The position numbers and the translations under genes were made by a program. The notes under the pieces were generated by a model. That model saw only the letters and a program-made list of their open reading frames with translations, had not been told where the DNA came from and ran no database searches. Shown here in pieces: positions 1 to 64,000 of a DNA stretch of 64,000 bases. Where the stretch lies: contig CP021423.1 in the NCBI GenBank assembly GCA_002162075.1, positions 2,356,001-2,420,000 of the forward strand. The letters are read 5' to 3'. The number at the start of each line of letters is the position of its first letter. Position 1 is the stretch's first letter. Source of the stretch: Armatimonadetes bacterium Uphvl-Ar1 (GTDB taxonomy: Bacteria; Armatimonadota; Fimbriimonadia; Fimbriimonadales; Fimbriimonadaceae).

Positions 1-237
1 ATCGGGTTTTCAGATCGTAGAATTGCATTTCTTCCTTCCAAACCAATTTTTGAACTTGGGTTGTTTCTCTTCGGACGAAAAATTGAATCAAAGCGATTCG
101 GCATTTTTCAGCCCAAAGTGAGCGTAGTTTGAACTAAGGTGAACCTAACGTGCAAGACATAAACCAAAAAAAAGCCCGGAATCATCAAAATTCCCCGAAA
201 AACGTTCAAAATTAGCCTAATTCCGCCCTGAATTCCC
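1..237. other. Intergenic region upstream of the Fur-family gene
   Basis: No convincing gene was seen on either strand. The stretch is AT-rich and presumably carries the promoter of the Fur-family gene that begins at 238. I could not single out a promoter or Fur box with confidence. Confidence 0.4.
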
Positions 238-672
238 ATGAATCACGACTTCATTGACCGAATAAAAGCCTCTGGTCTCCGGCTCACCCAGCCCAGAATC
301 GACATCATCAATGCCCTCAAACTCATTGACCGACCAATTGGTGTCTACCAACTTCACGAAAAAATGACGTCCTCCGGGTCAAAAGTCAACGTCGTCAGCA
401 TCTATCGCACCCTCGCTGCGTTCCAAGAACTCGGCATTGTCCATTACATCCCCAGCCAGCAAGGATTCATGTTGTGCACTGCCACTTGCCAGGACGACCA
501 ACAGACCGAACACCTCGTCTGCGACGAATGTGGGAGCGTGACTGAGCTGCCCATGCCCACTTGCGCAACCAATGACCTCCAAGAGCAAGCTGACGCCCGT
601 GGATTCCACACACGCCGCATCCGGGTTGAAGTCGCCGGAACCTGTCAAGATTGCACCACTGCAAAAAATTAA
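238..672 (+). CDS. Fur-family metalloregulator (Fur/Zur/PerR type)
   Basis: Cytoplasmic DNA-binding repressor of metal or oxidative-stress genes. The 144 residues match the usual Fur length. Residues 1-75 form the winged helix (GLRLTQPRIDIINAL start, VSIYRTLAAFQELG recognition region). The C-terminal dimerisation part carries the structural zinc site as two CxxC pairs, C95-C98 (HLVCDECG) and C136-C139 (TCQDC). The metal specificity cannot be read from sequence. The gene stands alone, convergent with the htrA operon and separated from it by a strong hairpin. The ATG at 238 gives the expected N-terminus. Confidence 0.9.
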   Translation: MNHDFIDRIKASGLRLTQPRIDIINALKLIDRPIGVYQLHEKMTSSGSKVNVVSIYRTLAAFQELGIVHYIPSQQGFMLCTATCQDDQQTEHLVCDECGSVTELPMPTCATNDLQEQADARGFHTRRIRVEVAGTCQDCTTAKN

Positions 673-694
673 GGGCCGGGGAAAACCCCGGCCC
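673..694 (-). terminator. Hairpin terminator between fur and htrA
   Basis: A perfect 9-bp GC stem (673-681 with 686-694) encloses an AAAA/TTTT loop. Read on the minus strand it is followed by a T-rich run that overlaps the end of the fur gene, so it probably ends the htrA operon. The plus-strand side has no T tract, so it is weaker for fur. Confidence 0.75.
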
Positions 695-718
695 CTAGAC
701 CGCAAGCACAAAATCGAA

Positions 719-2236
719 CTAGCGAATCCGCCGAGTTTGAGTCAAACGTGACATCTTTCCATCTTCGAATCGCTCCAGAACCACGGTGACTCGGTCGCCC
801 CAGTTCACGTCCTCCAGAATCGTTCGCAAATCGCCGACTTTCGTGACCGCTTCGCCGTTCAACTCAACCAGCAAGTCGCCTTGCTTCGCCCCGACTTGGG
901 CACCGAAGCTATTCTCATCAATGGACATCACGACAACACCCTTTGATTCTGCCGGCAATTTGAACTGACTCCGAAGCGTGGCATCAACTTCGCGAACACC
1001 AAGACCAAGCCGGACCGGCCCATCTGGCATCTGGGGAGCCTGACCCTGGTCGCCAAATAATCGGTCAAACGGAAACTCTTGCATATTGCCCTGTCCTGGC
1101 TGACCCATCATGCCAAGTTGCTGAGGCTGCTCTGGCTCCGCCAACTTCAAAGATGTCTGCTTTCGAACACCATCTCGAATGTAGCCAACTTGGACAGACT
1201 GGCCTGGCGATGCTTCGTACAGCTTGATTCGCAAAGCGAGCTCGGTCGGAACTTCTTTCCCATTTAAACTCACAATCACGTCTTTTGCGACCAAACCCGC
1301 CTCAGCGGCTGGGGTCCCCGCTACAACATCGTCAATCATTGCCCCACCCGGAGCCTTAAACTCAGTTTTTTCAATCGGCTTCAATTCACGAATGAACGCA
1401 CCCAGCACACCACGATCAAACTTTCCTGTTTCGATCAACTCATCCGCAACCGCACGAACAACATTGCTCGGAATGGAGAAACCAATCCCCGCACTTGCCG
1501 CCGTCGTCGAAACAATCGTGGAATTCACCCCGATTACTTCGCCATGGATGTTGAGCAGCGGTCCACCACTGTTGCCAGGATTGATCGAAGCATCGGTCTG
1601 GATCAAACCTGAATACCCTCGCGCCGTCATCGAGTTCGGATCATTTACCGTACTTCCCCGACCAAGCGCACTGACGTGCCCCACCGTAACTGTATCATCC
1701 AACCCGAATGGAGAACCAACGGCAATCGTGAATTGACCAACCCGCACCAAATTACTGTCAGCAAGCGGAAGTGCCGTCAAACCATCAGCGTCTATCTTGA
1801 CAACCGCCAAGTCAATTTGAGCATCTCCACTCTTGATCACTTTGCCCGGAACAGTTCGACCGTCGGGTAAGGCAACTTGAACGGTGTCTGAATTTCCAAC
1901 GACATGGTCGTTTGTCACGATCCATCCATCCGTTCGATAAACAAATCCTGAACCGCTGGCGCCTTGTCCGCTCTGAATACTCACAACCCCTAGCGATGCC
2001 TGTTCAGAAATTCCTGCAAAAGTAGAATCAAGCTCTTCCAGCATTGCCATTCCGGCTTTGGTTGCTTTTGCCTCCGGAGCATAATTGACTGGCATAGAAA
2101 CCGGAGCCTTGTTCCCCAATCCAAGCATCAAGCTCTTGCCCGCATTTGCTGGCGAATTGTTGAGTGCCAAAGCAAACCCGCCAACCGCAACCACGGCGGC
2201 TAATGCAATCATCAAGATCGGTTTTTTTGTAATCAT
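719..2236 (-). CDS. HtrA/DegP-type periplasmic serine protease, two PDZ domains
   Basis: Envelope protein quality-control protease. An N-terminal hydrophobic segment (about residues 6-26) is a signal peptide or anchor. The trypsin-like domain has the full triad: His111 (TNDHVVG), Asp142 (IDLAVVKID) and Ser223 (NPGNSGGPL). Two PDZ domains follow, at about 275-370 and 410-500. At 505 residues it has DegP-like length. It is the last gene of the operon that encodes an ECF sigma factor, its zinc anti-sigma factor and an RseB-like protein. That arrangement suggests it is an effector of the envelope-stress circuit. A 67-base gap separates it from the RseB-like gene, so a private promoter is possible. 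Confidence 0.93.
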   Translation of the reverse strand: MITKKPILMIALAAVVAVGGFALALNNSPANAGKSLMLGLGNKAPVSMPVNYAPEAKATKAGMAMLEELDSTFAGISEQASLGVVSIQSGQGASGSGFVYRTDGWIVTNDHVVGNSDTVQVALPDGRTVPGKVIKSGDAQIDLAVVKIDADGLTALPLADSNLVRVGQFTIAVGSPFGLDDTVTVGHVSALGRGSTVNDPNSMTARGYSGLIQTDASINPGNSGGPLLNIHGEVIGVNSTIVSTTAASAGIGFSIPSNVVRAVADELIETGKFDRGVLGAFIRELKPIEKTEFKAPGGAMIDDVVAGTPAAEAGLVAKDVIVSLNGKEVPTELALRIKLYEASPGQSVQVGYIRDGVRKQTSLKLAEPEQPQQLGMMGQPGQGNMQEFPFDRLFGDQGQAPQMPDGPVRLGLGVREVDATLRSQFKLPAESKGVVVMSIDENSFGAQVGAKQGDLLVELNGEAVTKVGDLRTILEDVNWGDRVTVVLERFEDGKMSRLTQTRRIR

Positions 2237-2303
2237 CTTCTGTTTCCTCGATTGACTCGGTATCTCTAACTAACTTCCAATCACTCCGACCCGTTCCCAG
2301 GGC

Positions 2304-3266
2304 CTATTCTGTTCGGCTCAAAAAGGACCGCACAAGTCCCTTTTTGACCGTATCTGGCACGTCACCCACAAATCCAATTGCCACGTCCTTAGCCTTATCA
2401 ATAGCTTCGGCCTTGATTTCCGACCGCTGCGGAACCGCTCCCTTCTTGTATTGCCACAAGTAGACGTGCACCATTGTCAGGCCATCAGTTAATCGTGCCG
2501 CAAAGAAAGGATCCGACTCTCGCCCGACTAGTTGCTTAGCGTAGATTTCAAATCCAGAAGGCAATTTGGTCGGCACCGTCGGAGTAAAGCCCAATTTGCC
2601 CGTCGCAAACTTGATATCCTTTATCTCCATCGGGCCAAACAATTTCTCACGCTTCGCCGAAGAAGGAACAGATAGCTTGATGTCAAATTCATCATCTGCG
2701 CCAAGGTCAAGCTCCATCACTCGCCAAGTCTTGACCGACTGGCTGCCCCGAAAATTCTCAACTTCGAAGGCTACGGGAACTGACCGCCCTACTGTAAACT
2801 TCGTCTTCCCCATCGCGGAATCCTTCGCCTTGGCTTCAATCATCACCACCGAGTGACCAAGACGAGTTCCCCGACCAACTTCCCGAAAATCATAATTCCG
2901 AACTGCTTTCCGATACATTTCATCTGGAGTTGGCCAAAACGTAAAGAATGAGCGCCTCGTCCTAAGCAAATTATCATCTGCCGAATAGTACTGGTTCTCG
3001 CGCCCATTATCCAAAATCGAAATCCCTTGCATCGAGCTCGGATGGATATGGCTGATCTTCATTCCCTTGTTCCGAACCACGGTCACTTTCACAAGCGAAC
3101 TCTCCGAATCCCATCCGTCAGAACGCACAAGCATTTCCGCTGAAAGGTCAAACGACTCGGTCAGCACCGGACGAAGCACTTTGGAAAAATCTTCACCGCT
3201 CGAAAGCGCAAAGAATCCAAACCCCAAAAATGCCGCTACCATCCTGCACCTGATCAATGAGAACAC
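2304..3266 (-). CDS. RseB/MucB-like exported sigma-regulator protein
   Basis: 320 residues. A signal peptide (about residues 8-25) is followed by a region resembling the LolA-like fold of RseB/MucB, with a smaller C-terminal domain near 220-320. In known systems RseB binds the periplasmic part of the anti-sigma factor and senses lipids or misfolded porins. Sequence similarity is only suggestive. The call leans on position: it starts 10 bases after the anti-sigma gene and precedes htrA. It could instead be a general outer-membrane lipoprotein-sorting-like protein. Confidence 0.65.
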   Translation of the reverse strand: MFSLIRCRMVAAFLGFGFFALSSGEDFSKVLRPVLTESFDLSAEMLVRSDGWDSESSLVKVTVVRNKGMKISHIHPSSMQGISILDNGRENQYYSADDNLLRTRRSFFTFWPTPDEMYRKAVRNYDFREVGRGTRLGHSVVMIEAKAKDSAMGKTKFTVGRSVPVAFEVENFRGSQSVKTWRVMELDLGADDEFDIKLSVPSSAKREKLFGPMEIKDIKFATGKLGFTPTVPTKLPSGFEIYAKQLVGRESDPFFAARLTDGLTMVHVYLWQYKKGAVPQRSEIKAEAIDKAKDVAIGFVGDVPDTVKKGLVRSFLSRTE

Positions 3267-3276
3267 GTATACCGTA

Positions 3277-3732
3277 CTACTCGGGCGCGCTGACCAACAT
3301 CACCGGAGATCCCGGAGAATATGATCCACGCATATCAACAACCGTGTCTTGCCCCTGAGCAAAATCACTCCGGTCACCCGCCACGATCGGTGATTGGCCT
3401 TGCACTTCGACCCAGCGCATCACCGCAAAAACCAAAAACAACATTGCCGCCGCCATGCCAATCGTGGCAATCGACTTCCGCCGAGTCTCCGCCACCGGCA
3501 CCGGAGCGACATCGGCAAAAACTGCCCCTTTCACTCGGTCTAACAAATCGTCGGACGGCTCGACCGTCGGCATCGTAAGTAACGAAGACTTCACCCACCG
3601 CAGCTCTTCAAACTCCGCCGAACATTCCGCACACTGACCAACGTGATCACGAACCAAGAGCATTTCCTCGCCCGTCAATTCACGATCCAAATACGCCGAA
3701 AGCAAATTCTTCACTCGAAAACAACTATTCAT
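3277..3732 (-). CDS. Zinc-binding anti-sigma factor (ZAS family), membrane-anchored
   Basis: 151 residues. The N-terminal anti-sigma domain has the zinc motif H30-x3-C34-x2-C37 (DHVGQCAEC). A single transmembrane helix lies at about residues 88-106, and a short extracytoplasmic tail follows. It should hold the sigma factor encoded just upstream inactive at the membrane. The start codon overlaps the sigma gene's stop by 4 bases (ATGA), indicating translational coupling and balanced stoichiometry. Confidence 0.9.
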   Translation of the reverse strand: MNSCFRVKNLLSAYLDRELTGEEMLLVRDHVGQCAECSAEFEELRWVKSSLLTMPTVEPSDDLLDRVKGAVFADVAPVPVAETRRKSIATIGMAAAMLFLVFAVMRWVEVQGQSPIVAGDRSDFAQGQDTVVDMRGSYSPGSPVMLVSAPE

Positions 3733-4340
3733 TCCGTTACTCCTTGGTGCTCAACTCCCGACAAATGCTCCAAATGCTCCCGAATCTGCTTACGTCCTCG
3801 ATGAATCCTTGATCGCACAGTCCCAACCGAAGTGTCCATAATCGTCGCGATTTCTTCGTAGCTCAAGCCTTCCACATCCGCCAGCACAACGGCCATCCGG
3901 AAATCTGGAGTCATCGCTTGCAACGCCCTCTGCAACGGTTCCCCTAAGGTGTCATCAATTTTCTGATCGCCTCGCGCCGCATCAGAATCTTCAAGATCCC
4001 AAGCCGAACTACTTTCCCCAACCGGCTGGTCAATACTGACTGTCTTGAGCCGACTCGTACGGCGCACATTGTCAATGTGCAAATTCGTCATGATCCGATG
4101 AAGCCACGCCGTGAACGGCAACGCCTCATCATATCGGTGGAAGTAACGGTAAGCCCGGATGTAAGTTTCTTGCAACAAATCTTCTGCCTCAGCTCGGTTT
4201 GAGGTGAAACGATAAGCCATCTGAAAAGCCTGCTGATAGCTATTCGCCATCAACTTTTCAAACAACGGCCTCCGCGATTCCGCATCGCCTGCTTTTGGTT
4301 TCACCCAGGACACAATCACTCCAACAACTCCTTGTTTCAT
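3729..4340 (-). CDS. ECF RNA polymerase sigma factor (RpoE/SigW-like)
   Basis: 203 residues. Region 2 includes AEDLLQETYIRAYRYFHRYD and region 4 ends in a helix-turn-helix (LSYEEIATIMDTSVGTVRSR); the sigma-70 region 3 is absent, as in ECF factors. It lies between holB and its anti-sigma gene and overlaps the latter by 4 bases. The operon partners (anti-sigma, RseB-like, HtrA) point to an extracytoplasmic-stress role. Autoregulation is likely by analogy, but no promoter motif was identified. Confidence 0.93.
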   Translation of the reverse strand: MKQGVVGVIVSWVKPKAGDAESRRPLFEKLMANSYQQAFQMAYRFTSNRAEAEDLLQETYIRAYRYFHRYDEALPFTAWLHRIMTNLHIDNVRRTSRLKTVSIDQPVGESSSAWDLEDSDAARGDQKIDDTLGEPLQRALQAMTPDFRMAVVLADVEGLSYEEIATIMDTSVGTVRSRIHRGRKQIREHLEHLSGVEHQGVTE

Positions 4341-4343
4341 CCT

Positions 4344-5234
4344 TTACCTCTCACCCGCTCCCACCGGTTCCAACGTTTTCGCCAACATCATGCCAAAAAG
4401 GGTATCAAAGCCTAATTGGGCCTGAGAATAACCCGAAATCTCCCGGGCGATCAAGTGGCATTCCGCCCCAATATCCGCCCATTCTGGTCGTTTAGCAAAA
4501 ACCCATCGCGCGATCAACTCCACCAAAAAGACCTGCGACTCCCTTGCCGGAATCCCCAAGCTATCCGAAACTCCCTTGGCCAGGCTCGCTAGCTGTTCTC
4601 CCAACCGCACCGCCGCCCCCCGAGGTGTTCGGTCAATCGCCTCCAAAATCATCCATAAAGTCTCAATCTCCTCCGGAACCGCCCGAATCCGAGCCAGATC
4701 ACCCCCATTCTTCGCCCAAATCCGTTCCATTTCGGATTCCGGTTCGGCCCCGCCCCATCCTTCAAATCCCGCTGCGACACACAAACACCGCGACCGAATC
4801 GTAGGCAAAACTTGCGCAAAAGCCGAAGTTGTCAAAACGACACGGGCGTGACTGGGCAACTCTTCTAAAGTCTTCAAGAGTGCATTTGAAGCTGAACCAT
4901 TCATCCTCTCCGCCTGCCGAATCCACACCACTTTGTTCCGCGCCATCATTGGTCGTGTCCGATAAAAAACGATCATCGGAATCCCCAAAAATTTCCCCTC
5001 TTCCTCCGAATTTTTGACCGGGTGAACCGCTTCAGTTTTGATCTGTCTCCCCGACCCCCAAGGTTCAATCAATTGATAATCCACATGCCGGCTCAAATCC
5101 CGATCCCCATCAACCCCCAACCAATGCCGAATCAATCGATCCGCATACCGACCTAACTGAGCCTCGTCCGCTCCATAGATGAGCAAAGCCTGAGGGTCAA
5201 CTCCCCCCGCTTCAATCCGGTCAATCAACTCCAT
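4344..5234 (-). CDS. holB: DNA polymerase III delta' subunit
   Basis: Clamp-loader subunit that helps load the beta clamp at replication forks. The 296 residues show the delta'-like AAA+ core with WIRQAERMNGSASNALLKTLEELP and VLPTIRSRC (sensor/arginine-finger region). No canonical Walker A is seen, as is usual for delta'. The start overlaps the stop of the upstream PII-like gene by one base (TGATG), and the ECF sigma gene follows after 3 bases. Confidence 0.85.
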   Translation of the reverse strand: MELIDRIEAGGVDPQALLIYGADEAQLGRYADRLIRHWLGVDGDRDLSRHVDYQLIEPWGSGRQIKTEAVHPVKNSEEEGKFLGIPMIVFYRTRPMMARNKVVWIRQAERMNGSASNALLKTLEELPSHARVVLTTSAFAQVLPTIRSRCLCVAAGFEGWGGAEPESEMERIWAKNGGDLARIRAVPEEIETLWMILEAIDRTPRGAAVRLGEQLASLAKGVSDSLGIPARESQVFLVELIARWVFAKRPEWADIGAECHLIAREISGYSQAQLGFDTLFGMMLAKTLEPVGAGER

Positions 5235-5563
5235 CAGAAGCGGTGAAATTCCTCCACATTCATCACAAACATAACCGCTCCCCCTACTGGAACTTTGACT
5301 GGTGTCGGCAAAAATCCCCCCGGCGATCCCGAATCAAACGGCGCCACGTTCACCATCTGTTCACGCTGTTCACAGTTTGCCTGCACAACCTCCTGCAATT
5401 CCACAAGCTTCTCCTCTTCAACCCCAATCAGCATCGTCGTATTCCCCTCCCGCAAAAACCCTCCGCTCGACCCAATCACCGTGAACTTAAACCCCAGCCG
5501 AACCATCTCGTCCGTCACCCGGTTCCGATCTCTGTTATGAACCACACAAACCACGAGCTTCAT
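5234..5563 (-). CDS. Cyclic-di-AMP receptor-like protein (DarA/PstA/YaaQ family)
   Basis: 109 residues with a PII-like fold. The opening MKLVVCVVHNRDRN, the GFKFTVIGSSGGFLREGNTTMLIGV core and the glycine-rich TPVKVPVGGAVMFVM end match the c-di-AMP receptor family. Members bind the dinucleotide as trimers; their partners are mostly unknown. In Firmicutes this gene also neighbours holB, so the pairing here is conserved synteny. It is the first gene of the holB-sigma operon. Confidence 0.87.
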   Translation of the reverse strand: MKLVVCVVHNRDRNRVTDEMVRLGFKFTVIGSSGGFLREGNTTMLIGVEEEKLVELQEVVQANCEQREQMVNVAPFDSGSPGGFLPTPVKVPVGGAVMFVMNVEEFHRF

Positions 5564-5609
5564 CGTCCCCCTATTGTAGCAAAAATAACGAAATCACCAA
5601 ACTAAATGA

Positions 5610-5642
5610 AGTTGGTCTCCGAACAATGTTCGGAGACCAACT
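5610..5642 (-). terminator. Hairpin terminator downstream of the split pilin gene
   Basis: A perfect 15-bp stem (5610-5624 with 5628-5642) closes on a 3-base loop. It lies 21 bases past the stop of the minus-strand pilin gene and is followed on that strand by a moderately T-rich stretch. Confidence 0.75.
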
Positions 5643-5662
5643 GTTTCAGAGCAAACTCATCC

Positions 5663-6532
<870 letters not shown>

Positions 6533-6656
6533 AATCGTTTCCGTCGGCGAGCACAATCTCCCGCCATACACCCAGAGCAGACCTGACTATCCTTAATCGA
6601 ATGTTAAGAAAAAGGCACATTCGTAAAGTATTTCAACCAGGTTTTCCCCACAAAGA

Positions 6657-6688
6657 AATAACGAGAGGTCATGCGACCTCTCGTTATT
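6657..6688 (-). terminator. Hairpin terminator of the pilin-lipoprotein pair
   Basis: A perfect 14-bp inverted repeat (6657-6670 with 6675-6688) has a 4-base loop. It starts 16 bases beyond the lipoprotein stop and is followed on the minus strand by TTTCTTTG. Confidence 0.8.
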
Positions 6689-6704
6689 CTGCTAAAGCAA
6701 CGCC

Positions 6705-6863
6705 TTATCGATCAGCGTTCGGATCAGGCATCGATTCCTGTTCCTCTTTCGAGAGACCCTGGTTCTTCCAGTCCTCCACGTCCGCCGAATCAACCTCACC
6801 CGTACTGCATCCAACCATTACTGAACCGATGAGTACCATGAGAACGAACCAACGTGCTTTCAT
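6705..6863 (-). CDS. Small lipoprotein, 52 residues
   Basis: A short gene found by reading the gap between the two pilin genes. ATG at 6863 and stop TAA at 6707-6705 give 52 residues. Residues 1-18 are a lipoprotein signal with lipobox VMVGC (Cys19). The mature part is about 33 residues, acidic and hydrophilic, ending PDPNADR. The start codon shares a base with the stop of the pilin gene (TAATG), so translation is probably coupled. A strong terminator follows. The function is unknown; an outer-membrane or pilus-accessory role is conceivable only from context. Confidence 0.75.
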   Translation of the reverse strand: MKARWFVLMVLIGSVMVGCSTGEVDSADVEDWKNQGLSKEEQESMPDPNADR

Positions 6864-7792
6864 TATTGACCCAACGCCCACAGCGGGTAGTTGATGTTCA
6901 AGTTCGGTACCGCTGGTCCGCCCGTGTAGTTGTAAATGCTTCGAACGGCACGGCAGTTGGCACCCATCGGACCAGGAAGAACTGCTCCCGGAATGTATTC
7001 AGCGATTGTCGGAGTTTCAGCCAAGAATTTCTTAACTTGGTAAAACTTTGCTGAACCATCAGCCATACCAAGGACAACTCCACCTGCCGGGGCACCAACC
7101 GGATCAACTTCTTCGGTGGTCGTACATCCGCCAGCATTCTTCAAGAAAATTGCTCGCCAATATTCTCGGACTGCCATGGGATAAACCGTTTGAGGATTCG
7201 GAATTGGGCTAACGTTCAAAGTAGCCCCCGGAGCTCCATAACTGTGTGGAAGCTCAGCAAACAACCATGCCGAAGAAACATTCGGAATTGAAGTCTGGGA
7301 TCCGCCCGTCCAAGGAACTGATGTTGCCGCCGCAGTAGAAAAACCAGTGAGTGCCAAGTTGATCGCAAATGCGTTCAAAATTTGACCGTTGTTGCTCCAC
7401 TCATTAGCGTCTTTAATGCGAAGAGGATGCTCAAATATCTGAACATTCTTCATGTACGGCAACGGATACTTTTGCCAAGCCTGCCAAGTCATGCTATGAG
7501 CGAAACCCGGCGCATTCCCGCCTTGCGAAGCCGGACAGCGAATCTGACCTGCTACGTTGAGTGCTGGGTTCAAAGATGAACCAGCTTCGCAACCCGATCG
7601 TCGCGGATATTGATCGTCATAGTCGCCAATGTAAAGCAACATGCTCGTACTGATTTGCTTCTGATTGCTAATCGCAACTGTCTTCTTTGCTGCGACTTTT
7701 GCTTGAGCAAAAACCGGGAAGAGGATCGCGGCCAAGATTGCAATAATCGCAATCACGACCAAAAGTTCGATGAGGGTGAACGCCTTTCGCAT
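6863..7792 (-). CDS. Prepilin-type N-terminal cleavage protein (DUF1559-like)
   Basis: 309 residues. A short basic leader and KAFTLIELLVVIAII begin a hydrophobic helix ending FPVFAQAKVAAKKT, so it is a substrate for prepilin peptidase and is exported. The body has a globular domain with the YIGDYDDQYPRRSG motif common in these large pseudopilin-like proteins and a C-terminal GVVLGMADGSAKFYQVKKFL segment resembling the DG-x-H-type ending. The ATG is preceded by a good ribosome site (GGAAGGAA). A TTGAAC-17-TAGACT promoter lies upstream. The small lipoprotein gene is coupled to its stop. Confidence 0.87.
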   Translation of the reverse strand: MRKAFTLIELLVVIAIIAILAAILFPVFAQAKVAAKKTVAISNQKQISTSMLLYIGDYDDQYPRRSGCEAGSSLNPALNVAGQIRCPASQGGNAPGFAHSMTWQAWQKYPLPYMKNVQIFEHPLRIKDANEWSNNGQILNAFAINLALTGFSTAAATSVPWTGGSQTSIPNVSSAWLFAELPHSYGAPGATLNVSPIPNPQTVYPMAVREYWRAIFLKNAGGCTTTEEVDPVGAPAGGVVLGMADGSAKFYQVKKFLAETPTIAEYIPGAVLPGPMGANCRAVRSIYNYTGGPAVPNLNINYPLWALGQ

Positions 7793-7834
7793 GGTGAATG
7801 ATTCCTTCCGGTAAGTCCCGGACGTACGAGTATT

Positions 7835-7863
7835 AGTCTACAAAACACCCCCTTGATGTTCAA
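7835..7863 (-). promoter_or_regulatory. Sigma-70-type promoter for the intact pilin-lipoprotein operon
   Basis: On the minus strand TTGAAC (7863-7858), a 17-base spacer and TAGACT (7840-7835) lie about 40 bases before the pilin ATG. Four of six matches in the -10 and good spacing support the call. Confidence 0.6.
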
Positions 7864-7937
7864 CTACCCTGGGTCTAAATTGATTAAGATTTCCCCCATA
7901 AATTCAAAATCAACCCACAATGTACAACTAGATAGGA

Positions 7938-9118
7938 CTAACGATACAAATAATATTCCCGGCACGCCCGCCGTAATCCCGCCGAACTCTCATCAATCCA
8001 ATCCCGCATGTCTCCCACCAAAGCCCCTCGATCAACCATCTCCCGAACCCCCGTCCCCCCCGCCAAAATATCAATCGCCAACTTCTCATACTCGTACTCA
8101 TAAGGCCCGTCCTGCCACTCAAATCTCTCCCCATAAAGCCGACGAATCTCCCCCAAAATCGCCATCGTCGTCAAAACCGGTTCAAAAGCATCCTCGTCTA
8201 AAACATGGATAAACCCGCCCCCACAAATCTCTCCTTTCCATTTCTGGAACGTCGGCTCAAAATGCACCGGCCGAAGCAAAACACCTTCCAAACCTAGCCC
8301 ATTCACCGCATCACAAAGCTCCCACGCATCAATGAAAGGTGCTCCAAAAAACTCAAACGGCCGCGTTGTCCCACGTCCCTCACTCAATTTCGTTCCTTCA
8401 ACCAAACACTGCCCCGGATAAACCAACGCCGTCGCTTCACCCGGCATATTCGGACTCGGCATCCCCCAATGCAACCCCGTGTGTCGGAACTTCATCGCCC
8501 TCTGCCACCCCTCCATCGCCACCACATTCACTTCACAACCAGGTATGTAGGTATCCCGCAAATAAAGCCCAATTTCACCGACCGTCATCCCGTGCCGCAC
8601 CGGCAACGAATACAACCCCACAAAACTCTTAAACGCCATATCATGCCCCGGGCCCTCGACCCGATCACCCCCAATCGGATTCGGCCGATCAAGAATCGTC
8701 ACCGGAATCCCAAGCTCCGCACACGCTTCCATGCAATGAGCCAAAGTCCAAATGAACGTGTAGTACCGCGCGCCCACATCCTGGACGTCAAAAATCAACT
8801 CTTCAACTCCCGCCAGCATCGCCGCACTCGGTTTCCGATGCTCACCGTACAAAGAATAGAAAGGCAACCCAGTCCTGGGATCGGTGTACCCCTCCCACTC
8901 AATCATGTTGTCCTGCGTGTGCCCCAAATCCCGTGCTGAGGCCCAAAACACGCCGCAATCTTCAACGCCCCCGACTTATGAAACGGTAACAAATGATCCA
9001 GCAGGTGACGGCAATCCTTTGCGATACTCGCCTGGTGACAAACCACTGCCATCGACTTACCCGCAAATCGGGCAAACCCATCTTGCACACAAACATCCAG
9101 TCCCGTTAAAACCGCCAT
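7938..9118 (-). pseudogene. NamZ-like exo-beta-N-acetylmuramidase (DUF1343), frameshifted
   Basis: Members of this family remove N-acetylmuramic acid from peptidoglycan fragments during wall recycling. The N-terminal part (GLDVCVQDGFARFAGK, FGPQHGIWG) reads in one frame from ATG 9118 to 8903. The rest (GHTQDNMIEWEGY, FDVQDVGARYYTFIWT, LDRPNPIGG, GMPSPNMP) reads in the next frame to 7938. Restoring one G to the G4 run (C4 at 8922-8925 on the plus strand) joins them as GIWGHTQDNM, about 393 residues. No signal peptide is visible, so it may act in the cytoplasm. It follows the DUF1854 gene by 5 bases, in the same operon as the ABC exporter. Confidence 0.85.
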
Positions 9119-9123
9119 AGCTC

Positions 9124-9594
9124 TTAAACCGTCACCGTCAAAAGGGCCCGACTCCGCTCATCCAAAACCTCAGTGTTCTGAATCTCGTACCGGTTCCCAT
9201 CCACATCTGCCAAAAGCAGATACGTCGGAGACAACCACTGGGCGTTCTCGCTCAAGCTCTGAGTAATAAATTCCTTCTGTCCCCGGTCTGTCAAAACCTT
9301 CCAGTAAGTTGAGCCAAATTCTGTCTTCGCGTCCACAATTTTCTCAATAACTCCATTCAGATACCTCCGCTGGATTTCCCGCATTGCGACTTCCCAAACA
9401 TCGGTCGGTAGTTCCGCCCGAGGATCAGTGACCATGAAAATCTCATGCCCCTTCCCATTCATAAACGCTAGGTAACGATCCGGAAAACTCAATGGAGATG
9501 CCCAAGCCAACTTAACATCGGTATAGCTCCGGTTCCCTTTTGTCAACCTCAGCCGGCCCTCCGGCGCATAAAACAGCTTCATTTCTTCCATCAA
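9124..9594 (-). CDS. DUF1854-family protein
   Basis: 156 residues. It resembles the DUF1854 family, whose genes sit beside an ABC exporter and often in cyanophycin-metabolism loci. Recognisable parts are the basic N-terminal strand region (GRLRLTKGNRSYTDVKLAWASPLS), a helix with EVAMREIQRRYLNGVIEKIV, and LLADVDGNRYEIQNTEVLDERS near the end. The molecular function is not established. The start overlaps the ABC gene's stop by 4 bases (ATGA), so the two are probably made together. No cyanophycin synthetase is present in this window. Confidence 0.7.
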   Translation of the reverse strand: MMEEMKLFYAPEGRLRLTKGNRSYTDVKLAWASPLSFPDRYLAFMNGKGHEIFMVTDPRAELPTDVWEVAMREIQRRYLNGVIEKIVDAKTEFGSTYWKVLTDRGQKEFITQSLSENAQWLSPTYLLLADVDGNRYEIQNTEVLDERSRALLTVTV

Positions 9595-11766
9595 ACTGCT
9601 CCAATCCCAATAATTTCGTTCACCGCACTTTGTGTCTGAACAAGATCATAAAACTTGCCCTTCTTCTCCATCAGCTCCTCGTGGGTTCCTTCCTCAACCA
9701 CTTTCCCCCGATCCATCACAAACAAGCGATCCGCATTCCGCAGAGTCGAAAGCCGGTGAGCGATCGCAAACGTAGTCCGCCCCTTGACCAAGTTCAAAAT
9801 CGCTTCCTGAATCTTACGTTCCGTCTCAACGTCCACGCTCGATGTCGCCTCATCCAGAATCAAAATTTTCGGATCATGCAAAATTGCTCTCGCAATCGAG
9901 ATTCGTTGCTTTTGCCCGCCGCTGAGCTTCGCCCCTCGCTCACCGACCACCGTATCGTATCCGTCCGACTTATCCAAAATGAAATCGTGAGCGTTCGCCG
10001 CCCGAGCCGCCGCAACAACTTCCTCAAATGACGCTTCCGGATTCCCATACTTAATGTTCTCCGCAATCGTCCCCGCAAACAAGAACGGCTCCTGCAAAAC
10101 AATCCCAATCTGATTCCGATAGCTCCGCAAATCAAGCTCTCGGTAATCAACTCCGTCAATCACAATTTGACCTTGATCAGGCTCATAAAACCGACTGACC
10201 AAGTTAATCGTCGTTGATTTTCCTGCCCCGAATGTCCAACTAGACCGATCATCTCGCCCGGCTTCACATCAAAACTCACTCCGTTGATAACCGGATTCGA
10301 TTTGTCATATCCAAACCGCACATCCCGGAACTCCACTCGGCCCTCGATCTTCTTTTCAATCGCCCCAATCCCGGTCGGTTCCGCCGTCATGTCAAGAATT
10401 TCAAAAATCCGCTCCGCCCCCGCCATTGCCCGGCTAAACCAGTTGTTCACACTCGCAAACCACTGCAACGGACCATAAACCATCCCCAAGTACATCTGGA
10501 CTCGGTAAAAATCACCCAACGAAAGCTGATTATTCAGCATCATGGTTCCCCCAATCGCCCAGTGAATGACCGTCCCCAAAGTTACACAAAGCGTCATCAC
10601 ACCAAAAGCCGTATGCCAAGTCTGATCCGCCCGAACGTGCGCATTCCGCAACTCTTGACTCCGCGTCTCGAAGCGAGAAAATTCGTCATCTTCCTTCGCA
10701 AAAGCCTTCACAACCCGAATCCCCATCAAGCTCTCGTTCAGGTGCATATGCACCCGAGCCATTTTCTGACTCACCCGGAAAAACAGGTTCGAAATCCTCC
10801 GCCAAACCTTCATTGAGATCAAAGCAACAAGCGGAATCGGCATCAAAACCGCAATCGCCAGCATCCAATTCACACTAAAAATCATTACCGCGACTGCCAG
10901 AAGCATCATGCCATTGATGATGATAAACGGCAATCCGTCAACAAGGAAAAACCAAACCCGATCTGTATCTTGAGTAACCCGGCTCGCAATCGCCCCCACT
11001 GGCTTCTTGTCGAAATAAGTCATCTGCAGGTGCTCGATCGCTCGATAAGTCGTTGTCCGCAAATCACTCGCCAAGTGCGCCCCCAAAAACGTCATCAACC
11101 GACCATTGAGAATCTGGAAGACCGCCATCGCGACCAAAACCACCACCCACAATCCGATAAATGGATAGAGCTGCTCGGTCGTCAGAGTCCCCTTGTTGAA
11201 CCGATCGAGGGCCTCACCCTGGATCGTCGGCGGCACCAATGCAAGCAAAGTCGAAACTGCCGCCATTCCTAGCAGCAACACAACACGGGATTTGTATGGA
11301 CCCAAAAACCCACCCAATCGGAGCATTGTCTTGCCTCGGTTGATACAACTCGGACAAACCCCATCCCGCTCCGGCAGCAGTTTCCCACACTTGTCACATC
11401 GCAATTTCTCCAATGACAGCTTGATATCGAGCGAATTCCCTTTCGCCAGCTGTTCAATACCCTGGCTAATTCTCCAAATTGTTGAGCATGGGTTAAAGAA
11501 TAGTAAGCCACAACAAGATCTTCGTGGGCTTTCGTACGCAAAATGAGACGACCACCACTCACCAAAGAATCATTCCGAGCCGACTCCAAATCTGCAATCG
11601 GTACCGAAACAAGCGTCGCTCCCGCCCCATCCAATACTCGAACCGTATCCGCCGAAACCTGAACAACTCGCTCGCCATAACGCCCCTCTTCCGTCAAATC
11701 AGCCGGAAGCTCAGCAAGAATTTTTTGACCCGAAATGGTGCCGGAATCAGGATCGGCGGAGAGCAT
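9591..11766 (-). pseudogene. ABC exporter with N-terminal PH-like and zinc-ribbon segments, two frameshifts
   Basis: A fused permease/ATPase exporter resembling the cyanophycin-associated subfamily. Three frame segments join into about 725 residues. Segment 11766 to about 11470 is a small beta-rich domain (RVLDGAGATLVSVPIADLES). The next holds a zinc ribbon (CDKCGKLLPERDGVCPSC), six transmembrane helices and the start of the ATPase (GLVGHSG). Segment 10202-9591 completes it with SGGQKQR signature, ILDEATSSVD Walker B and the IAHRLST switch. One missing G in the run at 10226-10229 restores GHSGAGKST. Another base is missing near 11470-11478. The substrate is unknown; the neighbours are DUF1854 and NamZ-like genes. 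Confidence 0.85.
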
Positions 11767-11859
11767 AGATTTCTAACCTACCTTTCTCAACCATAACAAA
11801 ACCGTCCGTCCCAAATATCCGGGCACTTCGCCCCTGACACCTCACCATGACCAGATTCC

Positions 11860-13770
11860 CTATCGTGTCCGCTCACTCGGCCATCCCCGATCTCCACCCA
11901 CCGCTTTCTCTGGCGACCCCTCAACCAACTCCATCAATTCCTGACGAACCGCTTCCCCATCACCCACCTCACAAAGCCGACCCAATTCCAGTAATCGCCC
12001 TTCCAAAATCTCCCAACCCACCCGATCAAGCGACTTCAAGCGCAAAACTTTTCCCCCATCAATCCGCTCCAAATCTTCGCTCTCCCAGCTCAATTCTTCA
12101 TGAATCTTCTCCCCCGGGCGGGCTCCAATGAACTCAACCTCAATATCCTTCCCTTCTTCCAAACCGTACAGCTTCAACAACCCCCGGACAACATCAACAA
12201 TCTTCACCGGTTCACCCATATCAAGAATAAAAATTTCTCCCGCTCCACCATGCGATCCCGCTTGAATCACCAACTGTGCCGCCTCCGGAATCGTCATAAA
12301 AAACCGGGTCATCCTCTCGTCCGTAATCGTGACTGGCCCTCCCTTCGCAATCTGTTTTTTCAAAATCGGAATCAAGCTTCCACGGCTCCCCAAAACATTC
12401 CCAAACCGCACCGCGGCAAACTGAGTCTGAGAGCGACCAGCCAGTGCCATGATCACAATTTCCGCCGCCCTTTTCGTCGCCCCCATGACGTTGGTCGGGT
12501 TGACTGCCTTGTCTGTCGAAATCAATATGAACTTCTTGACTCCCGCCGCCATCGCCGCCTGGGCAACGTTCAACGTACCAAAAATGTTGTTCCGAACTGC
12601 TTCAATCGGAACCCGTTCCATGAGCGGAACGTGCTTATGTGCCGCCGCGTGAAAAACGACTTCCGGGCCGTACTCCCCCATCACCCGATCCATCGTCGCC
12701 CGATCCCGTACATCGCCAATCACCGGAACAACCGACCCAAAACCTCCTGACCGCAACTCTTGCTCTGATTCAAAAATTGAGTTCTCCCCTTTGCCAAGCA
12801 ACACAATCTGCTTCGGCCTCAGAGTTGCAATCTGGCGCGCCAGTTCACTCCCAATACTTCCCCCGCCGCCGGTAATCAAAATCACCCGATCACAGACATA
12901 CCCTGCCGCTACCGACATATCTGTCTCAATCGAATCTCGACGCAACATCTCTTCCGGCGCAACTTCGCGCAATTTGGGCAACCCATGCCCTGCTTCCGCC
13001 AACTGACGCGAAATCGAGGGCATCATCCAAAGCTTCGCTCCCACTCCCTCACACAGACCTAAAATCCGCTGCTGCCCTATCCGATCCAAACTCGGTATCG
13101 CAAGAATGACCTCATCTATCTGCTCCTTCGGAACGATCTCTCTCAGCTGATCAATTCCCCCTAATACTGGCTTCCCGTGGAGCAAACTCCCGACTTTCTC
13201 CGCATCATCATCGAGTAAACCAACCACCGTAACATGGGGCCGTTGTCGCTCAAATTCGGCCAAAAGCATTTCCGCCGCCGACCCCGCCCCGATCAAAAGT
13301 GCCCGCTTTCCCTCCTTGACTATTTCAACCGAATCTGTGTCCAACTGCGCAACAAGCCCTCGTTGGTAACGATCCCATATCATCACTGCTGTTGCCAATA
13401 AACCCGTTACAACCCCGAATCCAAGCGGCGCATCAAACCGGAATGCCACCCCCATTAATGTAGCAATCCCAAAAACACCCAAGGCATGAAGCCACATGAG
13501 GCGCCACTCCCGAATCGCTACCGGAAATTTCCGAAGTCGGAATAATTGCAAATAGTTCTGAAGAAGCCCCGCGCAAAACGCCGTAATTACAACCCCCGCC
13601 AAATGAACGGACCACAAAGAGCTAGGCATCTGCACGAACAGCGCACCAAAAATCCCTGCGCACAAAACCCATCCCATATCCAAAATCAAACGTCGCACCG
13701 CCGGGCGCTGCCAGTTCTTTTGGAAAAGATTGTCGTGAGCGATCAAATTATCTCCTGAAAAGCGAATCAA
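11860..13770 (-). CDS. CapD/WbpM/FlaA1-type nucleotide-sugar 4,6-dehydratase, membrane-bound
   Basis: 636 residues. Four or so transmembrane helices occupy about 25-125, then a CoA-binding-like Rossmann domain (LLIGAGSAAEMLLAEF) and an SDR catalytic domain beginning at about 290 (LITGGGGSIGSELARQ). STDKAVNPTNVMGATKR is the active-site region, with Met replacing the usual Tyr as in the WbpM/PglF group. Such enzymes convert UDP-GlcNAc to a 4-keto-6-deoxy sugar. The start overlaps the end of the Wza-like gene by 23 bases, so the two are co-expressed. It could supply a bacillosamine-type sugar to the polymer made by the neighbouring clusters. Confidence 0.9.
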   Translation of the reverse strand: MIRFSGDNLIAHDNLFQKNWQRPAVRRLILDMGWVLCAGIFGALFVQMPSSLWSVHLAGVVITAFCAGLLQNYLQLFRLRKFPVAIREWRLMWLHALGVFGIATLMGVAFRFDAPLGFGVVTGLLATAVMIWDRYQRGLVAQLDTDSVEIVKEGKRALLIGAGSAAEMLLAEFERQRPHVTVVGLLDDDAEKVGSLLHGKPVLGGIDQLREIVPKEQIDEVILAIPSLDRIGQQRILGLCEGVGAKLWMMPSISRQLAEAGHGLPKLREVAPEEMLRRDSIETDMSVAAGYVCDRVILITGGGGSIGSELARQIATLRPKQIVLLGKGENSIFESEQELRSGGFGSVVPVIGDVRDRATMDRVMGEYGPEVVFHAAAHKHVPLMERVPIEAVRNNIFGTLNVAQAAMAAGVKKFILISTDKAVNPTNVMGATKRAAEIVIMALAGRSQTQFAAVRFGNVLGSRGSLIPILKKQIAKGGPVTITDERMTRFFMTIPEAAQLVIQAGSHGGAGEIFILDMGEPVKIVDVVRGLLKLYGLEEGKDIEVEFIGARPGEKIHEELSWESEDLERIDGGKVLRLKSLDRVGWEILEGRLLELGRLCEVGDGEAVRQELMELVEGSPEKAVGGDRGWPSERTR

Positions 13771-15142
13771 TCAAAAGAGCACTCGACAAAAGCGAACTCA
13801 CTTGACCAATCGTAAGCCCGCGCCGTTCTCCGACGAGCACAATATCGCCTGGCAATATCTCAGGATTCTGACTCATGTCCCCATCCTTCAGGAACGCCGC
13901 CAATTGGTACTCTTTAACTTCAACTTTTCCGCTCTCGCCTCGCCGCCCGACATAAACTCTCTGAGTTGTTCCCTGCGCATCCGGACCACCCGCTTCCGTT
14001 ACCGCATCTGCCAGCCGGTATTCCCGACCCACCAACATGGGCACAGGTCGGGGTCGGGCAACATTCCCAACCACTAAGAACCGCCTTTCATTCCGCCGGA
14101 CAAAGATCAAATCCCCATCCTCAACCGGAAATGCCTGAATGTTTGAACCCGTTTGGAACAGTGAAAGATCAACCAAAAAACTCTCTTGACCCCGAATCAC
14201 CAAAACATCCGCCAGGGATCCATCGGCGCGTACACCCCCGGCCCGCTGGATCGCCGTGAACAAGTCAGAGCCTTTCCTGAGTGTCTGCTGACCTGCCGCC
14301 CCAACTTCACCCCCAATGCTGACTCTAATCCGCTCCGGAATTGAGACCAAAACAGTATCACCCGCCTCAAGCGTGAACCGAGGTTGTTTTGGATCGTCGC
14401 TCACCTCAAAAACATTTGTTCCCCTCCGCACCTCAATCGAATATTCAATCTCACCCAATGCCGATTCAGTCGTCCCTCCCGCCAATGCCAACGCTTGCAA
14501 CGCATCCGTCCCCTCTAAAACCTGAAACTCACCCGGGCGCAAAACTCGCCCTCCCACATAAATGCGATGTTTGACAACCTCTGCCAAAGTCACGACATCA
14601 TTCGGCTTCAATTTAGTTGATCCAAAGTCACCCACTCCCTTCAAAACTCGCTCAAGCGACTCTCGTCCAACCAAATTTCCATCACGGAACAACCTAACCT
14701 CGAATTCCTGAGAATTAACCGGTAAGGAAACTCCCGAAACTGCCCGCCGAATATCCAATTCCGGTTCAAAAGGAATCGGTCCCGGCGCAACCCCGACCAA
14801 GCTCGTCACAAAAACAAACTTTGGCTTCTGTTCAACAATAACCAAGGAAACCGTCGGCGACCTAAGTATCTTCAGGAATTGATTCCGCAACAGAATGCGC
14901 GTTTCTTCAACCGTTTTCCCCGCCACAACAAGCCGACCGAACCCGACTCCGGTCAGAGATCCATCATCCAAAACAACATATTCCCCGTTGTACCGGTCAT
15001 CTTCCGTCACAACCACGCGCAACTTGTCCCCAACTTGAATCTTCGCCACCGGAGCTGCCTGCCCCGTCATCAATGCAACCAAAAGGAGTGCCGAAGCTCC
15101 TGCCATAACTACCAGGATACCAAAGCCCACCCGAAAGCCCAA
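13748..15142 (-). CDS. Polysaccharide export protein (Wza-like, SLBB domains)
   Basis: 464 residues. The N-terminal hydrophobic segment (about 5-28) is a signal or anchor; no lipobox is obvious, unlike Wza. The poly_export domain follows (IQVGDKLRVVVTEDDRYNGEYVV), then three SLBB repeats (IYVGGRVLRPGEFQV, VSIGGEVGAAGQQTL, LVVGNVARPRP). A C-terminal hydrophobic stretch of about 15 residues may insert in the outer membrane. The role is to form the outer-membrane or periplasmic channel for exopolysaccharide. It is divergent from the legionaminate operon, with only 48 bases between the starts, so control may be shared. Confidence 0.88.
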   Translation of the reverse strand: MGFRVGFGILVVMAGASALLLVALMTGQAAPVAKIQVGDKLRVVVTEDDRYNGEYVVLDDGSLTGVGFGRLVVAGKTVEETRILLRNQFLKILRSPTVSLVIVEQKPKFVFVTSLVGVAPGPIPFEPELDIRRAVSGVSLPVNSQEFEVRLFRDGNLVGRESLERVLKGVGDFGSTKLKPNDVVTLAEVVKHRIYVGGRVLRPGEFQVLEGTDALQALALAGGTTESALGEIEYSIEVRRGTNVFEVSDDPKQPRFTLEAGDTVLVSIPERIRVSIGGEVGAAGQQTLRKGSDLFTAIQRAGGVRADGSLADVLVIRGQESFLVDLSLFQTGSNIQAFPVEDGDLIFVRRNERRFLVVGNVARPRPVPMLVGREYRLADAVTEAGGPDAQGTTQRVYVGRRGESGKVEVKEYQLAAFLKDGDMSQNPEILPGDIVLVGERRGLTIGQVSSLLSSALLIDSLFRR

Positions 15143-15190
15143 TAGGATTTAAATTTCCACCCCCAAGCGGTACCCTCACAACTGGAACGA

Positions 15191-15916
15191 ATGGCACAAC
15201 CCCACCCTATTCTCGCCGTCATCCCCGCTCGTGGTGGGAGCAAGGGGCTGCCCGGCAAAAATCTCAAAATCCTAGGTGACATCCCCCTCATCGGCCACGC
15301 AATCAAACTTGCTCAATCTATTCCCGCTATCGCTAAAGTCATCGTCTCGACCGAATCACAAGAAATCGCCGCCGCCGCCAACTCAATGGGTGCCGAAACT
15401 CCGTTCCTCCGCCCGCCTCACCTCGCAACTGATACCGCCCCAATGTGGCCCGTTATTCAGCATGCACTGAGTTCCGCACGAGAGCATTACGGAGTTGACT
15501 ACCAGAGCATCCTCCTCCTCGACCCCACCGCCATCGGGCGTACACCGCTTGACATCATGGCAGCAATTCAAGCCTTAACCGACGACAAATCTGCCGATGG
15601 AGTTATCAGCGTCTCGGAATACGAGCACAATCCCCTCTGGTACGCTGTTCATCAACCAAATGGTTATCTGCAAGACCTGTGCTCTGATGGTAAAAACTAC
15701 GCCCGCAGACAAGATTTGCCGCCCGTTTACCGTATCAATGGCCAATACTATTTATGGCGGTCACCCTTCGTTCAATCGACCGACAATTGGCGAACTTCAG
15801 AAAAGCTGATCCTCTCCCCCATGTCAAATCCAAATCTTGCTCTCATCGACACCCCTGAAGACTTCAACCGAGCCGAAGAACTTCTCGCCCAAAACCTACT
15901 TTGGAAACCACAATGA
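15191..15916 (+). CDS. legF: CMP-nonulosonate cytidylyltransferase (LegF/NeuA-like)
   Basis: Activates a nonulosonic acid with CTP to the CMP-sugar, the last cytoplasmic step before transfer. The nucleotide motif AVIPARGGSKGLPGKNLK lies at about residues 9-26, with the LLDPTAIGRTPLDI and INGQYYLW regions typical of the family. The 241 residues match the single-domain enzyme. It is the first gene of the legionaminate operon, and the next gene overlaps its stop (ATGA). LegF is preferred over NeuA or PseF because of the co-encoded LegB, LegC and PtmE. Confidence 0.85.
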   Translation: MAQPHPILAVIPARGGSKGLPGKNLKILGDIPLIGHAIKLAQSIPAIAKVIVSTESQEIAAAANSMGAETPFLRPPHLATDTAPMWPVIQHALSSAREHYGVDYQSILLLDPTAIGRTPLDIMAAIQALTDDKSADGVISVSEYEHNPLWYAVHQPNGYLQDLCSDGKNYARRQDLPPVYRINGQYYLWRSPFVQSTDNWRTSEKLILSPMSNPNLALIDTPEDFNRAEELLAQNLLWKPQ

Positions 15917-16929
15917 TCAATAACCGAACCTTCATCATTGCCGAAGCGGGCGTCAATCATAACGGCTCCCTCGCAAAAGCCCTCGAACTGATTGAAGTCG
16001 CCGCCTCCGCCAAAGCCGACGCCGTCAAATTCCAAACATTTCGCGCCGAAGACCTCGTCACATCCACTGCTCCAAAAGCCGACTATCAAAAGCGCGCAAC
16101 CGGAGAAAATCAGTCGCAGTTCGAAATGCTCAAAGCACTCGAACTCACAATGACAGATTTCCAAGTCCTGTTCGATCACTGTCAAAAAAACGGGATCGAA
16201 TTCATGTCCACACCATTCGATGAAAAATCCGCCGATGAACTCGAAAGCCTTGGAATGACCACATTCAAAATCCCATCTGGCGAACTCACCAACCACCCGC
16301 TGATCCGCCACATCGCCCAAAAGCAGAAGCTCGTTATTCTCAGTACCGGCATGGCAACCCTTGATGAAGTCCACCAAGCGGTGGAAGCCATCCGCTCCGT
16401 CGGAAACACTCAGTTTCAACTCCTGCATTGTGTAAGTGACTACCCGGCAGATCCGGCCACCGTCAACCTTCGAGCCATGCAAGTCATGCGCGAACGATTC
16501 CAAGTTCCGGTCGGCCTCAGCGATCACACCCTCGGGATTCACATCCCCATCGCCGCCGTAGCCATGGGGGCAAGTTGTATCGAGAAGCACTTCACGCTCG
16601 ATAAATCTCTTCCCGGCCCCGATCACCAAGCATCTCTCTGTCCACAAGAAATCCACCAAATGGTGAGTCAAATCCGAGATGTAGAAAGTGCATTTGGTAA
16701 CGGCATCAAACAGCCCACCGAAGCCGAAAGAAAAACCGCCCTGATCGCCCGTCGATCAGTCGTCCTTGCTCGCGATCTACCCGCTGGTCACTTGCTCACT
16801 TCGAGCGACCTCATTCTCCGCCGACCAGGAACCGGATTTCCCCCCAGTGAGCTACCATATCTTGTCAATAGAAAGCTCAAATTGAACCTCCCCAAAGACC
16901 ACATCCTCCAGGAATCTGATCTCCAATGA
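15913..16929 (+). CDS. legI: N-acetylneuraminate/legionaminate synthase (LegI/NeuB-like)
   Basis: Condenses a 2,4-diacetamido hexose with phosphoenolpyruvate to make the nine-carbon acid. A TIM-barrel domain (IIAEAGVNHNGSLAKALELI, DAVKFQTF, MSTPFD, GLSDHTLG, EKHFTLD) is followed by a SAF/antifreeze-like domain from about residue 275 (RRSVVLARDLPAGHLL). The chosen ATG at 15913 overlaps the legF stop; an in-frame TTG at 15901 was rejected. The length of 338 residues is normal. The 3' end overlaps legG by 4 bases. Confidence 0.9.
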   Translation: MINNRTFIIAEAGVNHNGSLAKALELIEVAASAKADAVKFQTFRAEDLVTSTAPKADYQKRATGENQSQFEMLKALELTMTDFQVLFDHCQKNGIEFMSTPFDEKSADELESLGMTTFKIPSGELTNHPLIRHIAQKQKLVILSTGMATLDEVHQAVEAIRSVGNTQFQLLHCVSDYPADPATVNLRAMQVMRERFQVPVGLSDHTLGIHIPIAAVAMGASCIEKHFTLDKSLPGPDHQASLCPQEIHQMVSQIRDVESAFGNGIKQPTEAERKTALIARRSVVLARDLPAGHLLTSSDLILRRPGTGFPPSELPYLVNRKLKLNLPKDHILQESDLQ

Positions 16930-18095
16930 AACGGAAAATTGCCGCCGTCACCGTTGCCCGCAGCGACTATGGACTTTACATTCCTATCTTTGACGAGATC
17001 CTCAAGCACCCCGATGTCGACCTACAAGTCATTGCCGCCGCCGCCCATCTCAGCCCCCGCTTCGGATCCACGATCGACCAAATCCGCGCCGATGGTTATC
17101 CGGTCGCCGCAACTGTCGAAATGACCCAGGAACTCGACGATCCCCACTCCGTCAACATCGCGACCGCTACCGGAATCCCGCTGTTCAGCAAGGCATATCA
17201 AGACCTCAAACCCGACATCCTTCTCCTCCTCGGCGACCGGTACGAGATGCATGCCGCTGGCCTTGCGGCAGTTCCTCACCTCATCCCCGTTGCCCACATT
17301 CACGGAGGCGAAGAAACCACTGGTGCCATCGACAATGTATTCCGCCACTCCCTCACAAAACTCAGCCATCTCCACTTCGCCAGCAATCAAGACCATGCTA
17401 ATAGAATCATCCAAATGGGTGAGAATCCTTCGCGCGTCTTCGTCTCCGGTGCACCGGGACTTGATCGCATCTTAAACTCCAATCCGCCCACATTCGAGGA
17501 ACTCCAATCCCACCTTCCAAAAGAACTCACACCACCGTACATCATCGCTACGTTCCACCCTGTCACAACTGAGCCAACCGATGCTAAAATTCAAGCCCAG
17601 AATTTCCTCCGCGCTCTCCAAATTCAGACTCTTCCGGTTCTTCTCACAATGCCAAATGCCGATACTGGCGGTCTCGCTGTCCGCCAAGCCATCAAAGAGA
17701 TTGCGTCCGATTTCCCCCACCTCATCACTGTCGAAAATCTTGGCGCCCGCCTCTATCTCACGGCAATGAAAAACGCCCAGTACATGGCCGGAAATAGCAG
17801 CAGTGGAATCATCGAAGCCGCCAGTTTCGGACTCCCCGTAGTCAATATCGGTAATCGTCAGCAAGGCAGGGCCCAATCGGGGAACGTCATAAACTGCGGC
17901 ACGTCCCAAATTGAAATCGAAAAAGCACTTCAAAAAGCCTTTGATACAGACAAGTTCACAAAGCCAAATATCTACGGAGATGGCCAAGCGGCCCAGAGAA
18001 TTGTTAAGACTTTGGCATCAATAGAGCTTTCGCCCGATTATATTAAGAAATCGTTCTATTCCCAAGCAATAATAAGAGGGGAACAAGACGTCTAA
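16926..18095 (+). CDS. legG: Hydrolysing UDP/GDP-sugar 2-epimerase (LegG/NeuC-like)
   Basis: Releases the nucleotide and inverts C2 of the diacetamido sugar, providing the substrate of LegI. It has a GT-B-like two-domain fold of 389 residues, with the opening VTVARSDYGLYIPIF, LLGDRYEMHAAGLAAVPHLIPVAHIHGGE and NSSSGIIEAASFGLPVVNIGNRQQGR. The motifs match the NeuC/LegG family. Its ATG overlaps the legI stop. A 77-base gap follows before the CBS-nucleotidyltransferase gene, the largest gap within the operon. Confidence 0.88.
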   Translation: MKRKIAAVTVARSDYGLYIPIFDEILKHPDVDLQVIAAAAHLSPRFGSTIDQIRADGYPVAATVEMTQELDDPHSVNIATATGIPLFSKAYQDLKPDILLLLGDRYEMHAAGLAAVPHLIPVAHIHGGEETTGAIDNVFRHSLTKLSHLHFASNQDHANRIIQMGENPSRVFVSGAPGLDRILNSNPPTFEELQSHLPKELTPPYIIATFHPVTTEPTDAKIQAQNFLRALQIQTLPVLLTMPNADTGGLAVRQAIKEIASDFPHLITVENLGARLYLTAMKNAQYMAGNSSSGIIEAASFGLPVVNIGNRQQGRAQSGNVINCGTSQIEIEKALQKAFDTDKFTKPNIYGDGQAAQRIVKTLASIELSPDYIKKSFYSQAIIRGEQDV

Positions 18096-18172
18096 CCTGT
18101 GCGACTAACATTAAGGGCAACAAGGTCGATGCCTACGCCGTTGAGTCACACCGCTCAAATTAGGGACACGAC

Positions 18173-19240
18173 ATGCTTCGACAAACTGAACTAGGAAAAT
18201 TTATTTGCCACGAAAGCCATACCCTCCGGGATGTTCTCCGGAAAATCAACGATAATGTTGCCGGTATCGCCCTTGTCACCGATAGCGAAGATCGCCTCAA
18301 ACGGGCCATCACCGACGGGGATATTCGCCGCGCCATCCTCGCCGGTCATTCAATAGATTCAACCGTCGCCGAATTCGAGCGAGATTTCCCTGGTCGCGAA
18401 CCAACTGTCGCCCACCAAAGCGAATCTCCTGCGCAAATGCGCCAACTCATGCTCCGCGACCACATCCGTCAGCTTCCCCTGGTGGATCACGATTTTCGAG
18501 TGGTGGACATCATTCTTCTCGATGATCTTCTTCTCAGCGAAAAACCCCCTGTCAACGCCGTGGTTATGGCGGGTGGATTCGGCACTCGGCTTCGACCGCT
18601 GACCGAAGACCTCCCAAAACCCATGCTCCCCGTAGGCGACCGTCCACTTCTGGAGCGGATCATCGGTCAACTCAGTGTTTCCGGCATTAGCGGGGTCAGC
18701 GTTACAACGCACTATATGCCTGAAGTGATCCAAGAGCACTTCGGTGATGGATCAGATTTCGGCGTCAACATGAGCTATGTCCACGAGGAAACTCCGCTCG
18801 GAACGGCCGGTGCCCTCCGCATGATTCCCCGTCCCGAAGGTCCACTTTTAGTAATGAATGGTGACATCCTCACCGGAATTGATTTCCGGCATATGACCAA
18901 CTATCACACCGAGCACCAAGCCGACCTCACTCTCGCTGTCCGCCCATACGAAGTCTATATTCCCTATGGTGTGGTCGAATCTGACGGCCCCATGCTCACC
19001 AACCTGGTCGAAAAGCCAACTCAAACGCATTTCGTAAACGCTGGGATCTATCTCCTCAGTCCCGCCGCATTTGACTATCTGGGATCAGAAGGAAAACTCG
19101 ACATGACGCAACTCGTCGATCGCCTCCTCGAAAATGGACGCCGCGTCGCCACCTTCCCCGTCACAGAATACTGGCTCGACATCGGTCATATTGACGACTA
19201 CAACCAAGCCCAACAAGACGCCGCCGAAGGCCTGGTCTGA
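18173..19240 (+). CDS. ptmE: CBS-domain sugar-1-phosphate nucleotidyltransferase (PtmE-like)
   Basis: 355 residues. Two CBS motifs (about 1-120; LRDVLRKINDNVAGIALVTD and VDHDFRVVDIILLDDL) precede a nucleotidyltransferase domain with VVMAGGFGTRLRPLTEDLPKPMLPVGDRP at about 127-155. In Campylobacter, PtmE makes GDP-glucosamine as the entry to the GDP-linked legionaminate route; its CBS domains may sense nucleotides. A clear ribosome site (AGGGA) sets the ATG. Neither PtmA nor PtmF is seen here, so GlcN-6-P may come from central metabolism. Confidence 0.83.
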   Translation: MLRQTELGKFICHESHTLRDVLRKINDNVAGIALVTDSEDRLKRAITDGDIRRAILAGHSIDSTVAEFERDFPGREPTVAHQSESPAQMRQLMLRDHIRQLPLVDHDFRVVDIILLDDLLLSEKPPVNAVVMAGGFGTRLRPLTEDLPKPMLPVGDRPLLERIIGQLSVSGISGVSVTTHYMPEVIQEHFGDGSDFGVNMSYVHEETPLGTAGALRMIPRPEGPLLVMNGDILTGIDFRHMTNYHTEHQADLTLAVRPYEVYIPYGVVESDGPMLTNLVEKPTQTHFVNAGIYLLSPAAFDYLGSEGKLDMTQLVDRLLENGRRVATFPVTEYWLDIGHIDDYNQAQQDAAEGLV

Positions 19241-19270
19241 TTGATCTTCATTCATGCTTAAATAACAGGC

Positions 19271-20254
19271 ATGAACTGGAATGGCAAGCGCGTCCTCGTC
19301 ACCGGAGCCGGAGGCTTCATCGGAAGCCATCTCGCCGAAGAACTCGTCCGACGCGGCGCAGATGTCACCAGCTTCGTTCGATACAACGGACCCGGACGAT
19401 GGGGCTGGCTCGACGAATCACCGCTCGCCAACCAAATGCGCATCCATGCAGGGGACATCGGCGACAACGAATCAGTCGTCGAGGCCATGACTGGACAAGA
19501 CATCGTTTTCCATCTTGCTGCCCTCATTGCAATCCCTTACAGCTATTCCGCGCCTCGCAGTTACATCCGCACCAATATCGAAGGCACAATGAACGTCGTT
19601 AATGCCGCTCGTTCCCTTGGTACCGAGCGCATTATTCACACCAGCACTTCCGAAACATATGGCACCGCCATCACCGTCCCGATCACCGAAGAACACCCCC
19701 TCCAAGGCCAATCCCCGTACAGCGCATCCAAGATTGGCGCCGACAAAATCGCTGAAAGTTTCTATCTCAGCTTCAATGTCCCCGTCGTGACCATCCGGCC
19801 ATTCAACACCTTCGGCCCCCGACAATCCGCCCGCGCCGTCATCCCAACCATCATCAGCCAGCTTTACAAGGGCGAAGCCGTCAAGCTCGGGTCAGTCACC
19901 CCAACCCGTGATCTCAACTTCGTAAGTAACACTGTCGAAGGCTTCCTCGCCGCCGCTGAACCAACCGCCGCCATCGGTCAAACAATCAACCTGGGGAGTA
20001 ACCGCGAAATCAGCATCGGTGACCTCGCTCATCTCATCGCCAAACTCATGGACAAACCGATCGAAATCATCATTGATTCCCAGCGCGTCCGCCCCGAAAA
20101 CTCCGAAGTTGAACGCCTCCTCGGCTCCGCCGAAAAAGCCCAAGAACTTCTCGGCTGGACTCCTCGCGTCACTCTCGAAGACGGCCTCGTCGAAACAATC
20201 GAGTGGATGGGCAACCACCTTGCCAAATACAGACCAGAGATTTACGCCGTCTAA
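19271..20254 (+). CDS. legB: NAD-dependent 4,6-dehydratase (LegB-like)
   Basis: An extended SDR epimerase/dehydratase of 327 residues. It has the NAD motif VTGAGGFIGSHLAEEL at about 8-23, the HLAALIAIPYSY segment and the catalytic YSASKIGADK. LegB makes the 4-keto-6-deoxy intermediate in legionaminate biosynthesis. The placement between PtmE and the aminotransferase matches the pathway order. The stop is 4 bases before the legC ATG. Confidence 0.88.
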   Translation: MNWNGKRVLVTGAGGFIGSHLAEELVRRGADVTSFVRYNGPGRWGWLDESPLANQMRIHAGDIGDNESVVEAMTGQDIVFHLAALIAIPYSYSAPRSYIRTNIEGTMNVVNAARSLGTERIIHTSTSETYGTAITVPITEEHPLQGQSPYSASKIGADKIAESFYLSFNVPVVTIRPFNTFGPRQSARAVIPTIISQLYKGEAVKLGSVTPTRDLNFVSNTVEGFLAAAEPTAAIGQTINLGSNREISIGDLAHLIAKLMDKPIEIIIDSQRVRPENSEVERLLGSAEKAQELLGWTPRVTLEDGLVETIEWMGNHLAKYRPEIYAV

Positions 20255-20258
20255 ACCC

Positions 20259-21422
20259 ATGTCAAACGATCAAGAGTTCATCCCCCTTTCGGTTCCCTAT
20301 ATCGCCGGGAACGAATGGAAATACGTCAAGGATTGCCTCGATACCGGATGGGTCAGCAGTGTCGGGAGTTATGTCAACCAATTTGAAGAGGACTTTGCTC
20401 AAGTCACTAAAACTTCTCACGCTGTCGCGTGCGTCAATGGGACTGCCGCTCTTCACATTGCTCTTGTCACTTGCGGAGTCAAACCCGGCGACCAAGTGCT
20501 TGTCAGCAATCTCACATTCATCGCATCCGCCAACAGCATCTCGCACGCAGGAGCAACCCCCGTGTTTATTGATGCCGAGCCAGATTATTGGCAGATCGAC
20601 CCCGCAGAAATCGAATCCTATCTCAGAAACGAATGTCAATTCATCAATGGCGAAACAATCCACAAGTCAACCGGACAGCGGGTTAAAGCCATCATGCCCG
20701 TCCACATCCTCGGCAATCCCGTTAATATGGATCCAATTCTCACCCTAGCAAAGGAGTTCAATCTTGCAGTCATCGAAGATGCAACCGAATCCCTCGGCGC
20801 AACTTACAAGGGCCACCCCGTTGGCTCATTGGGGGATATGGCCGCCTTTAGCTTTAACGGTAACAAACTCATCACCACCGGCGGCGGAGGAATGATCACA
20901 ACCAACAATCCCGAACTTGCCCAAAAAGCAAAACACCTCACCACTACGGCAAAAATCGAGCCCATCGAGTTCATCCACGATGAAATCGGCTACAATTACC
21001 GCCTCGTCAATCTCCTTGCCGCAGTTGGTGTCGCACAACTCGAACAACTCCCTGAGTTCCTTGCCAAGAAACAAGAGATCACCTCCTGGTACACCGAACT
21101 TCTCAGCGATCATCCCGGCATCCAACTCATGCCGGAGCCACCCTATGGAACCTCTGCGCGGTGGCTTTACACAATTCGTTTACTCAACAACAATTGGAAA
21201 TCAATTAATGAATTCTTAGCCGGAAAAAAAATTCAAACCCGCCCACTGTGGCAGCCAATGCATCTTTCACCTGCATACAGAACGCTGAATAGCAGGAAAT
21301 GCCCAATTTCTGAATTATTACAAAATCGCTGTTTGAGTCTTCCTTGCTCTGTGAACCTTTCAAAGTCCCAGGCCGAGCAAGTTGCGGCCCAACTCAAATT
21401 AGCCGTCAACCAAGTAAAATAG
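20259..21422 (+). CDS. legC: PLP-dependent 4-aminotransferase (LegC-like, DegT/DnrJ/EryC1)
   Basis: Transfers an amino group to C4 of the keto sugar. The 387 residues start IPLSVPYIAGNEWKYVKDC and carry the PLP-lysine region AFSFNGNKLITTGGGGMI, plus EDATESLGATYKGHPVG with the cofactor aspartate. The ATG at 20259 was chosen because the longer frame (from 20019) lies inside legB and gives an unrelated extension. It is cotranscribed with legB and followed after 27 bases by the amidotransferase gene. Confidence 0.9.
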   Translation: MSNDQEFIPLSVPYIAGNEWKYVKDCLDTGWVSSVGSYVNQFEEDFAQVTKTSHAVACVNGTAALHIALVTCGVKPGDQVLVSNLTFIASANSISHAGATPVFIDAEPDYWQIDPAEIESYLRNECQFINGETIHKSTGQRVKAIMPVHILGNPVNMDPILTLAKEFNLAVIEDATESLGATYKGHPVGSLGDMAAFSFNGNKLITTGGGGMITTNNPELAQKAKHLTTTAKIEPIEFIHDEIGYNYRLVNLLAAVGVAQLEQLPEFLAKKQEITSWYTELLSDHPGIQLMPEPPYGTSARWLYTIRLLNNNWKSINEFLAGKKIQTRPLWQPMHLSPAYRTLNSRKCPISELLQNRCLSLPCSVNLSKSQAEQVAAQLKLAVNQVK

Positions 21423-21449
21423 TTAGCGTTACACCCCATAAGGAACTGC

Positions 21450-22796
21450 ATGGCTAAGAAGTACCCCGCTCGCCGAGAAATTGACTACACGAAGTACGAT
21501 AAGCCCGAAGGTCAACTTGAAACTTATTACGGTCTTCCCCAAGAAATAAAGTTCTGTCGCCGATGCGTCATCTCCAATCAAAGGCCAAACTCTGCCGTCG
21601 AATTCAAGCACACCAAAGAAAGTAAAAAAGTTACCATCAACTTCGATGATGAGGGGATTTGTGATGCATGCCGACTGGCCGAACAAAAGCACGACGGGCG
21701 AATCGACTGGGATCTCCGAGAAAAGGAACTCATCGACCTCTGCGACCGCTTCCGTAAGACCGATGGCTCCTACGACTGCCTCATTCCAGGATCAGGCGGC
21801 AAAGATAGCTTTTATGCTGCTCACATTCTCAAAGAGAAATATGGGATGCACCCTCTCACAGTAACCTGGGCACCCCACGTCTACACAGAATGGGGCTGGC
21901 GCAATTTCCAAAAGTGGATCCATGCCGGATTCGATAACTACCTCTGTACACCGAACGGTCGCGCCCACCGGCTTCTAACCAGACTTGCAGTCGAAAACCT
22001 GTTCCACCCCTTCCAGCCGTTCATCTTCGGTCAAAAGCTGCTCGCACCAAAAATGGCTGCACTTTTCAATCTTCCCCTTGTCTTTTATGGTGAAAACGAA
22101 GCCGAATATGGCAATCCAATTGCCGATACAACAACGGCCAAGCGAGACTATTCCTACTTTGCCGATCAGGATAACTCAGAAATTTATATTGGTGGAACCA
22201 GTGTCCAAGACCTCATCGACTATTTCGGATTCGACCTTGCCGATCTCAATCCGTACCTCCCCGCCGATCCGGAAGAGCTTGAAAAGAAAAAGGTCGAAGT
22301 CCATTACACCGGCTACTATCTCAAATGGCACCCCCAGAGCTGCTACTACTACAGCGTCGAACATGGCGGCTTCGAAGCTTCACCTGAGCGAACACCAGGA
22401 ACCTACAGTAAATACAATTCAATCGACGACCGCATTGACGACTTCCACTACCACACCACCTATACTAAATTTGGTATCGGTCGAGCAACCTATGACGCTG
22501 CTCAAGAAATCCGATCTCAAGATATCGAACGAGAAGAAGGAGTCGCCCTCGTCAAGAAATTCGATGGTGAATTCCCCGAGCGATTTGCCGACGAAATCTT
22601 CGCCTATCTCAGCCTTCCGGAAAAAGAATTTCCCGAAGCATCAAAAATGTTCGAGCAACCCATCATGGATCGAGCTTATTACGACAATCTCGCTGACTCC
22701 TTCCGGTCACCACACCTTTGGAAACATGAAAATGGCGTCTGGAAACTCCGAAAAACCATCTTCGAAACCGAGGCTCTGTCTGCCAGCTATCAATAA
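21450..22796 (+). CDS. N-acetyl sugar amidotransferase (WbpG/PseA/PtmG family)
   Basis: 448 residues. An N-terminal zinc-binding pair (CRRCVIS and GICDACRLAEQ) precedes an ATP pyrophosphatase domain with the P-loop PGSGGKDSFYAAHIL. Homologues turn an N-acetyl group into an acetamidino group, with ammonia from a HisH/HisF pair. The two genes that follow are exactly such a pair. This predicts an acetamidino-legionaminate or similar sugar. A good ribosome site (AGGAA) precedes the ATG. Confidence 0.88.
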   Translation: MAKKYPARREIDYTKYDKPEGQLETYYGLPQEIKFCRRCVISNQRPNSAVEFKHTKESKKVTINFDDEGICDACRLAEQKHDGRIDWDLREKELIDLCDRFRKTDGSYDCLIPGSGGKDSFYAAHILKEKYGMHPLTVTWAPHVYTEWGWRNFQKWIHAGFDNYLCTPNGRAHRLLTRLAVENLFHPFQPFIFGQKLLAPKMAALFNLPLVFYGENEAEYGNPIADTTTAKRDYSYFADQDNSEIYIGGTSVQDLIDYFGFDLADLNPYLPADPEELEKKKVEVHYTGYYLKWHPQSCYYYSVEHGGFEASPERTPGTYSKYNSIDDRIDDFHYHTTYTKFGIGRATYDAAQEIRSQDIEREEGVALVKKFDGEFPERFADEIFAYLSLPEKEFPEASKMFEQPIMDRAYYDNLADSFRSPHLWKHENGVWKLRKTIFETEALSASYQ

Positions 22797-22799
22797 ACT

Positions 22800-23558
22800 A
22801 TGCGTGACGTTCGCGTAATCGCCCGACTCGATATCAAGAGCCCAAATCTCATAAAAGGGATTCAGCTCGAAGGTCTACGCAAACTGGGAGACCCTCAGCC
22901 GTTTGTAGAAAGTTATTACGCCCAAGGAATTGACGAAATCTGTTACATGGATATCGTCGCAAGTCTCTACGACCGAAATTCCCTCGAAGACCTTCTCCGC
23001 AAAACCGCCGAAAACATCTTCGTACCGCTCACCGTTGGCGGCGGAATTCGTACTGTCGAGAACGCTGCAACTCTTCTCCAGTCGGGTGCCGATAAAGTCG
23101 CGATCAATACCGCGGCTGTTAGAAATCCTGACCTGATCCGCCAAATCAGCGAGCGGTTCGGCAGTCAATGCATGGTTCTCAGCATCGAAGCAAAATCAAC
23201 TACCGCAGGCAAATGGACTGCCTTCACCGACAACGGACGAGAACACACAAATCGTGACGTCATTGAGTGGGTTCAAGAAGCCGTCGAACTGGGAGTCGGC
23301 GAAATCCTGCTAACTAGCGTCGACCAAGAAGGCACCCAAAAAGGATTCGACCTCGAACTTTGCCGCGCCGTGACAAACGTAGTTGAAGTCCCGGTCATCC
23401 TCAGCGGGGGCCTCGGCTCCCTAGACGATGCAAAAGTGGCTGTTTCACAGGGAAGAGCGGATGCAATAGCAGTCGCTCATGCCCTTCACTACAACAAATT
23501 CTCCGTAGCTCAACTGAAAAACTCCGTCAAAGAAGCCCAAAGCGAGAGTGCAGCTTGA
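22800..23558 (+). CDS. HisF-like cyclase paralogue for sugar amidination (HisF2/WbpI-linked type)
   Basis: A TIM barrel of 252 residues. The opening RVIARLDIKSPNLIKGIQLEGLRKLGDP is the signature of the glycan-associated HisF branch rather than the histidine-biosynthesis enzyme. LTVGGGIRTVENA and VILSGGLGSLDD are the phosphate-binding loops. It is thought to channel ammonia from HisH to the amidotransferase. No other histidine genes are near. The stop overlaps the TTG start of the hisH-like gene by 4 bases. Confidence 0.87.
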   Translation: MRDVRVIARLDIKSPNLIKGIQLEGLRKLGDPQPFVESYYAQGIDEICYMDIVASLYDRNSLEDLLRKTAENIFVPLTVGGGIRTVENAATLLQSGADKVAINTAAVRNPDLIRQISERFGSQCMVLSIEAKSTTAGKWTAFTDNGREHTNRDVIEWVQEAVELGVGEILLTSVDQEGTQKGFDLELCRAVTNVVEVPVILSGGLGSLDDAKVAVSQGRADAIAVAHALHYNKFSVAQLKNSVKEAQSESAA

Positions 23559-24184
23559 ACCTTACACTGATCGACTACGGAACCGGAAATCTATTCAGCG
23601 TTCGGCGCGCTCTGGAGGTCTGTGGTGCCAACATCCGGGTCATCCACCACCCCAATGAAGCAAAGAACTCGGATCGGCTCGTTGTCCCCGGCGTGGGAGC
23701 ATTCGGTAGCTGTATTACTGAACTCCATCGCCTCCACTTCAACGATGCAATCAAGGAACATATCGCCACTGACCGTCCGTTCCTTGGTATTTGTGTGGGA
23801 ATGCAAATGCTGATGACCACAAGCTACGAATTCGGACAACACTCCGGACTCAATCTCATCCCCGGAACCGTTCAAGAAATTCCAAACCGAACGGATTCGG
23901 GTGAGGTCAGAAAACGCCCTCACATCGGTTGGACATCCCTATCCGAGGGTCAGCCCTGGTCAAACACAATCCTTTCCCAAACAACCAAAGACGACCGATT
24001 TTATTTTGTCCACAGCTTCAGCGTTGTCCCAGATAACCCGGCCCACATTCTAGCCCTAACTGACTACGATGGACATGAGATCGTTGCCGCCGTCAAAAAA
24101 GACAACATCTTTGGCACCCAATTTCACCCTGAGAAATCCGGCCCCGCTGGTCTAGCAATCCTCAAGCAGTTTTTATCACTTTAG
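23555..24184 (+). CDS. HisH-like glutamine amidotransferase paralogue for sugar amidination
   Basis: A class I glutaminase of 209 residues. The triad is present: nucleophile Cys in FLGICVGMQML, and His-Glu in GTQFHPEKS. It should release ammonia for the amidotransferase through the HisF-like partner. Translation appears to begin at TTG 23555, overlapping the upstream stop (TTGA). Its 3' end overlaps the convergent Wzy-like gene by 23 bases, so the two operons may interfere by antisense transcription. Confidence 0.87.
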   Translation: MNLTLIDYGTGNLFSVRRALEVCGANIRVIHHPNEAKNSDRLVVPGVGAFGSCITELHRLHFNDAIKEHIATDRPFLGICVGMQMLMTTSYEFGQHSGLNLIPGTVQEIPNRTDSGEVRKRPHIGWTSLSEGQPWSNTILSQTTKDDRFYFVHSFSVVPDNPAHILALTDYDGHEIVAAVKKDNIFGTQFHPEKSGPAGLAILKQFLSL

Positions 24185-25184
24185 GCGAAACGCTAACTCC
24201 ATTCTTTCTAAAAAACCAAATGTAGAACGAAAGGAAGTAAATCGGGACTGCCGATGCAAGTGTCGAAAATCCAAATGCACCACCCGCTATCCCAAGCAGA
24301 CAAGCCAAACCAATAATCGTCTCCGGACTCCCACGCCGAATTCCCTTCAATACCCATGTACTAGCAACTAATGCGAACGCAACAAAACTCAAACTTGTCA
24401 AGATCGCCAAAACCGGATCCGCCGGCAGAACCTTGCCTGCGCCGTGCCGCAACATCTCGACAAATCCGCCGTAAAACCGAATGTTCTTGATCAAGCCTGC
24501 TATAAAAATCGGAGAAACAAAAGCCAATCCTAGAATCGAAAAGAACAATTTGAACAAGAGCCAGCGCGATAGTCTTGGCCATGTTCGAAAAGCCCACCCA
24601 AAGCTCGTAATCGCCAAAAACAAGAAACCAACCACAAGTGCACCACTCGAAACCGAAGTCAAAAGCAACCCAACAATAATCCAAATTGGATTCGGCCGAT
24701 GAGTCCATGCTGAGACAGTAAACGAAAAAATCAGGCAATAAGTCAGAACCGACAAACCCAAAATTGCAAACGCAATTCTCCCATTCATGATAAAACTCAA
24801 TCCAAAGAGCGGCAATGCAGTTAACAGATATACCTGCCAAACCCGCTTACTATTGCCGGCTACAAAATGCGCCAATACGCGCGCGCAGAGCCAAGAACTA
24901 ACAATCATAAAAATTGGTACGGCAACTGAAAACAAACGGTCGGCGGCGATATCCGTAAGTTCGCTCACAAAGAGGAATGGAAACACAACGAGCAATCGGA
25001 GCGCATGGGGATGAAACGACCTGATCAATTCAAGCGGATTCGCCCAACCCAAATCTAAAATCTGCTGCCAGAGCGAATACTCCTTAACGCCAAAAAAAAT
25101 CACCGCAAAGTAAACCAGAGAGACAAAAATTCCGAGCAATGCTGGCCAAATATCACGCTCGTGGATTGTCACACGCTTCGCCAT
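24162..25184 (-). CDS. Multi-pass membrane protein, possible Wzy-type polymerase
   Basis: About 340 residues from ATG 25184 (ATGGCGAAGCG, MAKRVTIHERD), with roughly nine to ten transmembrane helices and a large hydrophobic content. No catalytic motif is recognisable. Position just after Wzz and inside a lipid-linked polysaccharide operon suggests an oligosaccharide polymerase, or less likely an O-antigen ligase. The longer frame from 25238 overlaps wzz and was not chosen. The ATG lies one base past the wzz stop. Confidence 0.6.
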   Translation of the reverse strand: MAKRVTIHERDIWPALLGIFVSLVYFAVIFFGVKEYSLWQQILDLGWANPLELIRSFHPHALRLLVVFPFLFVSELTDIAADRLFSVAVPIFMIVSSWLCARVLAHFVAGNSKRVWQVYLLTALPLFGLSFIMNGRIAFAILGLSVLTYCLIFSFTVSAWTHRPNPIWIIVGLLLTSVSSGALVVGFLFLAITSFGWAFRTWPRLSRWLLFKLFFSILGLAFVSPIFIAGLIKNIRFYGGFVEMLRHGAGKVLPADPVLAILTSLSFVAFALVASTWVLKGIRRGSPETIIGLACLLGIAGGAFGFSTLASAVPIYFLSFYIWFFRKNGVSVSPKVIKTA

Positions 25185-25185
25185 T

Positions 25186-26433
25186 TTAACTTCGCTTCCG
25201 GCGAGTTCCAATGAGCAAGCCGAAGAGTCCGCCTGCAAAACCTGGAATTGCCACGTTGGTCAGTAACGATTTATTAACTGGCTTGTCAAGAATGTACGGA
25301 TCGTCAATCGCAACCCAATCTGGAACCGCCGTTGAAACCTTCAGCTGCTCAGTATCAAACTGTTCCCGAATCAGCATATATGCCTTTCGCTCAAGCTCAA
25401 TCTTGTTCAACAACTCTCGAAACCGAGAAGCCTCTTCCGGTGCCGCGATTGCCTTTTTCCGCAAATCATCCGCTTGGAACTCCAAAACAACTTTTCGACC
25501 CAATAAATCCGCAGTCTCCGCATTCGCTCCACTCTGTACACTCTTTACATAGTTTGTTATGCGAGTACGCAAATTCTTTTGCGCGTCCTCAAGTTTGTCT
25601 CTTGCTTCACGATACTGAGAAGTTCCTGGCTGATACTTCGCCTTAGCCGCATCAAACTCAACTTGAGCTCCCGCCAATTTCTCGCGCCACACCTTCTCCT
25701 CTTCAAGACCGGTCGGCAGACCAACCGAACTCGCTGATCCAATTCGGGCGGCGGACTTCTGAACCTCTGCAATCTCTTCCTTAACCGAGCTCAGCTCAAA
25801 CTGAACTCGCTGAAGCTGTGCCAAATAGGTTCCCCCTGTGTACTCGTCTTCTTTGGTTGGAACAGTGTCGGATGTCTCAAGCGCGTCCAGGAGTTGAGCT
25901 TCCAAATCATCTACTTCTTTCCCCTTTTCTTCCATCCGCTTGATCAAACCCACCATCCGGTTCGCACTCGCTCCCGTCGAAACTTGGCTGTTCGCGGTAT
26001 CAACAAATGACTCCGCGCGTTTCAGAGAAGCCAAAGCCTGATCCACACTATCACCCACGAACCCCACCCGCAACTGACGCGAAACCGGGTCTGCCTCTAC
26101 CGTCATTGCTTTTCGGACATCCAATGGCTTCATTTTGGCAACCTCACCAATCGCCTCCAATGCCGACCGTGTCGAGAGCAACCCCGCCACGTAACTAATC
26201 CCCGAAACATCAGATCCGTCAATTGCCCCGGTCAAAACACTCAATTCCGCTTTCGCTGAAGCGGGGAATACTAAAGTCATCTCTGCGCGATATTTTGGCG
26301 GAGCAATAATGTGAACGCCCAGCCCAACAACCCCGAATAGAACCGCCCCACCTAAAGCTGATTTCCAGTTCCAGAACCGAGAACTCAAAAGCTCTGCGAC
26401 ATCAATTTCATCTCGGCCCGGCTCATCCGCCAT
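25186..26433 (-). CDS. Chain-length determinant protein (Wzz/GNVR type, no kinase)
   Basis: 415 residues. Transmembrane helices at about 26-47 and 390-408 flank a periplasmic domain with long coiled coils at about 180-360. The N-terminal Wzz motif includes YRAEMTLVFPAS. No tyrosine-kinase domain follows, so it is a Wzz-like co-polymerase rather than Wzc. It controls polymer length together with the polymerase and is encoded just before the Wzy-like gene. Confidence 0.82.
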   Translation of the reverse strand: MADEPGRDEIDVAELLSSRFWNWKSALGGAVLFGVVGLGVHIIAPPKYRAEMTLVFPASAKAELSVLTGAIDGSDVSGISYVAGLLSTRSALEAIGEVAKMKPLDVRKAMTVEADPVSRQLRVGFVGDSVDQALASLKRAESFVDTANSQVSTGASANRMVGLIKRMEEKGKEVDDLEAQLLDALETSDTVPTKEDEYTGGTYLAQLQRVQFELSSVKEEIAEVQKSAARIGSASSVGLPTGLEEEKVWREKLAGAQVEFDAAKAKYQPGTSQYREARDKLEDAQKNLRTRITNYVKSVQSGANAETADLLGRKVVLEFQADDLRKKAIAAPEEASRFRELLNKIELERKAYMLIREQFDTEQLKVSTAVPDWVAIDDPYILDKPVNKSLLTNVAIPGFAGGLFGLLIGTRRKRS

Positions 26434-26480
26434 ACAAGCAATTTTAGCATATCACCCCCATCCTCCAAATCCGATAAGAA

Positions 26481-28288
26481 TTAGACGATCAGAGCTTCTT
26501 CAGGCAAATGAGCTTCCAATTCATTTCGATCAATGAATAGCCGGAACCAAATCTCCAATGCCAGAAGCAATCGAATTTGACGTGTGTGATCAACTACCCC
26601 CGACTCATGCTCTTCCAGCATTCGGCTCACTACTTCAGGTTCAAAAAGCCCCCGCTGCATAAACCGATCAGAATGAAGTAACCCTTTCGTGAACCCAGAC
26701 AAAACATCTTTGAACCACTCCCCAATCGGCACTGTGAACATCCGTTTGTCCCGATAAGTGAGTTCATCACCAAGTAACTCCCGAACCGCTTTCTTGTAAC
26801 CATAACGGGTGACATCACCGCGAACCTTCAGATCCCCGGAACACTCAAAGCAAACTCTGCCAAATGTTTATCCAAAAACGGATCTCTCGCCTCGAGCGAA
26901 ACCGCCATCGCCATCCGATCAGGTTTCACCAGATTGTTTCCAGGCAGCAAAAGTGCAATATCAAGCCACAAGGCTTGGCTAATTCGATCAAAATGGGGCA
27001 CCTGCTCAAGCCAATGCCGCGACACGTCAATAGAATTCAAGTCCTTTACTTTTGCCGACTGAGTGCCCGAATAAAGTCCATGCTTTTCATCCTCAGAGAA
27101 CAACGTGATATGCTTGTGATAACCCGCTACGAATTCTTCGAGGGGCTGATTTAAGCCATTTTTTGCAAAATAACCTGTATATTTCGTGTACCCTCCAAAC
27201 AGCTCGTCACCTCCATCACCAGTGAGGACCATCTTGACGTGCTGAACCGCCAACTCGCTCAATCGCATGGTTGGCAAAAAGCTCACATCACTGTGCGGCT
27301 GGTCGCAGTGATAAACCGCTCTAACCCATTTGTGCACGATCTCTGGGCCAACGAACTCCACGTGATGGTCGGTTCCAAAACGCTCACTTGCCATCCGTCC
27401 CCACATGGATTCATCAAATCGCTCGTCATGAAACCCAATTGAAAATGTCTTCACCGGTTGATCCGTAAACCGACCCATCAACCCTACGACCGAACTGGAA
27501 TCAAGCCCACCACTCAAAAACGCACCAAAAGAAACATCACTTCTCATCCGGAGCCGAACCGAATCCTCTAAAAGACCCACAAACTGATCACAAAACTCGG
27601 ACTCTCCGATCGACCGTTGCTCCGTTTCCGTCGGCTTCCACCACTGCCATTCCGATACCCCAGCATCAGAAATCGTTGCCCCCCAACCAGGCATCAAGTG
27701 TCGAATACCCTGAAACAATGTATATGGCGGAGGAACATAACCATAACTCAAAAAGTGATGAAGAGCCTCATCCGAAACTTTGCGGTCAACCCCTGCCGCT
27801 AAAATCGCTTTGATCTCACTTCCAAAGAAAACTCGGTCTCCCAACTCACACAGAAACATCGGTTTAACGCCCAGCGCATCCCGAATGATGTGCAATTCCC
27901 CCGACCGCTCATCCCAAATCGCAATCCCAAACATCCCCGTGAGACGATGAACAAATCCAAACCCCAGGTCATATACCCTTGAAGAAGCACTTCCGTATCA
28001 CTATTCGTATCAAACTTACACCCAAGCTCCTTCAGGTCATTTCGCAACTCCAAGTAGTTATAAATTTCTCCGTTCTGCACCAAAGCAACTTGACCACAAG
28101 ATGAAACCATCGGCTGATGCCCACTCGCTAAATCAATAATCGACAAACGCATATTCCCGATCGCCGCATTCGAACCTACAAAAACTCCCGCATCATCCGG
28201 GCCCCTGTGCCGAATGCATGCCCCATAACCCCACACAAATCCGCCGAGACATTACCCCGCGATCAAAAAACCCCTGAATGCCGCACAT
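26481..28288 (-). pseudogene. asnB: Asparagine synthetase-type amidotransferase (AsnB family), four frameshifts
   Basis: The repaired reading gives about 603 residues. ATG 28288 exposes nucleophile Cys2 (MCGIQGFFDRG). IRHRGPDDAGVFV, QNGEIYNY and the ATP loop FLSGGLDSSSVVGL follow, then LEARDPFLDKHLAEFALSVPG and YGYKKAVRELLGDELTYRDK. Each break fits one lost base: G runs at 28255-28258, 28221-28224 and 26834-26837, and a T or G near 27952-27965. In polysaccharide loci AsnB homologues amidate uronic or other acidic sugars, which fits here better than housekeeping asparagine synthesis. It sits between the sugar transferase and Wzz. Confidence 0.83.
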
Positions 28289-28291
28289 CGC

Positions 28292-28845
28292 TCAATTGCC
28301 TCCGCGAAAGAGTACCTGTCGAACTGTCAATCCCAGTACCTTCAAGTCCAAGCCAAGCCCCGCTCCTTCAACGTACTCGAGGTCAAGTCGTGTGCGCTCT
28401 TCCGGAGTCGCCGCACTGCGTAGAGTCGCCTGCGCCAATCCGGTAATCCCTGGACGAACCGAGCAACGCTTGGCCCACTCTTCGGGAGAGTAGTTTTCTT
28501 CCTGCATCGGAGTGTCCGGCCGGGGCCCGACCAAACTCATGTCACCCTTAATCACATTCCAAAGCTGAGGTAACTCATCAAGCGACGCTTTCCGAATCAA
28601 ACGCCCAGGTGCCGTAATACGACTATCTCCATCTGTAGTAGAATAGCCCCCAATCTTATCTGCATCCGATACCATGCTCCGGAATTTATAGACCTCAAAC
28701 ACTCTGCCCCCCAGTCCAACACGTTTTTGTCGATAAATCGCACCACCGGGTGAATTCAGCGCAATCCAAATTCCGAGTATCAACAAGATTGGCCACAAGA
28801 AATTAACAAAACAATGCTAACTGCGAGGTCGAAAATCCGCTTCAC
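28292..28845 (-). CDS. Initiating sugar-phosphate transferase (WcaJ/PglC-type), one frameshift near the N-terminus
   Basis: Transfers the first sugar-1-phosphate to undecaprenyl phosphate at the inner membrane. The core reads from 28798 to 28292: YKFRSM, RKASLDELPQLWNVIKGDMSLVGPRP and RPGITGLAQATLR. Upstream, GTG 28845 after a strong ribosome site (GGAGG) opens VKRIFDLAVSIVLLI in another frame. Adding one T to the run at 28800-28802 joins the membrane helix as LLIFLWPILL. The repaired length is about 184 residues, a PglC-like short form. It overlaps the aldolase stop (GTGA). Confidence 0.85.
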
Positions 28846-29668
28846 CCACCCCTCCGAATCCTATCCGCAATCATCCGCGTTCTCTCGCCTAACTCCTTCC
28901 GATCCGCCTCCCGCTGATCATCATCCCGTTGAGCTAAATCGTCCAGACACTCTCGAACCAACTCAACTTCGCGAGCAAAGTCAAGCTCCGGCGGCATCTC
29001 ATCCAGTGTTTTCACCCCGCCTGTAAAAGCCCGGCTCAGAATGACTGCTTCACTGCCCAACCGCTCATGTTCGCCCATGATCAAGCGCGCTGGCAAATCA
29101 CCTCCCCCCACCCGAGCAACTCCACCAAATCCAAACGAAACGCTTTGCTCAAGCGACTTGCCCGCTGCCAAATCGATGAGCCCCCCGCCAAAACCTCAAA
29201 CAGAAAATCAAGCCCCATATCAAGATGCAAATCATTCAGCCCAAAGTGAATTTCATCCAAACCACCATCCGCCAAAATCGAATCTAACCTCGCCAAACCC
29301 GCCGAAGTCTCACACAAACCGACTTTCACGCAACGATCCCCAACGCAAGAAGTACATGCTGCCACTTCGTCCGCATGGCGGAACATCGGCAACATCACCG
29401 CCCCCGCTCCAGCGCTAATGACCGCTTCAATTTCTTCCGGCGACTCTTCATGCCAAGGATTCACCCGAACCATCAACTGGCTCATATCCACAACTTCCCG
29501 AACCGCTCGCACATCATCCAGCGAATGCCTGCTGATCACCGTATCTTTGTGCCCTTGCCGCTCGACCTTTCCGTGAATCTCCAGATCAACAAAAATCCGA
29601 TCAACTCCCGCCCCCACCGCCATCCGCGCCATCGCCGGATCCGCCGTTATCAAGTAAAGCCGCATCAA
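28842..29668 (-). pseudogene. HpcH/HpaI aldolase/citrate lyase-family protein, one frameshift
   Basis: The repaired protein has about 275 residues. N-terminal LITADPAMARMAVGAGVDRIFVDLE, then RVNPWHEESPEEIE, GAGAVMLPMFRHADEV and HFGLNDLHLDMG show the TIM-barrel aldolase family that cleaves or forms C-C bonds with pyruvate or acyl-CoA. The frame breaks in a G6 run (29181-29186 on plus); one more G joins GGLIDLAAGKSLEQSV. The substrate is unknown. Its place between the flippase and the initiating transferase, with 4-base overlaps on both sides, suggests it makes or modifies a polymer component. Confidence 0.78.
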
Positions 29669-31172
29669 CTTCGCCCCATCTTGCGCAAGATTACTCCCTT
29701 CACCTTCCCCCGAATCTCCCCATCAACCATCAGCCCTCCGATCATCGCGAATCCACCCGCCCCAATCGCCAGAAGCACAACCAGAATGGGCGACATTTGA
29801 AACACATTAACCTTTTGCAACCCAACAAAGCAAACCCCAAAGACCCCGACTGTCGCTCCTGACCGGATCAGAGCCTGCCCCCCCACAAAAGCATCAACTA
29901 GCCACATCTTGTGGCGAACTCCCAGCAAGCACAAAAGCCCGAGCATAACCACCCAATGAAATCCCGAATAAAGCCACGCCAAGCTCATCAGGTCAATGAC
30001 ACCCGCAAATCCAAACCCTAAGAACGCCGCAAGCCCAACCAAGCTGATCCAAAACGGCGTCCACATATCACGATATCCATTAAAAATCGCGAGAAACATT
30101 GTGTTTACAGCTTGAGGAATCAATCCCACCATCATGATCGCACCCATCTGAGCAATCAGCCGGGCATCCTTAAGCGTCATTTCTCCGTGCCGATAAAGCA
30201 AATCCGCAAAGCCTTGCGCGAAGAATCCCATCCCTAAAGTAATCGGAACTGATAAAGCCAAGATCACCCCGATTCCTTGCCGCGCAAAATCTCGAGCTTC
30301 TTCAAAACCATCTTCTTTCGCCAATGCCGCCGCAACCGCCGGAAACATCGCAATGCTCACCACACTTAAAAGCGTCCCCATCGGAAGTTCAACCAATTTA
30401 GAAGCAAGATAAGCCGTCGTCTGGCCCCCCACCCCATTTGCCGATGCAAACCCCCGCAACGCAACCGGGACAATCAAGATCATCATCCCCGCAACCAACG
30501 CCCCCAAAACCTCCCGACCAACCCCCACTCAATTTGCCGAGCCTTCACCCCCGATGCGCGAAATCGCCATGCATCCCAAACCTGCATCAACAAGCTCAAC
30601 CCCGCCCCCAAAACCGCCGCAACCGCCAGCCCCGTCAAATTCCCAATCCCACTTGCAAAAACAAGCCCCGCAACAATCATCAAGTTATAGAAAAAACCCG
30701 CCAACGACGGCACCGCGAACCTCTCTTCACCCTGCAGTCTCGCCCGCACCACCGCCGAGACCGCCGTAATTGGAACCGCCAGCAAAGCGACCATCACCAA
30801 TTTCGCCGTACCCGGAATAGCATCCTTCGGCAACCCAGAAACCAGCGTCCGAGTCAACCACTCAGCCGAGAGAATCAAAGCCGCGGTTACTATCCCGACA
30901 ATGACCAAGACCAATCCTGATGCTTGCCGGAGCAACGCCCAATTTTCTTCCGCATTCCGGCGTTTGAACTCCGGAATCAAAGCCGCTCCCATGGCCCCGC
31001 CGATCAAAATATTGATCATCACATCCGGAATCGTAATCACGAAAACTGCACGATCTGCCTCAACGCCCACCCCAAATTGATTCCCAATGATGACATCCCG
31101 AACCAAGCCCAAAATCCGACCTAACATAATCCCTGCAAAAAGCCAAACTCCTGCCCCCAAGAAGCGCTTCAT
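29665..31172 (-). pseudogene. MurJ/MviN-family lipid flippase, one frameshift
   Basis: Two frame segments (31172-30483 and 30528-29665) join into about 502 residues with the roughly 14 helices of the MOP superfamily. MurJ-like segments are RILGLVRDVIIGNQFG near the N-terminus and IPEFKRRNAE. The break lies in a G5 run (30522-30526 on plus); adding one G gives IEWGVGREVLGALVAG. MurJ flips lipid II; inside this glycan operon the protein may instead be the Wzx-type flippase for the lipid-linked repeat unit. Both roles remain open. Confidence 0.83.
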
Positions 31173-31175
31173 GAA

Positions 31176-32342
31176 CTAGCGCCCCTCCAGCAACGACTCA
31201 ACCACCCGAACAACCCGCATCGTCGCCGGCCCACTTTCGAAACTACCAAAGTCAAGTTCCGATCCCAAAACATCAAATACTCCCTTTACTGTCTGAGCAA
31301 CCCGGCCAATCCCCATCGTCGCAAAAGGAGCTGGATCAGCGAACACTGGAATATCCAAAGTCACCATCGGCTTACCCAATATCGCCGCTTGTAACCCAAC
31401 GCTTGAGCTCACAACCACGCACGCATCACAACCTGCGAGGGCTCCCCACAGAGAATCATCGCGGTCGCTTACTGGTGTGCCACAGGGCAAACCACCCGGA
31501 TCAAACTGCTCGTTTGGATGCGGTCGTACCACTACGTTCCATCCGCAAGCCTTTCCAAATTCAACAAGTTGAGTACCAATTGTCGTCCCAAGGTATTGGT
31601 ACCGATCTGGCTGTGAGGCAAAGAGCAAAACTCGATCCTCTTCGCTAAATCCAAACTTTCTCCTCCAAGCCGCTCTTTCGGCTTTCTCGTCCATCAAAAA
31701 CAACTCATCAAAAGCGGCATTTCCTGTCACAACCACCTCCGACTCAGGTCGTCCGGCATCGATAAGTCTTTGCTTAACCCCCTCACTCAAAACACAGACA
31801 ACATTCCCATAACCCGGGTCGCGTAACCATTCGACTTCGCTCTGCGGCATTAAATCCACAACCACAACCGCCGGAATGTGACGCTCCTTCGCAACCAAAA
31901 CCGCTGCCCGCTCCGCCCTCGGGCTATTTGTCGCAAGAATCAGATCAGGTTGCAGCTCATCAAACACCCGGTTCAAGATTTCAACCGGAAGAAACGCCTG
32001 CCTCCCTTTCTGCTCATAGGCTTCCCGAGCCCCTTCGACCCCCAACTGAGCTTCCAAACATTTGTAACTCAAACCCAAATAGGCTAGAGTCTCTTCTGGA
32101 TGAACGTCAGAGTGTGCCTCAACGGTACCGACAAGCTCCCGTCCCAAATCCAATATAGACGCATCACCTTGCACAAAATCACGGAACCCTATCGTCTGCA
32201 AACCTGCGCGACTTACTGGCCCCCAGGCTGTCGTCAAAGCCAAAACCACAACCTCGTATCCCAATTCTTGCAATCGCAGTGCAACCGGAATGACCATATT
32301 CGCATGACCTGCACCATAGGTCACCGCCAATATCTTCTTCAC
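31176..32342 (-). CDS. GT-B-fold glycosyltransferase-like protein
   Basis: 388 residues from GTG 32342. The N-terminal Rossmann half opens ILAVTYGAGHANMVIPVALRLQELG. The C-terminal half has VVVRPHPNEQF and CVVVSSSVGLQAAILGKPMVTLD, a nucleotide-sugar site like that in UDP-GlcNAc 2-epimerase and CDP-glycerol transferase relatives. It is the first gene of the polymer-assembly operon. A role in transferring the nonulosonate or another sugar is plausible but unproven. Confidence 0.65.
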   Translation of the reverse strand: MKKILAVTYGAGHANMVIPVALRLQELGYEVVVLALTTAWGPVSRAGLQTIGFRDFVQGDASILDLGRELVGTVEAHSDVHPEETLAYLGLSYKCLEAQLGVEGAREAYEQKGRQAFLPVEILNRVFDELQPDLILATNSPRAERAAVLVAKERHIPAVVVVDLMPQSEVEWLRDPGYGNVVCVLSEGVKQRLIDAGRPESEVVVTGNAAFDELFLMDEKAERAAWRRKFGFSEEDRVLLFASQPDRYQYLGTTIGTQLVEFGKACGWNVVVRPHPNEQFDPGGLPCGTPVSDRDDSLWGALAGCDACVVVSSSVGLQAAILGKPMVTLDIPVFADPAPFATMGIGRVAQTVKGVFDVLGSELDFGSFESGPATMRVVRVVESLLEGR

Positions 32343-32427
32343 GCCAAATGCACCGCCATCAGGAATTCCCCATCATGATAGCAGTTCTTATAGCAAAATC
32401 CGCTGAAACGGTAACCTTAGTGAAGCT

Positions 32428-33206
32428 ATGAAATCGAGAATCCTCACTCTCCTGGTCGGAATCCTTACTTGTGGAACCTGTTTCGCCCAGCAAGGGTTCT
32501 ATCGAGAAGGTCAGTACCCTTCCCTTCGCAACCTCAATGGACTCCCCGGACAGGCCTTTGGGATCAATCGCCAGGGCCATCCAGATTTTCGTGGCGCATT
32601 CAGCTACTCTACACCCATTGCCTACGCTCTCAGCGACTGGCACTGGGTTCTCAGCGGCACCTTTGTTTCCAATGACCTCTCCCTCGGATTCGCCGAAAGT
32701 TCCTTCGGCGCGACCACCTCTGCTAACGGCACTGGCGTTCTCCAAATCGGTACCCGGCTTAAAGGCATCGGCAACTTCAGCTACGGGTTCACTCTCCTCT
32801 CCAGCGAACTCGACAATATCGGCTCCGCCCACTTCACTCCCGAACAATCCGGCCCCGTCACTTTTGGCATTGGCATAATGGACGTCAGCGGCTCCGGTGG
32901 AACGTCCGGATTCGGCAACCCCGGTGATAACCGCTCGTCCCGCAGCCCCTATGTTGTCGGAACATATGAATACCAGCCCGGTACCTTCATCAGTCTCGGC
33001 TATGGCAACACCCGGTTCCGAGGCGTTTTCGGCTCCGCATCCACCCTCATCACCCCCGCCTCCGCGCTTTGCTCGAGTACGACACTTTCCACTGGAATCA
33101 AATGCTCGCCTACGACATTGGTCGCGTTGGGCCTGCTCACATCACAGCCACCCTCGGCACCCAAGCTGGCCGGTACGGAACCTGGGCCTTGTCCTTTAGC
33201 TTCTAA
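32428..33206 (+). CDS. Exported beta-barrel-like outer-membrane protein, frameshifted near the C-terminus
   Basis: A signal peptide (residues 1-20, ending CFAQ) leads into a glycine- and aromatic-rich protein with alternating strands, as in small porin-like barrels. The as-sequenced frame runs to 33297 with an unlikely Ser/Pro-rich tail. Adding one C to the C5 run at 33053-33057 gives RLRALLEYDTFHWNQMLAYD and a stop at 33204-33206, ending WALSFSF. That terminal Phe is the usual barrel-assembly signal. The repaired length is about 259 residues. It is divergent from the glycan assembly operon, so the 85-base gap should hold both promoters. The function is unknown. Confidence 0.7.
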
Positions 33207-33533
33207 TCCTCAAATGGCTCAAACTGACACTCAAGGTTCCCTGCGTAGGCAGGGATCCAGATTGAAAGCCCAACTCCACAGCCCATATCCCTACTAAATA
33301 AGAGTGCGAGGAGAGTCGGGGTGAGGTCAGTCTTAACTTTAAGCCTCCTCTCCGATTTAATGGAGGGGCCCGTGTTCTCGCGAATGCGGAGAGGGTAAGC
33401 GTGAGTTCAGTCGTAGCTTTATGCCCCCTCTCCGTTTTAATGGAGAGGGGGTTGGGGGTGAGGTTCAGAATTCTCGCCCCACCCACGTCCCAGACCCCAA
33501 AACCCACCCCCTCAGGTATCATAAACCCAACAA
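33207..33533. repeat. Intergenic region with two degenerate hairpin-containing repeat units
   Basis: No gene is seen. A small hairpin (33238-33244 with 33249-33255) follows the OMP gene. Between about 33311 and 33465 two diverged copies of a roughly 75-base unit lie in tandem. Each carries GTGAG(G/T)TCAGTC then a CCTCTCC-TTTTAAT-GGAG(A)GG palindrome; the second ends in a G-rich arm (GGAGAGGGGGTTGGGGGTGAGG). Such sequences resemble dispersed palindromic intergenic elements. A copy number across the genome cannot be judged here. Confidence 0.6.
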
Positions 33534-33607
33534 GCGGGAGTAGCTTAGTGGTAAAGCTCCAGCCTTCCAAGCTGGCTATGCGAGTTCGATTCTCGTCTCC
33601 CGCTCCA
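33534..33607 (+). tRNA. tRNA-Gly (anticodon TCC)
   Basis: 74 bases with a 7-bp acceptor stem (GCGGGAG/CTCCCGC), D-loop AGTGGTA, anticodon stem CCAGC/GCTGG around loop CTTCCAA, T-loop TTCGATT and an encoded CCA (33605-33607). It decodes GGA and GGG. Confidence 0.95.
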
Positions 33608-33669
33608 ATTTTTCTAATCTGCTCTCCCCACTTACCGCCGTGTTTGGCGTACAATCAACTCATCCTCAT

Positions 33670-33744
33670 GCGGGAGTAGTTCACTGGTAGAACGTCAGCT
33701 TCCCAAGCTGAATGTAGCGAGTTCGATTCTCGTCTCCCGCTCCA
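33670..33744 (+). tRNA. tRNA-Gly (anticodon CCC)
   Basis: 75 bases with the same acceptor and T-arm sequence as the preceding tRNA. The anticodon stem TCAGC/GCTGA encloses TTCCCAA, giving anticodon CCC for codon GGG. CCA is encoded. The shared arms suggest tandem duplication and divergence of the anticodon arm. Confidence 0.94.
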
Positions 33745-33856
33745 AGTTCAAAATCTCCCTCCAAAAAGTCGGAAAATTTTGTGGAGCTGGGCGTACAACA
33801 GCTTTCCGAGCTGGACGTAACCCAGTCCAAAAACAATCCATAATCTCACTACAGCA

Positions 33857-34450
33857 ATGGCTCCTATCCTCATCCACGGCGCCGGCGGACACGCCAAGGT
33901 CGCATATACCGTCGCCATCGCGAGCCAAAGAGAAGTCATCGGCTTCCTCGATCCCCACTCCCCCCACCAAACCCTCTTCAACCTCCCCATATTCAAATCA
34001 AACCCCTACCGTTCCGACGCCGAAAACCTCATCGCCATCGGCAACAATGAAATCCGCCAGCAACTCGCCGAAAAGGAACTCAACGCCTTTGCCACCCTCG
34101 TTCACCCGTCCGCGATTATCGCCCCCGGAGTGACCCTTGGGCCCGGAACCCTCGTCTGTGCCGGCGCAATCATCGAAGCCGATTCAACCATCGGCTCCCA
34201 TACCATCATTAACAGCGGAGCAACCATCAACCACGACTGCACCATCGGAAACTACGTCCACATCTCTCCCGGTGCCACGCTTTGCGGAGGAATCACTGTC
34301 CACGATCAAGCCCTCATCGGGGCCGGGTCAACCATCATTCCAAACATCACGGTGAACAAAGAATCAACCCTCGCCGCCGGAGCAACCCTTATCGAAGACC
34401 TCCCCCCCGGCGAAACCTGGGGCGGCGTACCCGCCCGGTACCTCGGCTAA
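33857..34450 (+). CDS. legH: Sugar N/O-acetyltransferase (LegH/PglD/NeuD-like)
   Basis: 197 residues. An N-terminal Rossmann-like domain (ILIHGAGGHAKVAY) is followed from about residue 85 by left-handed beta-helix hexapeptide repeats (GVTLGPGTLVCAGAIIEADS, NHDCTIGNYVHISPGA) that bind acetyl-CoA. PglD and LegH acetylate the 4-amino group of the UDP/GDP-linked sugar. It supplies the one acetylation step missing from the legionaminate operon 10 kb away. It is separated from that operon by the assembly genes and the tRNAs. Confidence 0.85.
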   Translation: MAPILIHGAGGHAKVAYTVAIASQREVIGFLDPHSPHQTLFNLPIFKSNPYRSDAENLIAIGNNEIRQQLAEKELNAFATLVHPSAIIAPGVTLGPGTLVCAGAIIEADSTIGSHTIINSGATINHDCTIGNYVHISPGATLCGGITVHDQALIGAGSTIIPNITVNKESTLAAGATLIEDLPPGETWGGVPARYLG

Positions 34451-34454
34451 ACCC

Positions 34455-34937
34455 CTAAACCAAAGCCGCCGTGTAGCCTGTTTCGCGCAAAATCTTCACC
34501 GTCTCTGGAAATCGCGCCAAAACCGCCCGCAGTGTTCCTCGTACGTCCGGAGTGCCGTGATGGGTGTGCAACTCATGCTCTTCCAGCAACACTTCAATCT
34601 TCGCCCGCGCTCCGTCCACAGTCCCGTCTTCCCAAACGCCCCGCGCCCAGTCCGCTGCGGCCGCATCGTCCAGGTGCAAATCCTTCCCATTAATCACCAA
34701 AAAGGCCACAAACCCCACAAACGCAGTGGCCTCGTTCCCAGACTTAAATGACCGCTTGCCCGGAAACTCCGCCAAGAACTGCGCCGCCTGCCCTACCAAG
34801 TCCGCACTCGCCCCATAGCTGTACTGTAAAAAAACCGCTTCCTCCAGCGTTGCGTAGTTCCACGGCTGTGGCGATTTCATAATCTCCAAATTCACCCACA
34901 TCATGTCGGGCACAGTCATGTAGTTCAGCGAAGCCAT
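34455..34937 (-). CDS. Degenerate Fic/Doc-like protein
   Basis: 160 residues resembling Doc (death-on-curing) proteins: MNYMTVPDMMWVNLEI start, a central helix with ADLVGQAAQFLAEFPG, then a Fic-motif position at residues 61-73 reading KRSFKSGNEATAF, and FVAFLVINGKDLHLDD after it. The canonical motif HxFx(D/A)GN(K/G)R is damaged: His becomes Arg62, the acidic residue Ser66 and the final Arg becomes Ala70; Phe64, Gly67 and Asn68 remain. AMPylation or kinase activity is therefore unlikely. No antitoxin of the Phd type adjoins it. The similarity is moderate. Confidence 0.55.
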   Translation of the reverse strand: MASLNYMTVPDMMWVNLEIMKSPQPWNYATLEEAVFLQYSYGASADLVGQAAQFLAEFPGKRSFKSGNEATAFVGFVAFLVINGKDLHLDDAAAADWARGVWEDGTVDGARAKIEVLLEEHELHTHHGTPDVRGTLRAVLARFPETVKILRETGYTAALV

Positions 34938-34977
34938 AGTTCTATTATGTCCTGCTCAAAACTATGAGAAAAGACCT

Positions 34978-35142
34978 CTACTTCTCTTCTCCCCTCACAT
35001 CTACCCCCCGCCTCTTGAGCGCCTCTCGCAAAAGAACCTCCATCTGGACGTTCACACTCCGAAGTTCTGCGTCGGCCAGTCGTTGAACCGCCGCATAGAC
35101 CTCCGCCGAAATCCGGAGTGGGAACGCCTTCTTATCTGCCAT
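34978..35142 (-). CDS. Small ribbon-helix-helix (Arc-like) protein
   Basis: 54 residues from ATG 35142 (MADKKAFPLRISAEVYAAV). A beta strand and two helices match Arc/MetJ-type DNA-binding proteins, with LRSVNVQMEVLLREALKRRG as the second helix. It starts 5 bases after the SPFH gene. Such a pairing with a stomatin-like protein recurs in bacteria. It may autoregulate the pair, but that is not proven. Confidence 0.72.
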   Translation of the reverse strand: MADKKAFPLRISAEVYAAVQRLADAELRSVNVQMEVLLREALKRRGVDVRGEEK

Positions 35143-35146
35143 TAGC

Positions 35147-36007
35147 TCAATAGAGGGAACCTGCGTTGACAACCGGAGCCGCTGCGTGCTCGCTGCACAA
35201 AACAACCATCAAGTTGCTCACCATCTGCGCCTTCCGCTCATCATCCAAATTAATCATCTTCTCCCGATCCATTCGCTCCAATGCCATCTCAACCATCCCG
35301 ACGGCACCATCGACGATTTTCTGTCGGGCTGCAATCACCGCATGAGCCTGCTGTCGGCGGAGCATCGCCCCCGCAATCTCCGGAGCATAGGCCAGATGAG
35401 CAATCTTTGTCTCAAGAACGTCAACACCCGCCAATATGAGCTTGCCCTGCAACTCCTGTCGAATGTGCTCGCTGACTTCTTCTGCATTCTGTCGCAAACT
35501 CGGCTCGTGATCCTCTGCATCATAGGGATAGCTACTCGCGGAATGGCGCAGAGCCGTCTCGCACTGAAGCCGAACATAATTCTCATAGTCATCAACCGCA
35601 AAACTTGCCGAGTGCGTATCAACAACTTTCCAAACCAAAACAATTGCAATCTCAATCGGGTTACCACTCAGGTCATTGACCTTCAACTGATCACCGTTCA
35701 ATGTTCGTACCCGCAAACTCAAATTCCGCTTGGAATAAAACGGATTCGCCCAGTGGAATCCGTCGTCCTTCACTGTGCCGACATATTTTCCAAAGAGCAA
35801 CAAAACTTTACTCCCGTTTGGCTCAATTACAAAGAACCCACTGATCATCAAAATCCACGCGATCAAGATGACCACACCACCCAATGCGAATAAACCATTG
35901 TTCTGTTGCTCCGCTTGGACAAACGACCAAATCATTCCGCCAAAGCCCGCCAACGCCAAAAACAACATCGGCATCCCCGGCAGAACTCGAATCTCTTTTT
36001 CATTCAT
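35147..36007 (-). CDS. SPFH/Band 7 (stomatin-like) membrane protein
   Basis: 286 residues from ATG 36007. Two adjacent transmembrane helices at about 12-30 and 40-62 precede an SPFH domain (FFVIEPNGSKVLLLFGKYVGTV, DGFHWANPFY) and a coiled C-terminal half ending near AMLRRQQAHAVIAARQKIVDGAV. Family members form membrane-domain scaffolds. It is transcribed with the ribbon-helix-helix gene and divergent from the zinc-ribbon gene at 36106. Confidence 0.87.
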   Translation of the reverse strand: MNEKEIRVLPGMPMLFLALAGFGGMIWSFVQAEQQNNGLFALGGVVILIAWILMISGFFVIEPNGSKVLLLFGKYVGTVKDDGFHWANPFYSKRNLSLRVRTLNGDQLKVNDLSGNPIEIAIVLVWKVVDTHSASFAVDDYENYVRLQCETALRHSASSYPYDAEDHEPSLRQNAEEVSEHIRQELQGKLILAGVDVLETKIAHLAYAPEIAGAMLRRQQAHAVIAARQKIVDGAVGMVEMALERMDREKMINLDDERKAQMVSNLMVVLCSEHAAAPVVNAGSLY

Positions 36008-36105
36008 TGCTTGCAGTCCCGATATCAATGCGATATCACAATGATATTACAGCAAAAACGAAGTAGAGTTGCACGCAGGTCCCAAAATTCTCGTAAAATC
36101 ACCAG

Positions 36106-36378
36106 ATGGGCGATCCTTGGCTCTGCATCTGTGGCGAAACAAACACCGGCCCCGCCTGTTCGAACTGTGGTCAATCTCTTGCCGCTTCAACCCATCAAGA
36201 ACAGCTTCAAGAAAGTGATGCCCTTCTCGCTCAGGGCCGCGGCAACATGCTCGGAATCCTCACCACCAATTCGCGATCCGCAGCAATTCCCGGATGCCAA
36301 ATCATGATTTGGATTGTCATCATTGGCATTCTCGGATCGTGGCTTGTTCCCGTCGTTCTAGGTTTCTTCAGAACCTAA
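36106..36378 (+). CDS. Small zinc-ribbon membrane protein
   Basis: 90 residues. An N-terminal zinc ribbon has two Cys pairs (C-x-C near residues 7-9 and CSNC near 18-21), followed by a polar linker and a single C-terminal helix (MIWIVIIGILGSWLVPVVLGFF). This is the usual layout of small tail-anchored zinc-ribbon proteins of unknown role. It is divergent from the SPFH gene (98 bases between starts), so the two may be linked in function. Its 3' end overlaps the convergent gene by 4 bases. Confidence 0.65.
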   Translation: MGDPWLCICGETNTGPACSNCGQSLAASTHQEQLQESDALLAQGRGNMLGILTTNSRSAAIPGCQIMIWIVIIGILGSWLVPVVLGFFRT

Positions 36379-36956
36379 TCTTCAAGTCCCGACTTTAGTT
36401 CGTCCAAAAACTGCCCCCAAGCCCGCCTCAATCCATCGGCCTCCGCCCGAGTCTGGATTCTCTGATGATTCAAAACCACCCCCGTCTTCCCCTTTCCTTT
36501 GTCCGCCAAAGCGCAATCCATCAACGTCTCATTCTCGATTCCCGCCGTCCTCCACTGCAATCGCACATCCTTCCCTGGTCTTAACCGTAACCAAGTCCCG
36601 GAGTTTCCTTCCGGATCAGAATACTCATTCCCTTCTTTCGCCGTTCCCGCCAAAGCAAAATACACAATCTCCACCGGTGCGGAAATCGTCTTCGTGCAGC
36701 AAATGTTGTATCCCTCCGCCAGCCCATCTTTCTTCACGATCCCCTTCGCCGCCTCATATTCCACCCAGATCGTCGTCGGCCACCACACATCCGCACCTCG
36801 ACCCGTCGCATCGTAAATCGCATTCACAACATTTCGCCGCCCTGCTCCTCCTTCTCCAGAATCAATCCAATCAAACCACTCCGCAAAGGTCTTTCCCGTC
36901 GCCGCCCGGCACGATTCATCCGTCACTTCAAAATCCGGTCGTAATTCAACTTTCAT
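36375..36956 (-). CDS. DUF4287/SRPBCC-like protein
   Basis: 193 residues. The N-terminal part (ESCRAATGKTFAEWFDWID) resembles DUF4287. The central part (WWPTTIWVEYE, NICCTKTISAPVEIVYFAL, WLRLRPGKDVRLQW) resembles an SRPBCC/AHSA1-like helix-grip fold that binds hydrophobic ligands. No ligand or function can be assigned. It stands alone between the zinc-ribbon gene and the DAHP synthase gene. Confidence 0.6.
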   Translation of the reverse strand: MKVELRPDFEVTDESCRAATGKTFAEWFDWIDSGEGGAGRRNVVNAIYDATGRGADVWWPTTIWVEYEAAKGIVKKDGLAEGYNICCTKTISAPVEIVYFALAGTAKEGNEYSDPEGNSGTWLRLRPGKDVRLQWRTAGIENETLMDCALADKGKGKTGVVLNHQRIQTRAEADGLRRAWGQFLDELKSGLED

Positions 36957-36977
36957 CGTAACGAATACTATATCAAA

Positions 36978-38037
<1,060 letters not shown>

Positions 38038-38077
38038 AGTTCCTGCTCCGTTGTACCTGTCATTCCGATCAGCCCCA

Positions 38078-38878
38078 TCACAGCACCCGAACCGGTTTTA
38101 CGCCCGCTTCATCAAGCCACGGCTGCAATCTCTGCGCCAAAATTGGCAAATTGTGCGAAGGCACGAGCGGATAAAGGTGATGCTCCAAATGGTAAGCCAG
38201 AGGCAAGAACATCTGTGGAATCAACCTGCCTCGAACCGTCCACGATTGCCGAATGGGTAACCCTTCTTCAAAATGCCGATGAGGTAGGTACACCGCAAAC
38301 AAAGGATAAAACCATGAGCTCACTAAAACAATCAAGGCATAGGCCAAAACCGAATCTGTCCAAGGGAACAGTACCAATCCCAATCCGATCCCGAGTATGG
38401 GCAAAAGCGCTTCTAAAATGAGCCACCGTCGTTGATCAGCCCGATCATGATTTGCACGCCAAGCCCAAATCCAAAGCCGAGGTAAAAACACTGGCCCCGT
38501 CATCAATACCTTCCACATGGGTTGATGAGCCGCCTCCCCTTCCGGATCATCGTGCCTTGGAAATCGCTGGTGATGAGCAAGGTGGGTGGCCCGGTACGCA
38601 TGACCACTCTCCAAAATCGGCATGCCAAGCAAAAACAACAACCACTCCGTCGCTCTCGCCGAATGCCCCAATGACCGATGAACGACATCATGCGTCGAAG
38701 TCGAACATGCGGAGAAGACGAAAACCAAACACAAAAAGCTTAACCAGAACCACCCAAGGTGCCAACTCACCATAAACCCAACCATGAAGAGATAAGGCAT
38801 CGGAACAGGTTGCCACCGCTGAAAAGCAGTCGTCAGCAGAAGATCAGAACCAAGCTCTTTCATCGTTGGTAGTCCCAT
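38078..38878 (-). CDS. Fatty acid desaturase-family membrane di-iron enzyme
   Basis: 266 residues, with about four to six transmembrane helices and the three histidine boxes of the family: H63DVVH67, H99LAHH103 and HLEHH near residue 230. These bind two irons for oxygen-dependent desaturation or hydroxylation. The compact size and spacing allow a fatty acid desaturase or a carotenoid ketolase/hydroxylase (CrtW/CrtR-like); I cannot choose. It is divergent from the LacI-family gene, which may control it. Confidence 0.8.
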   Translation of the reverse strand: MGLPTMKELGSDLLLTTAFQRWQPVPMPYLFMVGFMVSWHLGWFWLSFLCLVFVFSACSTSTHDVVHRSLGHSARATEWLLFLLGMPILESGHAYRATHLAHHQRFPRHDDPEGEAAHQPMWKVLMTGPVFLPRLWIWAWRANHDRADQRRWLILEALLPILGIGLGLVLFPWTDSVLAYALIVLVSSWFYPLFAVYLPHRHFEEGLPIRQSWTVRGRLIPQMFLPLAYHLEHHLYPLVPSHNLPILAQRLQPWLDEAGVKPVRVL

Positions 38879-38978
38879 ATTTCAATTATTTCTGAAATTT
38901 AAGAATGGTGCAAGGCTGGTCCCAACCTCTTTAGGCCAGCCCAATTGCCAAAAGAAGTAACATCCCCCTTAATAAGCC

Positions 38979-40007
38979 GTGGCCGAAGCAAAAAAACCGA
39001 ACCGTATTACTCTCAAAGATGTCGCCAAAGCCGCCGGGGTCTCCATTCAAACCGTCAGCCACGTACTGAGCGGTAACACCAAAGTCTCACTTCCCGAAAC
39101 GACAAGAGCCCGAGTCCGAGCCGCTGCCGAAAAAGTCGGCTATCAACCCAACCGCCACGCTCAAGCAATCCGCGGCGGCAAAACCAATCTCATCAGCGTC
39201 TGGATGCCTGTTGATCGACCGATTGTCACTTATATGCGCTACCTCAAGCTCATCAGTGAATTCGCCAAACGCGACGGCTACGATCTCATGGTCAATTGCC
39301 TCCAACGCAACGACGCCCTCGTCGAAGGAGGCAAGCCCCCGACTCTCTATCCGGTTGATGGCATCATCAGCATCGACTCAGGCAAAGCCATCCTGGAATT
39401 CCGCAAGATCAAAGGGAACGACCATATCCCGATTTCCATCCTCGGTTTCGAGCAAGTCCCCTACAGCGACTCGGTCTCGTGGGATCTTGATGGAGCAGCA
39501 AAACGCGCGGTTTATGACCTCATCGAACGAGGTGCCCGGCGCATCGCCCACATCACTCCTGATTGGATTCTGTCCGATTTCCCCCGGGAACGCCGTCGCA
39601 AAGGCTACACCGAAGCAATGGAATCTGCGGGCTACGAAAAGTTCTTCATTCCCACCCAAGGCGACACCTCAAGTGAAGTCAAAGAAAACTTGATGCCTCA
39701 ACTCAAAGAGAACTCGTTTGACGCCCTGTTCTGTTTTAGCGACACCATCGCCATCGGTGCTGCCCGTGCCCTGCTTGAACTCGGAATCAAAATCCCCGAC
39801 CAAACAATGATAATCGGCACCGGCGACTATCCCGAAGCCGCCGACTTTCAAATCCCAATCTCCTCAATCCACCAGCCGATAGAAGCAATTGTCGAAAAGT
39901 CGTGGGCGTGGCTCATCGAGCGAATCGCCAAACCAGAACTCCCTCCTCGCATGACAATCCTCGATATGACAATCAACCACCGTTCCAGCAGTTCAAGACT
40001 TGCCTAG
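38979..40007 (+). CDS. LacI-family transcriptional regulator
   Basis: 342 residues from GTG 38979. An N-terminal helix-turn-helix and hinge (TLKDVAKAAGVSIQTVSHVLSGN) bind the operator. The periplasmic-binding-like C-terminal domain (about 70-335) binds a sugar-like effector. The only closely adjacent gene is the divergent desaturase. The target and ligand are unknown. Its stop overlaps the convergent exported-protein gene by 4 bases. Confidence 0.9.
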   Translation: MAEAKKPNRITLKDVAKAAGVSIQTVSHVLSGNTKVSLPETTRARVRAAAEKVGYQPNRHAQAIRGGKTNLISVWMPVDRPIVTYMRYLKLISEFAKRDGYDLMVNCLQRNDALVEGGKPPTLYPVDGIISIDSGKAILEFRKIKGNDHIPISILGFEQVPYSDSVSWDLDGAAKRAVYDLIERGARRIAHITPDWILSDFPRERRRKGYTEAMESAGYEKFFIPTQGDTSSEVKENLMPQLKENSFDALFCFSDTIAIGAARALLELGIKIPDQTMIIGTGDYPEAADFQIPISSIHQPIEAIVEKSWAWLIERIAKPELPPRMTILDMTINHRSSSSRLA

Positions 40008-41002
40008 TTAAAGCTCCATGGCGGCAACTGAGAATTCGAAGAGGACTGTCTGGGACTCCAGTCAAACTGAATCATTGTTGCCGATATTGGTGTGATATTC
40101 CCGTTTTTCTTGCCGACGAACTTTAGTCCAACGTAAGGAGTATTCCGGACATCCATAATTTCAAAGTCATCAAATCGTAGATTCTTATACCGATTCTCAA
40201 ACCTATCTCTCAGCAATCGAGATTCAGATTCCGTTAGTCGCTGCGCTATCGGTAATTTTTTGAAATCCTCATTCAGTTTAAAGTCGACTACAGCACTAAG
40301 TTGCCAAATCTCAGACTCTAGTCGGTCGCCAACCTCTGCAACGTAATCATAAAAATCACTCAAAAGTCGTCGAGTGGAAATAACACTTCTTGAATCTCTA
40401 AAGCGAACATATTTGATTCCATCAATGGGCGAAAGGAAATCCTCGACCATCCGCTCTGGAGAACTATTTCCTACGGCCGAGCCCGTGACTTCCACGGGCT
40501 TTAGCGCATCGTATTCCAGCGGATTCTTCACAGGAACTAGAATAGACACAATCATGCCGTCCCCACGTTTAAGGGTGACCTCTTTGGTTAGACCAAGCAC
40601 AGAATCAGCAGATGCCAGATCAGCCACAGTTACCCCATGACGGGCGACAGAAACTCCGAGGGTGTTCCGAATCAGAGGAAGAACCTCATCCAGAGGCTGC
40701 ACACTTCCCTCTCTGAACCCTCCGTCAGCATACATCTTCAGAAGTTCTTTGGATTTCAGGAGCCTTTCTTCATCAAAAACTTCCCTGCTCCACAGGTATG
40801 TTCGACCTTTAATTTCCATTCTTACCAAAAAGTTCTCGGAGACAAGCTTTGAGAAATCATCATAGTGTTCAAGCTGAGCTTTCATTGACCGCAAATCCAG
40901 ATCACTATGATCAGAAACGATCAAAATCCCCTCTTGGGCAAAGCATGTGCAAGCAAGAGTGAGACATGAAATCAATATCAGAGATCGATATGTGCGTGTC
41001 AC
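40004..41002 (-). CDS. Exported protein of unknown function
   Basis: 332 residues with a signal peptide ending CTCFAQ (about residue 23). The mature part is mixed alpha/beta with no recognised domain or lipobox. It overlaps the preceding exported-protein gene by 4 bases, so it is the second gene of the pair controlled by the G-tract promoter. The codon use looks more AT-rich than in flanking genes, which may indicate acquisition. Confidence 0.6.
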   Translation of the reverse strand: MTRTYRSLILISCLTLACTCFAQEGILIVSDHSDLDLRSMKAQLEHYDDFSKLVSENFLVRMEIKGRTYLWSREVFDEERLLKSKELLKMYADGGFREGSVQPLDEVLPLIRNTLGVSVARHGVTVADLASADSVLGLTKEVTLKRGDGMIVSILVPVKNPLEYDALKPVEVTGSAVGNSSPERMVEDFLSPIDGIKYVRFRDSRSVISTRRLLSDFYDYVAEVGDRLESEIWQLSAVVDFKLNEDFKKLPIAQRLTESESRLLRDRFENRYKNLRFDDFEIMDVRNTPYVGLKFVGKKNGNITPISATMIQFDWSPRQSSSNSQLPPWSFN

Positions 41003-41472
41003 GGATTTGGCACCAGGAAGATATTATGTCCCCCATATGACTCAGAATTGAGCCAACGAGTGAAAGTGCCATAGACGCCGTCGTAGTACTCCCAAGTATT
41101 CTCACCTATTGCCGTGATAACAACGTGATCTATTTGCATTCGATAGCCGTTTGGTACTGAAATATTAGCATAATAGGCACCGTGGACGTCATCCTGAAAC
41201 TCATAAAGCGTTTCAAAACCCGCTCGCCAAATGGGTGAGGAGTTGATTTGTCCCGTAGTCCAAGAATTTTCCGTCACACTGCCATCCAAGTAAACATAGG
41301 AAGTACCGCTAACAATTTGAGTAGAGCCAGAAGTGTTTGGATGGCGATAATCTGTGATTACAATCTGACCGTTGGCAAGTTCATACCAAATTTCCGTCCA
41401 TCCAGCTAAAGACACCGAGCTGGCGGCGAGAGTTGTAGCGACGAACAATGAAGGCAATAATCTTTTCCTCAT
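40999..41472 (-). CDS. Small exported protein of unknown function
   Basis: 157 residues with a signal peptide (cleavage near VSLAG, residue 23). The mature domain is rich in Trp, Tyr, Asn and Gly, suggesting a beta-sandwich surface or secreted protein. No family is recognised. The ATG at 41472 lies 6 bases after a TAATTT hexamer and has no ribosome site other than the G12 tract, so a leaderless transcript is possible. Confidence 0.6.
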   Translation of the reverse strand: MRKRLLPSLFVATTLAASSVSLAGWTEIWYELANGQIVITDYRHPNTSGSTQIVSGTSYVYLDGSVTENSWTTGQINSSPIWRAGFETLYEFQDDVHGAYYANISVPNGYRMQIDHVVITAIGENTWEYYDGVYGTFTRWLNSESYGGHNIFLVPNP

Positions 41473-41478
41473 GTAACC

Positions 41479-41509
41479 AAATTACCGCCCCCCCCCCCCT
41501 GATTGTCAA
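41479..41509 (-). promoter_or_regulatory. Promoter with a 12-G spacer tract upstream of the exported pair
   Basis: On the minus strand TTGACA (41509-41504, perfect -35) is followed by a 19-base spacer containing twelve G (41499-41488) and then TAATTT (41484-41479). A GGTAAT at 17-base spacing is the alternative -10. The predicted start of transcription is at or near the ATG. Slippage in the tract would change promoter spacing. Confidence 0.6.
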
Positions 41510-41540
41510 GTCTCCGAAAAACCTTAACAAAAAACACAAA

Positions 41541-41570
41541 TAGCCCGAATCAATTTCTTGATTCGGGCTA
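41541..41570 (-). terminator. Terminator of the orphan 16S rRNA gene
   Basis: A perfect 13-bp stem (41541-41553 with 41558-41570), a 4-base loop and a T-rich tail on the minus strand (TTTGTGTTTTTTG) lie 75 bases past the 16S 3' end. No 23S, 5S or spacer tRNA comes between. Confidence 0.85.
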
Positions 41571-41644
41571 ATGAAAGCTCAGTGAAGCGCAGTCGACCTG
41601 AGTGTATGTGCGAGCCTAAACTTGAGGCTCACAGTTCTTACTCT

Positions 41645-43160
<1,516 letters not shown>

Positions 43161-43349
43161 AATGTTTTTTCTTGCAGAGAAGCCAATGGCTTTCTGAATT
43201 GTTTTTTTACAGGACACACAAATTCTCTGTGGAGAGTTTTTGCATGCTGCTCGAGATCAAAACGAATCTTGATCTGTTGCTACTGAATGCTGCGTCTTCA
43301 CTGTTATTGAGCTTTCAATTTGCTTGCTCCTTCAAGAGGGGCGAGTGAA

Positions 43350-43378
43350 ATTATAGGCGGTCCCCCCACCAGAGTCAA
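43350..43378 (-). promoter_or_regulatory. Consensus sigma-70 promoter of the 16S gene
   Basis: TTGACT (43378-43373), a 17-base spacer and a perfect TATAAT (43355-43350) on the minus strand lie about 190 bases upstream of the 16S 5' end. This is the strongest promoter match in the window. Confidence 0.85.
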
Positions 43379-43590
43379 CAGGTCCCGGACTATTTCGCGA
43401 AAAAAGGCACCTTTTCTGTCCACAATCCCGTCCTTTAAGCTGTATTAGCTCTGTCTGCCCCCATCAAGCGACCTAGACCATTCCCAAATTAACCCTGACC
43501 ATCTCACTATTGAGACTCAACTCTAACCGCATATCCCTCCATGAAAAGACCATAAGTGGCCCGCATATGGCCCACCACTCCCCACCTTTC

Positions 43591-43627
43591 AAAAAAAACA
43601 GGCCGCCCCTTTTGAATAGGGACGACC
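43591..43627 (-). terminator. Terminator downstream of the exported protein gene
   Basis: A 9-bp stem (43601-43609 with 43619-43627, two G-T pairs) is followed on the minus strand by T8. It ends the gene at 43653-44168 before the 16S promoter. Confidence 0.85.
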
Positions 43628-43652
43628 CGACTTCAACTTTTTCGAGGGCTCC

Positions 43653-44168
43653 TTACTTAAATTCCGCCGAATCCACCATCCGCTTAAAGTGAGCCGCCCA
43701 CTGCTTCTCATCATCCTTGTTCGGTATCGCCACACTCAGTGCCAGCAGCCCCTTCTCCGGATGCTTCACCATCATGTACCGCTCCTTCGCAAATCCTTCC
43801 CTATCTATAATGCTAAACGAAGCCGCTTCATATCCCCGCTTGGTCTTCACAATCTCATACTTCGTCGGCTTGCCCCCGTCTCCATCACGCAAAATGAAAT
43901 AAAGGGCAGTGTCATAAAGCTGATCCCAGCTCTGCTGACTCGGGGGCGCTGTCATCGCGCCAAGCTCCCCTCCGTCCGCCGGCGAGATCTTTCGCTGTCC
44001 CCAACGAGTCTCCGGAGTCACCTTCCACTCTTTCGGAACTTCAAGGGTGTAACTCGCTGTCTCAACCCGCACATACCCATCACCCAAATCAACCAACTTC
44101 GCGTCGCTCGGACCTTTCAGCTCCTGACCGCTCATCATCACTACCATCGTCAATATGCTTGTCAACAT
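43653..44168 (-). CDS. Exported protein of unknown function
   Basis: 171 residues with a weak N-terminal signal (about residues 1-13, then MSGQ). The mature part has strands such as YVRVETASYTLEVPKEWKV, resembling PsbP/DUF1795-like folds, and WAAHFKRMVDSAEFK at the end. No function can be assigned. It has its own terminator and is divergent from the MFS-HEAT gene. Confidence 0.6.
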   Translation of the reverse strand: MLTSILTMVVMMSGQELKGPSDAKLVDLGDGYVRVETASYTLEVPKEWKVTPETRWGQRKISPADGGELGAMTAPPSQQSWDQLYDTALYFILRDGDGGKPTKYEIVKTKRGYEAASFSIIDREGFAKERYMMVKHPEKGLLALSVAIPNKDDEKQWAAHFKRMVDSAEFK

Positions 44169-44253
44169 AAGTAAAGGTACGACCTCAAAAACTTAACTGT
44201 CAGCAACCCCCAAAAAGCCCCACCAAACAACCCCAAACCATCACAATCATTAT

Positions 44254-46581
44254 ATGGCGACTTCATCAAGGCTCGAAGCCCTGAATACCCTCCGCGTCGC
44301 CAACCTCGATGTCGCCTTTGCCACCGCATTCGTCACCCTCTTTGGTGGATCACTCATGGTCGGCTTCATCCAGCACCTCGGCGGCGGTGACTTCGCCATC
44401 GGGCTACTCGGTGCCGTCCCCGCTCTCATGGGGCTCATGCAAATCCCCGGGGCTGTCCTGGGGCGTGGGGCTGCAAGTTTCAAAAAATATGTCGCTACTG
44501 GCGGATTTCTCTGGCGACTCTTCTTCCTCCCTTTAATTTTCTTGCCCCTCATCCCCCTTCCGGATCAAATCCGCCTGGCAATTCTCCTTCTTTGTCTAGG
44601 CATCGCCGCGTTCTGCCAAAACTTCGTTAACCCCATTTATAACGAATGGATCGGGAAAATCGTCCCCGAACGCGCCCGCGGATGGTATTTCAGCCAGCGG
44701 ACCCTCATCTCCACCATCACAGGGATGGTCGTCGGCCTAATCGGAGCCCGACTCCTTGACGTCTTCAAAGGCCAACCCAACGAGCATATCGGCTACACCA
44801 TCATTTTTGGCCTCGGCTGGATATGCGCCATGGTCAGCCTGTTCTTTTACAATCGCATGTCCGATTCCACCCGGGAAGAAGTCGTTAAGCCCGATTTCCG
44901 CAACATGGTCGAGGTCATCCGCGAACCCCTGCGCGACAAAAACTTCCGCCAAATCATGGCCTTCGTTGTCGTCTTCACCGCCTCCCAAGGATTCGCCGGT
45001 AACCTGTTCTCAGCCTTCGCCTTCGAAAGCCTCAAACTCCCCTTCCTTTATCTTCAGCTCACTGGCGTTTCGTTCGCCATCGGCACCATCGCCACCGTCC
45101 GCATCTGGGGATTCCTTGCCGACCGCTACGGCAACAAACCCCTCCTCATCCTCATGATGATCGGCCTCGCCACTGGCCCGCTCCAATGGATGATCTGTAT
45201 CCCCGATCCCAACTATGCCGTTACCAACACCGCCATCCTCTTTGTCGGTCACATCTTCACCGGTATTTTCTGGTCCGGCGTCGGCGTCACCCAAATGAAC
45301 CTCTATCTCGCCACGTCCACCCCTCAGAATCGGGCCAACTATCTCGCCGCCGCTCTCACCATCGCCGCAATTTCCATGGGACTCTCCCCCCTTCTCGGTT
45401 CTGCTACCGTCAACTTTCTCCGGGAACCCATCGGTGCCGCTAATGCCTATAAGGTCGCATTCCTCATCGTCGGCATCCTCAGGGTAGTCGCCATTTTCCT
45501 CCTCAAACCTGTTCACGAAGAACGATCCGAAGGCTTCTCCGAAACACTCCGTCAACTCACCGGAGTCCGCCCCAAATCATTCACCGCCCTCCGTTCAATC
45601 CGCAAAGGATCCGACGAATCCACCCGCGAGCAAGCCATCCGATCCATGGGCGAATCCAAAATGTCCCTCGGAACAAGTGAACTCCACGACGCCCTCTTTG
45701 ACCCAACTCCTCGAGTCCGCCGCGAAGCCGCTATCGCCCTTGGTCGCCTCCGCAGCCTTCCCGCCGCTGAAGCCCTCCTCGACCACGCCCGAGCCCACCC
45801 CGATCTCATCGAAGAAGAAACCATCGAAGCCCTGGGAGATTGCGGTCAACCCGTGGCCATCCCATTCCTCACGGAAAGCCTCCAGAATCCCAGCAGTATT
45901 GTGAGACGCGCCGCCGCAAAAGCCCTCGGCCGAATTGGTGACCCCACCGCAATTGAATCCCTCCGGGGGGCCGCAACCCAACCCGGCGATCCCGATATCC
46001 GGCGTGCCGCACTTCAAGCCCTGAGAAGTCTTGAAGCCACCGACCCAACTCTCTACGAAGACGCCCTCCTCGAGCAACACCCCAGCGTCCGAACCGCCGC
46101 CGCCGAAGCAGTCAGCGAACTCAAAATCGCCGAACTCGCTCCCAGCCTGCGCACCAGCTTGGACTGGTATCAAGATGAGGCTCTCAGTGAAGTCGCCTAT
46201 GCCCTCGGCACAATCGGCAACCCCGCCGACCTCCCTCTGATCCTGAGGTCAGCTCAAAACGCCATCAGCGAAACCAAACGTCGAAGATGCCTCCTCGGAG
46301 CCGCCAAACTGTTCGACCTTGACCGGGAGTTTTACCGATTCCTGGCCCTCGAAGAAGTCTCCCGCGACACCGAAATCCTCCGCAAATTCCGCCCCCTGAC
46401 CCGGCGCAGTTCTGAATTTGCCGAAGCCCTTGAATCCTATTCATCGGGTAATGAACCCGGCGCCCTTCGCATCCTTGCCGACTCCAATCCCGAACAATTC
46501 CAAGTCTGGGCAACCTACCCTGTGTCAGAATCGTTCTTAATCGTTGCCACTCTGTTCCAAACCGAACTCAGTCGCGACTAG
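44254..46581 (+). CDS. MFS transporter fused to HEAT repeats
   Basis: 775 residues in one uninterrupted frame. About 20-425 holds twelve transmembrane helices of the major facilitator type (LLGAVPALMGLMQIPGAVLGR, GFLADRYGNKPLLILMMIGL). About 450-690 holds PBS-lyase-like HEAT repeats (RVRREAAIALGRLRS, IVRRAAAKALGRIGDP, DIRRAALQALRSLE). The cytoplasmic solenoid should be a docking or regulatory surface; what it binds is unknown, as is the substrate. Only 7 bases separate it from the cyclase gene, so the two are probably cotranscribed. Confidence 0.85.
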   Translation: MATSSRLEALNTLRVANLDVAFATAFVTLFGGSLMVGFIQHLGGGDFAIGLLGAVPALMGLMQIPGAVLGRGAASFKKYVATGGFLWRLFFLPLIFLPLIPLPDQIRLAILLLCLGIAAFCQNFVNPIYNEWIGKIVPERARGWYFSQRTLISTITGMVVGLIGARLLDVFKGQPNEHIGYTIIFGLGWICAMVSLFFYNRMSDSTREEVVKPDFRNMVEVIREPLRDKNFRQIMAFVVVFTASQGFAGNLFSAFAFESLKLPFLYLQLTGVSFAIGTIATVRIWGFLADRYGNKPLLILMMIGLATGPLQWMICIPDPNYAVTNTAILFVGHIFTGIFWSGVGVTQMNLYLATSTPQNRANYLAAALTIAAISMGLSPLLGSATVNFLREPIGAANAYKVAFLIVGILRVVAIFLLKPVHEERSEGFSETLRQLTGVRPKSFTALRSIRKGSDESTREQAIRSMGESKMSLGTSELHDALFDPTPRVRREAAIALGRLRSLPAAEALLDHARAHPDLIEEETIEALGDCGQPVAIPFLTESLQNPSSIVRRAAAKALGRIGDPTAIESLRGAATQPGDPDIRRAALQALRSLEATDPTLYEDALLEQHPSVRTAAAEAVSELKIAELAPSLRTSLDWYQDEALSEVAYALGTIGNPADLPLILRSAQNAISETKRRRCLLGAAKLFDLDREFYRFLALEEVSRDTEILRKFRPLTRRSSEFAEALESYSSGNEPGALRILADSNPEQFQVWATYPVSESFLIVATLFQTELSRD

Positions 46582-46588
46582 CTACTGA

Positions 46589-48718
46589 ATGACCTGGTCT
46601 TTTCGCAACGCGCTCCTCATCCGATTCACCATCGTGCTCGTCATTGCCCTTGGTGTTGCGGCCGTATACACTTCCTACCAAGTCGGAAAAACCGCAAACG
46701 AACTCTCAGAGCGGGTCATTGTTCAAACCAGCAACCTGATCGACCAACGCGTTAATGCCCTCCTTGACGACACCGAAAGCCAAGCCAAAATCGTCAGCGG
46801 ACTCACCCGACCCACGTTCGCATCCCCCGGAAACCGTTCCCTCAATTCCAGCCGATTCCCAGACCTCGCTGTCCAAGTCACCGAACTCATCCGCGTCAAA
46901 CCTCAGTTTGCCGCAATCTCCATCTCCCTAGATCGAACGGGCGAGTACCTCCAAGTCTCCCAAACTGCGAGCGGAGGAACCAGTATCCGCATCACTCAAC
47001 TCACTGCTTCCGGCGCAAAAATCCGCAACAACTTCGTCCCCTTTGGAGACCGCCTCACTCTTGTCGAATCCGACTCAAACAACATTCAAGACCCTCGCAA
47101 CCTGACTTCATATATCCAAGCAAAAAGAGATAAAAGAGTCACCTGGACAACCGCCGACGTCCTCAGTAATCTCCCCACCGGCCCCGCCCTCGGCACAACC
47201 TGCTCGGCCCCAATCACGGATGCCGAAGGCAAGTTCCTCGGCGTCGTCAGCATCTCAATCACCCTCACGGATCTCTCCAGATTCCTCCAGACCATTCGCG
47301 TCAGCCCAAACGGATTTCCCACCCTCATTGAAGTCGTCGGCGACCGCAGCAAAATCATCGCCGACCCCCAACCCCAGCGTTTGATGACTGCCGACAATTC
47401 CGGCCCTCGGCTTGTCCGAATCGAAGAACTCGACGACCTCCGTCTTCGCGCCGTCGCCAAACAAGTCGAAGACCTCCCACGATTCCAAGAAACCGACACC
47501 CGGATCGCCAAATTCAACTACCAAAACGAGACCTATTTCCTTGGCTTTCGTCGCATTGCTGGCCCCAACCGACCACCTTGGGTACTTGCCGTCGTCCTTC
47601 CCCAATCCGATTTTCTCAATTGGAGCCGAGAAACCAATCTCTTCTTCCTCACCTTTTCTGCCCTCGCGCTTGCCGCCGGAGCAATTGTCGCCCTCCTTCT
47701 CAGCCAGCGCGTCGTTCAACCTCTCAAGCTCCTGGTCGAAGAAACCGCCAAAATCAAGCGGTTTGAATGGGAAGAATCCGAACCCCAGCACACCCACATT
47801 GCTGAAATCGATGAACTGAGCCAAAGTTTTGAAACGCTGAAAGCCGGCCTCCGATCAATGGAAAAACTCGTTCCCGCCGATTACGCCCGATCTCTCATCG
47901 CTAGCGGACAAGAAGCCAAACTCGGTGGCGAGCGCCGCCATATCACCACATACTTTGGCGATATGGTGGGATTCACCCGCCTTAGCCACGAACTCGCCCC
48001 CGAAGACCTCGTCGAAATTCTTGCCGAATATCTCGACGTCCTCAGTGATGTCGTCCTCGACCAAGGCGGCACCCTTGATAAATTCAACGGAGACGATGTC
48101 ATGGCTTTTTGGGGTGCCCCGACCCTCACGACCGATCATGCAACCTCAGCCATTCGTGCCGCCCTCGAAAGCCTCAAAGCGATCAGCGTATTGCATATCG
48201 AACTCCGCCAAAATAACATCCCCGCCCTCAACGCAAGCTTCGGAGTCGCCACCGGTGACGTCATTGTCGGCAACGTCGGAAGTAAAAAGCGGATGACCTA
48301 CACCGTCATCGGGGACAGCGTCAACCTTGCCAGTCGCCTCCAAGGGCTCAACAAGTTCTATCAAACCCACATTCTCGCCAGCCACACCACATTCCTCGAA
48401 GCCGAACCCCACTTCGTCTGGCGACTCGTTGACTCAGTTTCCGTCTTCGGTCGCTTCGAAGCCGAACACGTCTACGAACCCCTCGATACTCGCGAAGCCG
48501 CCCGCCCCGAAACAATCCGTCTTGCCGAACTCAGCAACCAAGCCTTCGCCCTCTATCAAAATCGAAAATTCGCCGAAGCCGCCACCGCTTACGAAGAAAT
48601 CCTTGCCGCGCATCCCAAGGATGGCCCCGCATCAGTCATCCACGCTCGCTGTATAAAATTCATCAAAACTCCACCCGAGCCTGACTGGGACGGCAGTTAC
48701 CAAATGACACTAAAATAG
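46589..48718 (+). CDS. Membrane class III adenylate/guanylate cyclase with sensor domain and TPR
   Basis: 709 residues. A transmembrane helix (9-29), a large extracytoplasmic Cache-like sensor (about 35-345), a second helix (about 350-372), HAMP (to about 430), the cyclase domain (about 455-640) and a TPR-like end. Metal aspartates are in YFGDMVGFTRLSHE and NGDDVMAFWG; the transition-state Asn/Arg pair is in GDSVNLASRLQ. LDKFNGDD and IGDSVNLAS fit adenylate specificity. It should convert an external signal into cAMP. GH172 begins 4 bases after its stop. Confidence 0.9.
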   Translation: MTWSFRNALLIRFTIVLVIALGVAAVYTSYQVGKTANELSERVIVQTSNLIDQRVNALLDDTESQAKIVSGLTRPTFASPGNRSLNSSRFPDLAVQVTELIRVKPQFAAISISLDRTGEYLQVSQTASGGTSIRITQLTASGAKIRNNFVPFGDRLTLVESDSNNIQDPRNLTSYIQAKRDKRVTWTTADVLSNLPTGPALGTTCSAPITDAEGKFLGVVSISITLTDLSRFLQTIRVSPNGFPTLIEVVGDRSKIIADPQPQRLMTADNSGPRLVRIEELDDLRLRAVAKQVEDLPRFQETDTRIAKFNYQNETYFLGFRRIAGPNRPPWVLAVVLPQSDFLNWSRETNLFFLTFSALALAAGAIVALLLSQRVVQPLKLLVEETAKIKRFEWEESEPQHTHIAEIDELSQSFETLKAGLRSMEKLVPADYARSLIASGQEAKLGGERRHITTYFGDMVGFTRLSHELAPEDLVEILAEYLDVLSDVVLDQGGTLDKFNGDDVMAFWGAPTLTTDHATSAIRAALESLKAISVLHIELRQNNIPALNASFGVATGDVIVGNVGSKKRMTYTVIGDSVNLASRLQGLNKFYQTHILASHTTFLEAEPHFVWRLVDSVSVFGRFEAEHVYEPLDTREAARPETIRLAELSNQAFALYQNRKFAEAATAYEEILAAHPKDGPASVIHARCIKFIKTPPEPDWDGSYQMTLK

Positions 48719-48722
48719 AGCC

Positions 48723-49823
48723 ATGCAAAGCTGGCAATCCCTCACCCAAATCACAAACGGCAAATCGCGCCGATCTTCCAGCTACGACCGCTCCGGAGGG
48801 AACCTCGATTTCGTCACGTTCGGCCCGGACGATTCGCACACCCTCCTTGATGTCCAAACCAGCGGAGTGATCCAACACATTTGGATCACCGTCGACTCCA
48901 AAGATACAAACTACCGCCGCAACCTCGTCCTCCGCATGACATGGGACAACCACGAATTTCCCAGCGTCGAGTGCCCCATCGGCGATTTTTTCGGTAACGG
49001 CTGGGGCCTTACCTACAACTTTTCTTCCCCTTTTCTGGCATGCGCTCCCCAAAACGGACGTGCCCTCGTTTGCTACTTCCCCATGCCCTTCCATTCTCAC
49101 GCGAAAATTGAAGTCATCAACCAATCACTCGATTTCCCTGTCGAAAGGCTTTATTACTATGTCGATAATGAAGAATCCCCAATCCCAAAAAACACCGGAT
49201 ACTTCCATGCATTCTTTAACCAAGAACTCACCGAACCCGAAAACGCCGAACGTGACGAAAACGAGTGGTTTCTCCTCCGCCCATACGGCAACCACCCAAC
49301 CGACCAAGACAACTACCTCATCTTAGAAACCCAAGGACAAGGCCACCTGATCGGACTCAACTACTATGTGAACAATCCCGGCCCCATGTGGTACGGCGAG
49401 GGCGACGACATGATCCTCATCGACGGCGAGCCTTGGCCTGGGCTCCACGGCACCGGAACCGAAGACTATTTCAACACCTCCTGGTCACCTGATCAAAAGT
49501 TCGACCACCCATGCTTCGGCCTCGCCCGAGTCCCCGGAACAGATAACAATGATCCGAAGTTTGGCTGGATGGGCCGCACTCACCTTTACCGGTTCCACCA
49601 TCTCGATCCGATTCGTTTCCAAAAGTCACTGAAATTCTCAATCGAACACGGCCACGACAACTGCCTCAGTCTTGAACTTGCCACCGTCGCCTACACGTAC
49701 CAAACCCTGATCACTACTCCACATAGTCCGCTCCCTGATCTCAAATCCCGCATCCCCCAACCCCTCCCGTCCGAGTCCGACATCCACCTCTGGCGCACCG
49801 CATGGTTAAAGAATCAGGGCTAA
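48723..49823 (+). CDS. DUF2961 family glycoside hydrolase (GH172)
   Basis: 366 residues. The family is known for fructofuranosidase and arabinofuranosidase activities acting on furanoside-containing glycans. Family segments are SGVIQHIWITV, VECPIGDFFGNGW, YYYVDNEE and DGEPWPGLHGTGTEDYFNTSW with acidic residues in the active region. No signal peptide is visible, so it may work in the cytoplasm on imported oligosaccharides. It is the third gene of a tight unit with the MFS-HEAT transporter and the cyclase. Confidence 0.85.
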   Translation: MQSWQSLTQITNGKSRRSSSYDRSGGNLDFVTFGPDDSHTLLDVQTSGVIQHIWITVDSKDTNYRRNLVLRMTWDNHEFPSVECPIGDFFGNGWGLTYNFSSPFLACAPQNGRALVCYFPMPFHSHAKIEVINQSLDFPVERLYYYVDNEESPIPKNTGYFHAFFNQELTEPENAERDENEWFLLRPYGNHPTDQDNYLILETQGQGHLIGLNYYVNNPGPMWYGEGDDMILIDGEPWPGLHGTGTEDYFNTSWSPDQKFDHPCFGLARVPGTDNNDPKFGWMGRTHLYRFHHLDPIRFQKSLKFSIEHGHDNCLSLELATVAYTYQTLITTPHSPLPDLKSRIPQPLPSESDIHLWRTAWLKNQG

Positions 49824-49945
49824 ACCTCTAAAGGTCCCAACCCATCAGTTATATCACCCGTGTACTCCCCGCAACAATACAGGTTCAAATCCCCGTTGAA
49901 CCGTGAATACGTATGCAAACCAGTATTTTTACTCGCCAAAACCCC

Positions 49946-49974
49946 TTGTTCTCACGACCAATCGGTGATACGAT
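49946..49974 (+). promoter_or_regulatory. Likely promoter of the PEP-CTERM gene
   Basis: TTGTTC (49946-49951), a 17-base spacer and TACGAT (49969-49974) lie about 77 bases before the ATG. Otherwise the 226-base gap after the GH172 gene contains no gene. Confidence 0.5.
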
Positions 49975-50050
49975 ATCAGTGTTGCAGATTTGCATCACCT
50001 CGATGGAGAGGAACTTTCTATCGCGGTTTGCTTCAGGAGAAGACAAAACT

Positions 50051-50740
50051 ATGAACAAAACCCTTACCTTGGCTTTGAGCCTCGTCGTTCTCGGCGCAGC
50101 CTCTTCCGCTCAAGCTCAATTCTTCCTTCGAGGAAGTTTCAACGGATACGACACGTCGCTCGCTATGACCGAAACATTTGCTGGTTCCAACATCTACACG
50201 GCGACCGCAACTGGACTCACCGCAGGTCAAAAGTACACTTTCCTTGCTGCGAACAGTGACTACAGTATTCAGTCCGGTGCTCCGTTCCAAGATGTTGCTG
50301 CAACAGCTAACGCAAACGGATCCATAACCGCCATCTTCCACAACGTTGCCACCCCGAACGATGGTTGGAGCCCCAACATCCGACGACTCGGTTTGAGTGG
50401 ACTCGACTACAGCTACGAATTGATGGGCAGCCCGAACGGATTCTCAGCTCCAATCGCATCGCTCACCAATGTCGGCGGAGTTCTTCAAGGCGTTGTCACT
50501 TTGGCAGCTGGAAACAACGATCTCGTTTTCCGCAAAGTCGGCGACTGGAGTATCACAATCAAGGAAAACTTTGGCGACAGTGGCAACAACATTGCTTACA
50601 ACGCTGCCGCTGCTGGTGACTATCTTGTCAAGCTTGACCTCGAAGGTGGTCGATACGCGGTTGAAGCCGTTCCCGAACCAGCAACCATGGTTGTCCTCGG
50701 CGTGGCCGCAGCCGCTGCCCTCCGACGACGCAAGAAGTAA
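50051..50740 (+). CDS. PEP-CTERM sorting-domain protein
   Basis: 229 residues from ATG 50051, set by a good AGGAG site. A signal peptide ends SSAQA-QFF (residue about 22). The middle resembles a carbohydrate-binding or beta-sandwich domain (FLRGSFNGYDTSLAM, KYTFLAANSDYSI). The end VPEPATMVVLGVAAAAALRRRKK holds the VPEP motif, hydrophobic helix and basic tail recognised by exosortase. Such proteins are usually tied to exopolysaccharide production. A longer upstream frame was rejected for lack of a ribosome site and signal. Confidence 0.85.
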   Translation: MNKTLTLALSLVVLGAASSAQAQFFLRGSFNGYDTSLAMTETFAGSNIYTATATGLTAGQKYTFLAANSDYSIQSGAPFQDVAATANANGSITAIFHNVATPNDGWSPNIRRLGLSGLDYSYELMGSPNGFSAPIASLTNVGGVLQGVVTLAAGNNDLVFRKVGDWSITIKENFGDSGNNIAYNAAAAGDYLVKLDLEGGRYAVEAVPEPATMVVLGVAAAAALRRRKK

Positions 50741-50766
50741 AGAGAAACCCTCTCTTTCCGAGAACC

Positions 50767-50802
50767 AAACCCCCTGGCCCCAAGGCCGGGGGGTTTCTTT
50801 TT
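50767..50802 (+). terminator. Intrinsic terminator after the PEP-CTERM gene
   Basis: A GC-rich stem (50767-50779 with 50784-50796, CCCCCTGGCC paired with GGCCGGGGG) is followed by TTTCTTTTT. Confidence 0.85.
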
Positions 50803-50822
50803 GAGTAACCTCTCAAACACAA

Positions 50823-51406
50823 ATGAGCCAGACCAAAATCGCCATCCTCACCGGATCAAAGGGCCGAGGCTCCAACATGGCCGCCATCATCCGCGCCACC
50901 CAAGAAGCCAATTTCCCCGCCCAAGTCGCCCTCGTCATCACCCCAACCGAAAACACCCCCGCCGCCGAAACCGCCGAGTCTCTCAATAAGCCGACTCTCA
51001 CCATCTCCCCCAAAGACCCCAACTACGCCAAAGCCCTCTTACAGACCCTCCAAGACCATAAAATCCAGCTCATCTGCCTCGCCGGATACATGACTCTCCT
51101 TCCCCTAGAAATCATCCAGGCCTTTCCGGATCGCATCCTCAACATCCACCCCGCCCTCCTCCCCAGTTTCGGCGGCAAAGGCATGTACGGCATCCATGTT
51201 CACCGCGCTGTCCTCGCTGCCGGAGCCGAGACAAGCGGGTGTACCGTTCATTTCGTCAGCGAACGGTATGACGAAGGAGCCATCCTCCACCAACGAATTT
51301 GCCCTGTTTTCTCCGATGACTCCCCCGAAACCCTCGCCGCCCGCGTTCTCGAACAAGAACATATCGCCTACCCGAAGCCATCTACAATCTCCTCACCAGC
51401 CAATGA
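50823..51406 (+). CDS. purN: Phosphoribosylglycinamide formyltransferase (PurN), frameshifted at the C-terminus
   Basis: Adds a formyl group from 10-formyl-THF to GAR in purine synthesis. The core is intact: AILTGSKGRGSNMAAII, LAGYMTLLP, ILNIHPALLPSFGGKGMYG with catalytic Asn and His, and GCTVHFVSERYDEGAIL. As sequenced the frame continues to 51704 with a Pro-rich tail. Adding one C at 51371-51373 gives YPEAIYNLLTSQ and a stop at 51404-51406, where the plsC ATG overlaps. The repaired length is about 194 residues, as usual. Confidence 0.9.
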
Positions 51407-52041
51407 ACCACCACTCCCCCCTCATCAAAATCGCATACCCGTTCATTCGCGCTTGGTTTTGGCTTCTCTTTCTCTTCTTTTTCGCACCAATGCGCCGCCG
51501 CGCTCAAAAATTCGTCCCCAAAAGCGGCCCGCTGCTCATCTTAGCCAACCACATCTCGAACACCGACCCCGTACTTGTCCAATATTCTTGCCCACGCCTG
51601 ATCCACTTCATGGCCCGCCGAGACCTGTTCAACTGGACATTCATCGGCTCTCTCCTCCGCCACTGGCGTGCATTCCCCGTAACCCAGTCTGCCGCCGATA
51701 CTGAAGCGATTCGCCGGGCAATTGACCTCATCGGTGAGGGCCACGCCGTCTGCATCTTTCCCGAAGGCCAACTCTCCCCCGATGGAAATTTGATTGACAT
51801 TTTGCCCGGAGCCAACCTCATTGTCCGCCGCACAGAAGTCACCTGCATCTGCGTTGGACTCCAAGGTACAAACCGCTTGATGCCTCACCCCCGAGTGACA
51901 CCAAAATTTGCATTCTCGTGGCTCACTGCAACTTGGGGCACTCCACGAAAATTCACAAAAGCCGATTCTCGTGAAGAATTTCTAACATGGGTCGAATCAG
52001 AACTCCGCACACTTTCAAATCAGCAAAAACCTCTCCATTAA
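51403..52041 (+). CDS. 1-Acyl-sn-glycerol-3-phosphate acyltransferase (PlsC-like)
   Basis: 212 residues. An N-terminal membrane helix (IRAWFWLLFLFFFAP) is followed by the acyltransferase motifs NHISNTD (H-x4-D type) and FPEGQLS, and PGANLIV. It acylates lysophosphatidate in phospholipid synthesis. The ATG 51403 overlaps the repaired purN stop (ATGA), which independently supports the purN repair. The longer frame from 51196 lies within purN. Confidence 0.87.
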   Translation: MNHHSPLIKIAYPFIRAWFWLLFLFFFAPMRRRAQKFVPKSGPLLILANHISNTDPVLVQYSCPRLIHFMARRDLFNWTFIGSLLRHWRAFPVTQSAADTEAIRRAIDLIGEGHAVCIFPEGQLSPDGNLIDILPGANLIVRRTEVTCICVGLQGTNRLMPHPRVTPKFAFSWLTATWGTPRKFTKADSREEFLTWVESELRTLSNQQKPLH

Positions 52042-52050
52042 AAAATTAGT

Positions 52051-52080
52051 GGGGCCGGCTTCCCAGCACCGACCCCTTTT
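52051..52080. terminator. Bidirectional terminator between plsC and the oxidase operon
   Basis: An 8-bp stem with one mismatch (52051-52058 with 52069-52076). TTTT follows on plus; on minus the arm is followed by ACTAATTTTTTAA, a good T tract. It serves the convergent plsC and coxD genes. Confidence 0.7.
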
Positions 52081-52101
52081 CCGCCAGTTGGTAAAAATGT
52101 C

Positions 52102-52509
52102 TTATTCCGGATCTTCAACCGTGTTCCGCGGCAATGCTGAACTCGGTACCGTTTCCCAACCTGGAACTGGCTCCATTGGTCGAGATGTATAGTCCGCCAT
52201 CATGATGAACAGCGTGAAGAACCAAATGAAACCTCCGTAGGCAAATATCTTCACCAGCCGGGTGCCAAACTTTACCCCCATATAGAAGTAAACCACCAGG
52301 CAGGCCTTAAAGATCGCAATGGCAAGCGCGAGCGACTGCATAAAGAACGTGTTGCTATGCAATGGTTCTGGAATCATGAACGCCGCGCCAATAGTTGCTG
52401 CCATCCCCGCAAACAACCCTCCTGCGATCAGGAAGATCATGCCCTGAGGCAATACGTGGTGCGGATGCGCCCCGCCCTTTGTCAATTCTGAATGATCGTG
52501 TCCTGCCAT
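52102..52509 (-). CDS. coxD: Cytochrome c oxidase subunit IV (caa3 type)
   Basis: 135 residues with three transmembrane helices and a His-rich N-terminus, matching the prokaryotic subunit IV family. It is an accessory subunit, last in the oxidase operon, 4 bases after coxC. Confidence 0.82.
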   Translation of the reverse strand: MAGHDHSELTKGGAHPHHVLPQGMIFLIAGGLFAGMAATIGAAFMIPEPLHSNTFFMQSLALAIAIFKACLVVYFYMGVKFGTRLVKIFAYGGFIWFFTLFIMMADYTSRPMEPVPGWETVPSSALPRNTVEDPE

Positions 52510-52513
52510 CTCG

Positions 52514-53254
52514 TTACCTCGGTATCAAATAGAAGAGTGGATACAAGAATATCCACACCAAGTCCACAAAGTGCCAGTAAAGCCCAACAAGCTCAGTGGG
52601 CACATAATCCGTTATCAGTGGTGACTTGATAATGATCAGCACCATGAGCGACGTAATCGCAATAATCCCAATCACAACGTGCAATCCGTGCAATCCCGTC
52701 ATCGTGAAATAGATGCTGTAGAACAACTTCGCGTTTTTCGGGTCGCCATGCTGCTCTTTTTTCTCAATGTGCATGAAGGCTGGCAAGTTATCATCCCACC
52801 AACTCTCAACTTTATGATCCTTATCGTGGGCTCCGTACTCAAAGGTGTAATTCGGATACAACTTGTGGTCACCCTTCGCCCCGTATTCAAATGACTTGAT
52901 CACCAAGAACCCGAAGGCACACATCAATGTCATCCCGAGGCAAATGAGCTGGGCCGTCTTCTTACCTTTCTGTGCAAAATGAACCGCAAAAGCGACCATC
53001 ACCGAGCTGAACAACAAGACCGCCGTATTCAAACCGCCCATCTTCCAGTTCAGCTGCTCATGAGCCAAAAAGAACGTATCGTGGAATTTCCACCGATACA
53101 ACGTGTAGATCAAGAACAACGCTCCAAAGAACATGACCTCTGTCATCAAGAACGCCCACATCCCAACGACGTAGCTTTCCTGTTGCTGATCAATATCTTC
53201 GTACTGGAAGTAAACCTCCGGGCCGTCACCCTGTGCGTGTGCGTGACCACTCAT
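52514..53254 (-). CDS. coxC: Cytochrome c oxidase subunit III
   Basis: 246 residues with about five transmembrane helices. Typical segments are VGMWAFLMTEVMFFGALFLIYTLY and the C-terminal GLYWHFVDLVWIFLYPLFYL. An insert with charged residues (about 125-165) lies between helices. It is adjacent to coxA with no gap. Confidence 0.92.
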   Translation of the reverse strand: MSGHAHAQGDGPEVYFQYEDIDQQQESYVVGMWAFLMTEVMFFGALFLIYTLYRWKFHDTFFLAHEQLNWKMGGLNTAVLLFSSVMVAFAVHFAQKGKKTAQLICLGMTLMCAFGFLVIKSFEYGAKGDHKLYPNYTFEYGAHDKDHKVESWWDDNLPAFMHIEKKEQHGDPKNAKLFYSIYFTMTGLHGLHVVIGIIAITSLMVLIIIKSPLITDYVPTELVGLYWHFVDLVWIFLYPLFYLIPR

Positions 53255-54946
53255 TTACTTGCGTCCTCCCAGCATATCTGCGCTTTCCACTTCGTGCTCG
53301 TACATCTTCGAATCTTCTTCCGGATTGTAATTGTAAGGATCTTCCAGAACCAAAACCGGCTTTTCAAAGTTCTCCGTGATTGGCGGTGAGCCTGCTTGCT
53401 CCCATTCCAATCCTTTGGCACCCCAAGGATTCGGACCAGCCTTCTTTCCTTTGAAGATGGCATAGGTGAGATAAATCCCCGGCAACAAGAATCCAATCCC
53501 GAGCACCGTTGAACCCGCCGTTGAAAGGATGTGATAGAACTGCCACTCCGGTGCGAAGTAGTAGTAGTGATACCGTCGAGGCATCCCAAGATAACCAACT
53601 ATGAACTGCGGGAAGAACGTCAAGTTGAACCCGACGAATACGATCATCGCGCTAATCCGGCCCCACATCTCACTATATGTTCGACCAAACATCTTAGGGA
53701 ACCAGAAGTGAATCCCTCCCAAGTAACCCATGATCGTTCCACCAACCATAACGTAGTGGAAGTGAGCAACGATGAAGTAGGTACCTGTCAGGTGAACGTC
53801 CGTATCAATGGATGCCAAGTGCAACCCGGTCAAACCACCAATCAAGAACAGTCCCATGAATCCAAGCGCATAAAGCATCGGCGTACTAAAGTGGATCGAC
53901 CCCTTGTACATCGTCGTCGTCCAGTTGAACACCTTGATCGCCGATGGCACCGCCAAAATCCAAGTGATGATCGAGAAGATCAAGCCCTGCAAAACCGATT
54001 GGCTGGATAGGAACATGTGGTGTCCCCAGACCAAGAACCCAAGGAATGCAATCGCCACTGATGAATACGCAATGAATCGATAACCAAAGATCGGTCGGCG
54101 GCTGAAGCAAGTGATGATCTCACTAATAACTCCGAACGCCGGCAAGATCATGATATAAACCGCCGGGTGCGAATAGAACCAGAACAAGTGCTGGAACAAC
54201 ACCGGATCACCCCCAAGCTCAGGCGAGAAGATTCCGAATCCAAAGCCTCGCTCAACAACCACAAGGAACAAAGTGATCGCGACAACTGGCGTACCCAAGA
54301 GGATAACAATCGCCGTTGAATAGTGTGACCAAATGTAAAGCGGCAATCGATACCAAGTCATCCCCGGTGCCCGCATCTTATGGATCGTCGCAATGAAGTT
54401 CACTGCCGTGAAGATCGAGCTGAAACCAGTGATGAAGATTCCCACCAAGCACAAACTGATTTGTGTCTCCGAAAGCGTCGAAAGCGGAACGTAGAATGTC
54501 CAACCCGCATCAACCCCTCCCAAGATGAACGAGAGAGTAATCAGCAATCCACCCGTCATGAACATATACCAACTCAGCAAGTTCAAACGAGGAAACGCCA
54601 TGTCTCGCGCCCCGATCATCAGGGGGATCAAGAAGTTCCCAAGCACCGCCGGAATGGCAACAACCAAGAACTGGAAGACCATATAAATTCCGTGAGCCGA
54701 GAACGTTTTGTTATAAACCTCGCTACTCAGCAAAATCCCGTGCGGAGATGTCAACTCATAACGAATCATTGCGGCCGCAACTGCCCCAATGAAGAAGAAA
54801 ATCGTAACCGCGATGAGATACAAAATCCCAATCCGTTTGTGGTCGACCGTCAAAAGCCACGACTTCAGCGTGTGGTCGGCGTTCAAGTAGTTACGATCGT
54901 TTCTTGGTTGTTCTGCTGTTGCGTTGTCAATGAGAGTTGCGCTCAT
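53255..54946 (-). CDS. coxA: Cytochrome c oxidase subunit I (type A2)
   Basis: 563 residues, twelve helices. Heme and copper ligands are visible: the low-spin heme His in [10 protein letters not shown], CuB histidines in [12 protein letters not shown] and WGHHMFL, and [11 protein letters not shown] for both hemes. The YSHPAVY motif lacks the A1-type Glu and marks the A2 subclass, as in Rhodothermus and Thermus caa3. It reduces O2 and pumps protons. The start overlaps coxB by 4 bases. Confidence 0.96.
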
Positions 54947-56037
54947 CGCTTGTCCTCCGCTGATCTAAATTGTGCATTCCCTGCACTCTGACCCTGGTTC
55001 GCGACATCAACATTGCTGTTGTCACGGTTCGTTCCCGGAATCGAATTCACAATGTCTTGGCGCTCAAAGTCGCCCGTACTCGGTGTCAAGGTTTTGATAT
55101 ATTCAATCAACGCCAGCACTTGTGGTTCCGTAATGGTTCCGCCGTAAACTGGCATCGTGTTTTCATAACCCTTTGTAATCATGTTGTGCGGCATCTTGAT
55201 AGACTCGCGAATGTAATCCCGATCCGCTTTTCGCTTCGTTCCATCGGTAAAGACCCGTTCCTTACCAAAAATTCCTGCCAAGCTCGGTGCCCTTGGATTG
55301 TCAACGCCCGTGTGACAATTCGCACATTGCTTTTCTTGCCAAATCTGTTTGCCCGCTTCGGCAACTGTCGTCGGCTTGGTTTTATAACGGTTACCACCTT
55401 TCTCCAACCACTCGGCATATTCCGTCGGGGTCAAAACGTAAAGCTGTCCGACCATTTCTGAGTGCTGCGTGCCACAGTGCATTGCACACAAAATTTTGTA
55501 CTTGCCTGGCTTTGTTGGCGTGAATTGCAAATCTGTATAGCGACCCGGTACAACGTGGTACTGAGCCCGCATCTCCGGTAGATACAGCGCATGGATAACA
55601 TCCTGGCTAATCATCGTGATCTTCACCGGTTGACCAACCACAACGGTCAGTTCGTTGTTCTCACGAACTCCATTCATGTGTTGGAAGTGCCACATCCATT
55701 TCTTACCGATACAGAAAATTTCTGTCGATTCTGCCGGATCAGGCATCGTTCTCACCGAGATAAAGTTGCGCGCGCTCCAAGCAAACATTCCCAAAGCAAG
55801 CACAAGCGGAACTCCCATCCAGATCAGCTCCAATCCTGTGTGGTGAGTAATCACATTTTTCCGATCAACCTTAGTCCCTCGGCGATATTTCGTTACGAAG
55901 AAGATGATTGCCGCTACTGTTCCAACTGTAAACAGCAGCAATAGCAACGTGATGGTGATAAACAGCGCATCATAGTAAGGCGCATGCGCAGATGCCGCCT
56001 CCGGTTGAACCCCGTACTGGAAAGGCCCCCAACCCAT
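54943..56037 (-). CDS. coxB: Cytochrome c oxidase subunit II with fused cytochrome c (caa3)
   Basis: 364 residues. Two transmembrane helices (about 25-48 and 72-88), then the CuA domain with His149, Cys184, Cys188, His192 and Met195 ([12 protein letters not shown]), and a C-terminal cytochrome c with CANCH at 238-242. The fused heme marks a caa3 enzyme that can take electrons directly from the alternative complex III beside it. Confidence 0.95.
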
Positions 56038-56903
56038 TAGGCTTCACCCTCCTCAGTCGTGACGTCCATTTCTTCCTTCTTCGAGCTTCGATTCATCGAG
56101 ATAATCCAGAATGCCAATGCCAGAACCGTGGCCACACCCGCGACTCGGACGACATTCAAAACGTTCAGCGAACGCCGACCCGTCAACGGATCAACATTCA
56201 CACAAGCCAAGAAGAACGGGCGGTCATCCTTCAGACCAACTCGCTCATCTCGCGCATCTTTCAAGGCGAGCAAAGTCGGCTTCGCCTCAAAGGTGTCACT
56301 CACAAAGTAGCGGATCAATCGCCTCTGAGGAGAAACAATCATCATCCCCGCCGGGTGAGTGATATTCCCATTTTCTGGGTCACGATAAAACCGGAAACCA
56401 ACCTCATCCGCCAATCCATCAATATTTTTCGCATCTCCAGTCAAAAAGTGGATGCCACCCTCAGTTCCCGGTCGCTTGTAGCTCTCCATCAGCTCCGCTT
56501 TTTTCTGCTTCGCCATTTCCGGAGTTTCCGTTGGGTCAATCGAAACAACAACGAGATCGTAAAGCTCTCCCGCGTCATCCTTTTTCATGCCCCGAACGAC
56601 CTTCTTCAAACTTTCCATTTCGGTCGCGCAAATCCCCGTACACTTGTAGAACAACAAAATCAGCATCACTGGACGCTCATTAATCAAATCGCCCGTCGTG
56701 ACCGGCTGAGCATCCTCGTCCACAAACTGCCAATCCGGAGAAATCACCGCGTTCAACCGCTGGTCAATCCGAATCGAACTTGGAGCCGCCGAAGGTATTC
56801 GGCCCGTCCCCGGAGCAACGTCTCGGCTCGGCGGATTATAAAACTGTGCCGAAGCAACCCCCGCGAGCGCAACGACCGCCATCAAAGCACTCAAAAATCT
56901 CAC
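56037..56903 (-). CDS. SCO1/SenC copper-delivery protein
   Basis: 288 residues. A signal peptide (to about residue 19) and a thioredoxin-like domain with the copper motif C88-x3-C92 (YKCTGICATEME), and NITHPAGMM holding the partner His. A C-terminal helix (about 247-265) anchors it, unusual in position for the family, which more often has an N-terminal anchor. It loads copper into CuA of coxB, which starts one base into its stop. Confidence 0.9.
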   Translation of the reverse strand: MRFLSALMAVVALAGVASAQFYNPPSRDVAPGTGRIPSAAPSSIRIDQRLNAVISPDWQFVDEDAQPVTTGDLINERPVMLILLFYKCTGICATEMESLKKVVRGMKKDDAGELYDLVVVSIDPTETPEMAKQKKAELMESYKRPGTEGGIHFLTGDAKNIDGLADEVGFRFYRDPENGNITHPAGMMIVSPQRRLIRYFVSDTFEAKPTLLALKDARDERVGLKDDRPFFLACVNVDPLTGRRSLNVLNVVRVAGVATVLALAFWIISMNRSSKKEEMDVTTEEGEA

Positions 56904-57337
56904 TTCATCACCTTGGGCACTTCCGCCCCCGCTTTCGTCGGCAAACCGCGCTCGACCACGATCTCCATAGCTTTCTCTACGGGAATCTTGTAGCGTCCCT
57001 CTTCGGGAATGGGTGCATAGCCCGACAGCTTCGCAACTTCATCTTTCCGAATCTGAACCATGTCCCCCTGCGCGGTCACGTTGCTCTGCAACAACGGGGT
57101 CCCTTTCGGCGGCATGATCTGCCGCTCACGGTTTTGCTTGATATCAAATCCCTCAATACGGCCCACCACCTGCAAGAAGCCAAACGAAACCGCGACCATG
57201 AGTGCAAAGAATGCAAAGAAATAGGCTGTGTAGCGTCCAACCGGACTCGCCGCTGGCTCATCGCTCGGCTCATAGCCCATCTCCTCCAGCAAGTCAAGGT
57301 CGCGCTCATCGAGCGGGTTATCGTGATGATCAGACAT
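56900..57337 (-). CDS. Small membrane protein of the ACIII-oxidase operon
   Basis: 145 residues from ATG 57337. An acidic cytoplasmic N-terminus, one transmembrane helix at about 39-60, then an extracytoplasmic domain ending YKIPVEKAMEIVVERGLP. Related proteins recur between complex III and oxidase genes, but I know no assigned function; an assembly or linker role is a guess. It overlaps actF by 8 bases and the SCO gene by 4, so it is tightly embedded. GTG 57343 is an alternative start. Confidence 0.7.
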   Translation of the reverse strand: MSDHHDNPLDERDLDLLEEMGYEPSDEPAASPVGRYTAYFFAFFALMVAVSFGFLQVVGRIEGFDIKQNRERQIMPPKGTPLLQSNVTAQGDMVQIRKDEVAKLSGYAPIPEEGRYKIPVEKAMEIVVERGLPTKAGAEVPKVMK

Positions 57338-58529
57338 GTGCACTAGCCTCCTTCAATTCCGCGTGTTGGTAAGGATGCGCATCAACTACCAGAGCCGCTC
57401 CTCGCATCCCAAAGCTTGAAATCAAGAACCAAATCCCCCCGATCAAGCAAAGCATTCCAAAATCCGCCGGGTTCACCGTCATGGTCTTCCGGAAATATGG
57501 CATCACCAGCCAGAACATCTCGACAAACCGAACCCCGAAGATCAGGAGCGCCGTAGGTACCAAAAGCCAACTCGTTCGCTTCAATTTCGGCGAAAGGAGA
57601 AGCAAGAACGGCCCGAAGAACTGCATGATGACGAGAACTGTTCCGAGGGTGCTGTAGCCCCCCACGATTCGCTTCAAGTAGTAAGGAATGAACTCTTTCA
57701 GGTTCCCAGACCAGATAATCAGCATCTGACTGAAGCTGAGATAAGCCCAAAGCATCGTGAGCATCAGCAACAAGTTCCCAAAATCCTTGGTCATCAAGTT
57801 GTCAACTTTGCCCGCGAAGGGAGCCTTATCTTTATTCGCGACCACAACTGCAACCGCAAGACTCATCGCGCTCAGTGCCGAGCCCACCGTGAACAGGAAG
57901 CCCCAAACTGTGCTGAACCAGTGCGCATCAATCGACATCAAGAAGTCGGTGATAAAGAACGTCATCACCAAGATGAAGATCAGAATCCCCGGTGCCGCCA
58001 AGTTGTTGCGGTAATCATTGTATTTCTTGTCTCCGGTCTTCTCTTCCAACCGCGTCCAGCTCATCAGCCGCCAGCTCAAAGCGATCAAAATCGCAAAGTA
58101 AATCGGCTGGCGAATCACCCAAGCTGTCTCATTCAGATAAGCCTGCTTATTAAGAATGATCATGTCCGTCGGTTCAACATTGATCCACATTCCGTAAAGA
58201 GGAATTTTGAACACAAACCAAGCCACCATCACCAAAGCAAAACAGAATGTCAAGTTGATCGGACTCGCCCCTGATTCAAAAACCCGAAGAAGCGGCGTTC
58301 CCCAGCGACCTCGGGTCACATGGAACAGCAACATCAATCCCATACAACCCATGGACATCATGATCCAGAACATCGCCCCGAGCATGAAAGACGGCGCGAA
58401 TGTATTCACATCGAATCCACCGCTCAGCCCCATAGCCGTGAGTGCCCCACCACCAATCAGCAGTGCCCCACCAACCATTCCATATTGCGCGCCGATCTTA
58501 TTCGGCTTCGCATCAATCATTTCGCTCAT
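57330..58529 (-). CDS. actF: Alternative complex III subunit ActF (NrfD-like membrane subunit)
   Basis: 399 residues with about ten transmembrane helices, matching the second quinone-type membrane subunit of alternative complex III. It oxidises quinol with ActC and passes electrons to the FeS/heme subunits. The helices around LTMLWAYLSFSQMLIIWSGNL are conserved in ActF. Overlaps the actE gene by 4 bases. Confidence 0.87.
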   Translation of the reverse strand: MSEMIDAKPNKIGAQYGMVGGALLIGGGALTAMGLSGGFDVNTFAPSFMLGAMFWIMMSMGCMGLMLLFHVTRGRWGTPLLRVFESGASPINLTFCFALVMVAWFVFKIPLYGMWINVEPTDMIILNKQAYLNETAWVIRQPIYFAILIALSWRLMSWTRLEEKTGDKKYNDYRNNLAAPGILIFILVMTFFITDFLMSIDAHWFSTVWGFLFTVGSALSAMSLAVAVVVANKDKAPFAGKVDNLMTKDFGNLLLMLTMLWAYLSFSQMLIIWSGNLKEFIPYYLKRIVGGYSTLGTVLVIMQFFGPFLLLLSPKLKRTSWLLVPTALLIFGVRFVEMFWLVMPYFRKTMTVNPADFGMLCLIGGIWFLISSFGMRGAALVVDAHPYQHAELKEASAHV

Positions 58530-59224
58530 TCTCCACCCTCCACATTAGTTTTTTGCGGGATCGTTGTTCCTTCCACTGGCCCTGGGTTAGCAACCACCGT
58601 TGGAGTCGTCGCCTTCGGTACAAAGAGTGGCCCCGAACCTTCCGGCCCGCTCACCCCAAGTGCTTCTTTGCTCGCCGAATCGAGTTGATCCACGGTAGCT
58701 CCTTGACTCACTTGCAAGGCACGGATGTAAGCCACAATCGCCCATCGGTCATCCGGCTTAATCCGGCTCGCATGACCATACATCGTTCCGTAGCCATTAG
58801 TGATCACATCAAAAAAGTGACCAACTGGCATCTCGCGCAAGCGATCCGTGTGGTAATTCCCAACCGGTCGTGCCAACGCAAATCCCCGCTGAGCGATCAT
58901 TCCTGCACCATCACCCGCCGCTCCATGGCAATGCTGGCAATAAATGTCGTACCGCTCTTTGCCACGCTTCATTACTGCTTCATCAACCTGGATCGGCATC
59001 TCACGAAGCAACTTCCCATCAGCCTGATATCCGGTGTAATACTCAGTGTCGAGTTTCGGCTTTCCAAACTCAATCGTTCCCTTGACTGGCAATCGAGTCC
59101 CTGCCCCATCGGCGAACATCTTGTTTTCGCCCTGAGCCTTGATCTTCGGCTGAATGTACATATCCAAGTGACAACCACCCAAAAAGACCGTTGTCCCTGC
59201 CAGCGCAATCCATCCCAGTTTCAT
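58526..59224 (-). CDS. actE: Alternative complex III subunit ActE (monoheme cytochrome c lipoprotein)
   Basis: 232 residues. Lipobox LGGC places the lipidated Cys at 18. Heme motif C96-x2-C99-H100 (CQHCHG) and a distal Met near GTMYGHASRI follow. It is a peripheral heme subunit facing the periplasm, probably handing electrons to the caa3 oxidase. The C-terminal 45 residues are low-complexity and Pro/Thr-rich. Confidence 0.87.
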   Translation of the reverse strand: MKLGWIALAGTTVFLGGCHLDMYIQPKIKAQGENKMFADGAGTRLPVKGTIEFGKPKLDTEYYTGYQADGKLLREMPIQVDEAVMKRGKERYDIYCQHCHGAAGDGAGMIAQRGFALARPVGNYHTDRLREMPVGHFFDVITNGYGTMYGHASRIKPDDRWAIVAYIRALQVSQGATVDQLDSASKEALGVSGPEGSGPLFVPKATTPTVVANPGPVEGTTIPQKTNVEGGE

Positions 59225-59829
59225 TAGTAGCCCTCCGAGGTCTTCACGCGCTCGACCGAAAGCGAACCCAAACCGTTCATCAATTCCACAATTTCATCCT
59301 CGTCATATCGCGGATCCGTTGCCTCAACGCAAAGCACATAGCGGTCAGAACTTGCCCGGTTCATACACGCCGCATTGAAGACCGGATGGTGAGGCTTAGG
59401 CAACCCGTTGAAGGCGATCATTCCAAAGACCGCGCCAAACGCTGCCAGCAAAATCGTCAGCTCATAAGCCGGCGGGAAGAAAGCCGGGATACTGAATTCC
59501 GGCTTACCCCCAACATTCATCGGATAAGGCAACAATCCATTCACCTGCAAAGCCGTATTACTGACCGGAAGACCTTGACTTGTCCACCATTGCAAGAAGT
59601 AACCCGCCGCAAATCCCGCAATCCCGTGGAAAAACACTACCCAACCGAGCTTGTCATCTTTCCATTCCAACACATCCGTCAGTCCGTGAACCGGAATAGG
59701 CGTGTAAGCATCAAGATCGCGGTAACCTGCGGCCTTCACTTTCTCTGCCGCTTCCAAAAGCGCATCGGAGTTATCAAACTCCGCCACCACTCCGTACGGC
59801 TTGGGCGATGTATCGCGTACGTGACTCAT
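59224..59829 (-). CDS. actD: Alternative complex III subunit ActD (DUF3341)
   Basis: 201 residues. A cytoplasmic N-terminal domain (GVVAEFDNSDALLEAAEKVKAAGYRDLDAYTPIPVHGL) and two transmembrane helices (about 67-90 and 127-148). This is the standard ActD layout. It shares one base with each neighbour. Confidence 0.9.
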   Translation of the reverse strand: MSHVRDTSPKPYGVVAEFDNSDALLEAAEKVKAAGYRDLDAYTPIPVHGLTDVLEWKDDKLGWVVFFHGIAGFAAGYFLQWWTSQGLPVSNTALQVNGLLPYPMNVGGKPEFSIPAFFPPAYELTILLAAFGAVFGMIAFNGLPKPHHPVFNAACMNRASSDRYVLCVEATDPRYDEDEIVELMNGLGSLSVERVKTSEGY

Positions 59830-61301
59830 TACTCTGCACCCTCCTGCGCCGTTGTTGCAAGCTTCCCGTTTTCCTTGTGATCGTGACTGTGCTTGTCGTC
59901 GTGCTCCATCTGGTGGAGCAACTCTTTCATTTCAAAGATGTTGATCATGGGCAAGAACCGAATGAAGAGGAACATCAGGAAGAGGAACAATCCAATCGTC
60001 CCCGCAAACATTGCAATGTCCCAGAGTGTCGGCGAATAGAAGCCAAACGAACCCGGAACATAATCCCGGGTCAACGAGATCGGAATAATGACGTACCGCT
60101 CAAACCACATCCCAATCGAAATACTCGTCGTAACCACCAAGAGAATCTTCATATTTTGGCGATACTTCGGCACCCACATGAGTTGAGGAATGATTCCGTT
60201 GGTGATGATCAATGTCCAGAACGCCCAACTGTATGGCGAATCGAACAGGTTATAGCGGTTGTAAAGCAACGCCATTTCGGCTGGCACCCCGCTGTACCAA
60301 GCATAAAACACCTCCATGATGTAGCCGTAGAAAACGATCAAACCCGTCGCCAGCATGACTTTCGCCATCCAGTCAATGTGCTTCATCGTAATCAGACTTT
60401 CCAGCTTGTACCACTTGCGAAGCGGAATCGCAAAAGTCAAAACCATTGCAAAGCCCGCAAAGACCGCACCCGCAACAAAGTAAGGCGGGAAGATCGTGAC
60501 ATTCCAACCGGGGACAATCCCCATCGCAAAGTCGAAGCTAACGACTGTGTGAACGGACAAAACCAGCGGTGTCGAGAGACCCGCCAAGATGATCGAAGCG
60601 TGCTCGTACCGGTGCCAATGCTTCGCACTCCCGCGCCATCCCAAACTCACCGCCCCAAAGGCCACCTGAGCAAACTTGCTCTTCGCGCGATCTCGAAGCG
60701 TCGCAAAGTCTGGAATCAAACCGACAAACCAGAACAAGATCGAAACCGTCGCGTAGGTTGAAACCGCAAAAACGTCCCAAACCAACGGACTGCGAAACTG
60801 CGGCCACATCGCCAGCCAGTTCGGATAAGGCATCAACCAGTAAGCAACCCAAGGTCGCCCCGTGTGCAACAGCGGATAAATCCCCGCGCACATGACGGCA
60901 AAAATCGTCATCGCCTCCGCAAATCGGTTAATCGAGTTGCGCCATTTCTGCCGCAACAACAAAAGAACTGCTGAAATCAGCGTTCCCGCGTGACCAATAC
61001 CAATCCACCAAACGAAGTTGATAATGTCAAATCCCCAACCAACCGGCTGGTTATTGCCCCAGACCCCGATCCCGTTCCAAACGAGCATCACGATCGAGAG
61101 CAACAAGACGTTGAGCAACAAGAACCCAAGACCAAATGCGATTTGCCAAGGGCTCGTCATGAACCCCTTAATCGGAGTCTTGATCGCCGGCTCGTTGTGC
61201 GTCGCCGGGTTCAGGATGATATCGCCGATCGTTGCATCAAGCGACGCATTGGTGTGGTGTCCAACCAGCAGTTCCTTATCAACGGGTGGGTTATTCGCCA
61301 T
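59829..61301 (-). CDS. actC: Alternative complex III subunit ActC (NrfD-like membrane subunit)
   Basis: 490 residues, about ten helices. It is the main quinone-binding membrane subunit, with WWIGIGHAGTLISAVLLLLRQKWR, HTVVSFDFAMGIVPGW and IEMWFERY-like segment MWFERYVIIPISL. The C-terminal tail is His-rich (HQMEHDDKHSHDH). Overlaps actB by one base. Confidence 0.92.
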   Translation of the reverse strand: MANNPPVDKELLVGHHTNASLDATIGDIILNPATHNEPAIKTPIKGFMTSPWQIAFGLGFLLLNVLLLSIVMLVWNGIGVWGNNQPVGWGFDIINFVWWIGIGHAGTLISAVLLLLRQKWRNSINRFAEAMTIFAVMCAGIYPLLHTGRPWVAYWLMPYPNWLAMWPQFRSPLVWDVFAVSTYATVSILFWFVGLIPDFATLRDRAKSKFAQVAFGAVSLGWRGSAKHWHRYEHASIILAGLSTPLVLSVHTVVSFDFAMGIVPGWNVTIFPPYFVAGAVFAGFAMVLTFAIPLRKWYKLESLITMKHIDWMAKVMLATGLIVFYGYIMEVFYAWYSGVPAEMALLYNRYNLFDSPYSWAFWTLIITNGIIPQLMWVPKYRQNMKILLVVTTSISIGMWFERYVIIPISLTRDYVPGSFGFYSPTLWDIAMFAGTIGLFLFLMFLFIRFLPMINIFEMKELLHQMEHDDKHSHDHKENGKLATTAQEGAE

Positions 61302-64000
61302 TAGTGGGCCTCCTCCTGCACAAGGCTCGGATGGGGATTCGTGACCCGACTCAAGTAAGTCGTCCGTGGTCGAGTGTTCAATTCCTCAAGCATCAAGTAA
61401 TTCCGTTTATCACTTCGACTCACCGCCACCGCGTTCTCCTTCTTGCGCATATCACCAAAAATGATCGCGCCGCTCGGACAAGCCGCCTGGCAGGCCGTCA
61501 CCACTTCACCATCCGCAATCTGCCGATCATCCCGCTTCGCTTCAATGCGCTTGTGGTTGATTCGCTGAACGCAGTAGGTGCATTTCTCCATGACCCCACG
61601 GTAACGAACCGTGACATCCGGGTTCTGCAACATCTTCAAGACCGGAACATTATCCGCGCGCTGGCTGAAGTGGAAGAAGTTAAACCGCCGCACTTTGTAC
61701 GGGCAGTTGTTCGAGCAGTACCGAGTTCCAACGCACCGGTTGTAAACCATCTGATTCAAACCTTCGTGGCTATGAACCGTCGCCGCAACCGGACAAACCG
61801 GCTCACATGGTGCTTGTTCGCAGTGCATACATGTCACTGGCTGAACCAAAATCGGCGGATTGTCTTTATCCAAGCTGTTTCCGGTGCCTTTGTAATACCG
61901 GTCAACCCGAATCCAGTGCATCTCCCGGCCCTTCATGACCTGCTCCTTGCCAACCGTCGGAATGTTGTTCTCGGCCTGGCAAGCGGTCACACAAGCATTG
62001 CAACCCGTACAAAGCCCAAGGTCAATTGTCATTGCCCACTGGTAGTTATCTTTAGCATCGTCTTTGAAATCCGTTCCTGGGTAAAGGCTCATCTTCTTGC
62101 CTTCGCCAAACTCGTTCCAATCGCGATCATAACCCGCGTGCTCGTGGTGGTGCTTCCCAAACGGATGCCCCTCCTCAAGCTCCTTCAAAGTCGTAATCTT
62201 GACCACTTCGCGGTCTTTATCAACCTGGGAGACATCAATCGTGTTGTGGTGCTGAACATTCGCCAGGACATATTCCTTGCCGGTTTTCTTCACCTCAACC
62301 CCGCTCACCCAGTGACCATTCGTTGAAGGCCGGAGTAGATTCGCATTGAACCCACCACCCATCTTTTCGCCCTTCGCCGTACCAAAATCTCCCGCGACGG
62401 TTCGACCGTAACCCATGTGAAGGACAACTACATCGTCCGCCTGACCAAGATTCACCCAGACCGGAACCTCCAACTTCTGGTTGCCGACCGTGACCTCTGC
62501 CATATCCGCCTTACCATAGAACGGAATGACACCCGCAACCTTGCGCTCATTCGGAGCCAAAATTCCGAGCTTCTTCGCCGTCGCCGCGCTCATGAGCAGC
62601 GCGTTATCCCAAGTCAAATTCGTTACCGGCTTCGGGGTTTCCTGGAGCCACATGTTGTTTGCGTACCGACCGTCTCCAATCATTGGATCCGGAAGAATCA
62701 ACATCTCAATCCCGCTTGCTTGGCCCGTATTCAGCGAACCGAGAAGATTCTCCGTCACCGAAACAGTTGCCGCTGGTGCCGGCGCACCGTAAAAGCCCCG
62801 CGCCAAAATTTCATTCCAATTTCCCCCACCTGATAGCTCAGCGGTTCGCTTGACAATTTCCAGCGGGATCGCCGTGTCACCTATGAGCTTATCAAGCACG
62901 TGCAATGCCGACCGACCCTCGTAGATCGGCTCTATGATGGGTTGAGTGATCGTGACTGTGCCGTCCATCGCGACCCCGTCACCCCAAGCTTCCAAGAAGT
63001 GTGTTTCCGGAAGCACGTAATCCATGTACTTCGATGACTCGCACTTGTGACTGCTCAAATGAGCCTTCATCGTCACCTTTCCAAGCGCTTCCACAAAATT
63101 CACCGCAGGCGGCAAATCATAAACCGGATTCCCGCCAAGAACGAGCAAAATTGAAACCTGATTGGCATTCATCGCCGTCACCAAGTTCTCAATATCTTTG
63201 CCGTGATCCGCCGGAACCGGTTGCGGATCAACGATGAACTTCACCGCTTCACCCGCGCCGCCGCTCAAAAACTGATTGACGGCAATTACTGCCGCCTGAA
63301 CCGCCGCTGGCAAATGCGATCCAGCAACGAGAGCACTTCGCGCACCAGCTTTTCGCAAATCTTCCACGACCGCATCAATCGCCTTCTTTTCAACCGTACT
63401 CGGCAAAGTCGAACTTGCCGCACCCGGCACTCCAAGCGCACTTGCAATCGCCTGAACAATCGCTAGCATCTCACTTGGCTTAACCCGGAACCGGTGATCT
63501 GAAGCCAAACCAGTCGTCTGCGGATGACTCTCAAACGCGTAGACCCGACTCATCGAGCTATTAGGCACACGGCGTGTCGCAAAATCTCGACTATATCGAA
63601 TCGACATCGGGCCAGAGTACAGAACATCTGAATCCAGCGAAACAACGACATCTGCCTTGGTGAAATCATAAACCGGAACGAAATTTCCGCCGAGGGCCAA
63701 TCGGGCTGCTTCCCGCGCCGCATCATGGTTCACTGCCTCGTACTGGAACCATTGCATCTGCGGCCAAATCTTCTTCATTTCGCCCGCAAGCCGTGCCACG
63801 CTTGGAGAATTGACTGCCCCCGAAAGGACCGCAATTCCTGCACCCTTTTCTGTAGCCCGCATCGCTTCTTCAATCTTGATCAAGGCGTCATTCCAACCCA
63901 CCGGAGTACCCTTGAACGTTGGATTCTTCAAGCGATCAGGATCATATAGATTCAGAATTTCTGCCGAAAGCTTAGAGTCAATCGAACCCAAACTCGCACT
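61301..64000 (-). CDS. actB: Alternative complex III subunit ActB, partial at the window edge
   Basis: A fusion of a molybdopterin oxidoreductase-like domain (no cofactor in this family) and an iron-sulfur part. The reading frame is open to the right edge, and the first residues (SASLGS, then AEILNLYDPDR) align with the interior of ActB, so the N-terminus lies outside. Cluster motifs in the last third are CTGCNACVTAC, CMHCEQAPCEPVCP, CVGTRYCSNNCP and CTYC...CQAACP, for four clusters. ActA, the pentaheme subunit, should lie just beyond the window. Confidence 0.92.
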   Translation of the reverse strand, partial: SASLGSIDSKLSAEILNLYDPDRLKNPTFKGTPVGWNDALIKIEEAMRATEKGAGIAVLSGAVNSPSVARLAGEMKKIWPQMQWFQYEAVNHDAAREAARLALGGNFVPVYDFTKADVVVSLDSDVLYSGPMSIRYSRDFATRRVPNSSMSRVYAFESHPQTTGLASDHRFRVKPSEMLAIVQAIASALGVPGAASSTLPSTVEKKAIDAVVEDLRKAGARSALVAGSHLPAAVQAAVIAVNQFLSGGAGEAVKFIVDPQPVPADHGKDIENLVTAMNANQVSILLVLGGNPVYDLPPAVNFVEALGKVTMKAHLSSHKCESSKYMDYVLPETHFLEAWGDGVAMDGTVTITQPIIEPIYEGRSALHVLDKLIGDTAIPLEIVKRTAELSGGGNWNEILARGFYGAPAPAATVSVTENLLGSLNTGQASGIEMLILPDPMIGDGRYANNMWLQETPKPVTNLTWDNALLMSAATAKKLGILAPNERKVAGVIPFYGKADMAEVTVGNQKLEVPVWVNLGQADDVVVLHMGYGRTVAGDFGTAKGEKMGGGFNANLLRPSTNGHWVSGVEVKKTGKEYVLANVQHHNTIDVSQVDKDREVVKITTLKELEEGHPFGKHHHEHAGYDRDWNEFGEGKKMSLYPGTDFKDDAKDNYQWAMTIDLGLCTGCNACVTACQAENNIPTVGKEQVMKGREMHWIRVDRYYKGTGNSLDKDNPPILVQPVTCMHCEQAPCEPVCPVAATVHSHEGLNQMVYNRCVGTRYCSNNCPYKVRRFNFFHFSQRADNVPVLKMLQNPDVTVRYRGVMEKCTYCVQRINHKRIEAKRDDRQIADGEVVTACQAACPSGAIIFGDMRKKENAVAVSRSDKRNYLMLEELNTRPRTTYLSRVTNPHPSLVQEEAH

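Follow-up and report, generated by a model that had tools for sequence, protein, structure and literature searches.

A predicted CMP-legionaminate pathway with an amidination module in an Armatimonadota genome

The analysis of a 64,000-nucleotide stretch of the genome of Armatimonadetes bacterium Uphvl-Ar1 (one contig of 2,985,450 bases), referred to here as the window, identified nine intact and tightly packed genes, all on the + strand (15191-24184), and a tenth gene further downstream (Table 1). Together these very probably specify a complete GDP-type CMP-legionaminate pathway and an amidination module, whose product, CMP-Leg5Am7Ac, would go into a surface polysaccharide or glycoprotein. 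The identities of the genes, the completeness and conservation of the set and the behavior of the module among related genomes were observed directly. The nine reading frames were intact and lay where the initial annotation of this DNA had placed them.

Table 1. Genes assigned to the predicted pathway and the amidination module.
Gene and predicted product	Position	Strand	Basis of assignment
LegF, CMP-legionaminate synthetase (CTP_transf_3)	15191..15916	+	PF02348 79 bits
LegI, NeuB-family nonulosonate synthase	15913..16929	+	TIGR03569 457 bits (cut-off 400); NeuB and SAF domains
LegG, hydrolysing 2-epimerase (NeuC family)	16926..18095	+	TIGR03568 410 bits (cut-off 236)
PtmE, CBS and nucleotidyltransferase, proposed GlcNAc-1-P guanylyltransferase	18173..19240	+	CBS and NTP_transferase domains
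LegB, GDP-GlcNAc 4,6-dehydratase	19271..20254	+	TIGR04180 460 bits (cut-off 475, slightly below); next model 158
LegC, PLP aminotransferase	20259..21422	+	TIGR04181 478 bits (cut-off 420)
NASAT (PtmG/WbpG/PseA family), predicted ATP-dependent amidine-forming enzyme	21450..22796	+	TIGR03573 383 bits (cut-off 203)
HisF-like subunit (WbuZ), proposed ammonia conduit	22800..23558	+	TIGR03572 279 bits (cut-off 300)
HisH-like glutaminase	23555..24184	+	TIGR01855 203 bits (cut-off 105)
LegH candidate, NeuD/PglD-family N-acetyltransferase	33857..34450	+	Sole gene of the genome above the TIGR03570 cut-off

Bit scores refer to NCBIfam models with curated cut-offs, which were exceeded by LegI, LegG, LegC, NASAT and HisH, while LegB and the HisF-like protein fell slightly below those of their best models. 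For LegF and PtmE no equivalog exceeded its cut-off, and their identities come from their domains and their conserved position or context. LegF scored below the cut-off of the PseF model (124 bits, cut-off 206), and its position is kept in two genomes of the same genus (G151 and G152) and three of the same family (G119-G121). Mannose-1-P guanylyltransferases were among the solved sequences nearest to PtmE, and for both PtmE and LegB we infer a specificity for GDP rather than UDP.

The overlapping or near-touching reading frames described initially were confirmed. LegF and LegI (ATG at 15913), LegI and LegG, and HisF and HisH each overlap by 4 nt, and the gaps measure 3 nt (NASAT-HisF), 4 nt (LegB-LegC, ATG at 20259), 27 nt (LegC-NASAT), 30 nt (PtmE-LegB) and, as the largest, 77 nt between LegG and PtmE. 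That junction is where a LegH homologue lies within the operon in G119-G121; gene order is otherwise identical in those genomes, and it is the same throughout in G151 and G152. Promoter and terminator scans gave hits at chance level only, and a single transcript for the nine genes is a fair guess.

The gene list of the initial annotation held for the nine operon genes and omitted LegH, for which a candidate is present in the window 9.7 kb past the operon, beyond two tRNA-Gly genes. Each of the four genomes of the genus in which LegB and LegI occur (G000, G151, G152 and G157) carries this gene, while among the four same-genus genomes without the Leg operon one has a 38% relative and three have none. 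The predicted GDP-type CMP-legionaminate set (PtmE, LegB, LegC, LegH, LegG, LegI and LegF) is thus complete, with LegH outside the operon. The source of glucosamine-1-phosphate had been described as open, which it is not, since searches of the genome identified glmS (732 bits), glmM (492 bits) and glmU (571 bits), each above its curated cut-off. PgmL/GlmM and GlmU have been assigned to steps related to GlcN-1-P in Plesiomonas (PMC4481668).

The protein families suggest the following route, and it is from them that each reaction, the C5 position, the stereochemistry and the destination of the sugar are predicted. GlmS, GlmM and GlmU would supply GlcNAc-1-P, which PtmE would convert to GDP-GlcNAc. 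LegB would then dehydrate GDP-GlcNAc, LegC would aminate C4, and LegH would acetylate the C4 amine. Hydrolysis and epimerization by LegG would give 2,4-diacetamido-2,4,6-trideoxymannose, which LegI would condense with phosphoenolpyruvate and LegF would activate to CMP-Leg5Ac7Ac. Ammonia freed from glutamine by HisH would be carried by the HisF-like barrel to NASAT, which, using ATP bound at its PP-loop, would convert one N-acetyl group, most likely that at C5, to an acetamidine, yielding CMP-Leg5Am7Ac.

The assignment of NASAT is central to this scheme. Residues 5-447 of the window protein aligned over the full length with residues 21-462 of the L. pneumophila NASAT in 8WEX (760 bits), a solved crystal structure (PMC10607449), and its identity to Legionella homologues is 71-72%. 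The zinc tetracysteine (C36/C39/C71/C74) is invariant in 91 of 91 loci, as are the S, G, G, D and S of the PP-loop motif SGGKDS. The O-antigen of L. pneumophila is built of 5-acetamidino-7-acetamido legionaminic acid; the ptmG homologue of that species has been assigned the conversion of CMP-Leg5Ac7Ac to CMP-Leg5Am7Ac (PMC3766260). In the NASAT tree, in which Campylobacter PtmG was not included, the window protein fell within the Leg-linked group, with the paralogues apart; several paralogue branches were very long, so only the separation of the groups was used.

Relatives of NASAT are encoded by at least 452 candidate stretches in named genomes, and the idea that the cluster is specific to Legionella, or rare, was rejected on that count. 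At least 14 phyla are represented among the 80 best-matching relatives in these genomes. Among these 80, the loci of at least 16 kb (n = 53) were used for counts of co-occurrence: HisF accompanied NASAT in all 53, HisH in 52, LegG in 50 and LegI in 49. LegB of at least 50% identity was found in 29 of the 53, and 28 of those 29 also have PtmE. The other 24, including the four Legionellaceae loci, are an upper bound for clusters without such a LegB because some loci cover only part of the cluster. One NASAT subfamily therefore appears to serve both GDP-type clusters and LegB-less, probably UDP-type, clusters, which would fit a late action of NASAT, after the first nucleotide has been lost.

The best product call is Leg5Am7Ac, the amidine-bearing, sialic acid-like sugar of the O-antigen of Legionella, from which it first became known, or else one of its stereoisomers. 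The amidinated legionaminate that had been predicted for this DNA therefore stands as the best-supported product, and the pseudaminic and neuraminic acid alternatives raised alongside it fit less well. Pseudaminate is unlikely because the PseI and PseC models score below their cut-offs on the window genes (296 bits, cut-off 340, and 271 bits, cut-off 424, respectively) and because LegG belongs to the hydrolysing 2-epimerase (NeuC) family. To our knowledge, the established pathway to plain neuraminate does not involve LegB, LegC, LegH or PtmE. A wider form of this alternative is that the substrate of the trio (NASAT, HisF and HisH) is pseudaminic acid, neuraminic acid or, as for WbpG and WbuX, a polysaccharide hexosamine. 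The family model TIGR03573 does cover a mixed family that includes WbpG, acting on ManNAc3NAcA, and WbuX, acting on FucNAc (PMC10607449). Nevertheless, we consider this highly improbable given the low PseI and PseC scores, the presence of LegG in nearly all the loci counted above, and the grouping of the window NASAT with the Leg-linked proteins, from which the paralogues in pseudaminate contexts and in second copies are separated at about 30% identity. One such paralogue, from a genome of the same phylum (G005), lies beside PseI (471 bits) and PseC (471 bits) and is 28% identical to the window NASAT.

Less easily set aside, though still improbable, is that the product is an amidinated stereoisomer, such as 8-epi- or 4-epi-legionaminic acid, or that the amidine is at C7 instead of C5. 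The isomers of legionaminic acid have a synthesis pathway in common (PMC7371886), and neither stereochemistry nor the site of amidination is fixed by sequence. Against this, the Legionella NASATs that the window protein so closely resembles belong to organisms whose sugar is a C5-acetamidino acid of the D-glycero-D-galacto configuration (PMC3766260), and the operon is without an extra epimerase.

The HisF-like protein has WbuZ as its top-scoring model, and it scored 268 bits with the hisF model TIGR00735 (cut-off 295). That score, and a HisH above the hisH cut-off, would suit a second histidine-biosynthesis pair unrelated to any sugar. We regard such a pair as extremely unlikely: the HisF-like protein is below the hisF cut-off, NASAT is accompanied by HisF and HisH almost without exception, and the genome has a separate canonical hisF elsewhere (344 bits), so the trio is not part of the histidine pathway. 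The residues of the barrel argue in the same direction. The window protein keeps R5, E46, K99 and E168, as do nearly all of the sampled HisFs (with D98 conserved likewise in the Leg-linked ones). We take these four residues to be the ammonia gate of HisF; E168 corresponds to E167 of Thermotoga HisF. D11 is also kept, and D130 is replaced by E; at this position the Leg-linked HisFs have E in 72 cases, Q in three and D in three. The second-copy HisFs at other loci, which their neighboring genes suggest belong to WbpG-type trios, keep D130 and mostly have L instead of D11, and four are cut at the N-terminus. Both aspartates are kept in the canonical HisF of this genome, and both are essential to the cyclase reaction (PMC5919458). 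Such a pattern would be anticipated if these HisFs conduct ammonia and do not act as cyclases. The catalytic C80, H191 and E193 of HisH are conserved in 83 of 83, 81 of 81 and 81 of 81 sequences, respectively.

Within the family, LegB is present in 13 genomes, in which it forms one clade (support 96), and seven of these have a Leg-type NASAT. The same-genus genome G157 (92% complete) keeps the Leg operon, in which LegC is followed directly by a membrane protein and then a convergent asparagine-synthase gene, and no NASAT match was found in it. Similarly, G118, which belongs to the genus of the trio-bearing G117, keeps the Leg operon and has a membrane protein and an Acyl_transf_3 protein in the slot of the trio (L184:11890-13943), with no NASAT match in the genome. 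Its flanking genes (asparagine synthase, sugar transferase, aldolase, MurJ and glycosyltransferase) are ordered as in the window. We tentatively propose, at somewhat short of an even chance for the whole, that the trio is a plug-in module, present or else absent or replaced within a genus, such that the surface nonulosonate would change from amidinated and charge-balanced to acidic and either plain or O-acetylated, or back, and that the NASAT-linked HisFs are non-cyclase ammonia conduits that have lost one of two catalytic Asp residues, the lost residue differing between the NASAT classes. A comparison of close relatives that have the trio with others that do not would be a natural test of the effect of amidination, and the HisF residue pattern is a testable account of how a HisF turned into an ammonia conduit.

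Independent acquisition of the trio by the genus of the window and by the lineage of G117 and G119-G121 was also considered, as suggested by NASAT identities of 71-73% within the family and of up to 79% to Cohnella. It was dropped because an AU test did not reject one origin, the tree in which the family was held together being the better one (p 0.956).

Four genes near the operon are frameshifted in this assembly and intact in G151, three of them in the polysaccharide locus (26484-33203). The asparagine synthase is in four pieces, and the HpcH-type aldolase, the MurJ-like flippase and the ORF at 32428 are each in two, every one a single frame in G151. The ten genes of Table 1 are free of these frameshifts, which are due either to a cluster of assembly indels or to the decay of glycan-assembly genes. 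With three genes of the polysaccharide locus frameshifted, it is not certain that this strain exports the glycan. A glycosyltransferase-like gene with weak Epimerase_2 similarity (31176-32342), kept beside the locus in G151, G152, G121 and G118, encodes a candidate nonulosonate transferase. Elsewhere in the window, an ABC transporter is split across two reading frames (9591-11413).

Several other arrangements were noted among the loci compared. Five loci from Acidimicrobiia-type Actinomycetota (L080, L087, L101, L106 and L110) have two tandem NASATs in or beside Leg-type clusters, first one of 30-32% identity followed by HisH and HisF, then one of 70-72% followed by HisF, which points to a nonulosonate amidinated twice or to a second sugar with an amidine. 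Rhizobiales loci (L082, L085 and L089-L092) have a second HisH-HisF pair 5-6 kb downstream of the Leg-type trio, alongside a 29-31% NASAT in two loci. Two IMG/VR contigs classed as viral (L044 and L045) encode NASATs of 44-46% identity together with LegF, accompanied by LegC, LegI, LegG and LegH on L044 and by PtmE on L045; no HisF or HisH was found on either by similarity.

The initial annotation had described such sugars as little described in this lineage. A limited literature search for nonulosonic acids in Armatimonadetes found no publications, and for the chemistry in Armatimonadota the description is apt; it does not extend to the gene set, whose arrangement is shared by at least 14 phyla. 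As the gene set is found in many other bacterial phyla, the window represents a new host of a known pathway and not a new system. The complete amidinated-legionaminate gene set is now extended to a little-studied phylum, and because Leg-linked NASAT, HisF and HisH are common to at least 14 phyla, a sugar familiar from the pathogenesis of Legionella probably represents a surface chemistry that is widespread in the environment.

Campylobacter had been put forward as the parallel for the trio; the closest parallel tested is instead Legionella, where NASAT, HisF and HisH also occur together with Leg genes. The L. pneumophila O-antigen legionaminate locus (ORF 21-28) has the same NASAT subfamily (72% identity to L. 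norrlandica), and in Legionella loci NASAT-HisF-HisH lie together with NeuA, NeuB, NeuC and NeuD genes. The Legionella product class is known to be Leg5Am7Ac, and the Legionella route has been read as proceeding through UDP-bacillosamine, the dehydratase being encoded elsewhere than in the locus (PMC3766260). No LegB of at least 50% identity occurs in the Legionella loci compared, whereas the window has LegB and PtmE, as does Campylobacter. The Campylobacter CMP-Leg pathway (PtmE, LegB, LegC, LegH, LegG, LegI and LegF, with PtmG), compared here at the level of its enzyme set, has the same enzymes and likewise proceeds through GDP-sugars (Schoenhofen 2009, cited in PMC7439481 and PMC4481668). 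It differs in that the operon of the window is without PtmA and PtmF and has the HisF/HisH partners inside it. Betaproteobacterial, Geobacteraceae, Cohnella and other environmental clusters (L048-L060 and others) have the same LegB-C-G-I-H-PtmE-LegF-NASAT-HisF-HisH content, with NASATs 73-79% identical, in an order different from the LegF-I-G-(H)-PtmE-B-C-NASAT-HisF-HisH of the family of the window. More distantly, WbpG/HisH2/HisF2 of P. aeruginosa O5 and WbuX of E. coli O145 share the NASAT family and the amidination chemistry (PMC10607449). Their substrates are ManNAc3NAcA and FucNAc, identity between the window NASAT and the paralogues of other clusters is about 30%, and the second-copy HisFs are without D11 whereas the Leg-linked HisFs are without D130.
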